A stretch of 43,223 nt of DNA from Pseudobdellovibrionaceae bacterium (lineage in GTDB: Bacteria > Bdellovibrionota > Bdellovibrionia > Bdellovibrionales > UBA1609), in contig JAUVAX010000018.1 of NCBI GenBank assembly GCA_030591685.1, positions 1-43,223 of the forward strand. Reading direction: 5' to 3'. Under the pieces are notes generated by a model, which saw only the letters and a program-made list of their open reading frames with translations, did no database searches and had not been told where the DNA came from. The translations under genes were made by a program, and so were the position numbers. Positions 1 through 43,223 of the stretch are shown one piece after another (position 1 is the first letter of the stretch; every line of letters starts with the position of its first letter).

Positions 1-27
1 AAGAGTAGTAAGAGTAGTAAGAGTAGT
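1..27. repeat. 9-bp tandem repeat, 3 copies, at the window edge
   Basis: Three perfect head-to-tail copies of AAGAGTAGT occupy the first 27 bases and then stop. The array touches the window edge, so its true length is unknown. It lies about 270 bp upstream of the flagellin start. No coding sequence is visible across it. Confidence 0.85.
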
Positions 28-175
28 TTCTCTTTTTGAATGTCTTTAAAGGCAAGTCAAAGTGACGCTTATTTTTATATTTTTTTATATAAAAATATCT
101 ATTTTATTTTTCACTTAATATTATAAAAAACAAATCCTAAAAAAAACATCTAGACTCCTGAAATTTTAAAAAAAT

Positions 176-183
176 GCCGATTG
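176..183 (+). promoter_or_regulatory. possible flagellar sigma (FliA-type) -10 element
   Basis: GCCGATTG resembles the sigma-28 -10 consensus GCCGATAA and lies about 115 bp upstream of the flagellin start, the gene class this sigma factor normally serves. No convincing TAAA-type -35 is seen at the right distance, so this is only a candidate. The rest of 28-265 is very AT-rich and shows no gene. Confidence 0.3.
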
Positions 184-265
184 GTGTTATAGAAGAAGTA
201 CAAACTTCTTTATAAATTAACCCATGTACAGAATGTACATTAAGCCAAATGGATGGCACTGCATC

Positions 266-297
266 AAGGAGGATGAAGTTATGCAAGGAGGATAAAT
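266..297 (+). promoter_or_regulatory. duplicated Shine-Dalgarno with a 4-codon leader ORF before flagellin
   Basis: AAGGAGG occurs twice, at 266-272 and 285-291. The first copy sits 8 nt before ATG at 281, which opens a tiny frame coding MQGG and stopping with TAA at 293-295. The second copy lies inside that mini-frame and sits 6 nt before the flagellin ATG at 298. Ribosomes starting at the first site would terminate 2 nt before the flagellin start, which would allow reinitiation or translational coupling. The sequence arrangement is direct observation; the coupling is inference. Confidence 0.6.
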
Positions 298-1131
298 ATG
301 GCGCTAAGGATAGCTACCAATGTGGCATCATTGAATGCCCAAAAAAACTTAACGCGTACAAAACAACAGCTCGATAAATCTCTAGCCCGATTAAGTTCAG
401 GTTACCGAATTAATCAGGCTGCTGATGATGCTGCCGGACTGGCTATAAGTGAAAACTTAAAAGCACAGATTCGGGGGTTAAAACAAGCTAGCAGAAACTC
501 AAACGACGGGGTCTCAATGATTCAAGTTGCAGAGGGTGGATTAAACGAAATCAGTAGTATTTCGATTCGTTTAAGAGAGTTAGCTGTACAATCCGCATCA
601 GACACCATTGGGGACACAGAGCGAAAGTTTTTAGACGTTGAATATCAGCAGTTAAAATCTGAAATTCAACGTATTGCGGAGTCTACAACTTTTAACGGGC
701 GAGATCTGTTAAACGGAACAGGTGGCATTGTTGACATCCAAGTGGGTGTACATAATGACGCTTTTAAAGATCGAATCTCGTTTAATGCTTCGGCATCAAA
801 CTCATCACTTGAAGCTCTTGGGCTAACAGCAGAATCTGTAGCTACAAAAGAGCAGGCACAGATGAGCATTGATATTGCAGACACAGCAATGGTTTCGGTA
901 AATGCAATGAGGGCTAATTTTGGAGCACTACAAAATAGGTTGAATTCTACGATTTCAAACCTAGGTATCGCTCACGAAAACCTATCAGCGGCTAACTCAC
1001 GAGTGAGAGATGCTGATATTGCCAGCGAAACAGCTGAGCTAACTAGAAACAACATCTTAATACAAGCTGGTGTTTCAGTGTTAGGCCAAGCCAATGCTAG
1101 CCAACAGCTCGCATTAAAATTACTCGGATAA
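298..1131 (+). CDS. fliC: Flagellin (filament subunit)
   Basis: The structural subunit of the flagellar filament, exported by the flagellar type III system. The 277-residue protein has the conserved flagellin N-terminus (MALRIATNVASLNAQKNL, then LSSGYRINQAADDAAGLAISE around residues 30-52) and the conserved C-terminal D0 region (ANASQQLALKLLG). Only the D0/D1 coiled-coil parts are present; the variable outer domains of enterobacterial flagellins are missing, which matches the roughly 275-residue flagellins of Bdellovibrio. The start at 298 is supported by AAGGAGG 6 nt upstream. It is followed by a strong hairpin and a 31-codon gene. Bdellovibrio species usually carry several fliC copies, so the paralogue number cannot be assigned. 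Confidence 0.97.
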   Translation: MALRIATNVASLNAQKNLTRTKQQLDKSLARLSSGYRINQAADDAAGLAISENLKAQIRGLKQASRNSNDGVSMIQVAEGGLNEISSISIRLRELAVQSASDTIGDTERKFLDVEYQQLKSEIQRIAESTTFNGRDLLNGTGGIVDIQVGVHNDAFKDRISFNASASNSSLEALGLTAESVATKEQAQMSIDIADTAMVSVNAMRANFGALQNRLNSTISNLGIAHENLSAANSRVRDADIASETAELTRNNILIQAGVSVLGQANASQQLALKLLG

Positions 1132-1134
1132 GTA

Positions 1135-1164
1135 GATATGGTGGAGGATAACCTCCACCATATC
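1135..1164 (+). terminator. 13-bp stem hairpin directly after flagellin
   Basis: GATATGGTGGAGG and CCTCCACCATATC form a perfect 13-bp stem around the loop ATAA, starting 3 nt after the flagellin stop. No U-tract follows immediately; a T6 lies about 12 nt further on. It could stabilise the flagellin mRNA 3' end or attenuate transcription into the next small gene. Confidence 0.6.
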
Positions 1165-1194
1165 CTCAATAAATATTTTTTAGGAGGTCACAAA

Positions 1195-1290
1195 ATGAAA
1201 GTTTTAGCTAACGAATGGTCCATGAGTCTATTTTGCTTTGCAATAATAACTACCGGACTTTGGATTTTTATAAATACAACCGTTATATAA
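1195..1290 (+). CDS. 31-residue putative single-span membrane peptide
   Basis: A short frame not previously listed: ATG at 1195, TAA at 1288-1290, with AGGAGG at 1182-1187 placed 7 nt upstream. The peptide starts MKVLANEWSMSLFCFAI and is hydrophobic from about residue 9 to the end (ITTGLWIFINTTVI), so a single membrane span is likely. It sits between the flagellin hairpin and a good intrinsic terminator, which makes it a self-contained unit co-transcribed with or just after flagellin. I do not recognise a family. The start, RBS and terminator are clear; whether it is translated is inference. Confidence 0.6.
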   Translation: MKVLANEWSMSLFCFAIITTGLWIFINTTVI

Positions 1291-1314
1291 ATAATAAATT
1301 GTAATCCCATCTAG

Positions 1315-1347
1315 GCCCACATTATTTTTTAAAAATGTGGGCTTTTT
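1315..1347 (+). terminator. Rho-independent terminator after the small membrane peptide
   Basis: GCCCACATT (1315-1323) pairs with AATGTGGGC (1334-1342) and is followed by T5. It closes the flagellin and small-peptide transcript before the aminotransferase. Confidence 0.85.
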
Positions 1348-1414
1348 ATTAAAAAAGTACTACCTCTAAATAGTCATAAATGCTACAAATCCTCTTTTAT
1401 CACAGGAGTACTAA

Positions 1415-2260
1415 ATGCCCTTTGTATACGACACTATTTTTTTAAACCAAAAGTATATACCTAAAGAAAATGCTCAAATCAGCTTTTTAGACCGTGGTTT
1501 TTTATTCGCTGATGGCATTTACGAAGTCATTGCCATAAAAAATGGGGATTTATTTTTACTCGATCAGCACCTCGAGCGATTAAAAACAAATCTCAATGAG
1601 TTAAAAATTAATCTACCAGCAAGCCTTCAACTAAAAGACGTTTGCTCTCAACTTATAAGTAAAAATAATATTAAAAATGATGCCATTTTATATTTACAAA
1701 TAACTCGTGGCGCGGGCCACTCAAGAAGCCATGTGTTTGACGACTCCACCCCCCCGACTGTTATTGGGTTTATTCAATCAGCAAAACTACCCACCATTAA
1801 CGACCTTAAGGTCGGGTTTCACGCCACCTTAGAGGCTGACGTACGCTGGGGTCGTTGTAATATTAAATCCATCTCACTATTGCCTAATATTTTAGTTAAA
1901 ACCACCGCTCACAAAAGTGGGGCCATTGAGTGCCTACTACACCGAGGTAAAATTATTACCGAAGGGTCTGCGAGTAATGTTTTTATTGTTAAAAATAATG
2001 AGGTCTTCACCCCACCACAAAGTGATTTTATTTTGCCTGGCATAACAAGGGACTATTTAATAAAGGGTTTAAAGCGCGAAGGCATCCCCATTAAAGAAAC
2101 CCCTATTACTGTTGATGACCTAAAGTCTGCAGACGAAGTCTGGATCACCAGCACTACCCGCGACGTCACCCCCATTACAAGCATTAATGAACATAAAATT
2201 GGCTTCGGCACCCCCGGACCCCTATGGGAGAGGGCCATCAAGCTTTTTATAAAAAACTAA
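1415..2260 (+). CDS. dat: Class IV aminotransferase, D-amino-acid transaminase type
   Basis: A cytoplasmic PLP enzyme of fold type IV. These enzymes interconvert D-alanine and D-glutamate with their keto acids (D-amino-acid transaminases) or act on branched-chain amino acids. The 281 residues match the roughly 280-residue D-amino-acid transaminases. The N-terminus has DRGFLFADGIYEV (about residues 26-38), typical of this group. The PLP lysine is K151 in NIKSISLLPN, equivalent to the DIKSLNLL motif of Bacillus enzymes. TEGSASNVFIV and the final TSTTRDVTPI follow the family order. The start at 1415 has AGGAG upstream. A D-amino-acid role fits the peptidoglycan genes elsewhere in the window, but branched-chain specificity cannot be excluded by eye. 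Confidence 0.85.
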   Translation: MPFVYDTIFLNQKYIPKENAQISFLDRGFLFADGIYEVIAIKNGDLFLLDQHLERLKTNLNELKINLPASLQLKDVCSQLISKNNIKNDAILYLQITRGAGHSRSHVFDDSTPPTVIGFIQSAKLPTINDLKVGFHATLEADVRWGRCNIKSISLLPNILVKTTAHKSGAIECLLHRGKIITEGSASNVFIVKNNEVFTPPQSDFILPGITRDYLIKGLKREGIPIKETPITVDDLKSADEVWITSTTRDVTPITSINEHKIGFGTPGPLWERAIKLFIKN

Positions 2261-2402
2261 AAAACAGGCGCGAATTTGTCTAATAATGTGACACCGGTTA
2301 AGTTAATACTCACTTTGAGACACGTAAGTGACTTAAAGTACATATGCTCCGCTGGCATTACCTGTGCATATTTAATTATTTAGAATTAAACATGGAGGGG
2401 AT

Positions 2403-3641
2403 ATGAAATATATAGCTATTCTAGCTACGTGCACTCTTTTTTTAGTGCCGTTTCAAAACTGCTCAGATATTGGATTTACAGGTGTTTCCGGCAAAGTCGA
2501 ACCAGCTTCTAACGATGCAGGAACAACCAGCTCTTCCAATGATGATGACGGCACTAATGTTTTAACTCAACAGACTCAGGGGCCTCCAGCATCCTGCAAA
2601 ATTACAACTAGTGAAGTTCTTAACCTTGTAGTCTCACAAAATAATATTAAACAATTTTCACTGAGATTTAACAACCCTTGCTCTGTACAAAAGTCAGTGA
2701 CTTTTAGTAATGTCCAACAAATTTCCGGGTCGGCAGGAAGTATTCGATTCTCCAGCGGTAATACATTGTTTACAAATATGGTTGGAGACGTTGTATATGT
2801 AGGAAACACTTTTGATATGGAGCCCGGCGACTCTATGTTATTTAATTTTTCTATGGATGGGTACTCATCTGAGGGGTACAGGGAAATGCTCTTAAATAAC
2901 GGCTCAGAGGCACAAAGCACAACACTTACAATTAACGTCCAAGAGAGTACCATAGATAACGGTGGCGAAACCCCAAATGTAATCGCATGTACGGCGCCAA
3001 ATGCATCCTCAGCAACACAAAACTACAGTAGTAGTTCGGGTTCTTATGGTGACTGTATTATACGAGTATGTGACATGGGCTATATGAGAAGATATGTAAA
3101 TTCAACCTATATATGTCAACCAATCCCAACTCAGTGCCTTCTTGAGGCAAGTTATATTTGGACTGGAAACCATAGTTCTAAGTCTTGTACCAAAAATTTC
3201 ACATCATCAGAAAGAAACTTACCCATTGGTAGCCTTAGAGAGATGATCGACAACTCTGTAACAACATCTAAAGCTGTAGACTTTAATGGAAGCAAATATT
3301 TTAAACACTGTTATGGGGCGCAAAGACAGTCTAATGACGATAACAACGGAGAACCTTACGTATACCCAATGATTGGTGTAGGGATTGGTGACCACCCTGA
3401 GCACCCAGAATATGCAAATAGTTATAGCCTTCCAAGTAATGGAGTATGTGAGCAAATCAGTGGCCCTGACTGCTCAGCTGTAGACATATTTTCAAGTGAA
3501 GCTGGCGGCAGCTTTCAATTTTACTCAGGCGAATTTGGAGCTATACAAACCGCTGTCATTAATGGCTACAGTAGGACCCAAATTTGTGGCGGGACATTCA
3601 GCGGCAGTAGCGTTTCAAGCTACTGGGGCGACATAGACTAA
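2403..3641 (+). CDS. Secreted lipoprotein, Cys-rich, unknown function
   Basis: A 412-residue envelope protein of unknown role. The N-terminus MKYIAILATCTLFLVPFQNC ends in a lipobox-like VPFQNC; the hydrophobic stretch followed by FQNCS is common in predicted Bdellovibrio lipoproteins. A Ser/Asn/Asp-rich linker (about residues 35-60) leads to a beta-rich domain (about 65-185, one Cys pair possible) and then a Cys-rich C-terminal half with about ten cysteines and a GVGIGDHPEHPEY segment. GGAGGGG lies just before the ATG. Upstream 2261-2402 has no clear terminator. Surface exposure is plausible from the composition, but no family can be named. Confidence 0.75.
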   Translation: MKYIAILATCTLFLVPFQNCSDIGFTGVSGKVEPASNDAGTTSSSNDDDGTNVLTQQTQGPPASCKITTSEVLNLVVSQNNIKQFSLRFNNPCSVQKSVTFSNVQQISGSAGSIRFSSGNTLFTNMVGDVVYVGNTFDMEPGDSMLFNFSMDGYSSEGYREMLLNNGSEAQSTTLTINVQESTIDNGGETPNVIACTAPNASSATQNYSSSSGSYGDCIIRVCDMGYMRRYVNSTYICQPIPTQCLLEASYIWTGNHSSKSCTKNFTSSERNLPIGSLREMIDNSVTTSKAVDFNGSKYFKHCYGAQRQSNDDNNGEPYVYPMIGVGIGDHPEHPEYANSYSLPSNGVCEQISGPDCSAVDIFSSEAGGSFQFYSGEFGAIQTAVINGYSRTQICGGTFSGSSVSSYWGDID

Positions 3642-3868
3642 AAAAAAAAGGGGGCCCGGCACTCTGTTTTATTAACCTCTCATGAATACGGCAGGACACA
3701 ATAAAAAAGAGTGGCCTGTCGTAGCCTTAAATTGTCATCAGGTATGTAAAAAAAACTAAATTTCAAACCTTAAAAGCCTATAAGCTCATTTATTTACAGC
3801 TCAAATGAAAATACATTGGCCTAAATATTGCCCTACTAACAGGTAGTTAAACCTATAACGAGGTCAAT

Positions 3869-5587
3869 ATGAGCTGTAAAAAATATTTTTTGTTATACCC
3901 TCTTTTAATCGCTTCTGGCTTGATGTCAGCCTGCTCCCCCATTGGCGATACCGCTGGCATGAATCAAGGTGAACTCGGCGCTAAATGCACCCCCTTTAAT
4001 GGCCCACAAGAAGAGAACAAACTTAATAATGACTTTAAACTGCGTAGAGAAGTGTTAACAAACCTTAGCTTGGTTGAGAAAACACAAGAAAATGAAGATA
4101 GACCTTTTGTTACAACCCTTACAGATGAACTTAAAACTGAGCAAATCATTTTAGACATCAGTAAAAGCTCATCACCTAGCCTCTTTGAAAAAAGCACTTT
4201 AAAAATTAATGGCAAAACAATCACCCTCAACGACACCGAAGAGTATACCATTAAGTCGACAGCATGTGACTCCCAAGTACTTACGGCCTCTATTAATAAT
4301 GAAGATTTTGGTAACGGAGTATTAAAGTTAACCTACAAAAAATTAAACCCTCAGACCCTTCAAATGACTCGATCTGAAGTATTTAGTTCGTTTACCAAAT
4401 CTGAAACAACTATAAAAAGGTGGGCTAACTCGGTAACTAACATGCCCAAAAGAGAAACCATCAATGCCGACATTATAAGTTTTTTACTTGAAAAAAATAA
4501 AGTTCACAGCCTTGATGCCGCCATTACAGAGCCCATTAATGCCGCTGTTGAGCAGGCTAAACTCGATGCACAGGCAATGACAAAGGCCACCAACTCTTAC
4601 CACGCCCCCATGGCGAGCTTAACTGTTAATTTATTAAAAATTCTGATGAGCAATGTAAATTCAGAGGTTCAATTTATAACCGAAATCAATACACCAGATG
4701 AAATTAACACCAGCGACCTAAGTGACCCCGAGGCCCTACGAGAAGATACCGAGCTTTCTGAAAACTCTCAAAACGACCAAAATCAAACCGACGCCGATGG
4801 CCCTCAAAACAGTCAAAGTGATATCGCCCCCAGTGATGACCTTAATGAAAACCCTCAGGACGAACAGGTTAAAAAACCCGCCGATGCCTCTCAAAATGAC
4901 CCCGCAAAAGAGCTTACAGTTGAGAGCAATATTAAATCAGAAGAGGCTGATAAAGGTAATGACGAACAAGGCCCTGAAAGCACCACTGAAGGCGATGCCC
5001 CTCAAAAAATGATATTTTACTTTGACCCTCAGTCAGATGCAGACATTAACTCTGAGTCCCCCTTTAAACTCACCCAAACTGATGACTTAGCCCCAGAGGA
5101 GGAGAAAGAACAAACCCTACCTGAAGCCTCTAAAAGTGAAACCGCCGAAGGCGACAACACCTCGATAAAACAAGACGACGATAGCAAAAATGAAGATGAG
5201 CTTAACAGTAAGCCTGCTGAAAACACAACAAGTGCTGAAGTCTACATAGACTCCATAAAAGAGAATTTTGATTACAGCAAAGATTGGATTGCAAAAAACT
5301 GGTTTGGAGTTAAAGAAAAGTCCACTGTTCAAGAAGAAGACAGTCAAACTACGATTGTCGACGATAGTAAAACTACAACTCAGGTCGATGACATTAATTA
5401 CACCACTGATAAAGCCTCAACTGATCACTGGTTAGGCTACGGTAAAGACTATATCAAGTACCTTAAAGAAACTTCTGTAGAGCAAGGGGCAAAAGATGTA
5501 AGTGATTACTACGGCAGTATGTTTCAGTCTCTTAAAGAGTATGCTTCTGAAAAATCAGAGGGGTTTATTTCTTCACCTGAATTATAG
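3869..5587 (+). CDS. Acidic low-complexity lipoprotein, unknown function
   Basis: A 572-residue predicted lipoprotein: MSCKKYFLLYPLLIASGLMSAC gives a lipobox LMSAC at about residue 22. Residues about 35-280 look globular. About residues 285-475 are low-complexity and strongly acidic, rich in Asp, Glu, Asn, Gln and Ser with recurring PQN, SQND and EE blocks. The last about 90 residues return to aromatic-containing sequence with several amphipathic segments (DHWLGYGKDYIKYLKE, YYGSMFQSLKEYA). This reads as an N-terminal domain tethered by a long flexible acidic spacer to a C-terminal helical tail. An out-of-frame open frame at 4722-5012 is a by-product of the repetitive composition. No family recognised. 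Confidence 0.75.
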   Translation: MSCKKYFLLYPLLIASGLMSACSPIGDTAGMNQGELGAKCTPFNGPQEENKLNNDFKLRREVLTNLSLVEKTQENEDRPFVTTLTDELKTEQIILDISKSSSPSLFEKSTLKINGKTITLNDTEEYTIKSTACDSQVLTASINNEDFGNGVLKLTYKKLNPQTLQMTRSEVFSSFTKSETTIKRWANSVTNMPKRETINADIISFLLEKNKVHSLDAAITEPINAAVEQAKLDAQAMTKATNSYHAPMASLTVNLLKILMSNVNSEVQFITEINTPDEINTSDLSDPEALREDTELSENSQNDQNQTDADGPQNSQSDIAPSDDLNENPQDEQVKKPADASQNDPAKELTVESNIKSEEADKGNDEQGPESTTEGDAPQKMIFYFDPQSDADINSESPFKLTQTDDLAPEEEKEQTLPEASKSETAEGDNTSIKQDDDSKNEDELNSKPAENTTSAEVYIDSIKENFDYSKDWIAKNWFGVKEKSTVQEEDSQTTIVDDSKTTTQVDDINYTTDKASTDHWLGYGKDYIKYLKETSVEQGAKDVSDYYGSMFQSLKEYASEKSEGFISSPEL

Positions 5588-5789
5588 GTTTACTGTTTAA
5601 ATCAAGCACAGTAGGGGTATGAAAAAATACCCCTCTCCACACAACCTTGAAATTATAATAAATACAGAGCTTTACCTTAAAATTTGAGTTCTAGAAGTAG
5701 ATCATATGCGTTATGTCTTTGTTTTATTGATCCCCTCGCCTAACAAAACTATATACAGACTTAACTATAAAGCAACAAGGGGCCACAAG

Positions 5790-7232
5790 TTGAAACCATT
5801 TATATTATTATTCACTGTACTCATATTTTTAAACACAAACTCTATTGCGGCCACACAACCCTTTGCTAAGGGTGAGTATGGAGCTTTAAAATGGGAAGCA
5901 CTATTTACCCACCTCTCTGTACCGAGTCAGCCCTCAGAGCCTGTCTGCAGCTACCCTAATCACTCAAATGCATGGTGTAAGAGAAGTAATAAAGCAGAGG
6001 CTTCAAAAAAAGCCGGTATTGATGAGCGATTAAAAGAACTTGTTTTTAACCCCTACTATAAGTCTATTAGCATGGCTTATTTTTCGTTTTCAAATTCAAA
6101 ATTAATAAATGATGTTTTATGTAAGGCCGCTCAACAAAGAAAGGGAGACCTTAAAATCAACCTATTTATTGATAGCAGAGAGTATGTTGAAACCACAACA
6201 ATCATTGATGAAAAAACCGTTAAAGTGCGTCACCTAAAGCCTGGCTCTAACGTGGACCGCTTAAATAAATGCTCCGAGCACATTACTGTTGTTGGTCGCG
6301 GCAAGGGGCCCTTTGGCTCCTCAGGCGCTCACTTGTTACATATAAAGGTTATTTTAGCCAGTCCACTTAAAGTCAATAAACCTCTTCACATGTTAAGCGA
6401 CGCCTCAAACTCTGACCTTTTTACAGAGGGCTCTCAACCGCGTGTGTTTTTCACCTCTTCAAGCGCTAACATGTCGGGCTCAGGCACAAGCCTTCATTTT
6501 GAAAACTGGCTCATGTTTGACGACCAAATCGGCAGCCACCTGGCCCAGTCTCAGTTTTGTTTATTTTTTGGCCTTCAAAATGCCACTGGCAAAAAACCTC
6601 GAATTTCTTTTGCTAAAAATTATAAATCTTGCGTACAAAAAATTAAGGCGACTCCACAAATGGGACTACAATTTTTTGCAGTCCCTCATGTTAATAAAAT
6701 CCCTAAGCCGTACCCGGCCCTTAGATCACTCCTAGAGTCTGCACATTCAGAGGTTCTTGTGGCCATTCATAGGCTCACGACCGGTAAAATGACTCTCCCG
6801 CTTTTAGTCGCTGCAAACAACGGGGCCCAAGTTAAAATTATTTATGACGACGACACCCTTTGGGCTGGTAAATATGGGGGGCCTAAGATTGTACGGGCCT
6901 CGCACCCTGACGTTAAACAGCATCGAGCCCTTAGAGCCTCTGAAAATGTTGAGACCCTCTACATGGAAACCAACAATAACATTGGCCAACTTCACCACAA
7001 TAAATTTATTGTTATCGACAACCATACCCTTTTTCAAGGTGCCGGTAATTTTACGGCCACAGCCCTAAATGCAGGGGTTAAGGGTAACTATGAGCAGTTT
7101 TACATCATAACAGTACCCGAAATAGTCAACGCCTACAGGCAGGCTTGGAGGCGTTTGAGTGAGTTTGCCCTCACTTACAAAGAGCACCCTGGCTCTCAGC
7201 TTAAGGACCGCTACAAGTTTAAAAGGCCTTAA
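5790..7232 (+). CDS. Secreted phospholipase D superfamily protein
   Basis: A PLD-superfamily phosphodiesterase, probably exported. From the TTG start at 5790 the protein begins MKPFILLFTVLIFLNTNSIAA, a normal signal peptide, with AAGGGG 7 nt upstream; the frame is open back to an ATG at 5706, but that start has a weak RBS and would bury the signal peptide behind 28 residues. The second HKD motif is intact: HNKFIVID (H403, K405, D410), followed by GAGNFTATALN. The first is degenerate, HIKVILAS (H184, K186, the D replaced), followed by SSSANMSGSG. Both His/Lys pairs needed for a pseudo-dimeric active site are present. Substrate (phospholipid or nucleic acid) is unknown; a prey-directed hydrolase is speculation. 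Confidence 0.82.
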   Translation: MKPFILLFTVLIFLNTNSIAATQPFAKGEYGALKWEALFTHLSVPSQPSEPVCSYPNHSNAWCKRSNKAEASKKAGIDERLKELVFNPYYKSISMAYFSFSNSKLINDVLCKAAQQRKGDLKINLFIDSREYVETTTIIDEKTVKVRHLKPGSNVDRLNKCSEHITVVGRGKGPFGSSGAHLLHIKVILASPLKVNKPLHMLSDASNSDLFTEGSQPRVFFTSSSANMSGSGTSLHFENWLMFDDQIGSHLAQSQFCLFFGLQNATGKKPRISFAKNYKSCVQKIKATPQMGLQFFAVPHVNKIPKPYPALRSLLESAHSEVLVAIHRLTTGKMTLPLLVAANNGAQVKIIYDDDTLWAGKYGGPKIVRASHPDVKQHRALRASENVETLYMETNNNIGQLHHNKFIVIDNHTLFQGAGNFTATALNAGVKGNYEQFYIITVPEIVNAYRQAWRRLSEFALTYKEHPGSQLKDRYKFKRP

Positions 7233-7584
7233 TAGGCCCTCTACAGCTCAAACCTCATTTACTTAAGTATCTAGCCGTAATTATACTAAAAAGAGCTAGA
7301 GCGCCGCTCCCTGGCTCTTCTGAGCAAAAATACTTACTCTTATATAAACTCCGCACACCGGTATTAGCCACGTAAATCATAATAAGCATATATCACACAA
7401 AAAGTTACAAGGGCTTACACTTGACCAATGAAGCACCTGACGATTAACAGCAGGGCTTTGAAAAAAAAACATACAAATCTCACCGTAATACACACATGGC
7501 ACTTCTGTCGGTTGGCATATACTTTGTAATATTAGACTGCAATTAAACACAATTTATATTATTAACGATGAAAGGTTTTTTGTA
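7233..7584. other. Gene-free spacer of about 350 bp
   Basis: No convincing gene. An imperfect hairpin near 7289-7320 (AAGAGC ... GCTCTT around a GCGCCGC centre) may end the PLD transcript but has no T-run. The remainder is AT-rich and probably holds the promoter of the next gene; no clear -35/-10 pair stands out. Confidence 0.5.
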
Positions 7585-8997
7585 ATGCGCGCTCAGAATA
7601 AACTGGCAACTCTGGTATTATTAGTATCATTTTTTGGCTCAATATCTTATGCCAAGATTATTGATATTAATTATGTATTTAATAATACTAAAATTTCTAA
7701 TATCAAAAAAGCAGAGATTTTGGTTTCAGCCGGGGAGCAATTGCTCGTACCTGCTGGCATTACATATGCTGATAGTTTGTTTAACACAGCTCTTTTAAAA
7801 GACCCCGGAAATATAAAGGCAAATTTCTACCGACGAATGTTGGCCCCCATTATGGTTTTCAAGGGTTACCATAGAAGAGTCAAAAACTTAACGTATTCTA
7901 AGGGTAGCAAACGTGACATTGAATCCTACAATAGCGCCTTAGAGGGCATGCCTAGTGAAGGTGGGTTTAAAGATTTTCTAAATGGCGAAAGCTGGCAAAA
8001 ACCCTTTAAAAACGTATCTGACATACAAAAACTAATGGATGATGCTGTTCGTAAATTTGATTTATTACGTTTATTTTTAAAGAAAACTTCAATAAAGCAA
8101 GCTACTATACCGATTGTTCATTTTTTAAATATTCATGAAGGGGAGAGTAATAAATCTTTTAACGATGTCGCAAAGCTTTGTAATGTTACCCAACTAAATA
8201 TTGGTAAATTTGAGATCGCCCCTTGTAAGTATATTTCGGTCGAGAAAAAAGTAGTTGATAACACAGATTTACAAGGCCTTAAGGGGATTACTGCCGGAAT
8301 GGAGATTCTATTTGCCATTTCATCCTCTTATAATTTAAATGGAGCACTTGATGTCGCCTCTGAAAATAGCAAAAGAGAAGACCAGCAGAAAGAAAAACTT
8401 ACAGATAAGGAACTTTTTAAAATCCTAAGAAATAATAAAAAATTCGGTAAACTCAGAAACCGCTCACATTTAGCGGTAGTACCTGACTTAGCTGGTGATA
8501 TTTATGCCGCTGTTAAATGGTACCGCAAATTAGACTCTAAATTATGTAAAAGAGACCACCGTGTTTACTACGGCAGTAATAAAGAATATTCTTGGACTGA
8601 TGATGTCAGTGTTGAACGCCCCAATAATCTACTTGATGGTGTTTGCGCGTCACCAAGAGATGAAAATGAGTGGCTTGACGTCTCTAAAAAAGTCGAGCTC
8701 GCCCTAAGTGGTTCATTTTTTATTTCAGAAGTTAAGCGCATTGACTATAGCCCAAAGAGTACTGTTGGCATGGTAAGAAAAAAGACTTATAAATTTAATG
8801 TCTTAGCTCCATTCTTTAACCCAGTAAACGATATTTCGGTGTTACTACCCTCTAAATTTGATAAGTGCGGAGATGCTGATAACATTGGTGATGACCCTAC
8901 ACTTTTAGGCATTTTCCCTGACGGTGATGCTCAAGACTATTCTGATTTTGAGAATAATAGTTATTATGATCAGCCAAAATCAACATCGTGCAAATAG
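7585..8997 (+). CDS. Secreted protein of unknown function, possible helical-repeat domain
   Basis: A 470-residue protein with signal peptide MRAQNKLATLVLLVSFFGSISYA cut before KIID. Residues about 45-75 (AGEQLLVPAGITYADSLFNTALLKDPGNIKANFYR) look like a TPR-style helical hairpin. The middle is helical and Lys-rich, and the C-terminal third contains four to five cysteines (LCKRDH, GVCAS, DKCGDAD, TSCK) that could form disulfides after export. The next gene starts 11 nt after the stop, so the two are probably co-transcribed. I do not recognise a family. Confidence 0.7.
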   Translation: MRAQNKLATLVLLVSFFGSISYAKIIDINYVFNNTKISNIKKAEILVSAGEQLLVPAGITYADSLFNTALLKDPGNIKANFYRRMLAPIMVFKGYHRRVKNLTYSKGSKRDIESYNSALEGMPSEGGFKDFLNGESWQKPFKNVSDIQKLMDDAVRKFDLLRLFLKKTSIKQATIPIVHFLNIHEGESNKSFNDVAKLCNVTQLNIGKFEIAPCKYISVEKKVVDNTDLQGLKGITAGMEILFAISSSYNLNGALDVASENSKREDQQKEKLTDKELFKILRNNKKFGKLRNRSHLAVVPDLAGDIYAAVKWYRKLDSKLCKRDHRVYYGSNKEYSWTDDVSVERPNNLLDGVCASPRDENEWLDVSKKVELALSGSFFISEVKRIDYSPKSTVGMVRKKTYKFNVLAPFFNPVNDISVLLPSKFDKCGDADNIGDDPTLLGIFPDGDAQDYSDFENNSYYDQPKSTSCK

Positions 8998-9008
8998 GCT
9001 CTTAAGTC

Positions 9009-9392
9009 ATGAGCCGCGAGAACAATATATACGATCATGCGAAGAAGGTGCTATTTGTCGCCTTCTTTGCCTTCTCAATAAGTGCTTACTCTAAGGCCAC
9101 TGAAAATGTTTATAATTTTAAATTAAAAACCTGCAACAGTAAATCTTGTTATTTGCTAAAAACAAGTAAGGCTTCACGAGGTTTTTTAGATTCAATTTAT
9201 GTGTTAAATCGCTTACAGCTTTTGATTAAAAATAATAAAACTAAAAAAGTACAAACTGTTAATGCCAGCTCAGGGATTTATGACCCTGAATTAGACATGG
9301 TCCACATGCAGGCCCCTACCGACTGGAGCCCTGCTCAGCCCAGTGAGCTCATTGTTCACTTAAAAACTGGGGTTATTGAAGAGTTTAAATAA
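9009..9392 (+). CDS. Small secreted protein of unknown function
   Basis: A 127-residue protein with N-terminal hydrophobic segment VLFVAFFAFSISAYS (about residues 14-28), probably a signal peptide with a long charged n-region. The mature part is beta-rich, has two close cysteines (KTCNSKSC) and ends VHLKTGVIEEFK. It lies 11 nt after the preceding gene, so an operon is likely. Its last 36 bp (9357-9392) are part of the direct repeat that recurs at 10812 with a single-base deletion, so its 3' end marks the left side of an insertion. Confidence 0.65.
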   Translation: MSRENNIYDHAKKVLFVAFFAFSISAYSKATENVYNFKLKTCNSKSCYLLKTSKASRGFLDSIYVLNRLQLLIKNNKTKKVQTVNASSGIYDPELDMVHMQAPTDWSPAQPSELIVHLKTGVIEEFK

Positions 9393-9612
9393 TACTTTGC
9401 TTACCCTTTCATGTAATCCATAACGGAAACAAGGCTTAGTATTGAGGCTATGACATAGCCTACGATGCTGATGATAGGCATGTCCCCAGGCACTTTTGAA
9501 AGTGCTACAACAAGTGAGCTGCTTAAAATTAAGCTCCCAATAACAAGGCCTAAAAACAACAAATCTGACGAAGGGTTGAGGCTTCGCCTTAAGTCTTTGA
9601 TTTATTTTATTA
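9357..9612. repeat. Direct repeat, left copy (about 255 bp, about 80% identical to 10812-11066)
   Basis: This block contains the last 36 bp of the upstream secreted-protein gene followed by the 3' end of a ubiB gene on the opposite strand. The same arrangement recurs at 10812-11066. In the ubiB part I count about 40 differences over about 195 bp, mostly third positions. The two copies flank the gene at 9759-10802. The similarity stops at 9612, exactly where a GGTGCC motif begins. Confidence 0.85.
9401..9612 (-). pseudogene. ubiB C-terminal fragment (truncated)
   Basis: On the minus strand this encodes the last about 65 residues of a UbiB protein (KDLRRSLNP ... KVPGDMPIISIVGY ... DYMKG, stop at 9401-9403) in an unbroken frame. 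Against the intact gene at 10855-12519 it has about nine amino-acid changes, all mild (L/I, A/V, V/I, I/M) apart from H/P, S/D and R/G. Upstream, a GAA codon has become TAA and similarity ends, so there is no start and no kinase domain. The pattern of synonymous change implies that it diverged as part of a working gene and was truncated later. Confidence 0.85.
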
Positions 9613-9640
9613 GGTGCCGACGACTCTGAATTATTGAATT
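9613..9640 (+). other. GGTGCC...CTGAATT motif at the insertion edge
   Basis: GGTGCC (9613-9618) starts at the first base after the left repeat; CTGAATT (9626-9632) follows 7 nt later, then GAATT at 9636-9640. Similar pairs occur at 18005-18021 on the minus strand and in the palindrome at 22447-22479. Confidence 0.45.
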
Positions 9641-9758
9641 AAAGTAACAATTTATGTAATTTTGACACTCTATATAGTGGAGAACAAAAATACCTCAACT
9701 TCAAATCCAAATTTTGGTATGGACTTTAAAAGTTTAATATAAATATAGGGTCCAAGAC

Positions 9759-10802
9759 ATGAAAAAATTAATAATTATATTTATCAGTTTTTTTTCAGTA
9801 AATATGTTAGCTAATGAAATAAATCCTCACACTGACATGTCACGATTAACTAATGAAACACTGCTACTAACAGTTGTTAAGGACATACATATTCCACCGC
9901 CATTGATGAGCTTATACAGTAGTCTCATTGCCTTTAGTAAGGGTAACATTATTAACAGTAGATTCTTAAGTGGCTTTGTTAGCTCATGGAGTAAAGATCA
10001 ACGTTGTGAGATCTTTATAAACACTCCCATGCTGACCCCTGGTGTTATTAAGAAAGGTACGGTTTATAAAGTCGTGATGGAGTATGGCGGCCCTTCTCAC
10101 ATCGTATTTAATGCAAAAACTGTTTCAAATAATAAGCAGGGGAGCACACTAGGCCGATTTGCAATTTTGTGCTCAAAAGGTGATATCGAAAACGCCAACT
10201 CCTGGTATACAGAGCATGTTAAAATCAAGTCTTATTACATTTATGAATTTATTAATGAGTTCGGCGGAAGCCTTATTTTATCCGGGAAAACCCTTAATAA
10301 GGACCAGTTTAACAGGTATTCAGATACAGCCGAAAATAATACCCAAGCTTACCCCGAATCAACCTCCCCTATGATTAGTGAGATCATTTTCAAAAAACGC
10401 TTACTTCTTCCTATACAGGAAGCCATCGGATTTAATCGCATTCATAATAACAAATATTTTTTTAGAAAGGGCTTGTATCTCGAGCGTGGTCCGGCCAAAG
10501 CTTATTATGATTTACCCCACGAACAAGAAGATATAATGTGTGCCATTATATTTAAGCGTAGTTTAGAAAAAGAATTAATTATTAAAAGTGGTTTTTCATT
10601 TAAACCCAAGCGTTCTTATATTATAGGAAGTTCTATTTTACTAGAAGGGGGCGGTTACGATGAGGAACCAAACTCAAAAATACAATACATTCGTTGTGAT
10701 AACTTAAGACGCGATGCCGGTAAAGGATTTCAAATGACCAAAGACCTTGTTACTCAGGCTTTTGGGGTGGACAGGGTGATTGTTCGAGGACCGGTCAAAT
10801 AA
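9759..10802 (+). CDS. Secreted protein of unknown function with an internal duplication, within the insertion
   Basis: A 347-residue protein with signal peptide MKKLIIIFISFFSVNMLA cut before NEIN. Two segments resemble each other: about residues 85-140 (CEIFINTPMLTPGVIKKGTV ... FAILC) and about 262-310 (CAIIFKRSLEKELIIKSGF ... IQYIRC). Each begins and ends with a cysteine and has a central I-K-K/S-G turn, suggesting a duplicated small disulfide-closed beta domain. The gene is the only one between the two direct repeats, so it is the cargo of that insertion; copy B begins 10 nt after its stop. Between 9641 and 9758 there is only AT-rich leader. No family recognised. Confidence 0.7.
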   Translation: MKKLIIIFISFFSVNMLANEINPHTDMSRLTNETLLLTVVKDIHIPPPLMSLYSSLIAFSKGNIINSRFLSGFVSSWSKDQRCEIFINTPMLTPGVIKKGTVYKVVMEYGGPSHIVFNAKTVSNNKQGSTLGRFAILCSKGDIENANSWYTEHVKIKSYYIYEFINEFGGSLILSGKTLNKDQFNRYSDTAENNTQAYPESTSPMISEIIFKKRLLLPIQEAIGFNRIHNNKYFFRKGLYLERGPAKAYYDLPHEQEDIMCAIIFKRSLEKELIIKSGFSFKPKRSYIIGSSILLEGGGYDEEPNSKIQYIRCDNLRRDAGKGFQMTKDLVTQAFGVDRVIVRGPVK

Positions 10803-10811
10803 AGTCGTAAA

Positions 10812-11066
10812 CACTTAAAACTGGGGCTATTGAAGAGTTTAAATAATACTTTGCTTACCTTTTAATGTAATCGATCACAGCGACGAGGCTTAACACCGAT
10901 GCAATAGCATAGCCCACAATACTTAAGATAGGCATATCCCCAGGTACTTTTGAAAGTGCTACTACAAGTGAGCTACTTAAAATCAAACTCCCAATAACAA
11001 GGCCCAAAAACAGTAAGCTTGATGAGTGGTTTAAGCTGCGCCTTAAGTCTTTTATTTCTTTAATAC
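10812..11066. repeat. Direct repeat, right copy (pairs with 9357-9612)
   Basis: It starts with a 35-bp relic of the 3' end of the small secreted gene at 9009 (one A deleted, otherwise only one or two changes) and continues into the 3' end of the intact ubiB. Because this copy holds the relic of one gene and the intact end of the other, while the left copy does the reverse, the original junction was secreted gene - ubiB, with the cargo inserted between two versions of it. Confidence 0.85.
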
Positions 11067-12519
11067 TAATACTCATTGAATGATCAGGGCTGTTCCATTT
11101 ACGAAGCACTTGTTTAAGTTGCCGAGGCATACCGACAAGTAAATTATTTGTGTCTTTAGCTAAATAAGACAGGTCCTTTAAGAGTTTAGTTTTATCATAC
11201 TTAGCCCCAGCCACCTCTTTGGCAAAATCAAGGGCAAACTCTAGGGCGTCGAAATCTTTTTTTACCATTTTACCGAGGGCCTCGACGTTGACTACGGACT
11301 TAAAAAACATCACAAGCTCTGCTGGGAGCATAAGGTTATTGCGAGCCGCAATAGAGGTGGTCTGCATTAATAACCGGCCCGTATTAATATTATCTAGCGT
11401 TAGGCCATAAAAAGGCGCCACGAGGTCCCTTATTTGTCGTGATAAAATATCTACATCTACCGGGCCATTATAAGGTGATAGCTCTATGTATTCATAAGCA
11501 AAGCGTTCATAGTTTTCTGTTGCTAGGGCTATAAACATATTTGAAATTGAGTTTCTGGTTTTTGGGTTCAAGCGACCCACCTGCCCAAAATCAATAAGCC
11601 CTAATTGCCCCTCAGGGGTTACAAATAAATTACCCGGGTGCATATCCCCATGAAACAACCCGTCGGTAAAAACCATTTTAAAATAGCACTTTACCGCTGT
11701 GCTAATGAGTTTGTCTTTGTTGACATCTTTTTGTTCAAGGGCTCGTTTATTTGAAAGCGGCAGGCCCTCGAGCTGCTCCATAACTAAAACCTGCTCACCC
11801 GAGTGAGAGAGAAATACACTTGGTATTTTTATACCCTCAAAATCTTTAAAGTTTTTTTGAAATCTTTTTATATTATTGGCTTCAACGATAAAGTTTGTTT
11901 CAAGCTTTAGAGATTTAAAAAATTCATCGACAACACCTACGGGGTTATAAATATTAGCATCAGGCACGTATGCCGTAATAAGCTCTGCTAGTGCGTAGAG
12001 AACATTTAAGTCCTCAAAAATGATCTTTCTAATACCTGGCCTCTGTACTTTTACCACCACCGGCTCGCCAGTTCTTAAGGTCGCCTTATAAACCTGAGCA
12101 ATGCTGGCGGCCCCTATGGGGTCAGAGTTAAAGCTTGCAAAAATTTCTTCAAGGTCATCACCGTAGTGGTCCTCAACGACCTTTCTCATGAGTTTAAAAT
12201 CAACGGTGGTTACTTGATCTTGGAGTTTTTTAAATTCGTCACAAAACTCTATGGGTACTAAATCGGGTCGACCGGCCAAGAGTTGCCCTAGTTTTACAAA
12301 TGTAGGGCCCAGCTCCTCAAAGGCCATGCGTAGTCGCTCGGGGGTGGAGTGTTTGTTAACATCAATTTTAGTAAATTTATCGAGCACATATCGACCCATC
12401 GTGGCTCGCTCGGCGATGTTCTCAAAACCATGCCTGGCAAACACAGACAGGATCGTTTTAAAGCGTCCCACGCTTTTTATGGTGCTAAATGCTGACAGGT
12501 TTTTAGAGGCACGAATCAT
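10855..12519 (-). CDS. ubiB: UbiB/ABC1-family atypical kinase
   Basis: A membrane-anchored ABC1/ADCK-family protein, 554 residues, the usual length. UbiB proteins support ubiquinone biosynthesis through an ATPase or kinase-like activity. The family KxGQ motif is KLGQLLAGRPDLVP (K76-Q79). The Ala-rich nucleotide loop reads GAASIAQVYKA, the catalytic-loop equivalent is FHGDMHPGNLFV and the DFG-like motif is LIDFGQVGR. Two C-terminal hydrophobic segments (SSLLFLGLVIGSLILSSSLVVAL and ILSIVGYAIASVLSLVAVI) form the membrane hairpin. The gene is convergent to the 9759 gene. Its final about 195 bp are duplicated at 9401-9612. Whether its pathway is ubiquinone or another quinone cannot be read from this window. 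Confidence 0.92.
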   Translation of the reverse strand: MIRASKNLSAFSTIKSVGRFKTILSVFARHGFENIAERATMGRYVLDKFTKIDVNKHSTPERLRMAFEELGPTFVKLGQLLAGRPDLVPIEFCDEFKKLQDQVTTVDFKLMRKVVEDHYGDDLEEIFASFNSDPIGAASIAQVYKATLRTGEPVVVKVQRPGIRKIIFEDLNVLYALAELITAYVPDANIYNPVGVVDEFFKSLKLETNFIVEANNIKRFQKNFKDFEGIKIPSVFLSHSGEQVLVMEQLEGLPLSNKRALEQKDVNKDKLISTAVKCYFKMVFTDGLFHGDMHPGNLFVTPEGQLGLIDFGQVGRLNPKTRNSISNMFIALATENYERFAYEYIELSPYNGPVDVDILSRQIRDLVAPFYGLTLDNINTGRLLMQTTSIAARNNLMLPAELVMFFKSVVNVEALGKMVKKDFDALEFALDFAKEVAGAKYDKTKLLKDLSYLAKDTNNLLVGMPRQLKQVLRKWNSPDHSMSISIKEIKDLRRSLNHSSSLLFLGLVIGSLILSSSLVVALSKVPGDMPILSIVGYAIASVLSLVAVIDYIKR

Positions 12520-12593
12520 ACTTAACTTATCGGTTTTTTTAAAAAAATTTTAAAATTTGCGCCTCTAAAGCAACGACCCCGACTAGGCTTCAG

Positions 12594-12631
12594 GCCTGAC
12601 GATAAAAAATGAAAGCCCCGCAACGTCAGGC
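12594..12631. repeat. Inverted repeat between ubiB and the next gene
   Basis: GCCTGACG (12594-12601) and CGTCAGGC (12624-12631) form a perfect 8-bp stem with a 22-nt loop in the 190-bp space between two minus-strand genes. There is no T-run on either side, so this is not a standard terminator. It could be an operator or an mRNA structure in the ubiB leader. Confidence 0.45.
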
Positions 12632-12712
12632 GACTCAATTGTTATAAAAAACAACTACAGCGGATTATGGTTTTATTTTTATTTTTTTTATAAGTCTAAA
12701 AGCTTTGCTTAT

Positions 12713-13252
12713 TTAAAAATCATCCCAATAGCGATGGTTTGAGTCCCATTCGCTATCATTATGCCTACCGGGGTTTTCACATATTGAAAAAGAGACCGGA
12801 GTCCATTTTTTATAGGTGTTTCTCCTTAATCGCGATGTAGATCGAGACCTTTTAATCATTAGCTTTTGATAGGCCAAAATTAAGTCCCCGCGAGTTGTCA
12901 TACGAAGGGTTACTTTTTTATCATCAGAACAAATGGGGCACTTAACAAGGCCCGAAAGGTCCCCTTGGTTCGTCTCGAGCTCTAAGAGCTCGTGAGGGCC
13001 TATGTTTTTGATCACATTGTTCGAGGGTGAGGGTTGAAAAATAAAACTAGGCTCCCAGTACTGTACGTACCTAAAGTGATTTCGAGCCGCATACAGCCCT
13101 GAGGAGCAGTGCCATAACTCACCCTCTTGTAGTGATTCACTTGTTGGCATTAGGGCCTCTTTGTACTGCCTTTCAAAAAGTTCGAAAGCCATAGGACTTG
13201 ATGCAAAAGTATTTAAGTTTAACGAGAATGCGATAAGTAAAATAATGTTCAT
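12713..13252 (-). CDS. Small secreted protein of unknown function
   Basis: A 179-residue protein. MNIILLIAFSLNLNTFAS is a signal peptide, probably cut before SPMAF. The mature part has a CPIC pair (KCPICSDDKK) plus two further cysteines (WHCSSG, ICENPG), so metal binding or disulfide formation is possible. The C-terminal tail is basic, then Asn/Asp/Trp-rich. The ATG is preceded by G9 and a 3-nt spacer, so a homopolymer serves as the ribosome-binding site. A terminator-like hairpin lies further upstream in the leader. No family recognised. Confidence 0.65.
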   Translation of the reverse strand: MNIILLIAFSLNLNTFASSPMAFELFERQYKEALMPTSESLQEGELWHCSSGLYAARNHFRYVQYWEPSFIFQPSPSNNVIKNIGPHELLELETNQGDLSGLVKCPICSDDKKVTLRMTTRGDLILAYQKLMIKRSRSTSRLRRNTYKKWTPVSFSICENPGRHNDSEWDSNHRYWDDF

Positions 13253-13255
13253 AAT

Positions 13256-13264
13256 CCCCCCCCC
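13256..13264 (-). promoter_or_regulatory. G9 homopolymer as Shine-Dalgarno
   Basis: Nine consecutive G (minus strand) end 3 nt before the ATG at 13252. It is the only SD-like sequence. A change in run length would change the SD-to-start spacing. Confidence 0.6.
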
Positions 13265-13289
13265 GGAGAGTATCTAAGGGGGAAACTAC

Positions 13290-13315
13290 AAAAAAAAGGC
13301 CCTTAACTCAAGGCC
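13290..13315 (-). terminator. Terminator-like hairpin in the leader of the 12713-13252 gene
   Basis: Read on the minus strand, GGCCTT ... AAGGGCC forms a 6-bp stem with one bulged G, followed by T8, ending about 37 nt before the start codon at 13252. No minus-strand gene lies upstream that would need terminating, so it may be an attenuator in this gene's leader. The stem is short. Confidence 0.4.
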
Positions 13316-13404
13316 CGGCGCCAAAATGGGTCTTTTTGCTTTGATTTTCTACATTCACCCCTGCCGCAGCAAGGGCTTAAGGCCATGCAACAACAAACTT
13401 ACCC

Positions 13405-13433
13405 TTGACTTACACGTTTCTTACCGTTAACTT
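13405..13433 (+). promoter_or_regulatory. Possible lexA promoter and operator
   Basis: TTGACT (13405-13410) is a good -35; TAACTT (13428-13433) is a weak -10 after 17 bp. TTACCGTTAA at 13421-13430 overlaps the -10 and is nearly self-complementary, so it could be an autoregulatory LexA site, but it does not match the TTACN3GTAA box I recall as reported for Bdellovibrio LexA. Confidence 0.35.
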
Positions 13434-13452
13434 GAAAAAAGGAGTCTCTTTT

Positions 13453-14160
13453 ATGAAAAGAAAGCCAAAACCGCTCACACCAAAAGAAAAGTCAGTTCTT
13501 GAGTTTATCGAGCACTATTTTGTTACAAATGGTTACGCGCCATCATTTACTGAAATTAAAGAACATTTTGGTTTTGCCTCTTTCAACTCTGTACAACGCT
13601 ACTTAAAACAACTGCAGGGCAAAAATTATATCCATATGCCTGGCGGTAATCAAAAAAGAGCGATCACCTTACTTGTAGCTTCAAACTTTTTTAAAAGCCA
13701 TTTAAAAGAGACTTCTAGCGATGTTGCTTACGCCCAACCCTTAGGCTCGAAAGAGGCTCACCCTGAAAAATCTGAGTCTCTTTCGATACCCTTTTTAGGG
13801 TCTGTAGCTGCTGGGGCGCCCTTAGAGGCCACTTTTGATAATGAAACCTTAGATGTCCCCGCCTCACTCGTTAAGTACCCTAGTAAAACCTTTGCCCTTA
13901 GTGTTGAGGGTGACTCTATGATCGAAGACGGAATTTTAAACGGTGATATTTTACTCGCCTCCGAGCAAAGTGTTGCCAACAATGGCGACATTGTCATTGC
14001 TGTTGTTGAAAACGAAGCCACTGTTAAGCGCCTTTACTATAAAAAGGGCGAAAAAATGCTCGAGCTGCGACCAGCCAACTCAAAAATGAAAACCCTTTAC
14101 TACGAAGCCGAGCAAGTCACAATTAAGGGCCTTGTCACTGGGCTTTTAAGGCAGTTTTAG
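13453..14160 (+). CDS. lexA: LexA SOS repressor and self-cleaving protease
   Basis: The transcriptional repressor of the DNA-damage response; RecA filaments trigger its self-cleavage. The start at ATG 13453 has AAAGGAG upstream; an in-frame TTG at 13405 lies in the promoter and is not used. The N-terminal winged helix (GYAPSFTEIKEHFGFAS ... VQRYLKQLQ) is followed by the S24 peptidase domain. The cleavage site is A120-G121 (SVAAGAP), the nucleophile S155 (EGDSMIEDG) and the base K192 (EATVKRL). Spacings of 35 and 37 residues equal those of E. coli LexA (84, 119, 156). At 235 residues it is about 33 longer than E. coli LexA, almost all in the linker between the domains. Confidence 0.95.
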   Translation: MKRKPKPLTPKEKSVLEFIEHYFVTNGYAPSFTEIKEHFGFASFNSVQRYLKQLQGKNYIHMPGGNQKRAITLLVASNFFKSHLKETSSDVAYAQPLGSKEAHPEKSESLSIPFLGSVAAGAPLEATFDNETLDVPASLVKYPSKTFALSVEGDSMIEDGILNGDILLASEQSVANNGDIVIAVVENEATVKRLYYKKGEKMLELRPANSKMKTLYYEAEQVTIKGLVTGLLRQF

Positions 14161-14266
14161 TAAAAAACTCTTTCTCATAGTCTCTTTTCATTCCTTGCGA
14201 AAAAAGCCCCCTTCTTATAAACTCTATTACATATTTTTTAATATAACTCTTAAGGACTCCATTTAA

Positions 14267-15085
14267 GTGAAACTCTCTGTTTATAAAATGCACGGCACGG
14301 GTAATGATTTTTTAATTTTTGATGCCCGCTCTGACCAAAACACACAAGACCTGTTAACTCACCTGAAGGCAAAGTCTAGGCCTGAGTTTGTTAAGAGCAT
14401 TTGCCACCGAAACTTCGGCATAGGGGCTGACGGCTTTATTTTTATTGAAAACTCTAAGGACTGTGATTTTAAATGGGATTTTTATAATGCCGACGGCTCT
14501 AGTGCCGAAATGTGTGGCAATGCGGCCAGGTGCGTGACTCTTTGGGCTTATACTTTTAAGTTAACCGGTAAAAGTTTATGTTTTGAAACTCTTTCGGGTA
14601 TCATTAAAGGGTCTGTCGAGTCTGACAGTAAAGTTATTATCGACATGACTTGCCCCACACAAAAAAACTTTGAGCAAAATATTGAGATTAACAACAAAAG
14701 TTACCAATATGATTTTATAAACTCAGGGGTCCCCCATGTGGTCATCACCTTACCTAGTATTGAGCCCTCACCGGACCTTATAAGTATTTGTCGCAGCCTT
14801 CGGGCGCATGAAACATTTAAACCTGAAGGTGCAAATATCACTCTAGTAAAAGAGGTTAAAGCGGGAGTCATTGAGTCGGTCAGTTTTGAGCGCGGGGTTG
14901 AGGGCTTCACCCTAGCTTGTGGTACCGGTGCTGTCGCTGCCGCCATTAGCTATCAGCACACTCACTCAGGGCTCAGTACAGTTCAGGTAAATGTACCTGG
15001 CGGAGGGCTCAGTGTTGACCTAAGCCACTCACACCCAACTCTTATTGGCCCCGCAAAATTTATAATGAAAGCTCAACTCATATAA
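14267..15085 (+). CDS. dapF: Diaminopimelate epimerase
   Basis: A PLP-independent epimerase converting LL- to meso-diaminopimelate, the last step before lysine and the peptidoglycan cross-linking residue. The 272 residues match the family. The two catalytic cysteines are C83 (SSAEMCGNAARC) and C218 (TLACGTGAVAAA). KMHGTGNDF near the N-terminus and the ERGVEG segment before the second Cys are family signatures. It starts with GTG at 14267, with AAGGA about 10 nt upstream. A reductase gene begins 11 nt after the stop, so the two may be co-transcribed. Confidence 0.96.
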   Translation: MKLSVYKMHGTGNDFLIFDARSDQNTQDLLTHLKAKSRPEFVKSICHRNFGIGADGFIFIENSKDCDFKWDFYNADGSSAEMCGNAARCVTLWAYTFKLTGKSLCFETLSGIIKGSVESDSKVIIDMTCPTQKNFEQNIEINNKSYQYDFINSGVPHVVITLPSIEPSPDLISICRSLRAHETFKPEGANITLVKEVKAGVIESVSFERGVEGFTLACGTGAVAAAISYQHTHSGLSTVQVNVPGGGLSVDLSHSHPTLIGPAKFIMKAQLI

Positions 15086-15096
15086 GGATTTAAAAC

Positions 15097-16206
15097 ATGT
15101 CTACAGAAATTATGCACGAACTCACCGTTATTGAAAAAACACAAGAGACCTCTGATACAGCCACTTTTACGCTACAAATCCCTGCCGATAAGAAAACTCT
15201 TTTTTACTATAAGCCCGGGCAGTTTTTAACTGTCTTTATGACCATTGACAATAAATCTGTAGCCCGTAGCTACTCGTTTTCGTCATGCCCTATGGGCGAC
15301 CCCCACTTAAGCATAACGGTTAAAAGAGTCCCCGGGGGGATTGGGTCTAATTACTTGCTCGACCATGTACATAGTGGCGGCAAGCTGCTTGTGTCCCCTC
15401 CGGCGGGTCATTTTTTTAATATGGGGCAATCAGCTGAAGACGAGCTTGAGTACTATTTATTTGCCGCCGGCAGTGGTGTCACCCCGCTGTTTTCAGTTAT
15501 TAAATGGACCTTGCCGAGCTTACCAAAGCATAAAATTCATTTAATTTATTCTAATAAAACTCACGACTCTACAATTTTTTTAAATTCACTCAAGGACCTT
15601 GAAAAAAAATACCCCCAACTTAAAGTCACTTATTTTTACTCTCAACTTGAAGAGCCCCATCAAAGACTAACGGCTGATAACCTTAAACAAATACTCTCAG
15701 AGGCCTTTAGTACCCCTACAAAAAAATCATTTTACCTTTGTGGCCCCGAGGCCTATATGCAAACCATCGAAAACGAATTAAACACACACGATGTTGACCC
15801 TGCCTGGGTCCATAAAGAGAGCTTTTTTGCCCCCGAGGGTCAAGGCGAGGGTTTTAAAAGTAAGGCCCAAGAAAAGGGCATTTACATTGAGACGTTACCG
15901 GACGGTTTTAAACCCGAGGCCTGCGAGCAAATCACTGCCGACATTGATGGCGAGACTATCGTTGTTGACCTTAAAAATGAAACCGAAGAATCTATACTTG
16001 AGACCCTACTCGATGCCGGGCACACACCGCCTTTTTCATGTATGAGCGGCTCTTGCCAGGTCTGTATGTGTACACTTATTGAAGGCGAAGTCTTTCAAGA
16101 AAACGAGGGCGTACTTACTCAAGAGGATATTGATGATAAAAAGTTTCTCGCCTGCCAGGCCAAGGCTGTCTCTAAAAAATTAAAAATAGTTTTTGACGAG
16201 GATTAG
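15097..16206 (+). CDS. Ferredoxin-NADP reductase-type oxidoreductase with C-terminal 2Fe-2S domain
   Basis: A cytoplasmic electron-transfer protein passing electrons from NAD(P)H through FAD to a 2Fe-2S cluster and then to an oxygenase, desaturase or hydroxylase partner. Domains in order: FAD-binding barrel with RSYSFSSCP (about residues 53-61), NAD-binding domain with FAAGSGVTPLFSVI (about 125-138), then a plant-type ferredoxin domain with cluster ligands C315, C320, C323 and C353. This layout matches PaaE-like and desaturase-reductase proteins (about 350-370 residues). AAGGA precedes the ATG. The partner is unknown; the fatty-acid-hydroxylase-type gene at 31452 is one possible client in this window but is not linked. 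Confidence 0.85.
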   Translation: MSTEIMHELTVIEKTQETSDTATFTLQIPADKKTLFYYKPGQFLTVFMTIDNKSVARSYSFSSCPMGDPHLSITVKRVPGGIGSNYLLDHVHSGGKLLVSPPAGHFFNMGQSAEDELEYYLFAAGSGVTPLFSVIKWTLPSLPKHKIHLIYSNKTHDSTIFLNSLKDLEKKYPQLKVTYFYSQLEEPHQRLTADNLKQILSEAFSTPTKKSFYLCGPEAYMQTIENELNTHDVDPAWVHKESFFAPEGQGEGFKSKAQEKGIYIETLPDGFKPEACEQITADIDGETIVVDLKNETEESILETLLDAGHTPPFSCMSGSCQVCMCTLIEGEVFQENEGVLTQEDIDDKKFLACQAKAVSKKLKIVFDED

Positions 16207-16215
16207 ATTTGTTTT

Positions 16216-16692
16216 TTAAAGCCTCTGGTTGTCCTCAGTATCCGCGTGCTCCCATATACAATGGTGCTCTTCTTCGCAACGTTTACAGTGATGTGAGTTT
16301 AATATATGCCCCCTGACTAAGCTCACGCTCCCCAGAGTAACAAGTATAAACTCCCAGTGATGCCCTAAAAAATTATGGGCAAAAATTGTACCTAGAACAA
16401 CAAGGCCTAAACCCACACCTAGCCAAATCAGCGGCTGAAACTGCCCATGAACTTTAAACCCCGAATATACAGCAAAAGCCGTTGCCGGCAGTAAAAACGC
16501 CATTAAAGCAAAGTGAGTATTGTCCTCACTCAAGCCTAAAAAACTCGCCACAGCCGGAAAGGCGATAATCACTACTGGTAATAAAATACAGTGAACAATG
16601 CAAAGGCTTGATACCAAAACACCAAGCTTATCCCAAAACCTTATTGATTTTTTGGGGCTAATTATAGAAGGATTGTTTTTATCTAAACCCAT
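16216..16692 (-). CDS. MerC-domain membrane protein
   Basis: A four-helix inner-membrane protein of the MerC family, originally described in mercury transport but widespread with unknown substrates. The key motif is SSLCIVHCILLPVV, with the Cys-x3-His-Cys of MerC in helix 1. Three more hydrophobic spans follow (ALMAFLLPATAFAVY, LIWLGVGLGLVVLGTIFA, FILVTLGSVSLV). The C-terminal tail is His/Cys-rich (HHCKRCEEEHHC), suggesting a metal-binding site. I prefer the start at 16692 because AGAGG lies just upstream; the frame is open to another ATG at 16704. No mer operon is nearby, so zinc, copper or a thiol substrate is as likely as mercury. Confidence 0.8.
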   Translation of the reverse strand: MGLDKNNPSIISPKKSIRFWDKLGVLVSSLCIVHCILLPVVIIAFPAVASFLGLSEDNTHFALMAFLLPATAFAVYSGFKVHGQFQPLIWLGVGLGLVVLGTIFAHNFLGHHWEFILVTLGSVSLVRGHILNSHHCKRCEEEHHCIWEHADTEDNQRL

Positions 16693-16707
16693 GAAACCTC
16701 TCATAAG

Positions 16708-16725
16708 TTACGCATACTGTCGTAA
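16708..16725. promoter_or_regulatory. Inverted repeat in front of the MerC-like gene, possible operator
   Basis: TTACG (16708-16712) and CGTAA (16721-16725) are separated by 8 bp; the flanks extend the symmetry by one imperfect position each side. The site lies 16 bp upstream of the preferred start, where a repressor could block transcription. The binding protein is unknown. Confidence 0.4.
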
Positions 16726-16749
16726 GTCATGGGCCGGGTCAACTTTTCT

Positions 16750-17436
16750 TCACCGTATGTTTTGAAAAAACTTTTTGAGCTGCATTATAATAGATTGAGG
16801 GATCTCGTGCCCCCCCTTAAACCCGGCCCAGTGCCCATGCAGGCCGCTTTCTGAAAGCATTTCATTTAAATCCTCGGCCCCACTAAACGGTAGTACTGCG
16901 TCTTGCTGACCATGACTTTGAAAAAATACCATGCCTTCGCAACTGGGGGCGCTTTTTCTCCATCCGGCCTCATCTATAAAAGTGCCGGAGAGTATAACAA
17001 GCGCCTCTGGCTTATCAGGTGCTGATAAGGTGAGCTCTGTTGTCATCATGGCCCCTTGACTAAAACCACCCACAATTAAAGTGTCATACTCTTCTCGTAA
17101 TTTTTCGTATAAGGGTCGAAGTTTTTTTTGAGCCCCATCAAGCCCCTCAGGCCTGCTAGATTTGAAATCTCTAAACTCACCCCTTTGCATAGCACGCTCC
17201 ATGGCCATGATATCTATATGAAACCAGGCTCTCCCCCCCATGGGGAGCTGTATAGCTGCATTTGGAAAGTACCAATCCATCTGTAAGCCTGAGCCTATAG
17301 CATCAGCCAATGGGGCAAGGTCATTATTATCAGCGCCAAAGCCATGTAAAATTAGGCAAGCCGCTTTAGCTTTATTTTTAGATTTTTTAACAACTGTTTG
17401 TAATCCACAGATATTCTCAACCACAACAACACCCAC
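16750..17436 (-). CDS. Carboxylesterase/phospholipase (alpha/beta hydrolase)
   Basis: A serine hydrolase of the Abhydrolase_2 (phospholipase/carboxylesterase, acyl-protein-thioesterase-like) family, 228 residues, the usual length. The oxyanion region is LILHGFGADNNDL, the nucleophile elbow GGFSQGAMM, the acid HGQQDAVLPF and the His GGHEIP. No signal peptide, so it is cytoplasmic. It begins with GTG at 17436, but an in-frame GTG at 17424 has better spacing from the upstream AGGTGG. The physiological substrate is not evident. Confidence 0.88.
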   Translation of the reverse strand: MGVVVVENICGLQTVVKKSKNKAKAACLILHGFGADNNDLAPLADAIGSGLQMDWYFPNAAIQLPMGGRAWFHIDIMAMERAMQRGEFRDFKSSRPEGLDGAQKKLRPLYEKLREEYDTLIVGGFSQGAMMTTELTLSAPDKPEALVILSGTFIDEAGWRKSAPSCEGMVFFQSHGQQDAVLPFSGAEDLNEMLSESGLHGHWAGFKGGHEIPQSIIMQLKKFFQNIR

Positions 17437-17521
17437 CTTTTAATTAAGGCTATAATTTTATTAAACAAATGTAACGCAAAACAACTAGCCCACATACGCC
17501 CATTAAGTCTACTATCATCTT

Positions 17522-17986
17522 ATGAAAAAGGTTTTATTTGTTTGTTTAGGTAATATTTGTCGCTCTCCGGCGGCCGAAGCTATATTTACTCAGCTCATTG
17601 AAAAAAACAACCTCACAGGCCAGGTCAGCTGTGACTCTGCGGGCACTTCACATATTCATGAAGGCACCCCCTCTGATCGCCGCATGACTGAACATGCGAA
17701 ACTGCGTAATTATGATATCACCAGCACCTCTAGACACTTTAACCCCCAGAGTGATTTTGAAACCTTTGACCTTATAATTACCATGGATAACCGCAATCAC
17801 AGCGACCTGTTTAATGTTGAGTTCTCTGAGGCGTATCACCATAAAATAAAAAAAATGACCGACTATTGCCAAAACCACGACGTCACACAAGTACCGGACC
17901 CCTATATAGGCGGCCCCCAGGGCTTCGAATTAGTTTTAAATATCCTCGAAGACGCTTGTGGTGAGCTTATAAAAACCTTTCGTTAA
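17522..17986 (+). CDS. Low-molecular-weight protein tyrosine phosphatase
   Basis: A cytoplasmic Cys-dependent phosphatase of the LMW-PTP / arsenate-reductase-like fold, 154 residues. The phosphate loop is CLGNICRSP with nucleophile C8, C13 and R14; the general acid is D126 in VPDPYIGG. All catalytic residues are present. Such enzymes dephosphorylate bacterial tyrosine kinases or small phosphoesters. The last 123 bp (17864-17986) are duplicated at 20938-21060 with eight substitutions and no gap, so this gene's 3' end marks the left border of the accessory block. Confidence 0.94.
   Translation: MKKVLFVCLGNICRSPAAEAIFTQLIEKNNLTGQVSCDSAGTSHIHEGTPSDRRMTEHAKLRNYDITSTSRHFNPQSDFETFDLIITMDNRNHSDLFNVEFSEAYHHKIKKMTDYCQNHDVTQVPDPYIGGPQGFELVLNILEDACGELIKTFR
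17864..17986. repeat. Direct repeat, left copy (phosphatase 3' end)
   Basis: These 123 bp form the 3' end of the LMW phosphatase. The copy at 20938-21060 is 115/123 identical (counted by eye) with no indels. The pair encloses the 2.95-kb block with the peptidase, lipoprotein and toxin-antitoxin genes. Confidence 0.9.
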
Positions 17987-18004
17987 GTGTCGCAATAGAA
18001 ACTT

Positions 18005-18021
18005 GAATTCAGCCTGGCACC
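18005..18021 (-). other. GGTGCC...CTGAATTC motif near the left edge of the accessory block
   Basis: On the minus strand GGTGCC is followed after three bases by CTGAATTC. The plus-strand segment 18005-18020 matches 13 of 16 bases of the right arm of the palindrome at 22464-22479. It begins 19 bp after the phosphatase stop. Confidence 0.45.
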
Positions 18022-18084
18022 TGAATGAAAAGTGGTTTTAAATACATGATGATCTGTTTGTTCATCTGAATTTGGGAATAGCGT

Positions 18085-18828
18085 ATGCTGTTAAAAGTTA
18101 TTTTTGGGTTATTGTTACTTTGTATTGATGCGTTTGCTGGTGAGCAATGTTTAGTTGGTGACCATTGGGTTGAATCTCATCATCGCCGGGCTTATGTAAG
18201 GTATGATGCTGTTCCCGTGAGGTCCACTACAGTGAACGGTCATTGCCGCAAGACCCCCCGTGGCTACGAAACATGGCATAGTAGGTTATCAAATGGTCGC
18301 CCAGGAATATGGGGCTATACGAGAGAGAAATCTAAAAAATGGTCCGTAGAAGAAACAGAACGATTTTTATCGGCAATTTCTGTTTTGCCAGATAAATTGG
18401 CTCACCTTAAGGGCGTATTTGTTTATCGAATGAAAGCGTCGAAAGATTTAGCAAACCCTGCAACCAGCAACGGAAGAGACATTGTATTGTACGACTTGGC
18501 CTTTCAGCATAAGGATTCATTGTCACAGATTATATCCCATGAATTATCTCACATCGTCTACAGGAAAACAGGGGTAGTTGATTTAGACAGGTTTAAGCGT
18601 TTGGCCGGCTGGAAACAGCTTAGCAAAGGCTCTAGCGTTTATACAGCGACCAAGAGGAAGATATTTATTCAGGAGGATAGTAGAGCCTCAATACCTGAGG
18701 ACTTCTCGAATCATTTAGAGCATTACCTATTTAAGAATGATTCACTGAAAGCTGAATCTCCATATGCATATAAATGGATTCAAAAAGAATTTGGTCTGAA
18801 ATTTAAATTCCAAGAGGAGGGGAAATGA
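18085..18828 (+). CDS. Putative secreted zinc metallopeptidase
   Basis: A 247-residue protein with signal peptide MLLKVIFGLLLLCIDAFA cut before GEQC. A zincin motif HELSH (H152, E153, H156) sits in QIISHELSHIVY, and a downstream SIPEDFSNHLEHYL (E205 onwards) could give the third zinc ligand and resembles the ExFAExF pattern of small zinc peptidases. Two N-terminal cysteines could form a disulfide. The next gene overlaps its stop by 4 nt, so the two are translated together. The gene lies inside the repeat-bounded block. No exact family can be named; protease function is inferred from the motif alone. Confidence 0.7.
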   Translation: MLLKVIFGLLLLCIDAFAGEQCLVGDHWVESHHRRAYVRYDAVPVRSTTVNGHCRKTPRGYETWHSRLSNGRPGIWGYTREKSKKWSVEETERFLSAISVLPDKLAHLKGVFVYRMKASKDLANPATSNGRDIVLYDLAFQHKDSLSQIISHELSHIVYRKTGVVDLDRFKRLAGWKQLSKGSSVYTATKRKIFIQEDSRASIPEDFSNHLEHYLFKNDSLKAESPYAYKWIQKEFGLKFKFQEEGK

Positions 18829-19496
18829 GAATTGTTTCAAGTGTCTTGATAAGTTTTTTTGTTGCAGGGTGCGTAACATTATTCAATAAAAGTAAATCAG
18901 AGTTCACTGTTGATGAGCTTTTAAAGCTAAAAATTAGCGTTGATACTAGTGAAGTCATCAAGAAACGATTGGGCAACCCTCACGAGAAAATATTTTACTC
19001 TAGTCAGGTTAAGGGAGGGGAGAAATCAGAGAAGTGGATTTATATTTTCGAGAAGACGCCTAAATTATGGTTATTTTTCAAGGGGGGCATATTGGAGCAC
19101 GCATCCTTGGGAGTATGGGATAGAGATAATGTTTCCTCTGTAGGAGGTTTATTGTCTCAGTTAGAAGGTCAGACTTGGTCTATAGTAAAGGAACCAGTAA
19201 GAAATCCTCATTCTATGCCTAATATGTGTATGCTGGTGAGTGAAAGACTTGGCATCAATGTAAAAGTTAACAGTATGATGAGGAGAGTGGATGAAATAAA
19301 TCTATGGAACCCTAGTATTAAAAGGAAAATAAAGTGGTTTGATGATTCGGTACCAGAATTTTGCATTGCCAACCACTGCTCAAATGTGACTGACCCTAAT
19401 GCGTGGGAACATAATCACTGTGAATGGCTAGAGGAAATAGTGGCTAGACAAACAGTGGGTGTAGGCAAAAATCCGGCAACCAGGGTGTCGAATTAA
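18825..19496 (+). CDS. Lipoprotein with a BamE/SmpA-like N-terminal region
   Basis: A 223-residue predicted lipoprotein with lipobox VAGC (MRIVSSVLISFFVAGC). Residues about 38-105 (VIKKRLGNPHEKIF ... KWIYIFEKTPKLWLFFKGGILEHASLG) have the G-x-P-x-x-x-x-x ... W-x-Y pattern of BamE/SmpA-type small envelope domains. The C-terminal half has five cysteines and a His-rich ANHCSN ... EHNHCEW stretch. It overlaps the peptidase gene by ATGA, implying coupled translation and possibly a shared periplasmic task. The BamE comparison is a by-eye resemblance. Confidence 0.65.
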   Translation: MRIVSSVLISFFVAGCVTLFNKSKSEFTVDELLKLKISVDTSEVIKKRLGNPHEKIFYSSQVKGGEKSEKWIYIFEKTPKLWLFFKGGILEHASLGVWDRDNVSSVGGLLSQLEGQTWSIVKEPVRNPHSMPNMCMLVSERLGINVKVNSMMRRVDEINLWNPSIKRKIKWFDDSVPEFCIANHCSNVTDPNAWEHNHCEWLEEIVARQTVGVGKNPATRVSN

Positions 19497-19666
19497 AAAC
19501 TTTTATTGGCCTAAATGTGATAAATTCTTTTATCGTTATAGTTTTCCCAGGCACGATTAACATTGGAGTGTCCCATTCAAATAGAGATGTTTTAGATGAG
19601 AGGCCTCTGGAGAGCATCAGATCAAAAAAACATTGTAAGCATGTGATACTATTAAATAAATTAGCT

Positions 19667-19687
19667 ATTATCCCTATATAGTATAAT
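19667..19687. promoter_or_regulatory. Operator-like repeat 1 upstream of the toxin-antitoxin pair
   Basis: ATTATCCCTATA starts a 21-bp site ending GTATAAT, with ATTAT/ATAAT outer arms and a central CTATATAG palindrome. TATAAT at 19682-19687 could be the promoter -10. It matches the site at 19725-19745 in 18 of 21 positions. Confidence 0.6.
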
Positions 19688-19724
19688 TACATAAAAACCT
19701 TTTGATTTAAGATACTTACATGTT

Positions 19725-19745
19725 ATTATCCCTATACGGCATAAT
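19725..19745. promoter_or_regulatory. Operator-like repeat 2 upstream of the toxin-antitoxin pair
   Basis: A second 21-bp site beginning ATTATCCCTATA and ending GCATAAT, 58 bp downstream of the first in the same orientation and 18 bp before the antitoxin start. The likely ligand is the XRE domain encoded just downstream, which would make this an autoregulatory region. The TATCC half resembles half of the HipB operator pattern. Confidence 0.6.
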
Positions 19746-19763
19746 AATGAATGGGAGATTTTG

Positions 19764-20321
19764 ATGAGTGAAGATCCAAGACAACCTAGCCGCCCTGCTA
19801 AGTTAACGGCTATAGGGGCAGCGCTTAAGGAAGAGCGCATGAGCCTTGGGATGACTCAAACTCAAGTCGCTGATCAGTTTGAAATAAGCTTAAAGGCTTT
19901 ACGTAATCTGGAGCAAGGAAAGGGGAGCGTTAGTTTTGCAAAAATTTTAAAAATACTAGCGTTATTTGGAAAAGAACTTCGAGTTGGTGATTTATTAATG
20001 TCTCCACGAAAGCGTTCTAAAACTCGACCTCGGCGTGAAAATATTTTGGAGATTCTGCAGCTAATTAAACCTATTTTAGGTAAAAAATTTAATATTCAGA
20101 GTCTAGCCTTGTTTGGCAGCTGTGCAAGAGACAAAGCTAAAAATAATTCCGACATTGACATTGCTGTGCAGTTTTCGAAGAAACCAAGCTTTACTCTCTT
20201 AGGCAAATTAACAGTTTTTTTAGAAACTCTTTTTGAGGGTAATAAAGTAGATTTGGTAGAGTTTGATAAAATGCTACCAGAGGTGCATAAAACGGCTCAA
20301 GAGGACTTTATTTATGTCTAA
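19764..20321 (+). CDS. mntA: XRE helix-turn-helix / MntA-type nucleotidyltransferase antitoxin
   Basis: The antitoxin of a HepT-MntA system: in characterised systems MntA uses ATP to AMPylate a tyrosine of the HEPN toxin. Residues about 12-70 form an XRE-type HTH (GAALKEERMSLGMTQTQVA ... ALRNLEQGKGSVSFAKI). Residues about 85-185 are a minimal nucleotidyltransferase with GSCAR (G118-R122) and catalytic D130 and D132 (SDIDIAV). Fusing the DNA-binding and transferase parts puts autoregulation and neutralisation in one chain. I chose ATG 19764 over the in-frame TTG at 19761; GGGAG precedes it. The toxin gene overlaps its stop. Symbol used by family only. Confidence 0.88.
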   Translation: MSEDPRQPSRPAKLTAIGAALKEERMSLGMTQTQVADQFEISLKALRNLEQGKGSVSFAKILKILALFGKELRVGDLLMSPRKRSKTRPRRENILEILQLIKPILGKKFNIQSLALFGSCARDKAKNNSDIDIAVQFSKKPSFTLLGKLTVFLETLFEGNKVDLVEFDKMLPEVHKTAQEDFIYV

Positions 20322-20691
20322 AAAATATAATAATAGTGCTTTTTCTTTAAAAGAAATGATTGGTGCCTGTGTAAAAATTCAAGAATATATATTGAACACT
20401 ACAGAAGAGGAATTCTTAAAAAAAAGAGAGTCCTTTGATGCTATATGTATGCAGTTTTCACATCTAGGAGAGCAAGTAAGCCGTCTAGAATCATCTTCAG
20501 ACAGAATAATTCAACATTATCCCGACGAAGTTAATTGGCACGGACTAAATGGTTTGAGAAACCGAATTGATCATGCCTATTTTGATGTGGATGCAGAAAT
20601 GATATGGAGTTTTGCAAATGATGAAGTTAAAGATCTTGAAGGTGAATTGCGAAGGATTTTAAAAAAGCGATTTGGGCAAAGTTACCCTTAG
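20314..20691 (+). CDS. hepT: HEPN-domain ribonuclease toxin (HepT, DUF86)
   Basis: The toxin of the pair: HepT proteins are all-helical HEPN RNases. The 125-residue protein has the RX4HXY signature RNRIDHAY (R82, H87, Y89); Y89 is the position AMPylated in characterised HepT proteins. The start ATG at 20314 overlaps the antitoxin stop by 8 nt and has AGAGGA upstream; an in-frame ATG at 20263 lies deep in the antitoxin gene and is less likely. All catalytic residues are present, so the toxin looks active and would need its antitoxin. Confidence 0.9.
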   Translation: MSKKYNNSAFSLKEMIGACVKIQEYILNTTEEEFLKKRESFDAICMQFSHLGEQVSRLESSSDRIIQHYPDEVNWHGLNGLRNRIDHAYFDVDAEMIWSFANDEVKDLEGELRRILKKRFGQSYP

Positions 20692-20937
20692 GTTTTGTTT
20701 GTTTGGTATAAACAGCGTTATATATAATGAAGTTTTGTGATAAAAGTAACCGTGGATCATGAAATACGGTAAACGGGGACTGAGCCTCAATCTCTGTCTT
20801 TTTTTAAAAAACAACAACCCCAATGATCTCTATCGGAGACTTTGATCTGCATGTAATCTATCGAAATCAATACAACATACCAGAAAAGTGCCTTAGTATA
20901 TTAAGTATGACTAAAATTACTATAAGCGTATTACTAA

Positions 20938-21060
20938 TATTGCAAAAATCACGACGTCACAGAAGTACCGGACCCCTATATAGGTGGCCCCCAGGGCTTC
21001 GAATTAGTTTTAAATATCCTCGAAGACGCCTGTGGTGAGCTTATAACAACATTTCGTTAG
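20938..21060 (+). pseudogene. LMW phosphatase C-terminal fragment (direct repeat, right copy)
   Basis: It encodes the last 40 residues of the phosphatase (YCKNHDVTEVPDPYIGG ... CGELITTFR) in an open frame that ends in TAG where the intact gene has TAA. Of eight substitutions against 17864-17986, four are synonymous, three change an amino acid (Q/K, Q/E, K/T) and one swaps the stop codon. There is no start codon or phosphate loop. Frame and stop being preserved implies it diverged as part of a functional gene. Confidence 0.88.
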
Positions 21061-21208
21061 ATTTGCTCCTAAACTGTATGGTAGAGACGGTGACATCGCT
21101 CTAACTCTTTGAACTCACGGCTTCAAATTTTACGATTACTACAATTCACCACAGTTCCAGGGGCTTTATTGGTCTTAAGTATAGCATCTGCCGTATAAGC
21201 ACAAACAC

Positions 21209-21279
21209 TTTACTAAGCCTAACCGTTAGTAAACATCCCTTTACTACTGGACTTCCTTATTAAACAGTGCTTTACTAAG
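21209..21279. promoter_or_regulatory. Cluster of four TTTACTA boxes in front of fic
   Basis: TTTACTAAG at 21209-21217 and again at 21271-21279 (part of an 11-bp direct repeat), the inverse GTTAGTAAA at 21225-21233, and TTTACTAC at 21240-21247. The last box ends 3 nt before the fic ATG, where an SD would normally be. The Fic protein carries its own winged helix, a natural candidate to bind here. Confidence 0.5.
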
Positions 21280-21282
21280 CGT

Positions 21283-22443
21283 ATGGGACAACCAACAGGT
21301 AAATACGTTATAAATACTACAGCCGGAGAAGAGGTTAAGGCTTTTGTCCCCAACTCTCTCCCACCCATTCCAAGGATAGAGGCTGGTGAAGATATACAAA
21401 ATTTAATTCGACAATGTGAGATCTCGTTAAGTGAATTGAAGATTGCCACCAGCATGATCCCCGACAAGGGTTTGTTCGCTTACACCTTTGTAAGGAAAGA
21501 GGCTATTTTATCTTCCCAAATTGAAAACATTCAAGCAACACTTACCGATTTATTCAGCTTTGAATCCGAAATTATTGAAATTGAAAACTCGGATGAAGTA
21601 CAAGAGGTTTGCAATTATATTGATGCCCTTAAATATGCTCAAAGACAAATTAATTTATCAAAAGGCCTTCCTATTTCTAAAAGACTCTTCCAAGAAATAC
21701 ATAAGCGAATTATGAAAGGCGTTCGTGGGTCACAAAAAAAACCTGGTGAATTTCGCCAATCACAAAATTGGGTCGGCGGCACAAGGCCTGGCAATGCTCA
21801 ATACGTACCTCCGCCCCCCTCTGAGATGAACAAATGCTTAGACCAATTAGAAAAATACATTCACCAGAGCAATCAAGATCTACATCCTTTAGTAAAAATT
21901 GGCTTAATACATGTCCAATTTGAATCTATCCATCCTTTTTTAGATGGAAATGGTCGCCTAGGCCGTCTACTTATTGTTCTTTTATTGGAAAAATGGGGGC
22001 TATCAACAGCACTATCCTTCTACCCAAGTTTACATTTCAAGCGGCACCGAAATAAATATTATGACTTACTAACCGGCGTGAGGATATCAGGCGACTGGGA
22101 GGCTTGGAATCGTTTTTTTCTTGAAGCTATTAATATTTCTGCACAAGAAGCTACACTTTTAGCGCAAAATATTTTTGAGCTCCAACAAAAATTTAGAATT
22201 AAATTAATAAATCAAAAAGATATTTCTATGCCAACGATCAGACTTTTCGAGCTCCTACCAAGTCATCCTATTTTAAACATGAACCGAGTGGTGGAAATTC
22301 TTAACGTAACAAAACCCACAGCGAACAAGGCTCTAACTCAATTGCAAAACGCAAATGTTTTGCGAGAAACTACTTCGGGTCAGCGTAACAGGGTTTTTGT
22401 ATATAAAAACTACCTTGACCTCCTAACTAAAGATACAGGGTAG
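21283..22443 (+). CDS. Fic-family AMP-transferase with inhibitory helix and C-terminal winged helix
   Basis: Fic enzymes transfer AMP or related groups from nucleotides to protein hydroxyls. The catalytic motif HPFLDGNGRLGR (H217-R228) is complete. An N-terminal inhibitory motif SSQIEN (S77, E81, N82) matches the (S/T)xxxE(G/N) of class II Fic proteins, in which the Glu blocks ATP binding until relieved. The last about 75 residues (MPTIRLFELLPSHP ... VTKPTANKALTQLQNANVL) form a winged helix suited to DNA binding. The 386-residue length is usual for Fic proteins of this arrangement. No SD is present; instead a TTTACTAAG box abuts the start. It lies outside the phosphatase repeat pair but next to it. 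Confidence 0.93.
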   Translation: MGQPTGKYVINTTAGEEVKAFVPNSLPPIPRIEAGEDIQNLIRQCEISLSELKIATSMIPDKGLFAYTFVRKEAILSSQIENIQATLTDLFSFESEIIEIENSDEVQEVCNYIDALKYAQRQINLSKGLPISKRLFQEIHKRIMKGVRGSQKKPGEFRQSQNWVGGTRPGNAQYVPPPPSEMNKCLDQLEKYIHQSNQDLHPLVKIGLIHVQFESIHPFLDGNGRLGRLLIVLLLEKWGLSTALSFYPSLHFKRHRNKYYDLLTGVRISGDWEAWNRFFLEAINISAQEATLLAQNIFELQQKFRIKLINQKDISMPTIRLFELLPSHPILNMNRVVEILNVTKPTANKALTQLQNANVLRETTSGQRNRVFVYKNYLDLLTKDTG

Positions 22444-22447
22444 TTTG

Positions 22448-22479
22448 GTGCCTGTCTGAATTCGAATTCAGACAGGCAC
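22448..22479. repeat. Perfect 32-bp palindrome between fic and fadL
   Basis: GTGCCTGTCTGAATTC (22448-22463) is followed at once by its exact reverse complement (22464-22479) with no loop. It begins 4 nt after the fic stop and ends 1 nt before the fadL stop codon on the other strand. No T-run follows on either side, so it is not a textbook terminator, although a cruciform or hairpin could separate the convergent genes. It carries the GGTGCC/CTGAATT motif seen at the other insertion edges. Confidence 0.85.
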
Positions 22480-22480
22480 A

Positions 22481-23740
22481 CTATAGCGGAACCTTTACGC
22501 TTGTGTGAATAGCAAAAGTATTTGTGTCAAAATCACCGGTCGAGCCATAATAGGCTGTTTTATTTTGTTCTGAGGCAAACCCATACTCAATTGTGGCCTC
22601 TAAAGTATATTGATTAAATGATTTACCAGCACCGAAGGCAAAATAGTATGAGCGGCCAGGGGGCGCAAAACTAGCAGAGGCCAAATGACTAGCCGTAACC
22701 GGGCTGGCTGAGGCGTACCCTCCCCTAAAAATCCACTCTTCAATACCTGAGTACTCAACTGCACATTTATATGTGATTTTATCTTTCCATGACTGAGGGA
22801 TTGAGCTGACCCCTGATACACCCGGGGTCAATTTAAAACTTTTGTTATCAGAGTACTTTGCAGAGCTTAGCCCCAAGAAGGTTTGCCAATGAGGGTTGAT
22901 TTTTTTAAAGTAATCAATCGACCATTTCTCCGGAAACGAGTTTTCTGCCAAAAGTGCCCCTGAAGACCCAGCAACAACACCCAAAGGCACACACCCAAGG
23001 GTGCAAACCTCTGAAGCAAAATTCCCCTTAACTTTAAAATCAACTTTTGAACGGAAAGAGAGCCCCACGCCCCAATCTTTTTTTGGCAAATACTGCACCC
23101 CCAGTTTAAAACCCTCGTAGTCTTCACTGGAGAGTTCTTTTAAATGAAGCGCTACAAGATTATTAGACCCATCAACGGACCATAGGTTTACGTCTGCCGT
23201 TACAAATGTGCTGCGCCAACCAAGCCCTACTGACAAAACGTCATTAACTTGATAGCCCACGCCTAGCGAAAGCTCTAAAATTTTTATATCTATTGTTTGA
23301 TCAGGGGTCATCCCATAGCTTGGTGAAAAATCTATGTTTTTATACTCAGCCCTTGCCCCGCCGACAGTGTAAACACCTCCGCCAATAGATATTTTATTAT
23401 TTAATTTGTACTTACCCATAATCCCAAAGTCTGGCGAGACCACCTGTGTGCCCTTTTCTTGCGGAGGGTTGGGGTTTATTGTATTCGGAACAATGGGGCC
23501 ATTAAATGTTGAAAAGCTCGGGGATAAGTTAATACTCACTTCCTGCCCTGAACCATGCACTAAACCTGCGGGGTTAAAAAAAACAGCTTCAGCACCCTCT
23601 ACACTCGCCGAGGCAGACCCGGCAAGTGCTGACCATTTTGCTGACCAAGGTGTCGCTTTTTCAAAACCGCCGGATTGAGCTAGTAAACTCTGATAAAAAA
23701 ATAAAAATCCCAGGGCTAAACATAGTTTTCTAAGCAACAT
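22481..23740 (-). CDS. fadL: FadL/OmpP1-family outer-membrane long-chain fatty acid channel
   Basis: An outer-membrane beta-barrel taking up long-chain fatty acids or other hydrophobic compounds. The start at 23740 follows AAGGAGAG and gives signal peptide MLLRKLCLALGFLFFYQSLLA; the frame is open 18 codons further upstream but without support. The N-terminal plug region has the family motif AVFFNPAGLVHG and SASASVEGAEA; alternating beta-strand patterns run to the C-terminus, which ends HTSVKVPL. At 419 residues it matches the family. It is the third gene of a parA - unknown - fadL operon. Fatty-acid uptake would suit a predator digesting prey lipids. Confidence 0.88.
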   Translation of the reverse strand: MLLRKLCLALGFLFFYQSLLAQSGGFEKATPWSAKWSALAGSASASVEGAEAVFFNPAGLVHGSGQEVSINLSPSFSTFNGPIVPNTINPNPPQEKGTQVVSPDFGIMGKYKLNNKISIGGGVYTVGGARAEYKNIDFSPSYGMTPDQTIDIKILELSLGVGYQVNDVLSVGLGWRSTFVTADVNLWSVDGSNNLVALHLKELSSEDYEGFKLGVQYLPKKDWGVGLSFRSKVDFKVKGNFASEVCTLGCVPLGVVAGSSGALLAENSFPEKWSIDYFKKINPHWQTFLGLSSAKYSDNKSFKLTPGVSGVSSIPQSWKDKITYKCAVEYSGIEEWIFRGGYASASPVTASHLASASFAPPGRSYYFAFGAGKSFNQYTLEATIEYGFASEQNKTAYYGSTGDFDTNTFAIHTSVKVPL

Positions 23741-23781
23741 CACTCTCCTTAATGAAAAGTTGAACTTAACAAAGATAACTC

Positions 23782-24231
23782 TTAAAGTCCCCATTTATCA
23801 ATAAGCTGACTGAGTTCGGAGAACTCTGAAATAATCGCCTCTTGTGAGAGAAGTGCCTTTTCATTTCTTAAAGCTTGTTTGGCCTCATCTACTTTTTTTT
23901 GATCGGGGGTGGTTTCTTTCCACGTGTACTCTAATATATAGGCCCCTTTAGATTTATACTCCATAGAAGATTGGGTTACGCCGGCATTTGACATTATATA
24001 AAACCGAACAACAACCTCTTGTTGATGGTTCAACCAAACTTGACCTGTGTATAAGCCTAAATCCTCTTTTTTATTAAGTAAATAGCTCTCTTCATTGCCT
24101 TTTGAATCTTTTATTTTAACGTAAACTTGCTCTTCTGTTAAAGTCGGCACACCTTTAAGCTCTATAGCGCAACCAATACTATCAGAGCTTAATTTTGTTG
24201 AGTCGACAAAAAGTGGGTTCAACTTGTTCAT
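23782..24231 (-). CDS. Unknown protein encoded between parA and fadL
   Basis: A 149-residue cytoplasmic protein without signal peptide. The start at 24231 overlaps the parA stop by ATGA, so it is translationally coupled to parA. The N-terminal two thirds look like one beta-sandwich (GCAIELKGVPTLTEEQVYVKI ... VVVRFYIMSNAGVTQSS); the C-terminal about 45 residues are a charged helix (DQKKVDEAKQALRNEKALLS). No ParB-like HTH is visible. It could be the cargo adaptor or partner of this ParA, but that is inference from position only. Confidence 0.65.
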   Translation of the reverse strand: MNKLNPLFVDSTKLSSDSIGCAIELKGVPTLTEEQVYVKIKDSKGNEESYLLNKKEDLGLYTGQVWLNHQQEVVVRFYIMSNAGVTQSSMEYKSKGAYILEYTWKETTPDQKKVDEAKQALRNEKALLSQEAIISEFSELSQLIDKWGL

Positions 24232-24977
24232 ACCCACAGTTCCTCTGAAAGGGCCGCATAGGCTTTAGCCCCTTTACTTGAAGGCGCATACTTATTTACA
24301 GGCACGTGTCTATGGTGTGCCTCTTCAACAGAAATATTATCAGGTATATAGTTGCTAAAAACCTTTACCCCGATTTCATCGCGTACTTTTTGTATCACGT
24401 CGTTTGTGATCTTACGGTTTCTGTAACGAGTAATCACTATACCTCGCACTTCTACCTTATGCCCCAGGCCTGTTCTTAAGTTATTGATCGTATCTAAAAT
24501 AAGCTCTATACCTTTTAGAGAAAAGTACTCTGGGCAAATAGGGATGATGACCTCCTTAGAGGCCAGCAAAGCGTTAACCGTTAATAGGCCCAATGATGGC
24601 GAACAGTCCACAATAACAACATCATACTTTCTTTTAACTGTGTCGATGGCTTTTTTTAGCAATCTCTCACGCCCATAATGTGCCGCTAACTGTATGTCTA
24701 CCCCACTTAATAGGATTTCTGCGGGCATCACATCAAACCCGAAATCTTTGGACGAATATATGGCTTGTTTTGCTTCGACTCTGTTGACTAAAACATCATA
24801 AACGGTGCTTTCGAATTCTCTTTCTCCAAAAATAGAGTGTGTTGCTGATGACTGAGGGTCTAAATCAACGAGTAATACTTTTTTACCCATTTTTGACCAA
24901 CTGGCCGCTACATTTATAGATGTTGTTGTTTTAGCGACCCCACCTTTTTGATTAATTACAGACACAACTTTGGACAT
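24228..24977 (-). CDS. parA: ParA/MinD-family ATPase
   Basis: A deviant-Walker ATPase that positions DNA or protein cargo on the nucleoid. The start at 24977 (MSKVVSVINQ) has AGGGGTG upstream. The Walker A is KGGVAKTTTS (residues 11-20, with signature K11), Walker A' is VDLDPQSSAT and Walker B is VIVDCSPSLGLLT. 250 residues is typical of small chromosomal ParA proteins without an N-terminal HTH. No parB or parS-like repeat is nearby; the coupled neighbours are an unknown protein and FadL. That makes it an orphan ParA that may position a non-DNA cargo. Confidence 0.92.
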   Translation of the reverse strand: MSKVVSVINQKGGVAKTTTSINVAASWSKMGKKVLLVDLDPQSSATHSIFGEREFESTVYDVLVNRVEAKQAIYSSKDFGFDVMPAEILLSGVDIQLAAHYGRERLLKKAIDTVKRKYDVVIVDCSPSLGLLTVNALLASKEVIIPICPEYFSLKGIELILDTINNLRTGLGHKVEVRGIVITRYRNRKITNDVIQKVRDEIGVKVFSNYIPDNISVEEAHHRHVPVNKYAPSSKGAKAYAALSEELWV

Positions 24978-25285
24978 ACACACCCCTGACAAGTAGAACT
25001 CTAAATATATTCAAAATCATATAAGACCAAGTGCTCGCCTGTTAAGTAAAAAATGACTCGTTTTGATACCTAAGCCTTTTAAAAACAGAGCCTTAGTAAG
25101 CTTCACTCTTAGAAAATAAATATAATTCATTAGGCACTGGACCAAAGGCCAGGGAGCAAAGCCAATATGCCCTCATCCATAGCTACAGACAACGGGGCCA
25201 CTCAATATTTATTAACTAATAAGACCTTTGGCCTAAAATTCAAGCCCCACTCTCCCGATAAAAAATTGTACAAAGGGAGAAAACA
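24978..25285. other. Divergent promoter region of about 310 bp
   Basis: It lies between the minus-strand parA operon and the plus-strand lipoprotein gene, so it must hold both promoters. No gene is seen. CCAAAGG (25141-25147) and CCTTTGG (25225-25231) form a weak, widely spaced inverted repeat; otherwise nothing stands out. Confidence 0.4.
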
Positions 25286-25810
25286 ATGAAAACCATTTGG
25301 GCTACTTTTTTAGTAACACTACTTTTAACAGCTTGCAGTCGGCCAACTAACCCAACTGTGAACCTTGATGACACTGTTGGCAGTGTCGTTGCGGCCTTTG
25401 ACATACAAAATGGTCAGTACTTTCATTATGCTGATGGTTATATGTGCCAGCTTAAGAATAATAAAAAAACACTCTCATACAAAGACTCCATTTACTTTGA
25501 TGGTAAACAAATTTGCCAAACAGGTGATTTATGTAACTCTAAAAGCAACTGTAAAGACGTTGCTAGTGTCACAGATTTACATATAAATAATGATCATCTG
25601 CAGATTGTCGCTTTTGGAAAAACATATCTTTATGGGCAGGATTTAACCCAAACCGGCGGTAAGCCTGACTTTAAAATGGAGCGTAAAATTGCATCTATTG
25701 CCAGCAGCACTGGCGACGGTGGTAACCGACCTTCAACAAGTATGATTATGTATATGATGTGGGCCATTGCTTTTGCCGCGACCTTTTATATGCAAGTGCC
25801 TGAGAGCTAA
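25286..25810 (+). CDS. Small lipoprotein with a C-terminal hydrophobic segment, unknown function
   Basis: A 174-residue predicted lipoprotein: lipobox LLTAC (MKTIWATFLVTLLLTAC, C17). The middle contains six cysteines arranged as three close pairs (MCQLKNN ... QICQTGDLCNSKSNC), suggesting disulfides. The last about 25 residues (MIMYMMWAIAFAATFYMQ) are hydrophobic, which is unusual for a lipoprotein and implies membrane contact at both ends. GGGAG precedes the ATG and a strong terminator follows. No family recognised. Confidence 0.65.
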   Translation: MKTIWATFLVTLLLTACSRPTNPTVNLDDTVGSVVAAFDIQNGQYFHYADGYMCQLKNNKKTLSYKDSIYFDGKQICQTGDLCNSKSNCKDVASVTDLHINNDHLQIVAFGKTYLYGQDLTQTGGKPDFKMERKIASIASSTGDGGNRPSTSMIMYMMWAIAFAATFYMQVPES

Positions 25811-25830
25811 TATTTAACCGAAGTTAAATT

Positions 25831-25861
25831 AAAAAAGCCTGAAGGACCTTCAGGCTTTTTT
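25831..25861. terminator. Bidirectional Rho-independent terminator
   Basis: GCCTGAAGG (25837-25845) and CCTTCAGGC (25847-25855), with A6 before and T6 after, serve both the plus-strand lipoprotein gene and the minus-strand sod gene. The tight loop means the inner pairs probably open. Confidence 0.9.
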
Positions 25862-25865
25862 ACAT

Positions 25866-26441
25866 TTACATGTTTTCGTTCACAAAATCCCAGTTTACTA
25901 ACTCCCAAAAAGCCTTAATGTAATTCGGGCGTGCGTTTCGATAGTCGACATAGTAGGCGTGCTCCCACACATCAATCGTTAAAACAGGGGTTAGTCCCTG
26001 GGTTATGGGGCAACCGGCATCATCTGTATTTATAATTTCCAATGCTCCGCTCGCGTTTTTAACAAGCCAAGTCCAACCCGAACCAAAGTTTGTGGCAGCA
26101 CTATTTGAAAATTTCTCTTTAAACTTTTCAAAAGAACCAAAGGCCTCATCTATAGCACTAGAAACAGTCCCCGTAGCCTCACCACCCTTATTTGGAGCCA
26201 AACAGTTCCAATAAAAAGTATGATTATAAACCTGAGCGGCGTTGTTAAACAGGCCTCCACTTGATTTTTTAATAATATCCTCAAGAGGCATGCCCTCAAA
26301 CTCAGTGCCCTGAATACCGGCGTTAAGTTTAGCTACGTATGCGGCATGATGTTTACCATAATGAAAGTCTATAGTTTCGGCAGATATATGTGGGGCAAGA
26401 GCTGATCGGTCCCAAGGTAGTTCTGGTAATTTATGTTCCAT
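25866..26441 (-). CDS. sodB: Superoxide dismutase [Fe]
   Basis: A cytoplasmic enzyme converting superoxide to hydrogen peroxide and oxygen. The 191-residue protein has the four metal ligands H27, H74, D157 and H161 at the positions of E. coli SodB plus one. [17 protein letters not shown] and [11 protein letters not shown] are family signatures, and the [12 protein letters not shown] region is typical of the iron rather than manganese form. AAGGAG precedes the ATG. It shares a bidirectional terminator with the convergent lipoprotein gene. Iron specificity is inferred by eye. Confidence 0.95.
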
Positions 26442-26621
26442 TGCGTTCTCCTTAAATTAAAAAATTGAATAATGATTCTATCCTTTACGGGACATTATGT
26501 CCAGCCAAACCAAAAGCAATACTCATCCTTCATTTTTTAGATTAAAAAATGTGCGTTTAACTAAGCCGGCTTTAACTACAAAGCGGTGGCTATGCGTCAT
26601 ACATAATTTATCTAAACGTCT

Positions 26622-27623
26622 TTAACTGGGCAGTCTTCCCGAGAGGATCTCAGCCATGGGCCTCGTTACCTCAATGCGTGATAAAATTATTTTTAATATA
26701 GCCGTTATAGGAACAGCCAAAAACATACCCGGCAAGCCCCAGATTTGCCCCCAAAATATTAAAAACAATAAAATAGTTATTGGGTGCAGGTCTAAAGATT
26801 CGCCCATAATTTTAGGTTCAATAATGTTTCCAATAGCAAATTGCAACGAGCCACATCCAACAAGGACCACCATAAACTGCCACCCGAGCCCGTACTGCAA
26901 CAGCACAACGGGCAAGGGCAATAGGGTTGCAAATATAGACCCAAAATTGGGTATAAAGTTAAATAAAACCGTAAGAAGAGCAAACATAAAGGCCAACTCC
27001 ACGTTTAATAAACCTAAAATAATGCCCACTAAAAGGCCCGTCATCACAGACATAGTCAGCTTTGTGACAATATATTTAGAGATTTTTAACTGTAGCATTA
27101 CTAACAGCTCGCCCTGTTGCCCCTGAGAGCGTGACCCAAGAATTAAAAATAAACAAAAAATCATAATAAGTACAAAGTTACCCATAAATCCGGCCAAGGC
27201 ACCGGTCATACTTTTAACAGCGCCAAAGAGTTGAAAATCCTGAAGGCGTTCGTCTATATTGATGTCCCCCATTGAAAGCCCATAAGAGGCTAAGTAAGTC
27301 TCAAAATTAGCCGCCAATGCCACAACACGCTCCTTATAAACGTCGGCGCTGTCATAAAAACTACCTATAGAGCTAGAGATTATAAATACTAGCCCTAAGC
27401 TCAGAGCCATAAACCCTAAAAACACAAACAATGCCGCCGGTAAACGAGGGAGCTTAAGTTTACCCTCAATCCAGTCAATTAAAGGGTCCGCTGCTGAATA
27501 TATAAAGATGGCAAACACAAACGGGACAAGGACCTCTTTCATAAAATGCAAAGCAAAAGCTAAAGCAAATATTAACAAACAAATTAAACAAAAATATATG
27601 TTTCGCAATAGTTTTTCAGTCAT
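26622..27623 (-). CDS. AI-2E/PerM-family membrane permease
   Basis: A polytopic inner-membrane protein of the AI-2E (formerly DUF20, PerM) family, 333 residues. It has the family layout: two N-terminal spans (FCLICLLIFALAFALHF, VLVPFVFAIFIYSAADPLI), a third (ALFVFLGFMALSLGLVFII), a long soluble stretch, then four to five C-terminal spans. The signature FNFIPNFGSIFATLLP and NIIEPKIMGESLDLHPITILL are present. Members include AI-2 exporters and Na+/H+ antiporters, so the substrate cannot be assigned. It stands alone with gene-free flanks. Confidence 0.88.
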   Translation of the reverse strand: MTEKLLRNIYFCLICLLIFALAFALHFMKEVLVPFVFAIFIYSAADPLIDWIEGKLKLPRLPAALFVFLGFMALSLGLVFIISSSIGSFYDSADVYKERVVALAANFETYLASYGLSMGDINIDERLQDFQLFGAVKSMTGALAGFMGNFVLIMIFCLFLILGSRSQGQQGELLVMLQLKISKYIVTKLTMSVMTGLLVGIILGLLNVELAFMFALLTVLFNFIPNFGSIFATLLPLPVVLLQYGLGWQFMVVLVGCGSLQFAIGNIIEPKIMGESLDLHPITILLFLIFWGQIWGLPGMFLAVPITAILKIILSRIEVTRPMAEILSGRLPS

Positions 27624-27830
27624 AAGCTCTCCAAAATAAAGTCAAAGGGATCGTCTCATAATAAATACATTATAGCATCTTTATAATCCTGACCAATGAC
27701 CACCTGTTCGCAAATTTATTAATTAAGGCCAAAGTACTTATTTAAATTTGTGATGTTTTTACTTTTACGGACCTTGACTTGTTATAGTTTTCACACAAAT
27801 TAAGTTTGTTAACCAATAAAGGAGAGTCAC

Positions 27831-28304
27831 ATGAAACACCTAAGCCCGTTTAACAAAAGATTAACTCATTCATTTTTTGCTGACTTTGATGGAGCCTTTG
27901 ATAATTTTTTGCAAACGCCCCAGCTTGGTGAAGCCAACTTTCAACCCAGAACTGACATTGAAGAGCATAAAAACCACTACCTACTTAGCCTGGACTTACC
28001 AGGGGTTGAGGACAACGACATCAACATTGATGTTGACGGCGACCGGCTCACTATCACTGGTGAGAGAAAAAAGGAGCATCAATCAGAAGATGAAAATGGC
28101 TATAAAAGGTATGAGCGTTTTTATGGAAACTTTATGAGAAGCTTCTCTCTGCCGAACGCGATTGATTCAGACCAGATTGATGCTAACTTTGAATCGGGAG
28201 TGTTACACATACTTATCCCAAAAAGAGGTGAAACTAATAAGTCAAAAGTAACGGTAAAAGCCGGAGAAAAAGAAGGTTTACTAGCAAGGTTAATTGGCAA
28301 ATAA
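27831..28304 (+). CDS. Small heat-shock protein (Hsp20/alpha-crystallin)
   Basis: An ATP-independent holdase chaperone, 157 residues. The alpha-crystallin domain runs from about residue 40 (PRTDIEEHKNHYLLSLDLPG) to about 135, with the family closing motif FESGVLHILIPK. The C-terminal tail lacks an obvious I-x-I motif; it ends LLARLIGK. AAAGGAG precedes the ATG. TTGACT at 27775-27780 could be a -35, but no heat-shock -10 is clear. A two-hairpin terminator follows. Confidence 0.93.
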   Translation: MKHLSPFNKRLTHSFFADFDGAFDNFLQTPQLGEANFQPRTDIEEHKNHYLLSLDLPGVEDNDINIDVDGDRLTITGERKKEHQSEDENGYKRYERFYGNFMRSFSLPNAIDSDQIDANFESGVLHILIPKRGETNKSKVTVKAGEKEGLLARLIGK

Positions 28305-28339
28305 AACTCAATTAAAACACTACACCCACCCTTAGTTAA

Positions 28340-28400
28340 GTTAGCATCTCTGTTGTGCTAACTTTAAGAGGCTGCTTTAAAAAAGCAGCCTCTTTTTTTT
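28340..28400 (+). terminator. Tandem hairpins with U-run after Hsp20
   Basis: GTTAGCA/TGCTAAC (28340-28346/28356-28362) forms a 7-bp hairpin. AAGAGGCTGCTTT pairs with AAAGCAGCCTCTT (28366-28378/28382-28394) and runs into a T8. The second hairpin is a strong intrinsic terminator. Confidence 0.92.
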
Positions 28401-28840
28401 ACCCATATTTAAAATAAAATAAGTACGAAATGTTTACATGTAAAACTTCGCCTCAAAAAACTCCGCTCTGCACTAAAGAGAATACCGCAAAAAAAGTATA
28501 GTTTTAATGCTCAAATTAAGCCCCTTATGCTTAACCTGAGCCTATTGGGCCCTATCCTGTCAGCGCCCAAAAAAATCATCTATTTTTAATGCTACAGCAT
28601 TAAAAGCACCTTGTTTTTGACAAAAATAGCTCACTAAAATGCACTAGTTTCATGGTTTCAGGCCATGGCTCCTAGGCAAAAAAAACACTTCTCTACATGG
28701 GGACAAAAACACTAGTGTTTTCAGGCCAATCAGAGGTTGTAAAAAATTCACAGCACCTTTTATCGCCCACAAAATAGTGTTACTTTTTTGCATGTAAAGA
28801 GATGACGACCCAGACTGAATAATGTTTTTAGGAGCAAATA
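28401..28840. other. Gene-free region with several short palindromes
   Basis: No gene is visible in these 440 bp. It holds TTTTAATGCT-AC-AGCATTAAAA near 28587-28608, a perfect 16-bp palindrome AAAACACTAGTGTTTT at 28706-28721, and GTTTACATGTAAAC near 28431. A segment with CACTAGT followed by TTTCAGGCCA occurs twice, near 28640-28665 and 28710-28727. Operators or decayed repeats are both possible. Confidence 0.5.
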
Positions 28841-29665
28841 ATGAAGACCAAATTTAAGGCTATAATATCCCTTTTGCTAACAACGACCATAAGTATTGCG
28901 CTTTATGCTACTGACCCCACCCCCAGCGATGAGGTTATAAAATTCACCTTAGCTAGTTTTTTAGACAGCCATGTCTTTCCGAACATTGACACCCCCGAAT
29001 TAGACTTAGCCACTCATTATAGTTTTTCAAACTCAGGAGTTGTATCAAAAAAAATAAGGCTCAGAGCTGAGATCCCACAAACAGGCCCTATAAAATATAA
29101 AGTTTATGAAAACAAAGAAATTGAAGACTCAGAACTTTACGCCTTGGCCGGTGAAAAAGATGCTTATTTGATCGCCTACATTACCACTCAAGGTGAAACC
29201 GGGTTTCTTGGAGAAACCGGGAGCATTGATCTTTTCACAATCAAAGACCCCCTTAATGAAGACAATCATTTTGAATACCCGATTACTTTGCAAAGCAAAA
29301 AAATCGGTAATATTTATTTTAAGCTCGTCTCTATTAAGGGTGACTTGAAGTTTACTTATATTGATAAAAAGTGTGCCACTCATAAGTATAACGACCCCGT
29401 ATGCAACCCAAAGCTTTTAAAAAACTCTAATAGCGGGGACCTTATCGATATTAACGGTGAGGAGTATAAGGTTAAAACATCAAAAGCCCTTTTTTCTGTG
29501 ACATACAACATTAACGCAGAAACCCTAGTTAAGCAGGGAGATGCCGGGCATAGAAAGTTTATACCAAAAGACATTCAATTAAAGGGGTCCTTTAAGTTCA
29601 AAGACGGCAAAACAAAGTATGAATCTGATTTAATATACAACCCACAATTCTTAGACCGAGGTTAA
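28841..29665 (+). CDS. Secreted protein of unknown function, operon gene 1
   Basis: A 274-residue protein with signal peptide MKTKFKAIISLLLTTTISIALYA, cut before TDPT. The mature part is beta-rich with a Gly/Thr turn cluster (TTQGETGFLGETGSIDLF) and a single close Cys pair (KKCATHKYNDPVC). TTTAGGAGC precedes the ATG. The next gene starts 1 nt after the stop, so this is the first of four tightly packed genes. No family recognised. Confidence 0.7.
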   Translation: MKTKFKAIISLLLTTTISIALYATDPTPSDEVIKFTLASFLDSHVFPNIDTPELDLATHYSFSNSGVVSKKIRLRAEIPQTGPIKYKVYENKEIEDSELYALAGEKDAYLIAYITTQGETGFLGETGSIDLFTIKDPLNEDNHFEYPITLQSKKIGNIYFKLVSIKGDLKFTYIDKKCATHKYNDPVCNPKLLKNSNSGDLIDINGEEYKVKTSKALFSVTYNINAETLVKQGDAGHRKFIPKDIQLKGSFKFKDGKTKYESDLIYNPQFLDRG

Positions 29666-29666
29666 T

Positions 29667-30386
29667 TTGAATTTTATTCTCATTGCCACCCTGGCCTTTT
29701 CTCAAATCATTCACTTTTCTTTTTTAGAGAGCTCTCAACGCTTTTTCGACAACTCCCCCTCTGTTGTGTACCCCGTTGTAAAATCTGTTTTTTTTAATTT
29801 AGACCGTCTTTTAACGACTCGATCTAGCATCCCTTTTTATTTTAAAAACTGCCAACTTTACAACAAGCACTCTCGGCTTGTTGCCTTTAGCAAAGAGGGC
29901 GTAGGCTTATGTTTGTATAAAAATATACTCCGTGAGCAGTTAAATTTATCGCGTGATGGTAAATATGAAATTAACACCAACATGGTTATTAAGAGATCTC
30001 AAAAAGAGGTCCCTGTTATTATAAGATCTCGCATAGCTAATGTTTTAGGTCACCTCGGCAACTGGAGTGATTACGTGTTTGATAATGACTTTGATATCCA
30101 GTTTGCAACGCCGGTGTTGCTTTCAGACCTTTATTCTCTTGAGGCATTGAGCTCTGTGTCTCGCTCTGAGTCCATTGACTTAAGTATCCTTGCCATTAAC
30201 CGTATAACTATTACGACCGTTATTTCTTCTGGCAATGAGGATTTGCCCCTAATAAAAACTTTTAATATTAATATCTACACCCCCCAAAGGGAGGCTCCCC
30301 TTATTAGCAGCACCATTGATCTTGACTATACTGTCGGCGCAGATAATGACTATTATTTAAACTTTAAAACAAAGAGCGGCCTATGA
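29667..30386 (+). CDS. Unknown secreted or membrane-anchored protein, operon gene 2
   Basis: A 239-residue protein starting at TTG 29667, with GAGG 5 nt upstream inside the preceding gene's end. The N-terminal MNFILIATLAFSQIIHFSFL is hydrophobic and may be a signal peptide or anchor. The rest alternates in a beta-strand pattern (IDLSILAINRITITTVISSG; STIDLDYTVGADNDYYLNF) suggesting an extracytoplasmic beta-sandwich. It overlaps the next gene by ATGA. No family recognised. Confidence 0.65.
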   Translation: MNFILIATLAFSQIIHFSFLESSQRFFDNSPSVVYPVVKSVFFNLDRLLTTRSSIPFYFKNCQLYNKHSRLVAFSKEGVGLCLYKNILREQLNLSRDGKYEINTNMVIKRSQKEVPVIIRSRIANVLGHLGNWSDYVFDNDFDIQFATPVLLSDLYSLEALSSVSRSESIDLSILAINRITITTVISSGNEDLPLIKTFNINIYTPQREAPLISSTIDLDYTVGADNDYYLNFKTKSGL

Positions 30387-31492
30387 AAGGGTTAGTTTTG
30401 TGCTCTATCGCCATATGTATTTTTTTAAGCTTTGAGTCTTTTGCTAAGTGCAGCCTTTCGCCAAAAAACTTAACCTTTACAGATGATAAGTTTTCATCTG
30501 TTTACGATAAAAATGTTGAGCGTGAAATTAACAAGTACTATTTGCGCGAGTATAATGAGTTTGTGCAGTACTATAAACAGGCTAAAAAAGCCCACAAAAA
30601 TGTGGCGTCTTTTAAAAGAAAAATTAAGGCTTTAAATATAAAACTCTCAGCCACTATTTCAAAAATTGAGCGAAAAAAGAAGGACCCTTCTACTTCAAGT
30701 AAAGTTCTTAAAATCAAAGCCACTTTAAGCGAATATAACGAATATTTAAATATTTTTAAAACCCAAGAGCATGAAATGAGAGCTTTCATGAAACGCCTTC
30801 ATGACCCACTTATAACCCAAATGGATATTAGTGAACTCGAGGTGACTCCTGACAACCGAGTTGTTGGTCATTTTTCAATTGAAGGGTTTTTGCGCCCCTC
30901 TGCCGGCTCTGTACTTTCTTTGCCAATGGGAGTTGCCAGGTTCAATGTTTCTGAAAAATCTATTATTTATTTATGCGTAAACTTTGATAAGTTCAATGCC
31001 GAAAAAAACCATGTCACTTTGCGTTTTTTAAAAACTAACAGAAACCAGCCAAAAAACATTTCTGAATATATTTTAAACCCCTACGGTAATTTATCACGAA
31101 TTAAAAATATTTTTACTCGGCCAAAGGTACGCATCGACCCCTCTAATATTACAGCACATATTGCTGATGCTGTAGTGACCCCTATAGATGCTATTTTTGC
31201 TCACCTAGCCCCTTTGAGATTTGTGACGTATATTTTGCACTCCATCGGAAAAACCGTAGACTATGCTCTTAAGGATATAATTTTAGATAATGTTGGCATT
31301 GGAGCAAAGTCCTTAACCATAAGCAATGATCACATTCGAATGCAGTTTGGAGTAAAAACACTTTTTGGCCTTGTAAAATTTAATAATATCTTTGAGTATA
31401 CAAGTGAGGGTGATTACTCTATTGGATTAAACAAATTCACCCTAAACCCTTATGATGAACACTACGCTAGAAATAATACAGCAGTCGAGTAA
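30383..31492 (+). CDS. Secreted protein with a coiled-coil segment, operon gene 3
   Basis: A 369-residue protein with signal peptide MKGLVLCSIAICIFLSFESFA cut before KCSL. Residues about 45-140 are Lys/Glu-rich and helical (INKYYLREYNEFVQYYKQA ... SKIERKKK), likely a coiled coil. The C-terminal two thirds (from about residue 150) look beta-rich and end in a domain resembling lipid-binding or barrel-like folds only in composition. It starts in the 4-nt overlap with gene 2, and its end overlaps the next gene by 41 nt. Function unknown. Confidence 0.7.
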   Translation: MKGLVLCSIAICIFLSFESFAKCSLSPKNLTFTDDKFSSVYDKNVEREINKYYLREYNEFVQYYKQAKKAHKNVASFKRKIKALNIKLSATISKIERKKKDPSTSSKVLKIKATLSEYNEYLNIFKTQEHEMRAFMKRLHDPLITQMDISELEVTPDNRVVGHFSIEGFLRPSAGSVLSLPMGVARFNVSEKSIIYLCVNFDKFNAEKNHVTLRFLKTNRNQPKNISEYILNPYGNLSRIKNIFTRPKVRIDPSNITAHIADAVVTPIDAIFAHLAPLRFVTYILHSIGKTVDYALKDIILDNVGIGAKSLTISNDHIRMQFGVKTLFGLVKFNNIFEYTSEGDYSIGLNKFTLNPYDEHYARNNTAVE

Positions 31493-32264
31493 GTATAGAC
31501 TTTTAATCTTTATAAGTTTTCTTATATTATTTTTATCTCTACAGGCGGTTAATCCCCGTGTTTTATTAACTCAAGGCCGCCTCAAACGCTGGTTTAATAA
31601 TTTATCTTTAAGTTTACTCAACACCCTGTGCTTAAAATGGATATTTCCGGCCCTGGCCGTCCAGGTGGCTCTTAGCACCTACGATACGCAACAGGGGCTT
31701 TTACACACCCTCTCTGACAGTGCATACGCTAATATTGCCTTTACGGTGTTGTTTTTAGATTTTGCCATTTATTTACAACACATTATTACCCATAAGGTGC
31801 CCTTTCTTTGGCGCCTACACCGAGTACACCATACAGACAAGGACCTCGACGCCACCTCTGGCAGCCGTTTTCATACACTTGAAATCATAGGCTCAATGTT
31901 TGTTAAAATATCCCTTATTAAAGCTCTGGGGCTTCACCCTATAGGTGTACTTATTTTTGAAGTTTTACTTAGCAGCAGCGCACTTTTTAACCATTCTAAC
32001 ATTTATTTACCCATGTGGTTAGATAAGTACCTACAACGACTTATAGTCACACCAGATATGCACCGAATTCACCACTCAGAACTTCAAAATGAAACCGACA
32101 GTAATTATGGGTTTTTTCTCTCTGTTTGGGATAGAACTTTTAAAACTCACACAAAAAAGCCCTTTGAGGCCCAAAAAGATATTGTCATTGGGCTCAAGGA
32201 GTTTGACGCCCATGAGTCAACAGAGCTCCATAAAATGTTAATTTGTCCTTTTCGTAAAAAATAG
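31452..32264 (+). CDS. Fatty acid hydroxylase/sterol desaturase-family membrane enzyme
   Basis: A di-iron membrane oxygenase of the fatty-acid-hydroxylase superfamily, 270 residues. The histidine clusters are HIITH (HxxxH), HRVHH (HxxHH) and HRIHHSE (HxxHH), which together bind two irons; at least four hydrophobic spans surround them. Members hydroxylate or desaturate lipids, carotenoids or sterols using O2 and electrons from a ferredoxin or flavin reductase. The start at 31452 overlaps the upstream gene by 41 nt, so translation is coupled. A lipid-modification role for the whole operon is plausible but not shown. Confidence 0.87.
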   Translation: MMNTTLEIIQQSSKYRLLIFISFLILFLSLQAVNPRVLLTQGRLKRWFNNLSLSLLNTLCLKWIFPALAVQVALSTYDTQQGLLHTLSDSAYANIAFTVLFLDFAIYLQHIITHKVPFLWRLHRVHHTDKDLDATSGSRFHTLEIIGSMFVKISLIKALGLHPIGVLIFEVLLSSSALFNHSNIYLPMWLDKYLQRLIVTPDMHRIHHSELQNETDSNYGFFLSVWDRTFKTHTKKPFEAQKDIVIGLKEFDAHESTELHKMLICPFRKK

Positions 32265-32404
32265 CCCCTTAGTTACACTCTTACTACAATGTTCACTTAT
32301 GGAGCTTGGCACTGCGACAGCTCAAGGGGGTTGATCTTTTACTTTTATTGTTTTACTTTTTTAAAAAAGAGACCTTAGTGCTTTAAATATTTATCTTTTT
32401 TTTT

Positions 32405-32413
32405 GGGGGGGGG
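32405..32413 (+). promoter_or_regulatory. G9 homopolymer as Shine-Dalgarno
   Basis: Nine G followed by CCCT and then ATG at 32418. There is no other SD. The frame is open through the run to a TTG at 32403, so length changes could also fuse or unfuse an upstream start. Confidence 0.6.
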
Positions 32414-32417
32414 CCCT

Positions 32418-33278
32418 ATGCTTGTTCAACATTTTTTTGATACGTCTACAAACACATTTAGCTATATTGTTTACGACCAGGCCAGTAGTGATGCGGTTAT
32501 CATCGATAGCGTCTTAGATTTTGACCCCATTTCACTAGAGTACAGTACAAACTCTGCTGACCTGCTTATTGATTTTATTAAGCAAAAGCAATTAAACCCC
32601 CTTTATATCCTTGAAACCCATCTCCACGCTGACCATTTAACAGCCTCTCAGTATTTAAAAAAAACCTTCACTAGTGCTAAGTCAGCGGTCAGTGAACGCA
32701 TTACAGAGGTGCAAGACACCTTTAATACCATCCTCGATTTAAATGTTAAAAATGATGGTTCTCAATTTGATGTACTTTTAACTGATGAGGCGCAGTTTGA
32801 AGCCGGGAGTTTAAATATTAAAGTCATTAACACCCCCGGGCATACCCCCGCTTGCTTATGCTTTATAATTAATGAGAGCGTTCTATTTGCAGGGGACACC
32901 GTGTTTTATCCCGAGTTTGGCACGGGGCGCTGCGATTTCCCAGGGGGGAGTGCTGAGCAAATGTACTCCTCAATAAAAAATAAAATCTACTCGCTAAACC
33001 CCAGTACTGTTATTTATGTGGGGCATGATTACCCCCCCGCCTCTTCTGAACCAAGACCGATGACAACAGTCGCGGATCAAATGCAAAAAAATATCCATAT
33101 AAAAGCTGACACCACAAAAGATGAGTTTATAGCTTTCAGAACTCAAAGGGACCAACAACTTAAAAACCCCCGCCTTCTTTTTCAAAGTGTTCAATTTAAC
33201 ATGAATGGCGGAGAAGCCCCTATCAACGTAAATGAGGCCCGTTTTTTTAAGCTTCCCCTGTTAAAAGCAAAAAAGTAG
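32418..33278 (+). CDS. Metallo-beta-lactamase-fold protein, persulfide dioxygenase (ETHE1) type
   Basis: A cytoplasmic metallohydrolase-fold enzyme, 286 residues. The metal site is THLHADH (H68, H70, D72, H73), with TPGHTPACLCF and FAGDTVF giving further ligands. GTGRCDFPGGSAEQMY matches the R-x-D-F signature that separates ETHE1-like persulfide dioxygenases (glutathione persulfide to sulfite) from glyoxalase II. The length fits bacterial members. I set the start at ATG 32418, just after the G9 run. A rhodanese at 42777 could supply or use the same sulfur species. Confidence 0.87.
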   Translation: MLVQHFFDTSTNTFSYIVYDQASSDAVIIDSVLDFDPISLEYSTNSADLLIDFIKQKQLNPLYILETHLHADHLTASQYLKKTFTSAKSAVSERITEVQDTFNTILDLNVKNDGSQFDVLLTDEAQFEAGSLNIKVINTPGHTPACLCFIINESVLFAGDTVFYPEFGTGRCDFPGGSAEQMYSSIKNKIYSLNPSTVIYVGHDYPPASSEPRPMTTVADQMQKNIHIKADTTKDEFIAFRTQRDQQLKNPRLLFQSVQFNMNGGEAPINVNEARFFKLPLLKAKK

Positions 33279-33405
33279 TCATTATTAAATCACTTTAGCC
33301 CCAAAGACCTTTAGGTATCACCTGAATTTGTCGCCTAAGTTTGTCACCTCGGCTTTTTGATGTTTCACCAAAAGACTCTTTATATTTTTAGGCCCACTTT
33401 TAACA

Positions 33406-34845
33406 TTACAAATAGGGGCTTAATAGCCTTAACAACCCATCTCTTAATTTTTTAAATGCGTTTCTGTTATTATACTGTTCATAAGTGATTAACCTTGATT
33501 GACCTCTAAGGCCTTCGAAATGGATTTTCATTTTATTTGCTAAATCTGGGCATAAGCACTCAATGTTCAGTTCAAAATTTAAAAGCAGGCTACGACTGTC
33601 CCAATTACTAGACCCAATATTTACATAACATTTATCAACAATAAAAATCTTACTGTGGTCAAACGGCGGTTTAGAAAGAAATATTTTGGCCCCCACCACA
33701 ATTAAATCTCTAACTGAACCCATCATCGCGTAGTGAATTAACTGGTGATCCATGACCTCAGGGGTGACCACCTCAACCTCGACCCCTCTAAGTACCGCGG
33801 ATTTAAGTGCTGCCATTATACTTGTTGGCGGTAAAAAGTAGGGTGTTAAAATTTGTATCGACGACGACGCCATTGAAATAGCATGCAGAAGTTGCCAAAC
33901 GGTCCTCTCTGAGCCCTCACCGGGGCCATCGGGGACAACTCTGGCCATACAGTCCCTATGCCCCTCGATTTTAAATTGTGGGTACCAATGGCTCTCGTTG
34001 AGCACCTCCTCAGTAGTAAAAGCCCAGTCATCAGCAAAGACCATTTGCATAGGGTGCACTATAGACCCTGAAATTTTAAAATGAATGTCTCTTACGTAGC
34101 CCTCGTTATGCCCGGTATGTCGACTTGAAATATTCATGCCCCCTGTAAAGGCCGTAACTCCATCAATTATAAGGAGCTTACGGTGATTGCGCAGGTTCGC
34201 ATAGGGACCACTAAATAAACTACTCATGGGTAAAAAGGCCTCGGCCTTAATGCCAAGATTTTTCATTTTACTTACAACGCCCTCAAAGGCCCCCTCTGAC
34301 CCAACATGATCAACAAGAACCCTTACCTGCACACCCCTATTTTTTGCCTCTACGAGGTGTTTAATAAATTCAGCCCCCACATCATCATCTTCAAAAATAT
34401 AACTCATTAGAGTTATTGATTTTTCAGCCCTCGACATACTTGTAAGCATCTCTTTAAAGGCCACGTCCCCGCCAATGAGCTCTTTAATTTTTGTATCTCT
34501 ATAAAAAGGGGACAAGTTTAGGTTTTCACCCATTTTAAACAGAGTTTGCCTTTGTGATTTTTTTAAAAATTTTAGGCCTTCAGGGTCTGTTACAATGTCA
34601 TGGCCATACCCCTTAGAGAGTATTGACTCTTTTTTATTTAATTTTAAAACTTTTCTGTTAATTCTATTAATACCAAAAACATAATACATAAAGGGCCCAA
34701 AAAGCGGCGAAAATATTATTAACCCCAGCCAGGCCAAGGCTGCTCGTGTGTTTTTTTTATAAAGCACAACATGCAGACCCGACCAAAATGTAACAACAAA
34801 ATATAATATCAAACTTAAAATATTTAGTACGTCGTAAAAATCCAT
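33406..34845 (-). CDS. cls: Cardiolipin synthase
   Basis: An inner-membrane phospholipase-D-superfamily enzyme joining two phosphatidylglycerol molecules into cardiolipin. The 479 residues match Cls. Two N-terminal spans (VLNILSLILYFVVTFWSGLHVVLY and ALAWLGLIIFSPLFGPFMYYVFG) precede two intact HKD motifs, NHRKLLIIDGVTAFTGG and DHSKIFIVDKCYVNIGSSN. The last residues LLRLLSPYL match the Cls C-terminus. It is monocistronic and convergent with the persulfide dioxygenase gene. All catalytic residues are present. Confidence 0.94.
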   Translation of the reverse strand: MDFYDVLNILSLILYFVVTFWSGLHVVLYKKNTRAALAWLGLIIFSPLFGPFMYYVFGINRINRKVLKLNKKESILSKGYGHDIVTDPEGLKFLKKSQRQTLFKMGENLNLSPFYRDTKIKELIGGDVAFKEMLTSMSRAEKSITLMSYIFEDDDVGAEFIKHLVEAKNRGVQVRVLVDHVGSEGAFEGVVSKMKNLGIKAEAFLPMSSLFSGPYANLRNHRKLLIIDGVTAFTGGMNISSRHTGHNEGYVRDIHFKISGSIVHPMQMVFADDWAFTTEEVLNESHWYPQFKIEGHRDCMARVVPDGPGEGSERTVWQLLHAISMASSSIQILTPYFLPPTSIMAALKSAVLRGVEVEVVTPEVMDHQLIHYAMMGSVRDLIVVGAKIFLSKPPFDHSKIFIVDKCYVNIGSSNWDSRSLLLNFELNIECLCPDLANKMKIHFEGLRGQSRLITYEQYNNRNAFKKLRDGLLRLLSPYL

Positions 34846-35019
34846 TTTTTTACCTGACCTTTAAACAAATGATATATTTTTTTACTCTAACACATATAGC
34901 GCCCGCCTTCAGCCCCCCTTTATTTGCCTTTGAATGGGCCTTTTTGAGCCTATAAATAGGCCTCGCCTTTTTGGGCCCTTGCTATTACAATCTGCTTTTT
35001 AACTCAGTAAAGGGCATCC

Positions 35020-35646
35020 ATGCATAAAAGTGATTTTATTATTAACTCTCCAAAAAGCCCTAAAGCCATTTTTTTATTTGCCCATGGCGCGGGGGCCCCG
35101 ATGGACTCTGACTGGATGACCGAGTTGTCTTTAAACCTATGCGAGCAAAACATTGAAGTCCGTCGTTTTGAATTCCCCTATATGAAACAAAGAAGGCTTG
35201 AGGGTAAAAAAAGACCACCTAATAAAGCTCAAGTCCTAATAGATACCTGGCACGAGGCCATCAAAGCCACCCCAACTACCCCCCACTTATTTATAGGGGG
35301 TAAATCTATGGGGGGGCGCATAGCTAGCCTTATAGTTGATACCACGCCCGCAAAGGGTCTTATCGCATTAGGTTTTCCACTACATGCACCTAAAAAAATA
35401 AATCAAATAAGGGCTGAGTTATTAACTCAAGTAAAATCCCCCTCATTAATTCTTCAAGGAGAGAGAGACCCCATGGGGACCCCCGAAGACTTCACCGCCT
35501 TAAGTTTAAGTAATAACATTCAACTCAAGATTCTGGCTGACGGAGACCATAGCTTTAAACCTCGTAAAAAATCAGGTCACACTTTAGAGCGTCACCTCTA
35601 TGAGTGCTCTTTATTTATTTCGTCTTTTATTGATAAAAATATTTAA
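35020..35646 (+). CDS. Alpha/beta hydrolase, KANL3/TEX30-like family
   Basis: A small cytoplasmic hydrolase-fold protein, 208 residues. It has the family N-terminus IFLFAHGAGAPMDSDWM, the nucleophile elbow IGGKSMGGRIAS, LGFPLHAP after it, the acid region ILQGERDPMGTPED and the His LADGDHSFKP. These are the marks of the KANL3/Tex30 hydrolase-like group, for which no substrate is known. Monocistronic, with a terminator hairpin just downstream. Confidence 0.85.
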   Translation: MHKSDFIINSPKSPKAIFLFAHGAGAPMDSDWMTELSLNLCEQNIEVRRFEFPYMKQRRLEGKKRPPNKAQVLIDTWHEAIKATPTTPHLFIGGKSMGGRIASLIVDTTPAKGLIALGFPLHAPKKINQIRAELLTQVKSPSLILQGERDPMGTPEDFTALSLSNNIQLKILADGDHSFKPRKKSGHTLERHLYECSLFISSFIDKNI

Positions 35647-35660
35647 CAGCATCTCCGAGG

Positions 35661-35686
35661 CAAAGCCGACTCGGGACAGGCTTTTT
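35661..35686 (+). terminator. Terminator of the alpha/beta hydrolase gene
   Basis: AAAGCC (35662-35667) pairs with GGCTTT (35679-35684) around an 11-nt loop and runs into T5. Confidence 0.65.
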
Positions 35687-36156
35687 GAGGTAAAATGGGC
35701 GGGCTTTTTTGACAGAGAACCGTTAGGTTCTCAGATGAGATGACGAAAGAAGAGTCGGTCTTAAAGCCCCTAATTGGGCTTTTGTTATATCTAACTTACA
35801 AAACTTATTTGCATATGTGAAATTCGATATTTTCATTTATACCATAAGCTATACTTATGCCATGGCCTCAGAACCCTATTTGTTTGGTTTAAAAACCCAT
35901 TGCTACATTAGAGTTTCTTATACGCAGGCCTTTGATCGCCTCTGTCTTTAATAACGATTTTTTATTATTTACACCCTCACTACCCCCCTTGCGACCCAAT
36001 TGGTGTAAAAATTTTACCCTCCTTCTCGGTTTGCTTAATTGTGATGCTGTAGTTTTTTTAAAAGAGTCTTCATTTTAATTTGAGCTTAACAGCTGCTCGG
36101 TGCTCCACTACAACTCACTCAACGGGGGCTTTATAAGACCCCTTAATATAATCTCT

Positions 36157-36165
36157 GGGGGGGGG
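36157..36165 (+). promoter_or_regulatory. G9 homopolymer as Shine-Dalgarno
   Basis: Nine G followed by AT and the ATG at 36168. Spacing from run end to start is only 2 nt, so the effective SD must lie in the 5' part of the run and depends on its length. Confidence 0.6.
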
Positions 36166-36167
36166 AT

Positions 36168-37682
36168 ATGTTTAAAAATATTATATATGTATGCATAACT
36201 GTACTTTTTTTAGGTTGCTCTAAAGAAAATTCTGATAAATTACCCGAAGACAACCCACACACGAGCCACCCTAAATTTGAAACCGAGGTGAGCCCTGAGT
36301 TTCAAGCGCGAGCGCTCAGCGCCACTGAAGACCTTGATGCCGACTTAACCCCCAAGCTAGAGCTTGACTCAAGCATAGACTACTATGTGTATGCCTCTCG
36401 ATTAAATGTACGCTCAGGGCCATCAATTGATGACCCTATAGTGGGAGCTCTTAATATAAACAACAAAGTGCAACTCATAAGTGGCGAAGTTATTAATGGC
36501 TATGTCGAGATTGAGAATAATAAAAGTGGGCGTAAAATTACAGATCAAGATAACATTCGCCTCTATACGGCCTTTAAGTATTTAAGCGAAAAGAAAAACC
36601 CAGCAGAGCTGACCAAAAAAGCTTTTAAATACTTTATGATTCAAAACCTTGCCACAGAAAAAATGAGACTTTATGAAAAAAAATGCTCTGCAAACAACTG
36701 CTCTCATAAGCTTATATTAGAAACAGACATTGCTGTGGGCGAAGGTGGTGAAACCGAAACCATCGCTGGGTACTTTCATATCTCTGAGTGGATTAAATTT
36801 TACCAAGACGGTGCGGGGCTCTACCCCTCATGGTATCACCCTGACTACAATATGCCTCCAAAGCCAGGAGCCTCCGTAAGAAAGTGGGCCAAAAATAGCT
36901 ACCTCCCCTATAAAGGGGCTCAGGTGCGCGGAGCTTTTGGTTGGTACACAGCTAAGGTGGCCCCCAATGCTCGATACCAATGGACACATGGGACCCTCGG
37001 CTGGGGATCTGATAAAAAAGAATACATAGATGTCACACGAGGGTTCTGGGCTAATTTATTTTTTGACCCCAGAAGCCACGGCTGCACGCGCACCGACAAT
37101 GAAAGCATTGCCTTTATAAGAGAACTCTTAGAAGTGGGCACCCCTATATTAAAAGTTTACGCTAAAGAGGCCTACCAGGACCCCTCACGTTCTAAGTACC
37201 GTGAGAGCATGCAAACATGGGATTATATTTTAACTAAAAATGGATCCAGAACTAATGGGCAAAAATCTGGGCGTGAAACTGTTTTATCTCAAGGGACGCG
37301 TAAAAACCGCTGGCTTGAAGAGGGCACTTACGAGCTCGATGCCTACCCAAATGCAAAGGTCTTTCTTAAAGGGTCTGGTGGCGCCAAATCTAGTACAAAT
37401 GGTAACGTATACGGGCTGAATCACAGTGATATGCGCGGAGTCTTACTTGTAGATGCGGGGACTCTTGTTGACTACAAACACCCTTATAAGGTTTCTGTCG
37501 GGGGCTATAAACATGAGATTTTACCCTCATTTGCCAAGGCCAGTATAAACACTGAGTTTTTTATGCCTGACTGCCCTGTGCAAGCCCAAAGAGATCGAGC
37601 CACCTCTGGAAGACCTAGAGACCGAGGCTATGATCGACCTAAAACAAAAAACACTCGGTGCTCTGAGAGAAAGCCTATTTAA
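36168..37682 (+). CDS. Lipoprotein L,D-transpeptidase (YkuD) with an SH3-type domain
   Basis: An envelope enzyme forming 3-3 peptidoglycan cross-links or attaching proteins or D-amino acids to the wall. The lipobox is VLFLGC (C17). Residues about 70-125 are a bacterial SH3-like domain (YVYASRLNVRSGPSIDDPIVG). The YkuD domain follows, with H274 (WTHGTLG) and the active-site SHGCTR (S303-R308, nucleophile C306). The last about 100 residues are a basic, Gly/Arg-rich extension. The gene is read through a G9 run. Its stop shares TTTAAA with the convergent L,D-transpeptidase. Bdellovibrio uses many such enzymes on prey and self walls. Confidence 0.9.
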   Translation: MFKNIIYVCITVLFLGCSKENSDKLPEDNPHTSHPKFETEVSPEFQARALSATEDLDADLTPKLELDSSIDYYVYASRLNVRSGPSIDDPIVGALNINNKVQLISGEVINGYVEIENNKSGRKITDQDNIRLYTAFKYLSEKKNPAELTKKAFKYFMIQNLATEKMRLYEKKCSANNCSHKLILETDIAVGEGGETETIAGYFHISEWIKFYQDGAGLYPSWYHPDYNMPPKPGASVRKWAKNSYLPYKGAQVRGAFGWYTAKVAPNARYQWTHGTLGWGSDKKEYIDVTRGFWANLFFDPRSHGCTRTDNESIAFIRELLEVGTPILKVYAKEAYQDPSRSKYRESMQTWDYILTKNGSRTNGQKSGRETVLSQGTRKNRWLEEGTYELDAYPNAKVFLKGSGGAKSSTNGNVYGLNHSDMRGVLLVDAGTLVDYKHPYKVSVGGYKHEILPSFAKASINTEFFMPDCPVQAQRDRATSGRPRDRGYDRPKTKNTRCSERKPI

Positions 37683-38890
37683 AGCTCAAGTATTGACTCA
37701 AGGTCACTCTCTCTCACGGGTTTTGATCGGTCATCAATATTTATGAGGTACATGATGGCCCTGAGCTTAGTTTGGCTTTCAAAATCAGGGTTCAGTTGAC
37801 TGGCCACAAGTAATTTATTGAGCAGTATTTTTTGGTCTTTGTATTTTTCAGAAAAATAAAACCCCTCTCTTGTTGTCACACAGCCTCTTGTTGGCACAAA
37901 GGGGTAATGCTTAGACCAGGGGTTTAAGTTTCTCCACCCAGTACCATGTATCCTTAAATATTGCCGACCCATGTCGCGGGCAATAACAGCCTCTTGCCAC
38001 CAATCCTCACTGTGATGTGATTTTGGCATAAACCATTTTATATGGGCTTCACCCTCAGAGGGAGTAATGAAGTTTAAAATTAAACGCCTATAATCGCCAT
38101 ATGATGCTTTTTTATTTGTTTTTGGCATAACGCTATCAACAGTATAAACCCCGACGGGTGTTTGCCCATTAACTTTATAATAGGGTCTATTTTTTATAGA
38201 CTTAGCCAACATTGGTAAGCTCCACAACTGACCCGTTTCGCTTTTAACAAGTTCACCCCTATTGTTTTTTAAAAATAACCGACAGGGGTATTTGCGGTTT
38301 GTTCTACAGAAAATAAAAATTTGAGGCTTCCCCTTATAACGTCCCTCTTTGTAGTTTTCTACTTGATTGCTCTCAAAAACTAGTGATTTTATGGCTGCTT
38401 TAGATGGCCATTGAAAATCTTTTTTAAGATTTATTCTCTCACAGCTCTTGTTATTTAAAATACAATTGGTCAGCGCATCCCTGTAAGTTTTGATCGCACC
38501 AATTTTAATTTCAATATTTAAGCTTCGGCGAATAAGGGGGCTCCTGGTATATATCTTCAGGGCTTCATCAAGTTTTATTTTATCAGCGGCACTTAGTAAA
38601 CCCCAAGGGTAATTTTTTAAAATAAATTTTAAATCTGCAGTAGAAATTTTATCAAACTGTAATAAACTAATAAATGCATCTGTTAAAATTTGCCCCTGCT
38701 CTTCGCAAGTAAATACCGAGGGGGTCTCACATATTTTATAAATTTCAGAGGATTTTAAATTATTATAGATCTTGTCATAAAATTCTTCGCGCTCAATGTT
38801 ATTGCGAGCAAAAAGATTAATCGACAATAGAGTAATTATTAAACAGAGCACTCGCGCCAAATAAAAGGGCCTCACTTTAGTTAAATACAT
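37679..38890 (-). CDS. Secreted L,D-transpeptidase-like (YkuD) protein
   Basis: A 403-residue exported protein. The N-terminal segment FYLARVLCLIITLLSINLFA is the signal peptide. The first about 170 residues are helical with six cysteines. The C-terminal domain has the YkuD pair H315 (RIHGTGWRN) and C337 (TRGCVTTREG), with PVGVYTVDSV upstream as in L,D-transpeptidases. The start at 38890 has G6 5 nt upstream. It is convergent with the previous gene, and the two stop codons overlap in TTTAAA, so there is no room for a terminator. Cross-linking versus carboxypeptidase activity cannot be separated by sequence. Confidence 0.83.
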   Translation of the reverse strand: MYLTKVRPFYLARVLCLIITLLSINLFARNNIEREEFYDKIYNNLKSSEIYKICETPSVFTCEEQGQILTDAFISLLQFDKISTADLKFILKNYPWGLLSAADKIKLDEALKIYTRSPLIRRSLNIEIKIGAIKTYRDALTNCILNNKSCERINLKKDFQWPSKAAIKSLVFESNQVENYKEGRYKGKPQIFIFCRTNRKYPCRLFLKNNRGELVKSETGQLWSLPMLAKSIKNRPYYKVNGQTPVGVYTVDSVMPKTNKKASYGDYRRLILNFITPSEGEAHIKWFMPKSHHSEDWWQEAVIARDMGRQYLRIHGTGWRNLNPWSKHYPFVPTRGCVTTREGFYFSEKYKDQKILLNKLLVASQLNPDFESQTKLRAIMYLINIDDRSKPVRESDLESILEL

Positions 38891-38982
38891 TTATACCCCC
38901 CAAATAATAAAAACACTTTGAACTTAAAGTTTATGTGCTGATATTTAAATTATAATCACCGAGGGCCCATATTTTTTATTAA

Positions 38983-39052
38983 ATTCGTGATTGACGCGTT
39001 GCTGCCCGTCCTGGTGTCGATAGGGTCGGCCCCATTGCTTGTCGGCCCGAAT
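38983..39052. other. GC-rich, possibly structured leader upstream of the symporter
   Basis: About 70 bp much richer in G and C than the surroundings, bounded by ATTCG (38983-38987) and CGAAT (39048-39052) and containing GTCGGCCC twice (about 39026 and 39041). It lies about 60 bp upstream of the symporter start. A structured leader or a foreign remnant are both possible; no known riboswitch class fits. Confidence 0.35.
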
Positions 39053-39111
39053 GGTTATATTATTTTTTGGAATGATTCGTGCGATTTAAACCTACTTTCA
39101 AGGAAGCATCT

Positions 39112-40383
39112 ATGCCGTTTAGAATACCTCGCCCAAAGGGCCTTACGAGCCAAATAATTTTCGCTATGATTTTAGGTCTAGCTGCAGGGTTAATACTCAA
39201 TGATATCGGAGGCGGAGGACAGGCCCAAAAATGGTTAACAGATGGGTTTTTACTTGTTGGTGGTAAAATTTTTATTTCTAGCCTAAAACTTTTAGTCGTA
39301 CCCCTTGTTTTTGTATCTTTAGTTTGCGGTACAGCAAGTTTAGACGACATCACTAAACTTGGGCGTGTCGGGGGTAAAACTCTGGGCTTATATCTTTTAA
39401 CCACAGCTATTGCGATTAGTATTGCCCTGGTCCTTGCACTGCTCATACAGCCCGGCGCTGGGTTTAACCTGCCAACGGATGTAACCTTTACAGCCAAGGC
39501 TGCACCGAGCCTTGTTCAAACAATTATAAATATTTTTCCAACAAACCCTGTTTGGGCCATGGCCAATGGCAAGATGCTTCAAATAATTGTGTTTTCTGTT
39601 CTTCTGGGTATGGCGATCACCCTCTCTGGAGAGCCCGGAAAACGAGTACTCCATTTCTTTAAAGACTTTAATGACGTCATCATGAAATTAGTTATGATGA
39701 TCATGCTTATTGCCCCCTACGGTGTTTTTTGCCTTATTGCACGGGTCTTTGCCGATCAAGGCATTAGCGCCATAGCACCACTTGCAAAGTACTTTTTTGT
39801 TGTACTGTTTGCACTGTTACTACACGTGAGTTGCACCTACTTTGGGTTACTTGCACTTTTAGGCCGATTAAACCCTATTCAGTTTTTCAAAAAATTTAAA
39901 AGTGTACCTATGTTTGCCTTTAGTACCGCCAGCAGTGGCGCCACTATCCCTGTCACACTTGAAAACGTTGAACACAAGCTTGGTGTAAAAAACTCTATTG
40001 CTTCGTTTACAATCCCTCTCGGGGCTACCATTAATATGGACGGCACAGCCATCATGCAGGGGGTTGCCACCATATTTATAGCACAAGCTTATGGGATTGC
40101 CCTGGGCGTTGACCAGTTACTTATGGTTATTGTTACAGCTACTTTGGCCTCTATTGGTACTGCGGCTGTGCCAGGAGTAGGGCTTATCACCCTGGCTATG
40201 GTTCTTAACCAAGTGGGTCTGCCCGTAGAGGGCATTGGACTTATTATAGGTGTGGATCGACTATTAGACATGGCTCGAACAGCAGTCAATGTCACAGGTG
40301 ACGCTGCTGTCACCTGCATTGTCGCCAAAACCGAAAAGTCTATGAATATGACAACCTTTAATAAACCTAATAATTTAAAATAA
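39112..40383 (+). CDS. Dicarboxylate/amino acid:cation symporter (GltP/DctA type)
   Basis: An inner-membrane transporter of the DAACS family importing glutamate, aspartate or C4-dicarboxylates with H+ or Na+. The ATG at 39112 has AAGGAAG upstream; an in-frame GTG at 39079 has none. The 423 residues have the family marks: serine-rich hairpin STASSGATIPVTLE, the unwound helix 7 NMDGTAIMQG, hairpin 2 TLASIGTAAVPGVG and helix 8 DRLLDMARTAVNVTGD, with R and D of the substrate and cation sites. A predator absorbing prey amino acids would benefit. It ends at a bidirectional terminator. Confidence 0.92.
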   Translation: MPFRIPRPKGLTSQIIFAMILGLAAGLILNDIGGGGQAQKWLTDGFLLVGGKIFISSLKLLVVPLVFVSLVCGTASLDDITKLGRVGGKTLGLYLLTTAIAISIALVLALLIQPGAGFNLPTDVTFTAKAAPSLVQTIINIFPTNPVWAMANGKMLQIIVFSVLLGMAITLSGEPGKRVLHFFKDFNDVIMKLVMMIMLIAPYGVFCLIARVFADQGISAIAPLAKYFFVVLFALLLHVSCTYFGLLALLGRLNPIQFFKKFKSVPMFAFSTASSGATIPVTLENVEHKLGVKNSIASFTIPLGATINMDGTAIMQGVATIFIAQAYGIALGVDQLLMVIVTATLASIGTAAVPGVGLITLAMVLNQVGLPVEGIGLIIGVDRLLDMARTAVNVTGDAAVTCIVAKTEKSMNMTTFNKPNNLK

Positions 40384-40400
40384 CAGAGTCAGGTATAGTA

Positions 40401-40428
40401 AGTGAGGCTTTAAATAAAAAGCCTCACT
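40401..40428. terminator. Bidirectional terminator between symporter and histidine kinase
   Basis: AGTGAGGCTTT (40401-40411) pairs with AAAGCCTCACT (40418-40428) around AAATAA. Only interrupted T and A tracts flank it, but its place between two convergent genes supports a terminator role. Confidence 0.75.
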
Positions 40429-40454
40429 ATTTATTATTTAATAGCACACACGAC

Positions 40455-42581
40455 TTACACAATCTCTATGGTCTCTATTTGGCCTTTATATAAATACCTC
40501 AAGCCAGTTTGGTCACAGTACTCAAGCACCTCTAAGTTATTAGAGGCCCCGGTCACTAAAATAGATTTATCTTTAATCTCAAGCTGCTCAATGATTTTAA
40601 TTCCATTAAGTTTTGAGTTGTCGAACTCATAATCAACCAAATATAACACCTCAGGCCCAAGGCTGTTAAGCTTACGCAGCTCATCTAAGTCTTCATCTGG
40701 GCTTGAAAAGTATTTTAGATCAACAGAGCAATGCTTTAGTTTTAACTGCCAGGCTTTAAATATTTCTTCATTATCATCGATCACAACAACAGTACTTATG
40801 TTTTTTAAAACAATTTGAGAAACATACCAGCTGGGCTTTCGGGTGATGGGTATCTCTATAACCACCTCAGTACCAACACCTTGCTTAGACTCAATGTAAA
40901 TCTGCCCCCCCCAACTTTCAATGAGGGCTTTTGCATGGTAGAGCCCCAGGCCCGTCCCTTGAAGTTTATTAAACGTGGCCTCTTTGCCGAACACAAAGGG
41001 GAGGTGGGTTTTACTAATTCCGCTCCCATTATCTTGAATGGATATAATATTATGAATTTTATTAGCCTCCAGGTGAACTAAAACCTGGCCCTGCCCACTC
41101 ATTGAATCCGTTGAGTTGTTAATTATATTCGACATAATCCTGTAAAGCTCGATGGCATCAATTTTTGAAAAAGTCAGTTGAGCCTCTGGCTCGATGGTTA
41201 AATTAAGTTCAATATTTGAGGCTACAGAGATTTGCATTATTTTCTCCTCAACCACCTCTTTTAACCTTTGAGCAATCACAACAGGCCTTGTTACGGCATT
41301 AGACACTAGGGTTGTTTGCTGCTTTTGAAGCTCATCACTTCGACTTAAAAGCTTGTTTGCTATCCCCTCAATGCGTTGAGTGACCGATTGTATTATACCA
41401 CGGGTTTCATCGGGGAGCCCCTTTGTGGCCTTAACCAAAATACTTAATGCTGAAAGCGGGGAACGTATATCATGAGCAATTTGTCTGTTGGACTCTGCTA
41501 TGCCACGCTCCCTCTCAATATGTATTTGCTCTTTTTGATAATTTTTTAATGATTTTACCATTTTATTTAAATTGTTTTCTAGCTGATTGATCTCCTTAGA
41601 GCCTGATTCGTTAAACCTATAGTTTAAATCATTAGTACTCATAATGTTCTTTAAGCCACTGTTTATATGGTCAATTTCTGATATTAAAAGTTTTGAGAGC
41701 CGCTGAGAGAGGATAAAACTAATAAACACAAGCGCCAAAAAAAGTACTGATGACACTTGTGCTGAGGTTATAATTTTTTGTTTCAGATTGTCCCTAGATA
41801 CATTCAGTACAAGTTTATAATAGTAATCACCCTTTGCATCCATCAGGCCCTTCTCTTTGCACTCGCAGCAGGTCCTCCCATTTTTAGTGGGGATAATTTT
41901 AATAAATACATCGTTACCCTGAGTGTCCGAGAGAACCCTGTTCTTAAACTCCTCACTTTTTTGCTCTGCCATTTTTTTACCAGAGGCCGTATACAAAGCC
42001 ATCCCGTTCAACTTTGGATTAAAGGAAAGTATATTTTTAAAAGCCTCCCCTAAGAAAAATGTTTGGCTGCCCATGTTTAAAACATATCTGCCAGATAATA
42101 TCGACTTTACTAAAAACTTATAGGTTTTATTTGTAATCCTTGAAGGCATAATGGGCGTTTCTACAATTTTTAAGTTTTTTACAAAAAAGTTTTTATACTC
42201 TTTGCACAGACTAAAAAGATTTATTTTATCTGTAGAAAATTTTTTGTTCGTATTTCTTACAAACTCACCCTTAGAGTTTGCAATGCCCATCCCCGAAACA
42301 GAAAATAGTTTTGAAATGTCCGATAGTTCTTTATTTGAAATCATTCCTTTTGATTTAATAGTCTCTTCTACATGAAAGGCGGTGGCCTCCATGATTGTTT
42401 TCATCATTTCTTCAAACTGAAGGATGTTTGACGTTATACCATTAGAAATAGCTGTATATTTTGATTGAAATTCATTTTGATGAGATTTTTTTAACTCCAC
42501 AAAAGTGTAAGCGGTGATAAAGCTACAAACAATAAGTGAGGTTATAAAGATTGATAAAAAAAGTTTTCTTGAGAGTTTCAT
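40455..42581 (-). CDS. Hybrid sensor histidine kinase with a periplasmic sensor and C-terminal receiver
   Basis: A 708-residue membrane kinase. Span 1 is about residues 8-30 and span 2 about 275-297; between them lies a periplasmic domain of about 240 residues with a Cys cluster CCECK (about residues 237-241). Then a HAMP-like linker, the HisKA dimerisation helix with the phosphoacceptor in RQIAHDIRSPLSAL (about residue 370), the ATPase domain (NIINNSTDSM, QDNGSGIS, GTGLGLYHAK) and a receiver (VVVIDDNEE, phosphoacceptor in YLVDYEF, LVTG, YLYKGQ). No response regulator is adjacent. Signal and output are unknown; phosphorelay to a separate protein is expected. Confidence 0.9.
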   Translation of the reverse strand: MKLSRKLFLSIFITSLIVCSFITAYTFVELKKSHQNEFQSKYTAISNGITSNILQFEEMMKTIMEATAFHVEETIKSKGMISNKELSDISKLFSVSGMGIANSKGEFVRNTNKKFSTDKINLFSLCKEYKNFFVKNLKIVETPIMPSRITNKTYKFLVKSILSGRYVLNMGSQTFFLGEAFKNILSFNPKLNGMALYTASGKKMAEQKSEEFKNRVLSDTQGNDVFIKIIPTKNGRTCCECKEKGLMDAKGDYYYKLVLNVSRDNLKQKIITSAQVSSVLFLALVFISFILSQRLSKLLISEIDHINSGLKNIMSTNDLNYRFNESGSKEINQLENNLNKMVKSLKNYQKEQIHIERERGIAESNRQIAHDIRSPLSALSILVKATKGLPDETRGIIQSVTQRIEGIANKLLSRSDELQKQQTTLVSNAVTRPVVIAQRLKEVVEEKIMQISVASNIELNLTIEPEAQLTFSKIDAIELYRIMSNIINNSTDSMSGQGQVLVHLEANKIHNIISIQDNGSGISKTHLPFVFGKEATFNKLQGTGLGLYHAKALIESWGGQIYIESKQGVGTEVVIEIPITRKPSWYVSQIVLKNISTVVVIDDNEEIFKAWQLKLKHCSVDLKYFSSPDEDLDELRKLNSLGPEVLYLVDYEFDNSKLNGIKIIEQLEIKDKSILVTGASNNLEVLEYCDQTGLRYLYKGQIETIEIV

Positions 42582-42776
42582 GATGAATTCCTTACAGAAC
42601 TCATCGACAGTTTAGGCTTTAAATTTTAAAAAGAAATGTCTAAATTTCTGGGCTAAATACTCAGGCTATAAAGGGTCTTCTGCCCCCCTTTAGCACCCTT
42701 AAGATCAAGACTAAAGTCTAAATGCAAAAGGGTCAAAAACAGGAGTTTGAACCCTAAATAGTCATATTCTTTGTTA

Positions 42777-43094
42777 TTAACTTTCAGTGGGGTAGCCTGA
42801 GGCATGCCAAGCATCCATACCCAATTCAGCAATACATACAATATTTGTAAACCCTGAGCTCCTTAGTAACTCGGCGGCTCTTTGCGCCCTACCACCCATT
42901 TTACAGTGCACATAAATTGTTACATATTTTTTTAAATCTTCTAATTTTTCAGGCAATTGCCCTAACGGGATATTTAAGCTACTCGGCATATGCCCGCTGG
43001 CATACTCGTCTGGGTTCCTAACGTCTAAGATTATTTCTCCACTTTTAAGCTCATGTAGTTTTTCATGTAAATCATGAACTGATATTTTTGTCAC
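42777..43094 (-). CDS. Single-domain rhodanese (thiosulfate sulfurtransferase-like)
   Basis: A 105-residue cytoplasmic sulfurtransferase domain. The active-site loop is HCKMGGRA with persulfide-forming C64, within VTIYVHCKMGGRAQRAAELL, and the CH2A-like DVRNPDEYASGH lies near the N-terminus. It starts with GTG at 43094 behind AGGAGGGG. The 111-bp octamer repeat begins only 18 bp upstream and runs to the window edge, so its promoter lies within or beyond the repeat. 42582-42776, between it and the histidine kinase, shows no gene. A functional link to the persulfide dioxygenase at 32418 is possible. Confidence 0.92.
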   Translation of the reverse strand: MTKISVHDLHEKLHELKSGEIILDVRNPDEYASGHMPSSLNIPLGQLPEKLEDLKKYVTIYVHCKMGGRAQRAAELLRSSGFTNIVCIAELGMDAWHASGYPTES

Positions 43095-43112
43095 TCACCC
43101 CTCCTGTTTGTT

Positions 43113-43223
43113 TATTTAGTTATTTAGTTATTTAGTTATTTAGTTATTTAGTTATTTAGTTATTTAGTTATTTAGTTATTTAGTTATTTAGTTATTTAGT
43201 TATTTAGTTATTTAGTTATTTAG
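43113..43223. repeat. 8-bp tandem repeat, about 14 copies, at the window edge
   Basis: TATTTAGT is repeated head-to-tail 13.9 times with no sequence variation up to the last base of the window. On the opposite strand the unit reads ACTAAATA. The array is directly upstream of the rhodanese gene and its true length is not known. Confidence 0.95.

Follow-up and report, generated by a model that had tools for sequence, protein, structure and literature searches.

Gene X between diverged copies of a gene A/ubiB junction in a Pseudobdellovibrionaceae genome: probable arrival by one homologous exchange with a relative's DNA

In a 43,223-nucleotide stretch of a Pseudobdellovibrionaceae genome (contig JAUVAX010000018.1; hereafter the window), a single gene, X, lies between two diverged direct copies of the junction at which gene A and a ubiB-like gene meet. 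We propose that X probably arrived through a single homologous exchange with DNA of a relative, which carried the A/ubiB junction together with X and whose other end was joined non-homologously. Bacterial genomes commonly gain single genes without a mobile element, and the mechanism is usually untraceable. Where repeat copies differ at synonymous sites only, the source of the DNA is shown to be a related lineage with the same neighbouring gene, and the question of mechanism becomes a sequence count applicable to any genome.

Results

The direct repeat spans 254 nt at 82.7% identity (blastn within the window, E 6e-69), and a direct-repeat search of the window returned the same pair as 9363-9610 and 10817-11064 at 83%; a chance origin is excluded. 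Both copies cover the end-to-end junction of the convergent genes A and ubiB, and together they enclose X (Table 1). The left copy comprises the end of the intact gene A, a short spacer and a 67-codon 3' fragment of ubiB, which runs from its stop codon to 9610 and has no full reading frame upstream. In the right copy, a 1-nt deletion has frameshifted the 36-nt gene-A tail; the spacer is the one seen on the left, and the ubiB 3' end belongs to the intact gene. Each copy completes one target gene, the layout that single-crossover integration of a circle requires, and long direct repeats of the target flank the insert, as insertion with long target duplication requires. In the alignment, homology stops abruptly at 9610 and before 10812. 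The alignment bears out an earlier note on this DNA, which had described repeats of about 255 bp bearing a convergent-gene junction around one secreted gene, with the intact first gene and a broken ubiB on the left and a relic and the intact ubiB on the right.

Table 1. Features of the A/ubiB and phosphatase loci (window positions)
Feature	Position	Strand	Basis and remarks
Gene A	9009..9392	+	ORF; complete gene for a secreted protein of 127 aa, convergent with ubiB
Left repeat copy: gene-A tail, spacer, ubiB 3' fragment	9357..9610	.	Repeat search, alignment, blastn
Longest exact match between copies, 32 nt	9374..9405, also 10828-10859	.	Match observed; putative crossover placement
Broken ubiB 3' end	9401..9610	-	79% over residues 476-553; diverged from the intact gene under purifying selection
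Non-homologous stretch, ubiB fragment to X	9611..9758	.	Alignment ends at 9610; putative joining point 9610/9611
Gene X, cargo	9759..10802	+	ORF; 347-aa secreted orphan
Right repeat copy: 36-nt frameshifted gene-A relic, spacer, ubiB 3' end	10812..11064	.	Alignment, blastn
Intact ubiB-like gene, 554 aa	10855..12519	-	Best NCBIfam match TIGR01982 UbiB
Left repeat copy: intact low-molecular-weight phosphatase gene 3' end	17864..17985	+	Repeat search, alignment
Cargo: two orphans, then HTH-nucleotidyltransferase and HepT-like pair	18085..20691	+	ORFs, Pfam
Right repeat copy: relic of phosphatase 3' end, homology stops at stop codon	20938..21059	+	Repeat search, alignment

A false joining of two strains during assembly is highly improbable as the origin of this layout. 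The assembly does consist of 98 contigs, and the repeat of another locus (L060, below) contains a 113-nt exact match; however, the longest exact match at the ubiB locus is 32 nt and the copies are 17% apart, too little to mislead the usual assemblers, and the listed contamination is 0.72%.

Gene A has only a weak KTSC-like Pfam match, under the cut-off, and the intact ubiB matches TIGR01982 at 3e-118, yet under the NCBIfam equivalog cut-off. X has a signal-peptide-like start. It showed no match in Pfam, NCBIfam, PDB, viral contigs, plasmids, phages or 140 other genomes of the order, and neither a donor locus nor a circle for X was found among the order genomes, plasmids, phages and viral contigs. 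Since X has no relatives there, it is its position that points to a foreign origin. In relatives in which both genes were found, gene A does not adjoin ubiB; a search of genome contigs confirmed no named relative for either gene.

Between the ubiB fragment and the intact gene, 42 of 207 nucleotides (20%) and 9 of 68 residues (13%) are different, close to the 20% and 14% given in the earlier note. Over the 68 codons, 29 of 48.3 synonymous sites differ as against 12 of 155.7 non-synonymous sites, giving a dS of 1.2 and a dN of 0.08. After duplication within a genome and decay of the fragment, mostly non-synonymous changes are expected, and a model in which one copy has been decaying since duplication is at odds with the observed synonymous bias (p about 1e-5). 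Because the differences are mainly synonymous, the fragment must have belonged to a working gene for most of its divergence. It descends from a functional, diverged gene, as the earlier note had claimed.

The fragment and the intact ubiB share 59 of 68 residues, as against only 32-36 of about 68 for the nearest relative compared, G005. The copies are thus far closer to each other than to G005, and the source would be a distinct lineage close to this one, or else a second gene that this lineage once had. Base composition (GC content) marks neither repeat copy as foreign. Where a relative has a strong ubiB match, it has just one, with no more than remote homologues beside it, and this speaks against an old tandem pair. 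If A-ubiB had simply been duplicated in tandem, with deletions and an independent insertion of X to follow, direct repeats with partial genes could also result, as a deletion inside a tandem pair shows; such a history would, however, take three events or more, both ubiB copies would have had to stay functional until dS reached 1.2, and X is not duplicated. Together with the single strong match per relative, this makes it very improbable.

Divergence is uneven along the repeat. Over the roughly 48 nt of gene-A tail and spacer, which also hold the longest exact match, the copies show one substitution and one indel; divergence there (1/48) is much lower than over the ubiB part (42/207; p 0.001 by Fisher's test, p 0.005 by a cruder position count). 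The signal is moderate, because low divergence recurs at 9487-9548, inside conserved ubiB codons. The gene-A tail is too alike for a plain comparison of donor and recipient, and a crossover or conversion tract probably lay there. Either the exchange fell within the gene-A tail or spacer and repair then equalised both copies, or the gene-A tail is native in each copy and the foreign part is limited to the ubiB fragment, as when incoming DNA joins a sister chromosome. A shared terminator constraining the gene-A tail was rejected, since folding is ordinary (z 0.68, 1.83 and -0.74).

As the earlier note had reported, the window holds a second locus of like architecture. A direct repeat of 122 nt at 94% identity lies at the phosphatase gene (Table 1); its copies show 4 synonymous and 3 non-synonymous differences (p 0.2), a count that decides nothing. 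At the far end of the window, an 8-nt tandem repeat (TTTAGTTA) occupies 43083-43223, up to the contig end.

About 1.08 Mb of the 2.66-Mb genome (about 40%, window included) was searched for local direct repeats. In this portion we found five further insertions of genes or toxin-antitoxin pairs between diverged direct repeats, a sample judged by eye that gives no rate estimate and for which no matched control set was scored. At L060:111-1530 (contig C24), a RelE/HigA-type pair has on one side the intact 3' end of a TIGR03545 gene and on the other a 213-nt relic of it; the repeat is 97.7% identical, and all five differences are synonymous (5/5, p 0.003). Another RelE/HigA-type toxin-antitoxin pair lies between 51-nt intergenic repeats, 94% identical, at L093:9344-10127 (C57), and an acetyltransferase gene lies between duplicated sequence adjoining a tRNA-Ser gene at L081:8348-9432 (C45). 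At L044:963-1998 (C7), an acetyltransferase is enclosed by two repeats of ~210 nt with inverted ends (TACGGACA...TGTCCGTA), of which the genome yielded no further copy; they could instead be two small transposon-like elements. At L137:12458-13846 (C81), two short ORFs, at least one of them with a signal-peptide-like start, lie between 76-nt terminator-like repeats that are 84% identical. Separately, at L051:2387-3192 (contig C14), the sequences after a Fic gene and after a DUF454 gene share an 87-nt repeat at 76% identity.

In 390 kb sampled from the closest relative, G005, no clear case was seen outside an Rhs locus, and the repeats were mostly tandem paralogues and REP-like elements besides that one locus. 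The recurrence suggested in the earlier note is seen, as a pattern, beyond the two loci of the window. Tentatively, this lineage might repeatedly gain single genes or toxin-antitoxin pairs without a recombinase, by taking up related-species DNA through one homologous exchange at gene ends and keeping diverged repeats as the record; we put this forward as a possibility well short of an even chance.

Integrating phages and islands insert in gene 3' ends and bring a replacement end. A site-specific element of this sort, lacking a recombinase of its own, could account for the phosphatase and L060 cases, where the homology stops at the stop codon, but at ubiB the homology passes the stop codon into the neighbouring gene. 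Moreover, the insert has no recombinase, inspection by eye revealed no identical core common to the loci, and cargo and repeats are different at every locus, which leaves this explanation very doubtful. An integron gene cassette was rejected: no integrase match exceeded the TIGR02249 cut-off, and only Xer-like partial matches were seen, as in all control genomes.

Discussion

We hypothesize that gene X came on DNA of a related lineage that also bore its own A/ubiB junction, and that one homologous exchange within the junction anchored the incoming DNA, probably in or beside the 32-nt identical stretch. The other end may have been secured in two ways. The fragment may have been ligated into a circle before a single crossover integrated it; alternatively, the free end of the fragment may have been joined to the sister chromosome, that is, homology-facilitated illegitimate recombination with duplication. 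The joining point would lie near 9610/9611 or 10802/10812. Under either form, X would come to lie between two junction copies, each lacking the distal part of one of the two genes, while the host keeps a whole copy of both. We make no choice between the two forms. ComEC-like and DprA-like genes are present in the genome; they are compatible with DNA uptake and are no evidence for it.

A single exchange is favoured because each gene is whole on one side and truncated on the other, and because L060 is a like case with only synonymous differences. The near-identical gene-A tail counts against a simple exchange, so that a conversion tract or the chromosome-joining route is needed. An exact single-crossover product of a circle, as the earlier note had proposed, agrees with the layout, for which there is an experimental precedent (PMC3240628), whereas the even divergence expected of donor and recipient copies was not observed (p 0.001); a conversion tract could reconcile the two.

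The uneven divergence could also be explained by an insertion from within the genome with long target duplication, after which the 3' end of the intact ubiB was replaced by an allele of another lineage, leaving the left fragment as the old native end. This one scheme covers both the near-identical gene-A tail, native in both copies, and the diverged ubiB part, and recombined alleles would likewise yield synonymous-only differences, as in L060. However, two events are required at the ubiB locus and again at L060, and GC content singles out neither copy. We consider this course rather unlikely, and the single exchange with a relative's DNA remains our preferred reading.

The A/ubiB locus adds one more case of insertion with long target duplication, a class described from Helicobacter pylori genomes by Nobusato et al. 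2000, as cited in later papers (PMC1643837, PMC3031569). There too a gene module lies between long direct repeats of its target; the Helicobacter case came to light when genomes were compared and was connected with self-maintaining restriction-modification modules, and here toxin-antitoxin pairs occupy some of the loci. Unlike in Helicobacter, no empty site was found among the relatives compared, all of them from other genera, and the coding repeats differ mainly at synonymous sites, which points to allelic copies from a related lineage. This synonymous bias as a sign of a related-lineage flank, and the apparent frequency of such insertions in one genome, may be new.

Such an exchange is a known kind of event, and it seems to have occurred more than once in this genome. 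In E. coli, linear DNA circularised by ligation integrates by a single crossover and leaves duplications of 109-950 nt (PMC3240628). The insert is flanked by a partial duplication in both systems, of 254 nt here; in contrast, that study used a laboratory plasmid with identical homology, and the present case is a natural event at homology about 20% divergent. For natural transformation, homology-facilitated illegitimate recombination and interchromatid integration have been described, and the latter has been shown in pneumococcus (PMC3784515). Homology-facilitated illegitimate recombination has also been put forward to explain type VI effector and Rhs loci (PMC5361080); with these the A/ubiB locus would have in common a single homologous anchor, a non-homologous end opposite it and the displaced 3' end of a gene. 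Unlike at those loci, the cargo here is no effector module attached to the target gene, and no part of the target is lost. The Rhs locus of G005 (contig C8, L105:1-3311) has Rhs-like core ends repeated at 85% with differing tips, the known displaced-tip pattern.

What the first reader, a model, noticed from the sequence alone, without database searches (positions are those of the whole stretch)
17864..21060. Accessory block bounded by two versions of a phosphatase gene 3' end
The last 123 bp of the LMW phosphatase gene recur 3.07 kb downstream with eight substitutions and no gap. The second copy keeps the reading frame and a stop codon (TAG instead of TAA), and half of its changes are synonymous. 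It therefore diverged while part of a functional gene and did not decay in place from the local copy. The simplest account is that DNA from a related genome, carrying its own phosphatase 3' end plus peptidase, lipoprotein and toxin-antitoxin genes, was joined here with the local gene left whole. This resembles integrative elements that use gene 3' ends, but no integrase is present.
Basis: partly seen in the sequence, partly recalled or inferred. Interest (0 to 1): 0.7.

Follow-up and report, generated by a model that had tools for sequence, protein, structure and literature searches.

The report
Gene-end scar beside accessory gene block
In a Bdellovibrio-relative genome, a phosphatase gene's tail recurs 3 kb downstream beyond peptidase, lipoprotein and toxin-antitoxin genes, most likely a scar from joining two versions of one locus; a second case lies in the same contig.

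Summary
The last 123 nt of the LMW-phosphatase gene (17864-17986) recur at 20938-21060 with 8 substitutions and no gap; they occur twice in the genome. Gene order in relative G005 shows that everything between phosphatase and FadL (17987-22480: peptidase, lipoprotein, MNT-HepT pair, gene-end copy, Fic) is extra. Best reading: two diverged versions of one locus, with different downstream genes, were joined, leaving one version's gene end behind. For the phosphatase alone the codon signal is weak (P 0.01-0.09), but the copy carries the family-consensus residue at two of three amino-acid differences. A second duplicated gene end lies in the same contig, at ubiB (9357-9610 versus 10812-11064): 30 of 42 coding differences sit at third codon positions (P 5e-7). 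No integrase was found near the block, and no other of 141 order genomes has an isolated phosphatase end. It resembles known scars (icdC, Vibrio effector arrays). No close relative is held, so donor and direction stay open.

The parts
17522..17986 (+). LMW protein-tyrosine phosphatase gene, whole (154 aa)
   Evidence: Pfam LMWPc 4.5e-36; matches in 50 of 141 order genomes
17864..17986 (+). 3' end of the phosphatase gene, first copy
17978..18014 (-). Remnant of an IS30-family element end (33/37 nt to the end of the element at C91:1-1050); its outer end is at the 18014 side
   Evidence: local alignment score 29 against 13-17 for shuffled ends
18010..18022 (+). Half of a palindrome-like target next to the IS end, resembling the palindrome at 22448-22479
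   Evidence: the motif GAATTCAGNCNGGCAC has exact matches only here and in both arms of that palindrome; interpretation inferred
18085..18828 (+). Putative zinc peptidase (HELSH motif); no Pfam, NCBIfam or PADLOC match
   Evidence: relatives in G024, G026, G003
18825..19496 (+). Lipoprotein-like partner gene, overlapping the peptidase stop
   Evidence: pair conserved in G024 (37% identity)
19666..19745 (.). Two 22-nt direct repeats (19666-19687, 19724-19745) ahead of the MNT gene, possible autoregulatory operator
   Evidence: family D12; function inferred
19764..20321 (+). HTH-MNT nucleotidyltransferase, putative antitoxin
   Evidence: Pfam Polbeta and HTH_3; NCBIfam MntA below cut-off
20317..20691 (+). 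HepT-like (HEPN) putative RNase toxin
   Evidence: Pfam HepT-like 2.5e-17
20938..21060 (+). Second copy of the phosphatase 3' end, in frame, stop TAG; novel joint at 20937/20938
21283..22443 (+). SoFic-like Fic gene between the gene-end copy and FadL
   Evidence: Pfam Fic; PADLOC SoFic 5e-115
22448..22479 (.). Perfect 32-nt palindrome next to the FadL stop codon
   Evidence: I20
22481..23794 (-). FadL-type outer-membrane protein gene; the next conserved gene behind the phosphatase in G005
10812..11064 (-). Second case: 3' end of the ubiB/ABC1 gene plus 43 nt
9357..9610 (-). Second case: diverged copy of that gene end, 83% identical, one early stop codon
9759..10802 (+). Second case: unassigned 347-aa gene between the two ubiB ends

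Best explanation
The region is a scar of recombination between two diverged versions of the phosphatase-FadL locus, each with its own accessory genes behind the phosphatase. In one version an IS30-family element inserted just behind the phosphatase and was then mostly deleted, fusing its end to the gene's last codons; the peptidase, lipoprotein and MNT-HepT genes follow. The other version had the phosphatase, then Fic, then FadL. Incoming DNA of one version recombined by homology in or upstream of the phosphatase and was joined without homology at 20937/20938 into the other version's gene. The phosphatase stayed whole and the last 123 nt of the other gene were stranded. Shown: the duplication, its uniqueness, the insertion relative to G005, the IS30 end, the reading frame and substitution pattern, and a parallel case at ubiB. 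Inferred: two haplotypes, homology on one side with an illegitimate join on the other, and the polarity.
For: Order in G005 (L147): LexA, DapF, reductase, MerC, esterase, phosphatase, FadL, unknown gene, ParA, with phosphatase and FadL convergent about 450 nt apart and no Fic or block. The copy is in frame with its own stop; pS 0.19 versus pN 0.03, P 0.01-0.07. At positions 117 and 123 the copy carries the commonest residue of the family (K in 14, E in 16 of 32 relatives), the whole gene a rare one (Q, 1 of 32 each). The ubiB ends: 30 of 42 differences at third positions, 60 of 70 residues identical, hard to reconcile with a fragment that drifted neutrally since a local duplication (P 0.0004-0.009). 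An IS30-family end sits exactly where the phosphatase copies stop matching. The genome has a ComEC-family gene, so DNA uptake is possible. Formation of gene arrays by one-sided homology plus illegitimate joining has been proposed for Vibrio, including a displaced effector 3' end (PMC5361080); the process is reported in three competent species and in E. coli conjugation (PMC3240628 abstract).
Against: No donor or empty-site relative close enough to show either haplotype. For the phosphatase alone the codon signal is marginal. No IS30 end was found at the ubiB case or at the 20937/20938 joint. The ubiB copy's residues are mostly the less common ones, so polarity may differ between the two cases. 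The 43 nt after the ubiB stop differ by only one substitution and one indel, less than its coding part (P 0.009), and this is not explained.
Confidence: 0.52

Rival explanations
1. Remnant of an integrase-driven element that targets the phosphatase 3' end, of the e14/icd kind or a cis-mobilizable element (CIME). The element supplied a new gene end and displaced the old one to its far side; the integrase was lost or acted in trans.
For: The architecture is that of icd-e14-icdC, where I counted 12 differences in 165 nt, 11 at third positions, against 8 in 123 here. CIMEs flanked by gene-end att sites without recombination genes are common in streptococci (PMC7563491).
Against: No integrase or relic in the block; the genome has three tyrosine recombinases, two Xer-like and one of 180 aa, none in this contig. 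No second, 3'-end-only phosphatase copy in the other genomes of 141 searched. The one phage-collection record matching the end holds the nearly whole gene. The repeat's far boundary coincides with an IS30 remnant.
Confidence: 0.2
2. Local duplication: the gene end was copied together with the insertion (insertion with long target duplication), or a tandem second gene copy lost its front, and the copies diverged in place.
For: The two copies are closer to each other than to any held relative and share residues seen in none of the aligned relatives, such as PDPYIGG. Insertions with long target duplications are described for restriction-modification genes (PMC3031569).
Against: For the phosphatase, two of three amino-acid differences lie in the intact gene, not in the supposedly free fragment. 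For ubiB the third-position excess argues against a neutral fragment. Relatives with a phosphatase have a single one, apart from one split and one weak match.
Confidence: 0.22
3. Assembly chimera that joined two strains' contigs.
For: The genome is in 98 contigs and two haplotypes are exactly what a chimera would show.
Against: The longest exact match between the copies is 44 nt, far below the 126-nt contig overlap seen between C45 and C91, and there is no shared sequence across 20937/20938 beyond six bases. Contamination is listed as 0.72%.
Confidence: 0.05

Closest known systems
icd / e14 / icdC in Escherichia coli K-12
   Same: Whole gene, accessory DNA, then an in-frame 3'-end copy of the gene with mostly synonymous differences.
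   Different: e14 is a 15-kb prophage with integrase and excisionase; here 3 kb, four genes, no recombinase, and an IS30-family end at the junction.
Homology-facilitated illegitimate recombination and the Vibrio T6SS immunity arrays (PMC5361080)
   Same: New genes added behind a conserved gene with the old gene's 3' end shifted downstream; homology needed on one side only.
   Different: Here the anchor is a housekeeping gene, the cargo is mixed, and the donor is not known.
Insertion with long target duplication (Nobusato 2000, cited in PMC3031569)
   Same: Accessory genes flanked by a long direct repeat with no transposase gene.
   Different: Copies differ by 6.5% (17% at ubiB) in a coding-like pattern; the cargo is toxin-antitoxin and unassigned genes rather than restriction-modification.
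Cis-mobilizable elements (CIMEs)
   Same: Cargo flanked by gene-end repeats and lacking recombination genes.
   Different: No related element with an integrase using this site was found.

Membership tests
e14-type integrative element | Whole target gene with a displaced in-frame 3' end in the same orientation at the far side | tested here: met
e14-type integrative element | Encodes a site-specific recombinase | tested here: not met
e14-type integrative element | Same site used by other elements in related genomes | tested here: not met
   141 genomes of the order, phages
CIME | Flanked by recombination sites but without recombination or mobilisation genes | tested here: inconclusive
   A gene-end repeat flanks the block and no such genes are present, but the repeat was not shown to be a recombination site
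CIME | Derived from an ICE or IME that uses the same att site | tested here: not met
   no such element found
Homology-facilitated illegitimate recombination product | One homologous crossover and one non-homologous joint against known donor and recipient | not testable with these tools
   no donor or empty-site relative held; the joint at 20937/20938 has no homology beyond six bases
Insertion with long target duplication | Empty relative carries a single target copy matching both repeats | not testable with these tools
   nearest relative 58% identical in protein
IS30-family end | Terminal sequence shared with an element that has an IS30 transposase | tested here: met
   33/37 nt to C91:1-37; transposase NF033563 6e-61, above cut-off
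MNT-HepT toxin-antitoxin pair | Adjacent nucleotidyltransferase and HepT-like genes | tested here: met
   NCBIfam equivalog cut-offs for MntA and HepT not reached

The most novel reading that the evidence does not exclude
Accessory genes in this lineage are repeatedly added behind the 3' ends of housekeeping genes by an integrase-independent route that strands a gene end from a related lineage each time, so that stranded ends mark past gene acquisitions.
Probability: 0.15. Interest if true: 0.6.

Novelty: new member of a known kind. Interest (0 to 1): 0.37.

Why it matters
Stranded gene ends record which version of a locus was displaced and by what. Two within about 10 kb of one contig suggest that exchange between diverged lineages adds genes, some of them related to phage-defence and toxin-antitoxin families, in this Bdellovibrio relative without phages or integrases being visible. 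The diagnostic used here (reading frame, codon positions, family-consensus residues, insertion-sequence ends) can be run over any genome.

Tried and rejected
Phage and plasmid origin of the block: peptidase absent from both collections and from viral contigs; no plasmid DNA match. A phage record matching the phosphatase end holds the nearly whole gene, residues 3-153, in an unverified fecal scaffold. Rfam found nothing at 9000-23000. Repeats in about 540 kb of sampled own-genome sequence, window included: clear gene-end cases only the two in this window; C93:21073-21148/22027-22108 is weak (74%). The copy's flank after its stop codon is not a significant IS30 end. Flanking palindrome as an element end: only suggestive.

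Full report
Observation. The repeat is as described: 123 nt at 17864-17986 and 20938-21060, 8 substitutions, no gap. It occurs nowhere else in the 2.66 Mb genome in which the window is contig C22. The organism appears to be a member of the Bdellovibrionota, judged by its relatives; no genome of its own genus turned up among the relatives searched.

What surrounds it. Between the phosphatase and FadL lie a putative peptidase with HELSH motif, a lipoprotein-like gene, an HTH-MNT and HepT-like pair, the gene-end copy, a SoFic-like Fic gene and a perfect palindrome. In G005 the order LexA, DapF, reductase, MerC, esterase, phosphatase, FadL, unknown gene, ParA, SOD is kept, and phosphatase and FadL are convergent about 450 nt apart. 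All of 17987-22480 is therefore extra relative to G005. The peptidase-lipoprotein pair occurs elsewhere in the family at unrelated sites.

Did the copy diverge as a gene? For the phosphatase: synonymous 5 of 26.5 sites, non-synonymous 3 of 96.5, P 0.01-0.07 depending on the treatment of the stop codon and of transitions; third-position excess P 0.09. Among 32 relatives the copy's K117 and E123 are the commonest residues, the whole gene's Q rare. Both copies share residues seen in none of the aligned relatives, so they are each other's closest kin. This favours two versions of a functional gene but does not prove it.

A second case. 9357-9610 repeats 10812-11064: the last 210 nt of the ubiB/ABC1 gene and 43 nt beyond, with an unassigned gene between. 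Of 42 coding differences 9, 3 and 30 fall at codon positions 1, 2 and 3 (P 5e-7); 60 of 70 residues are kept, with one early stop. If the fragment had drifted freely since a local duplication, the expected third-position share would be 0.45-0.52, P 0.0004-0.009 (a simple model with an assumed rate for the intact gene). The fragment therefore probably spent most of its divergence inside a working gene.

The IS30 end. Searching the sequence behind the phosphatase stop in the genome gave two further places, both at the end of one IS30-family element (C91:1-1050, transposase NF033563; overlapping C45:1-126; one transposase copy). Positions 17978-18014, the last 9 nt of the gene and 28 nt beyond, match its end at 33 of 37. 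The shared TTTCGYTAAG suggests that a deletion fused gene end and IS end at a short identity, which would explain TAA versus TAG and the abrupt end of similarity (inference). The half-palindrome behind it resembles the palindrome at 22448-22479; E. coli IS30 is known to insert into nearly palindromic hot spots (PMC9333248).

Mechanism. Two versions of the locus with different downstream genes, joined by homology on the phosphatase side and without homology at 20937/20938, give this arrangement without a recombinase. Such joining is documented (PMC3240628) and was proposed for Vibrio arrays that retain a displaced effector's 3' end (PMC5361080). The same architecture in E. coli, icd-e14-icdC, has 12 differences in 165 nt, 11 at third positions, and is integrase-made; so an element that lost its recombinase remains a real rival, weakened by the lack of any second 3'-end-only copy in the other genomes of 141 searched and by the IS30 boundary.

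Limits. No close relative is held, reads are not available, and the genome was sampled (about 540 kb with the window) rather than searched in full.

Noticed in passing
window 9357-9610 and 10812-11064: A second duplicated gene end (ubiB/ABC1) around an unassigned gene, with a strong third-codon-position signature.
   Followed up: yes
window 17978-18014; C91:1-1050 (L239); C45:1-126 (L180): IS30-family element in the own genome whose end is preserved as a remnant fused to the phosphatase stop.
   Followed up: yes
L163 (G026:C15) 9286-9355 and 11876-11946: In G026 the peptidase-lipoprotein pair sits between a SNF2 helicase gene and a frameshifted 71-nt piece of that gene.
   Followed up: partly
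L040 (G024:C21) 1486-1710: A peptidase gene reduced to its C-terminal part (about 54 matching residues) next to an intact lipoprotein gene.
   Followed up: no
L217 (C7) 963-1170 and 1783-1998; L180 (C45) 8348-8472 and 9261-9432: Non-coding repeats of about 50-220 nt on either side of single acetyltransferase genes, cassette-like.
   Followed up: no
L234 (C61) 1462-2004: A 180-aa tyrosine recombinase, the only one of three in the genome that is not XerC/XerD-like in length.
   Followed up: partly
window 22448-22479: Perfect 32-nt palindrome with no loop, one base from the FadL stop codon and without a T-run.
   Followed up: partly
window 43112-43223: Two exact 56-nt units of a TTATTTAG-type tandem repeat at the contig end, probably why the contig ends there.
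   Followed up: no
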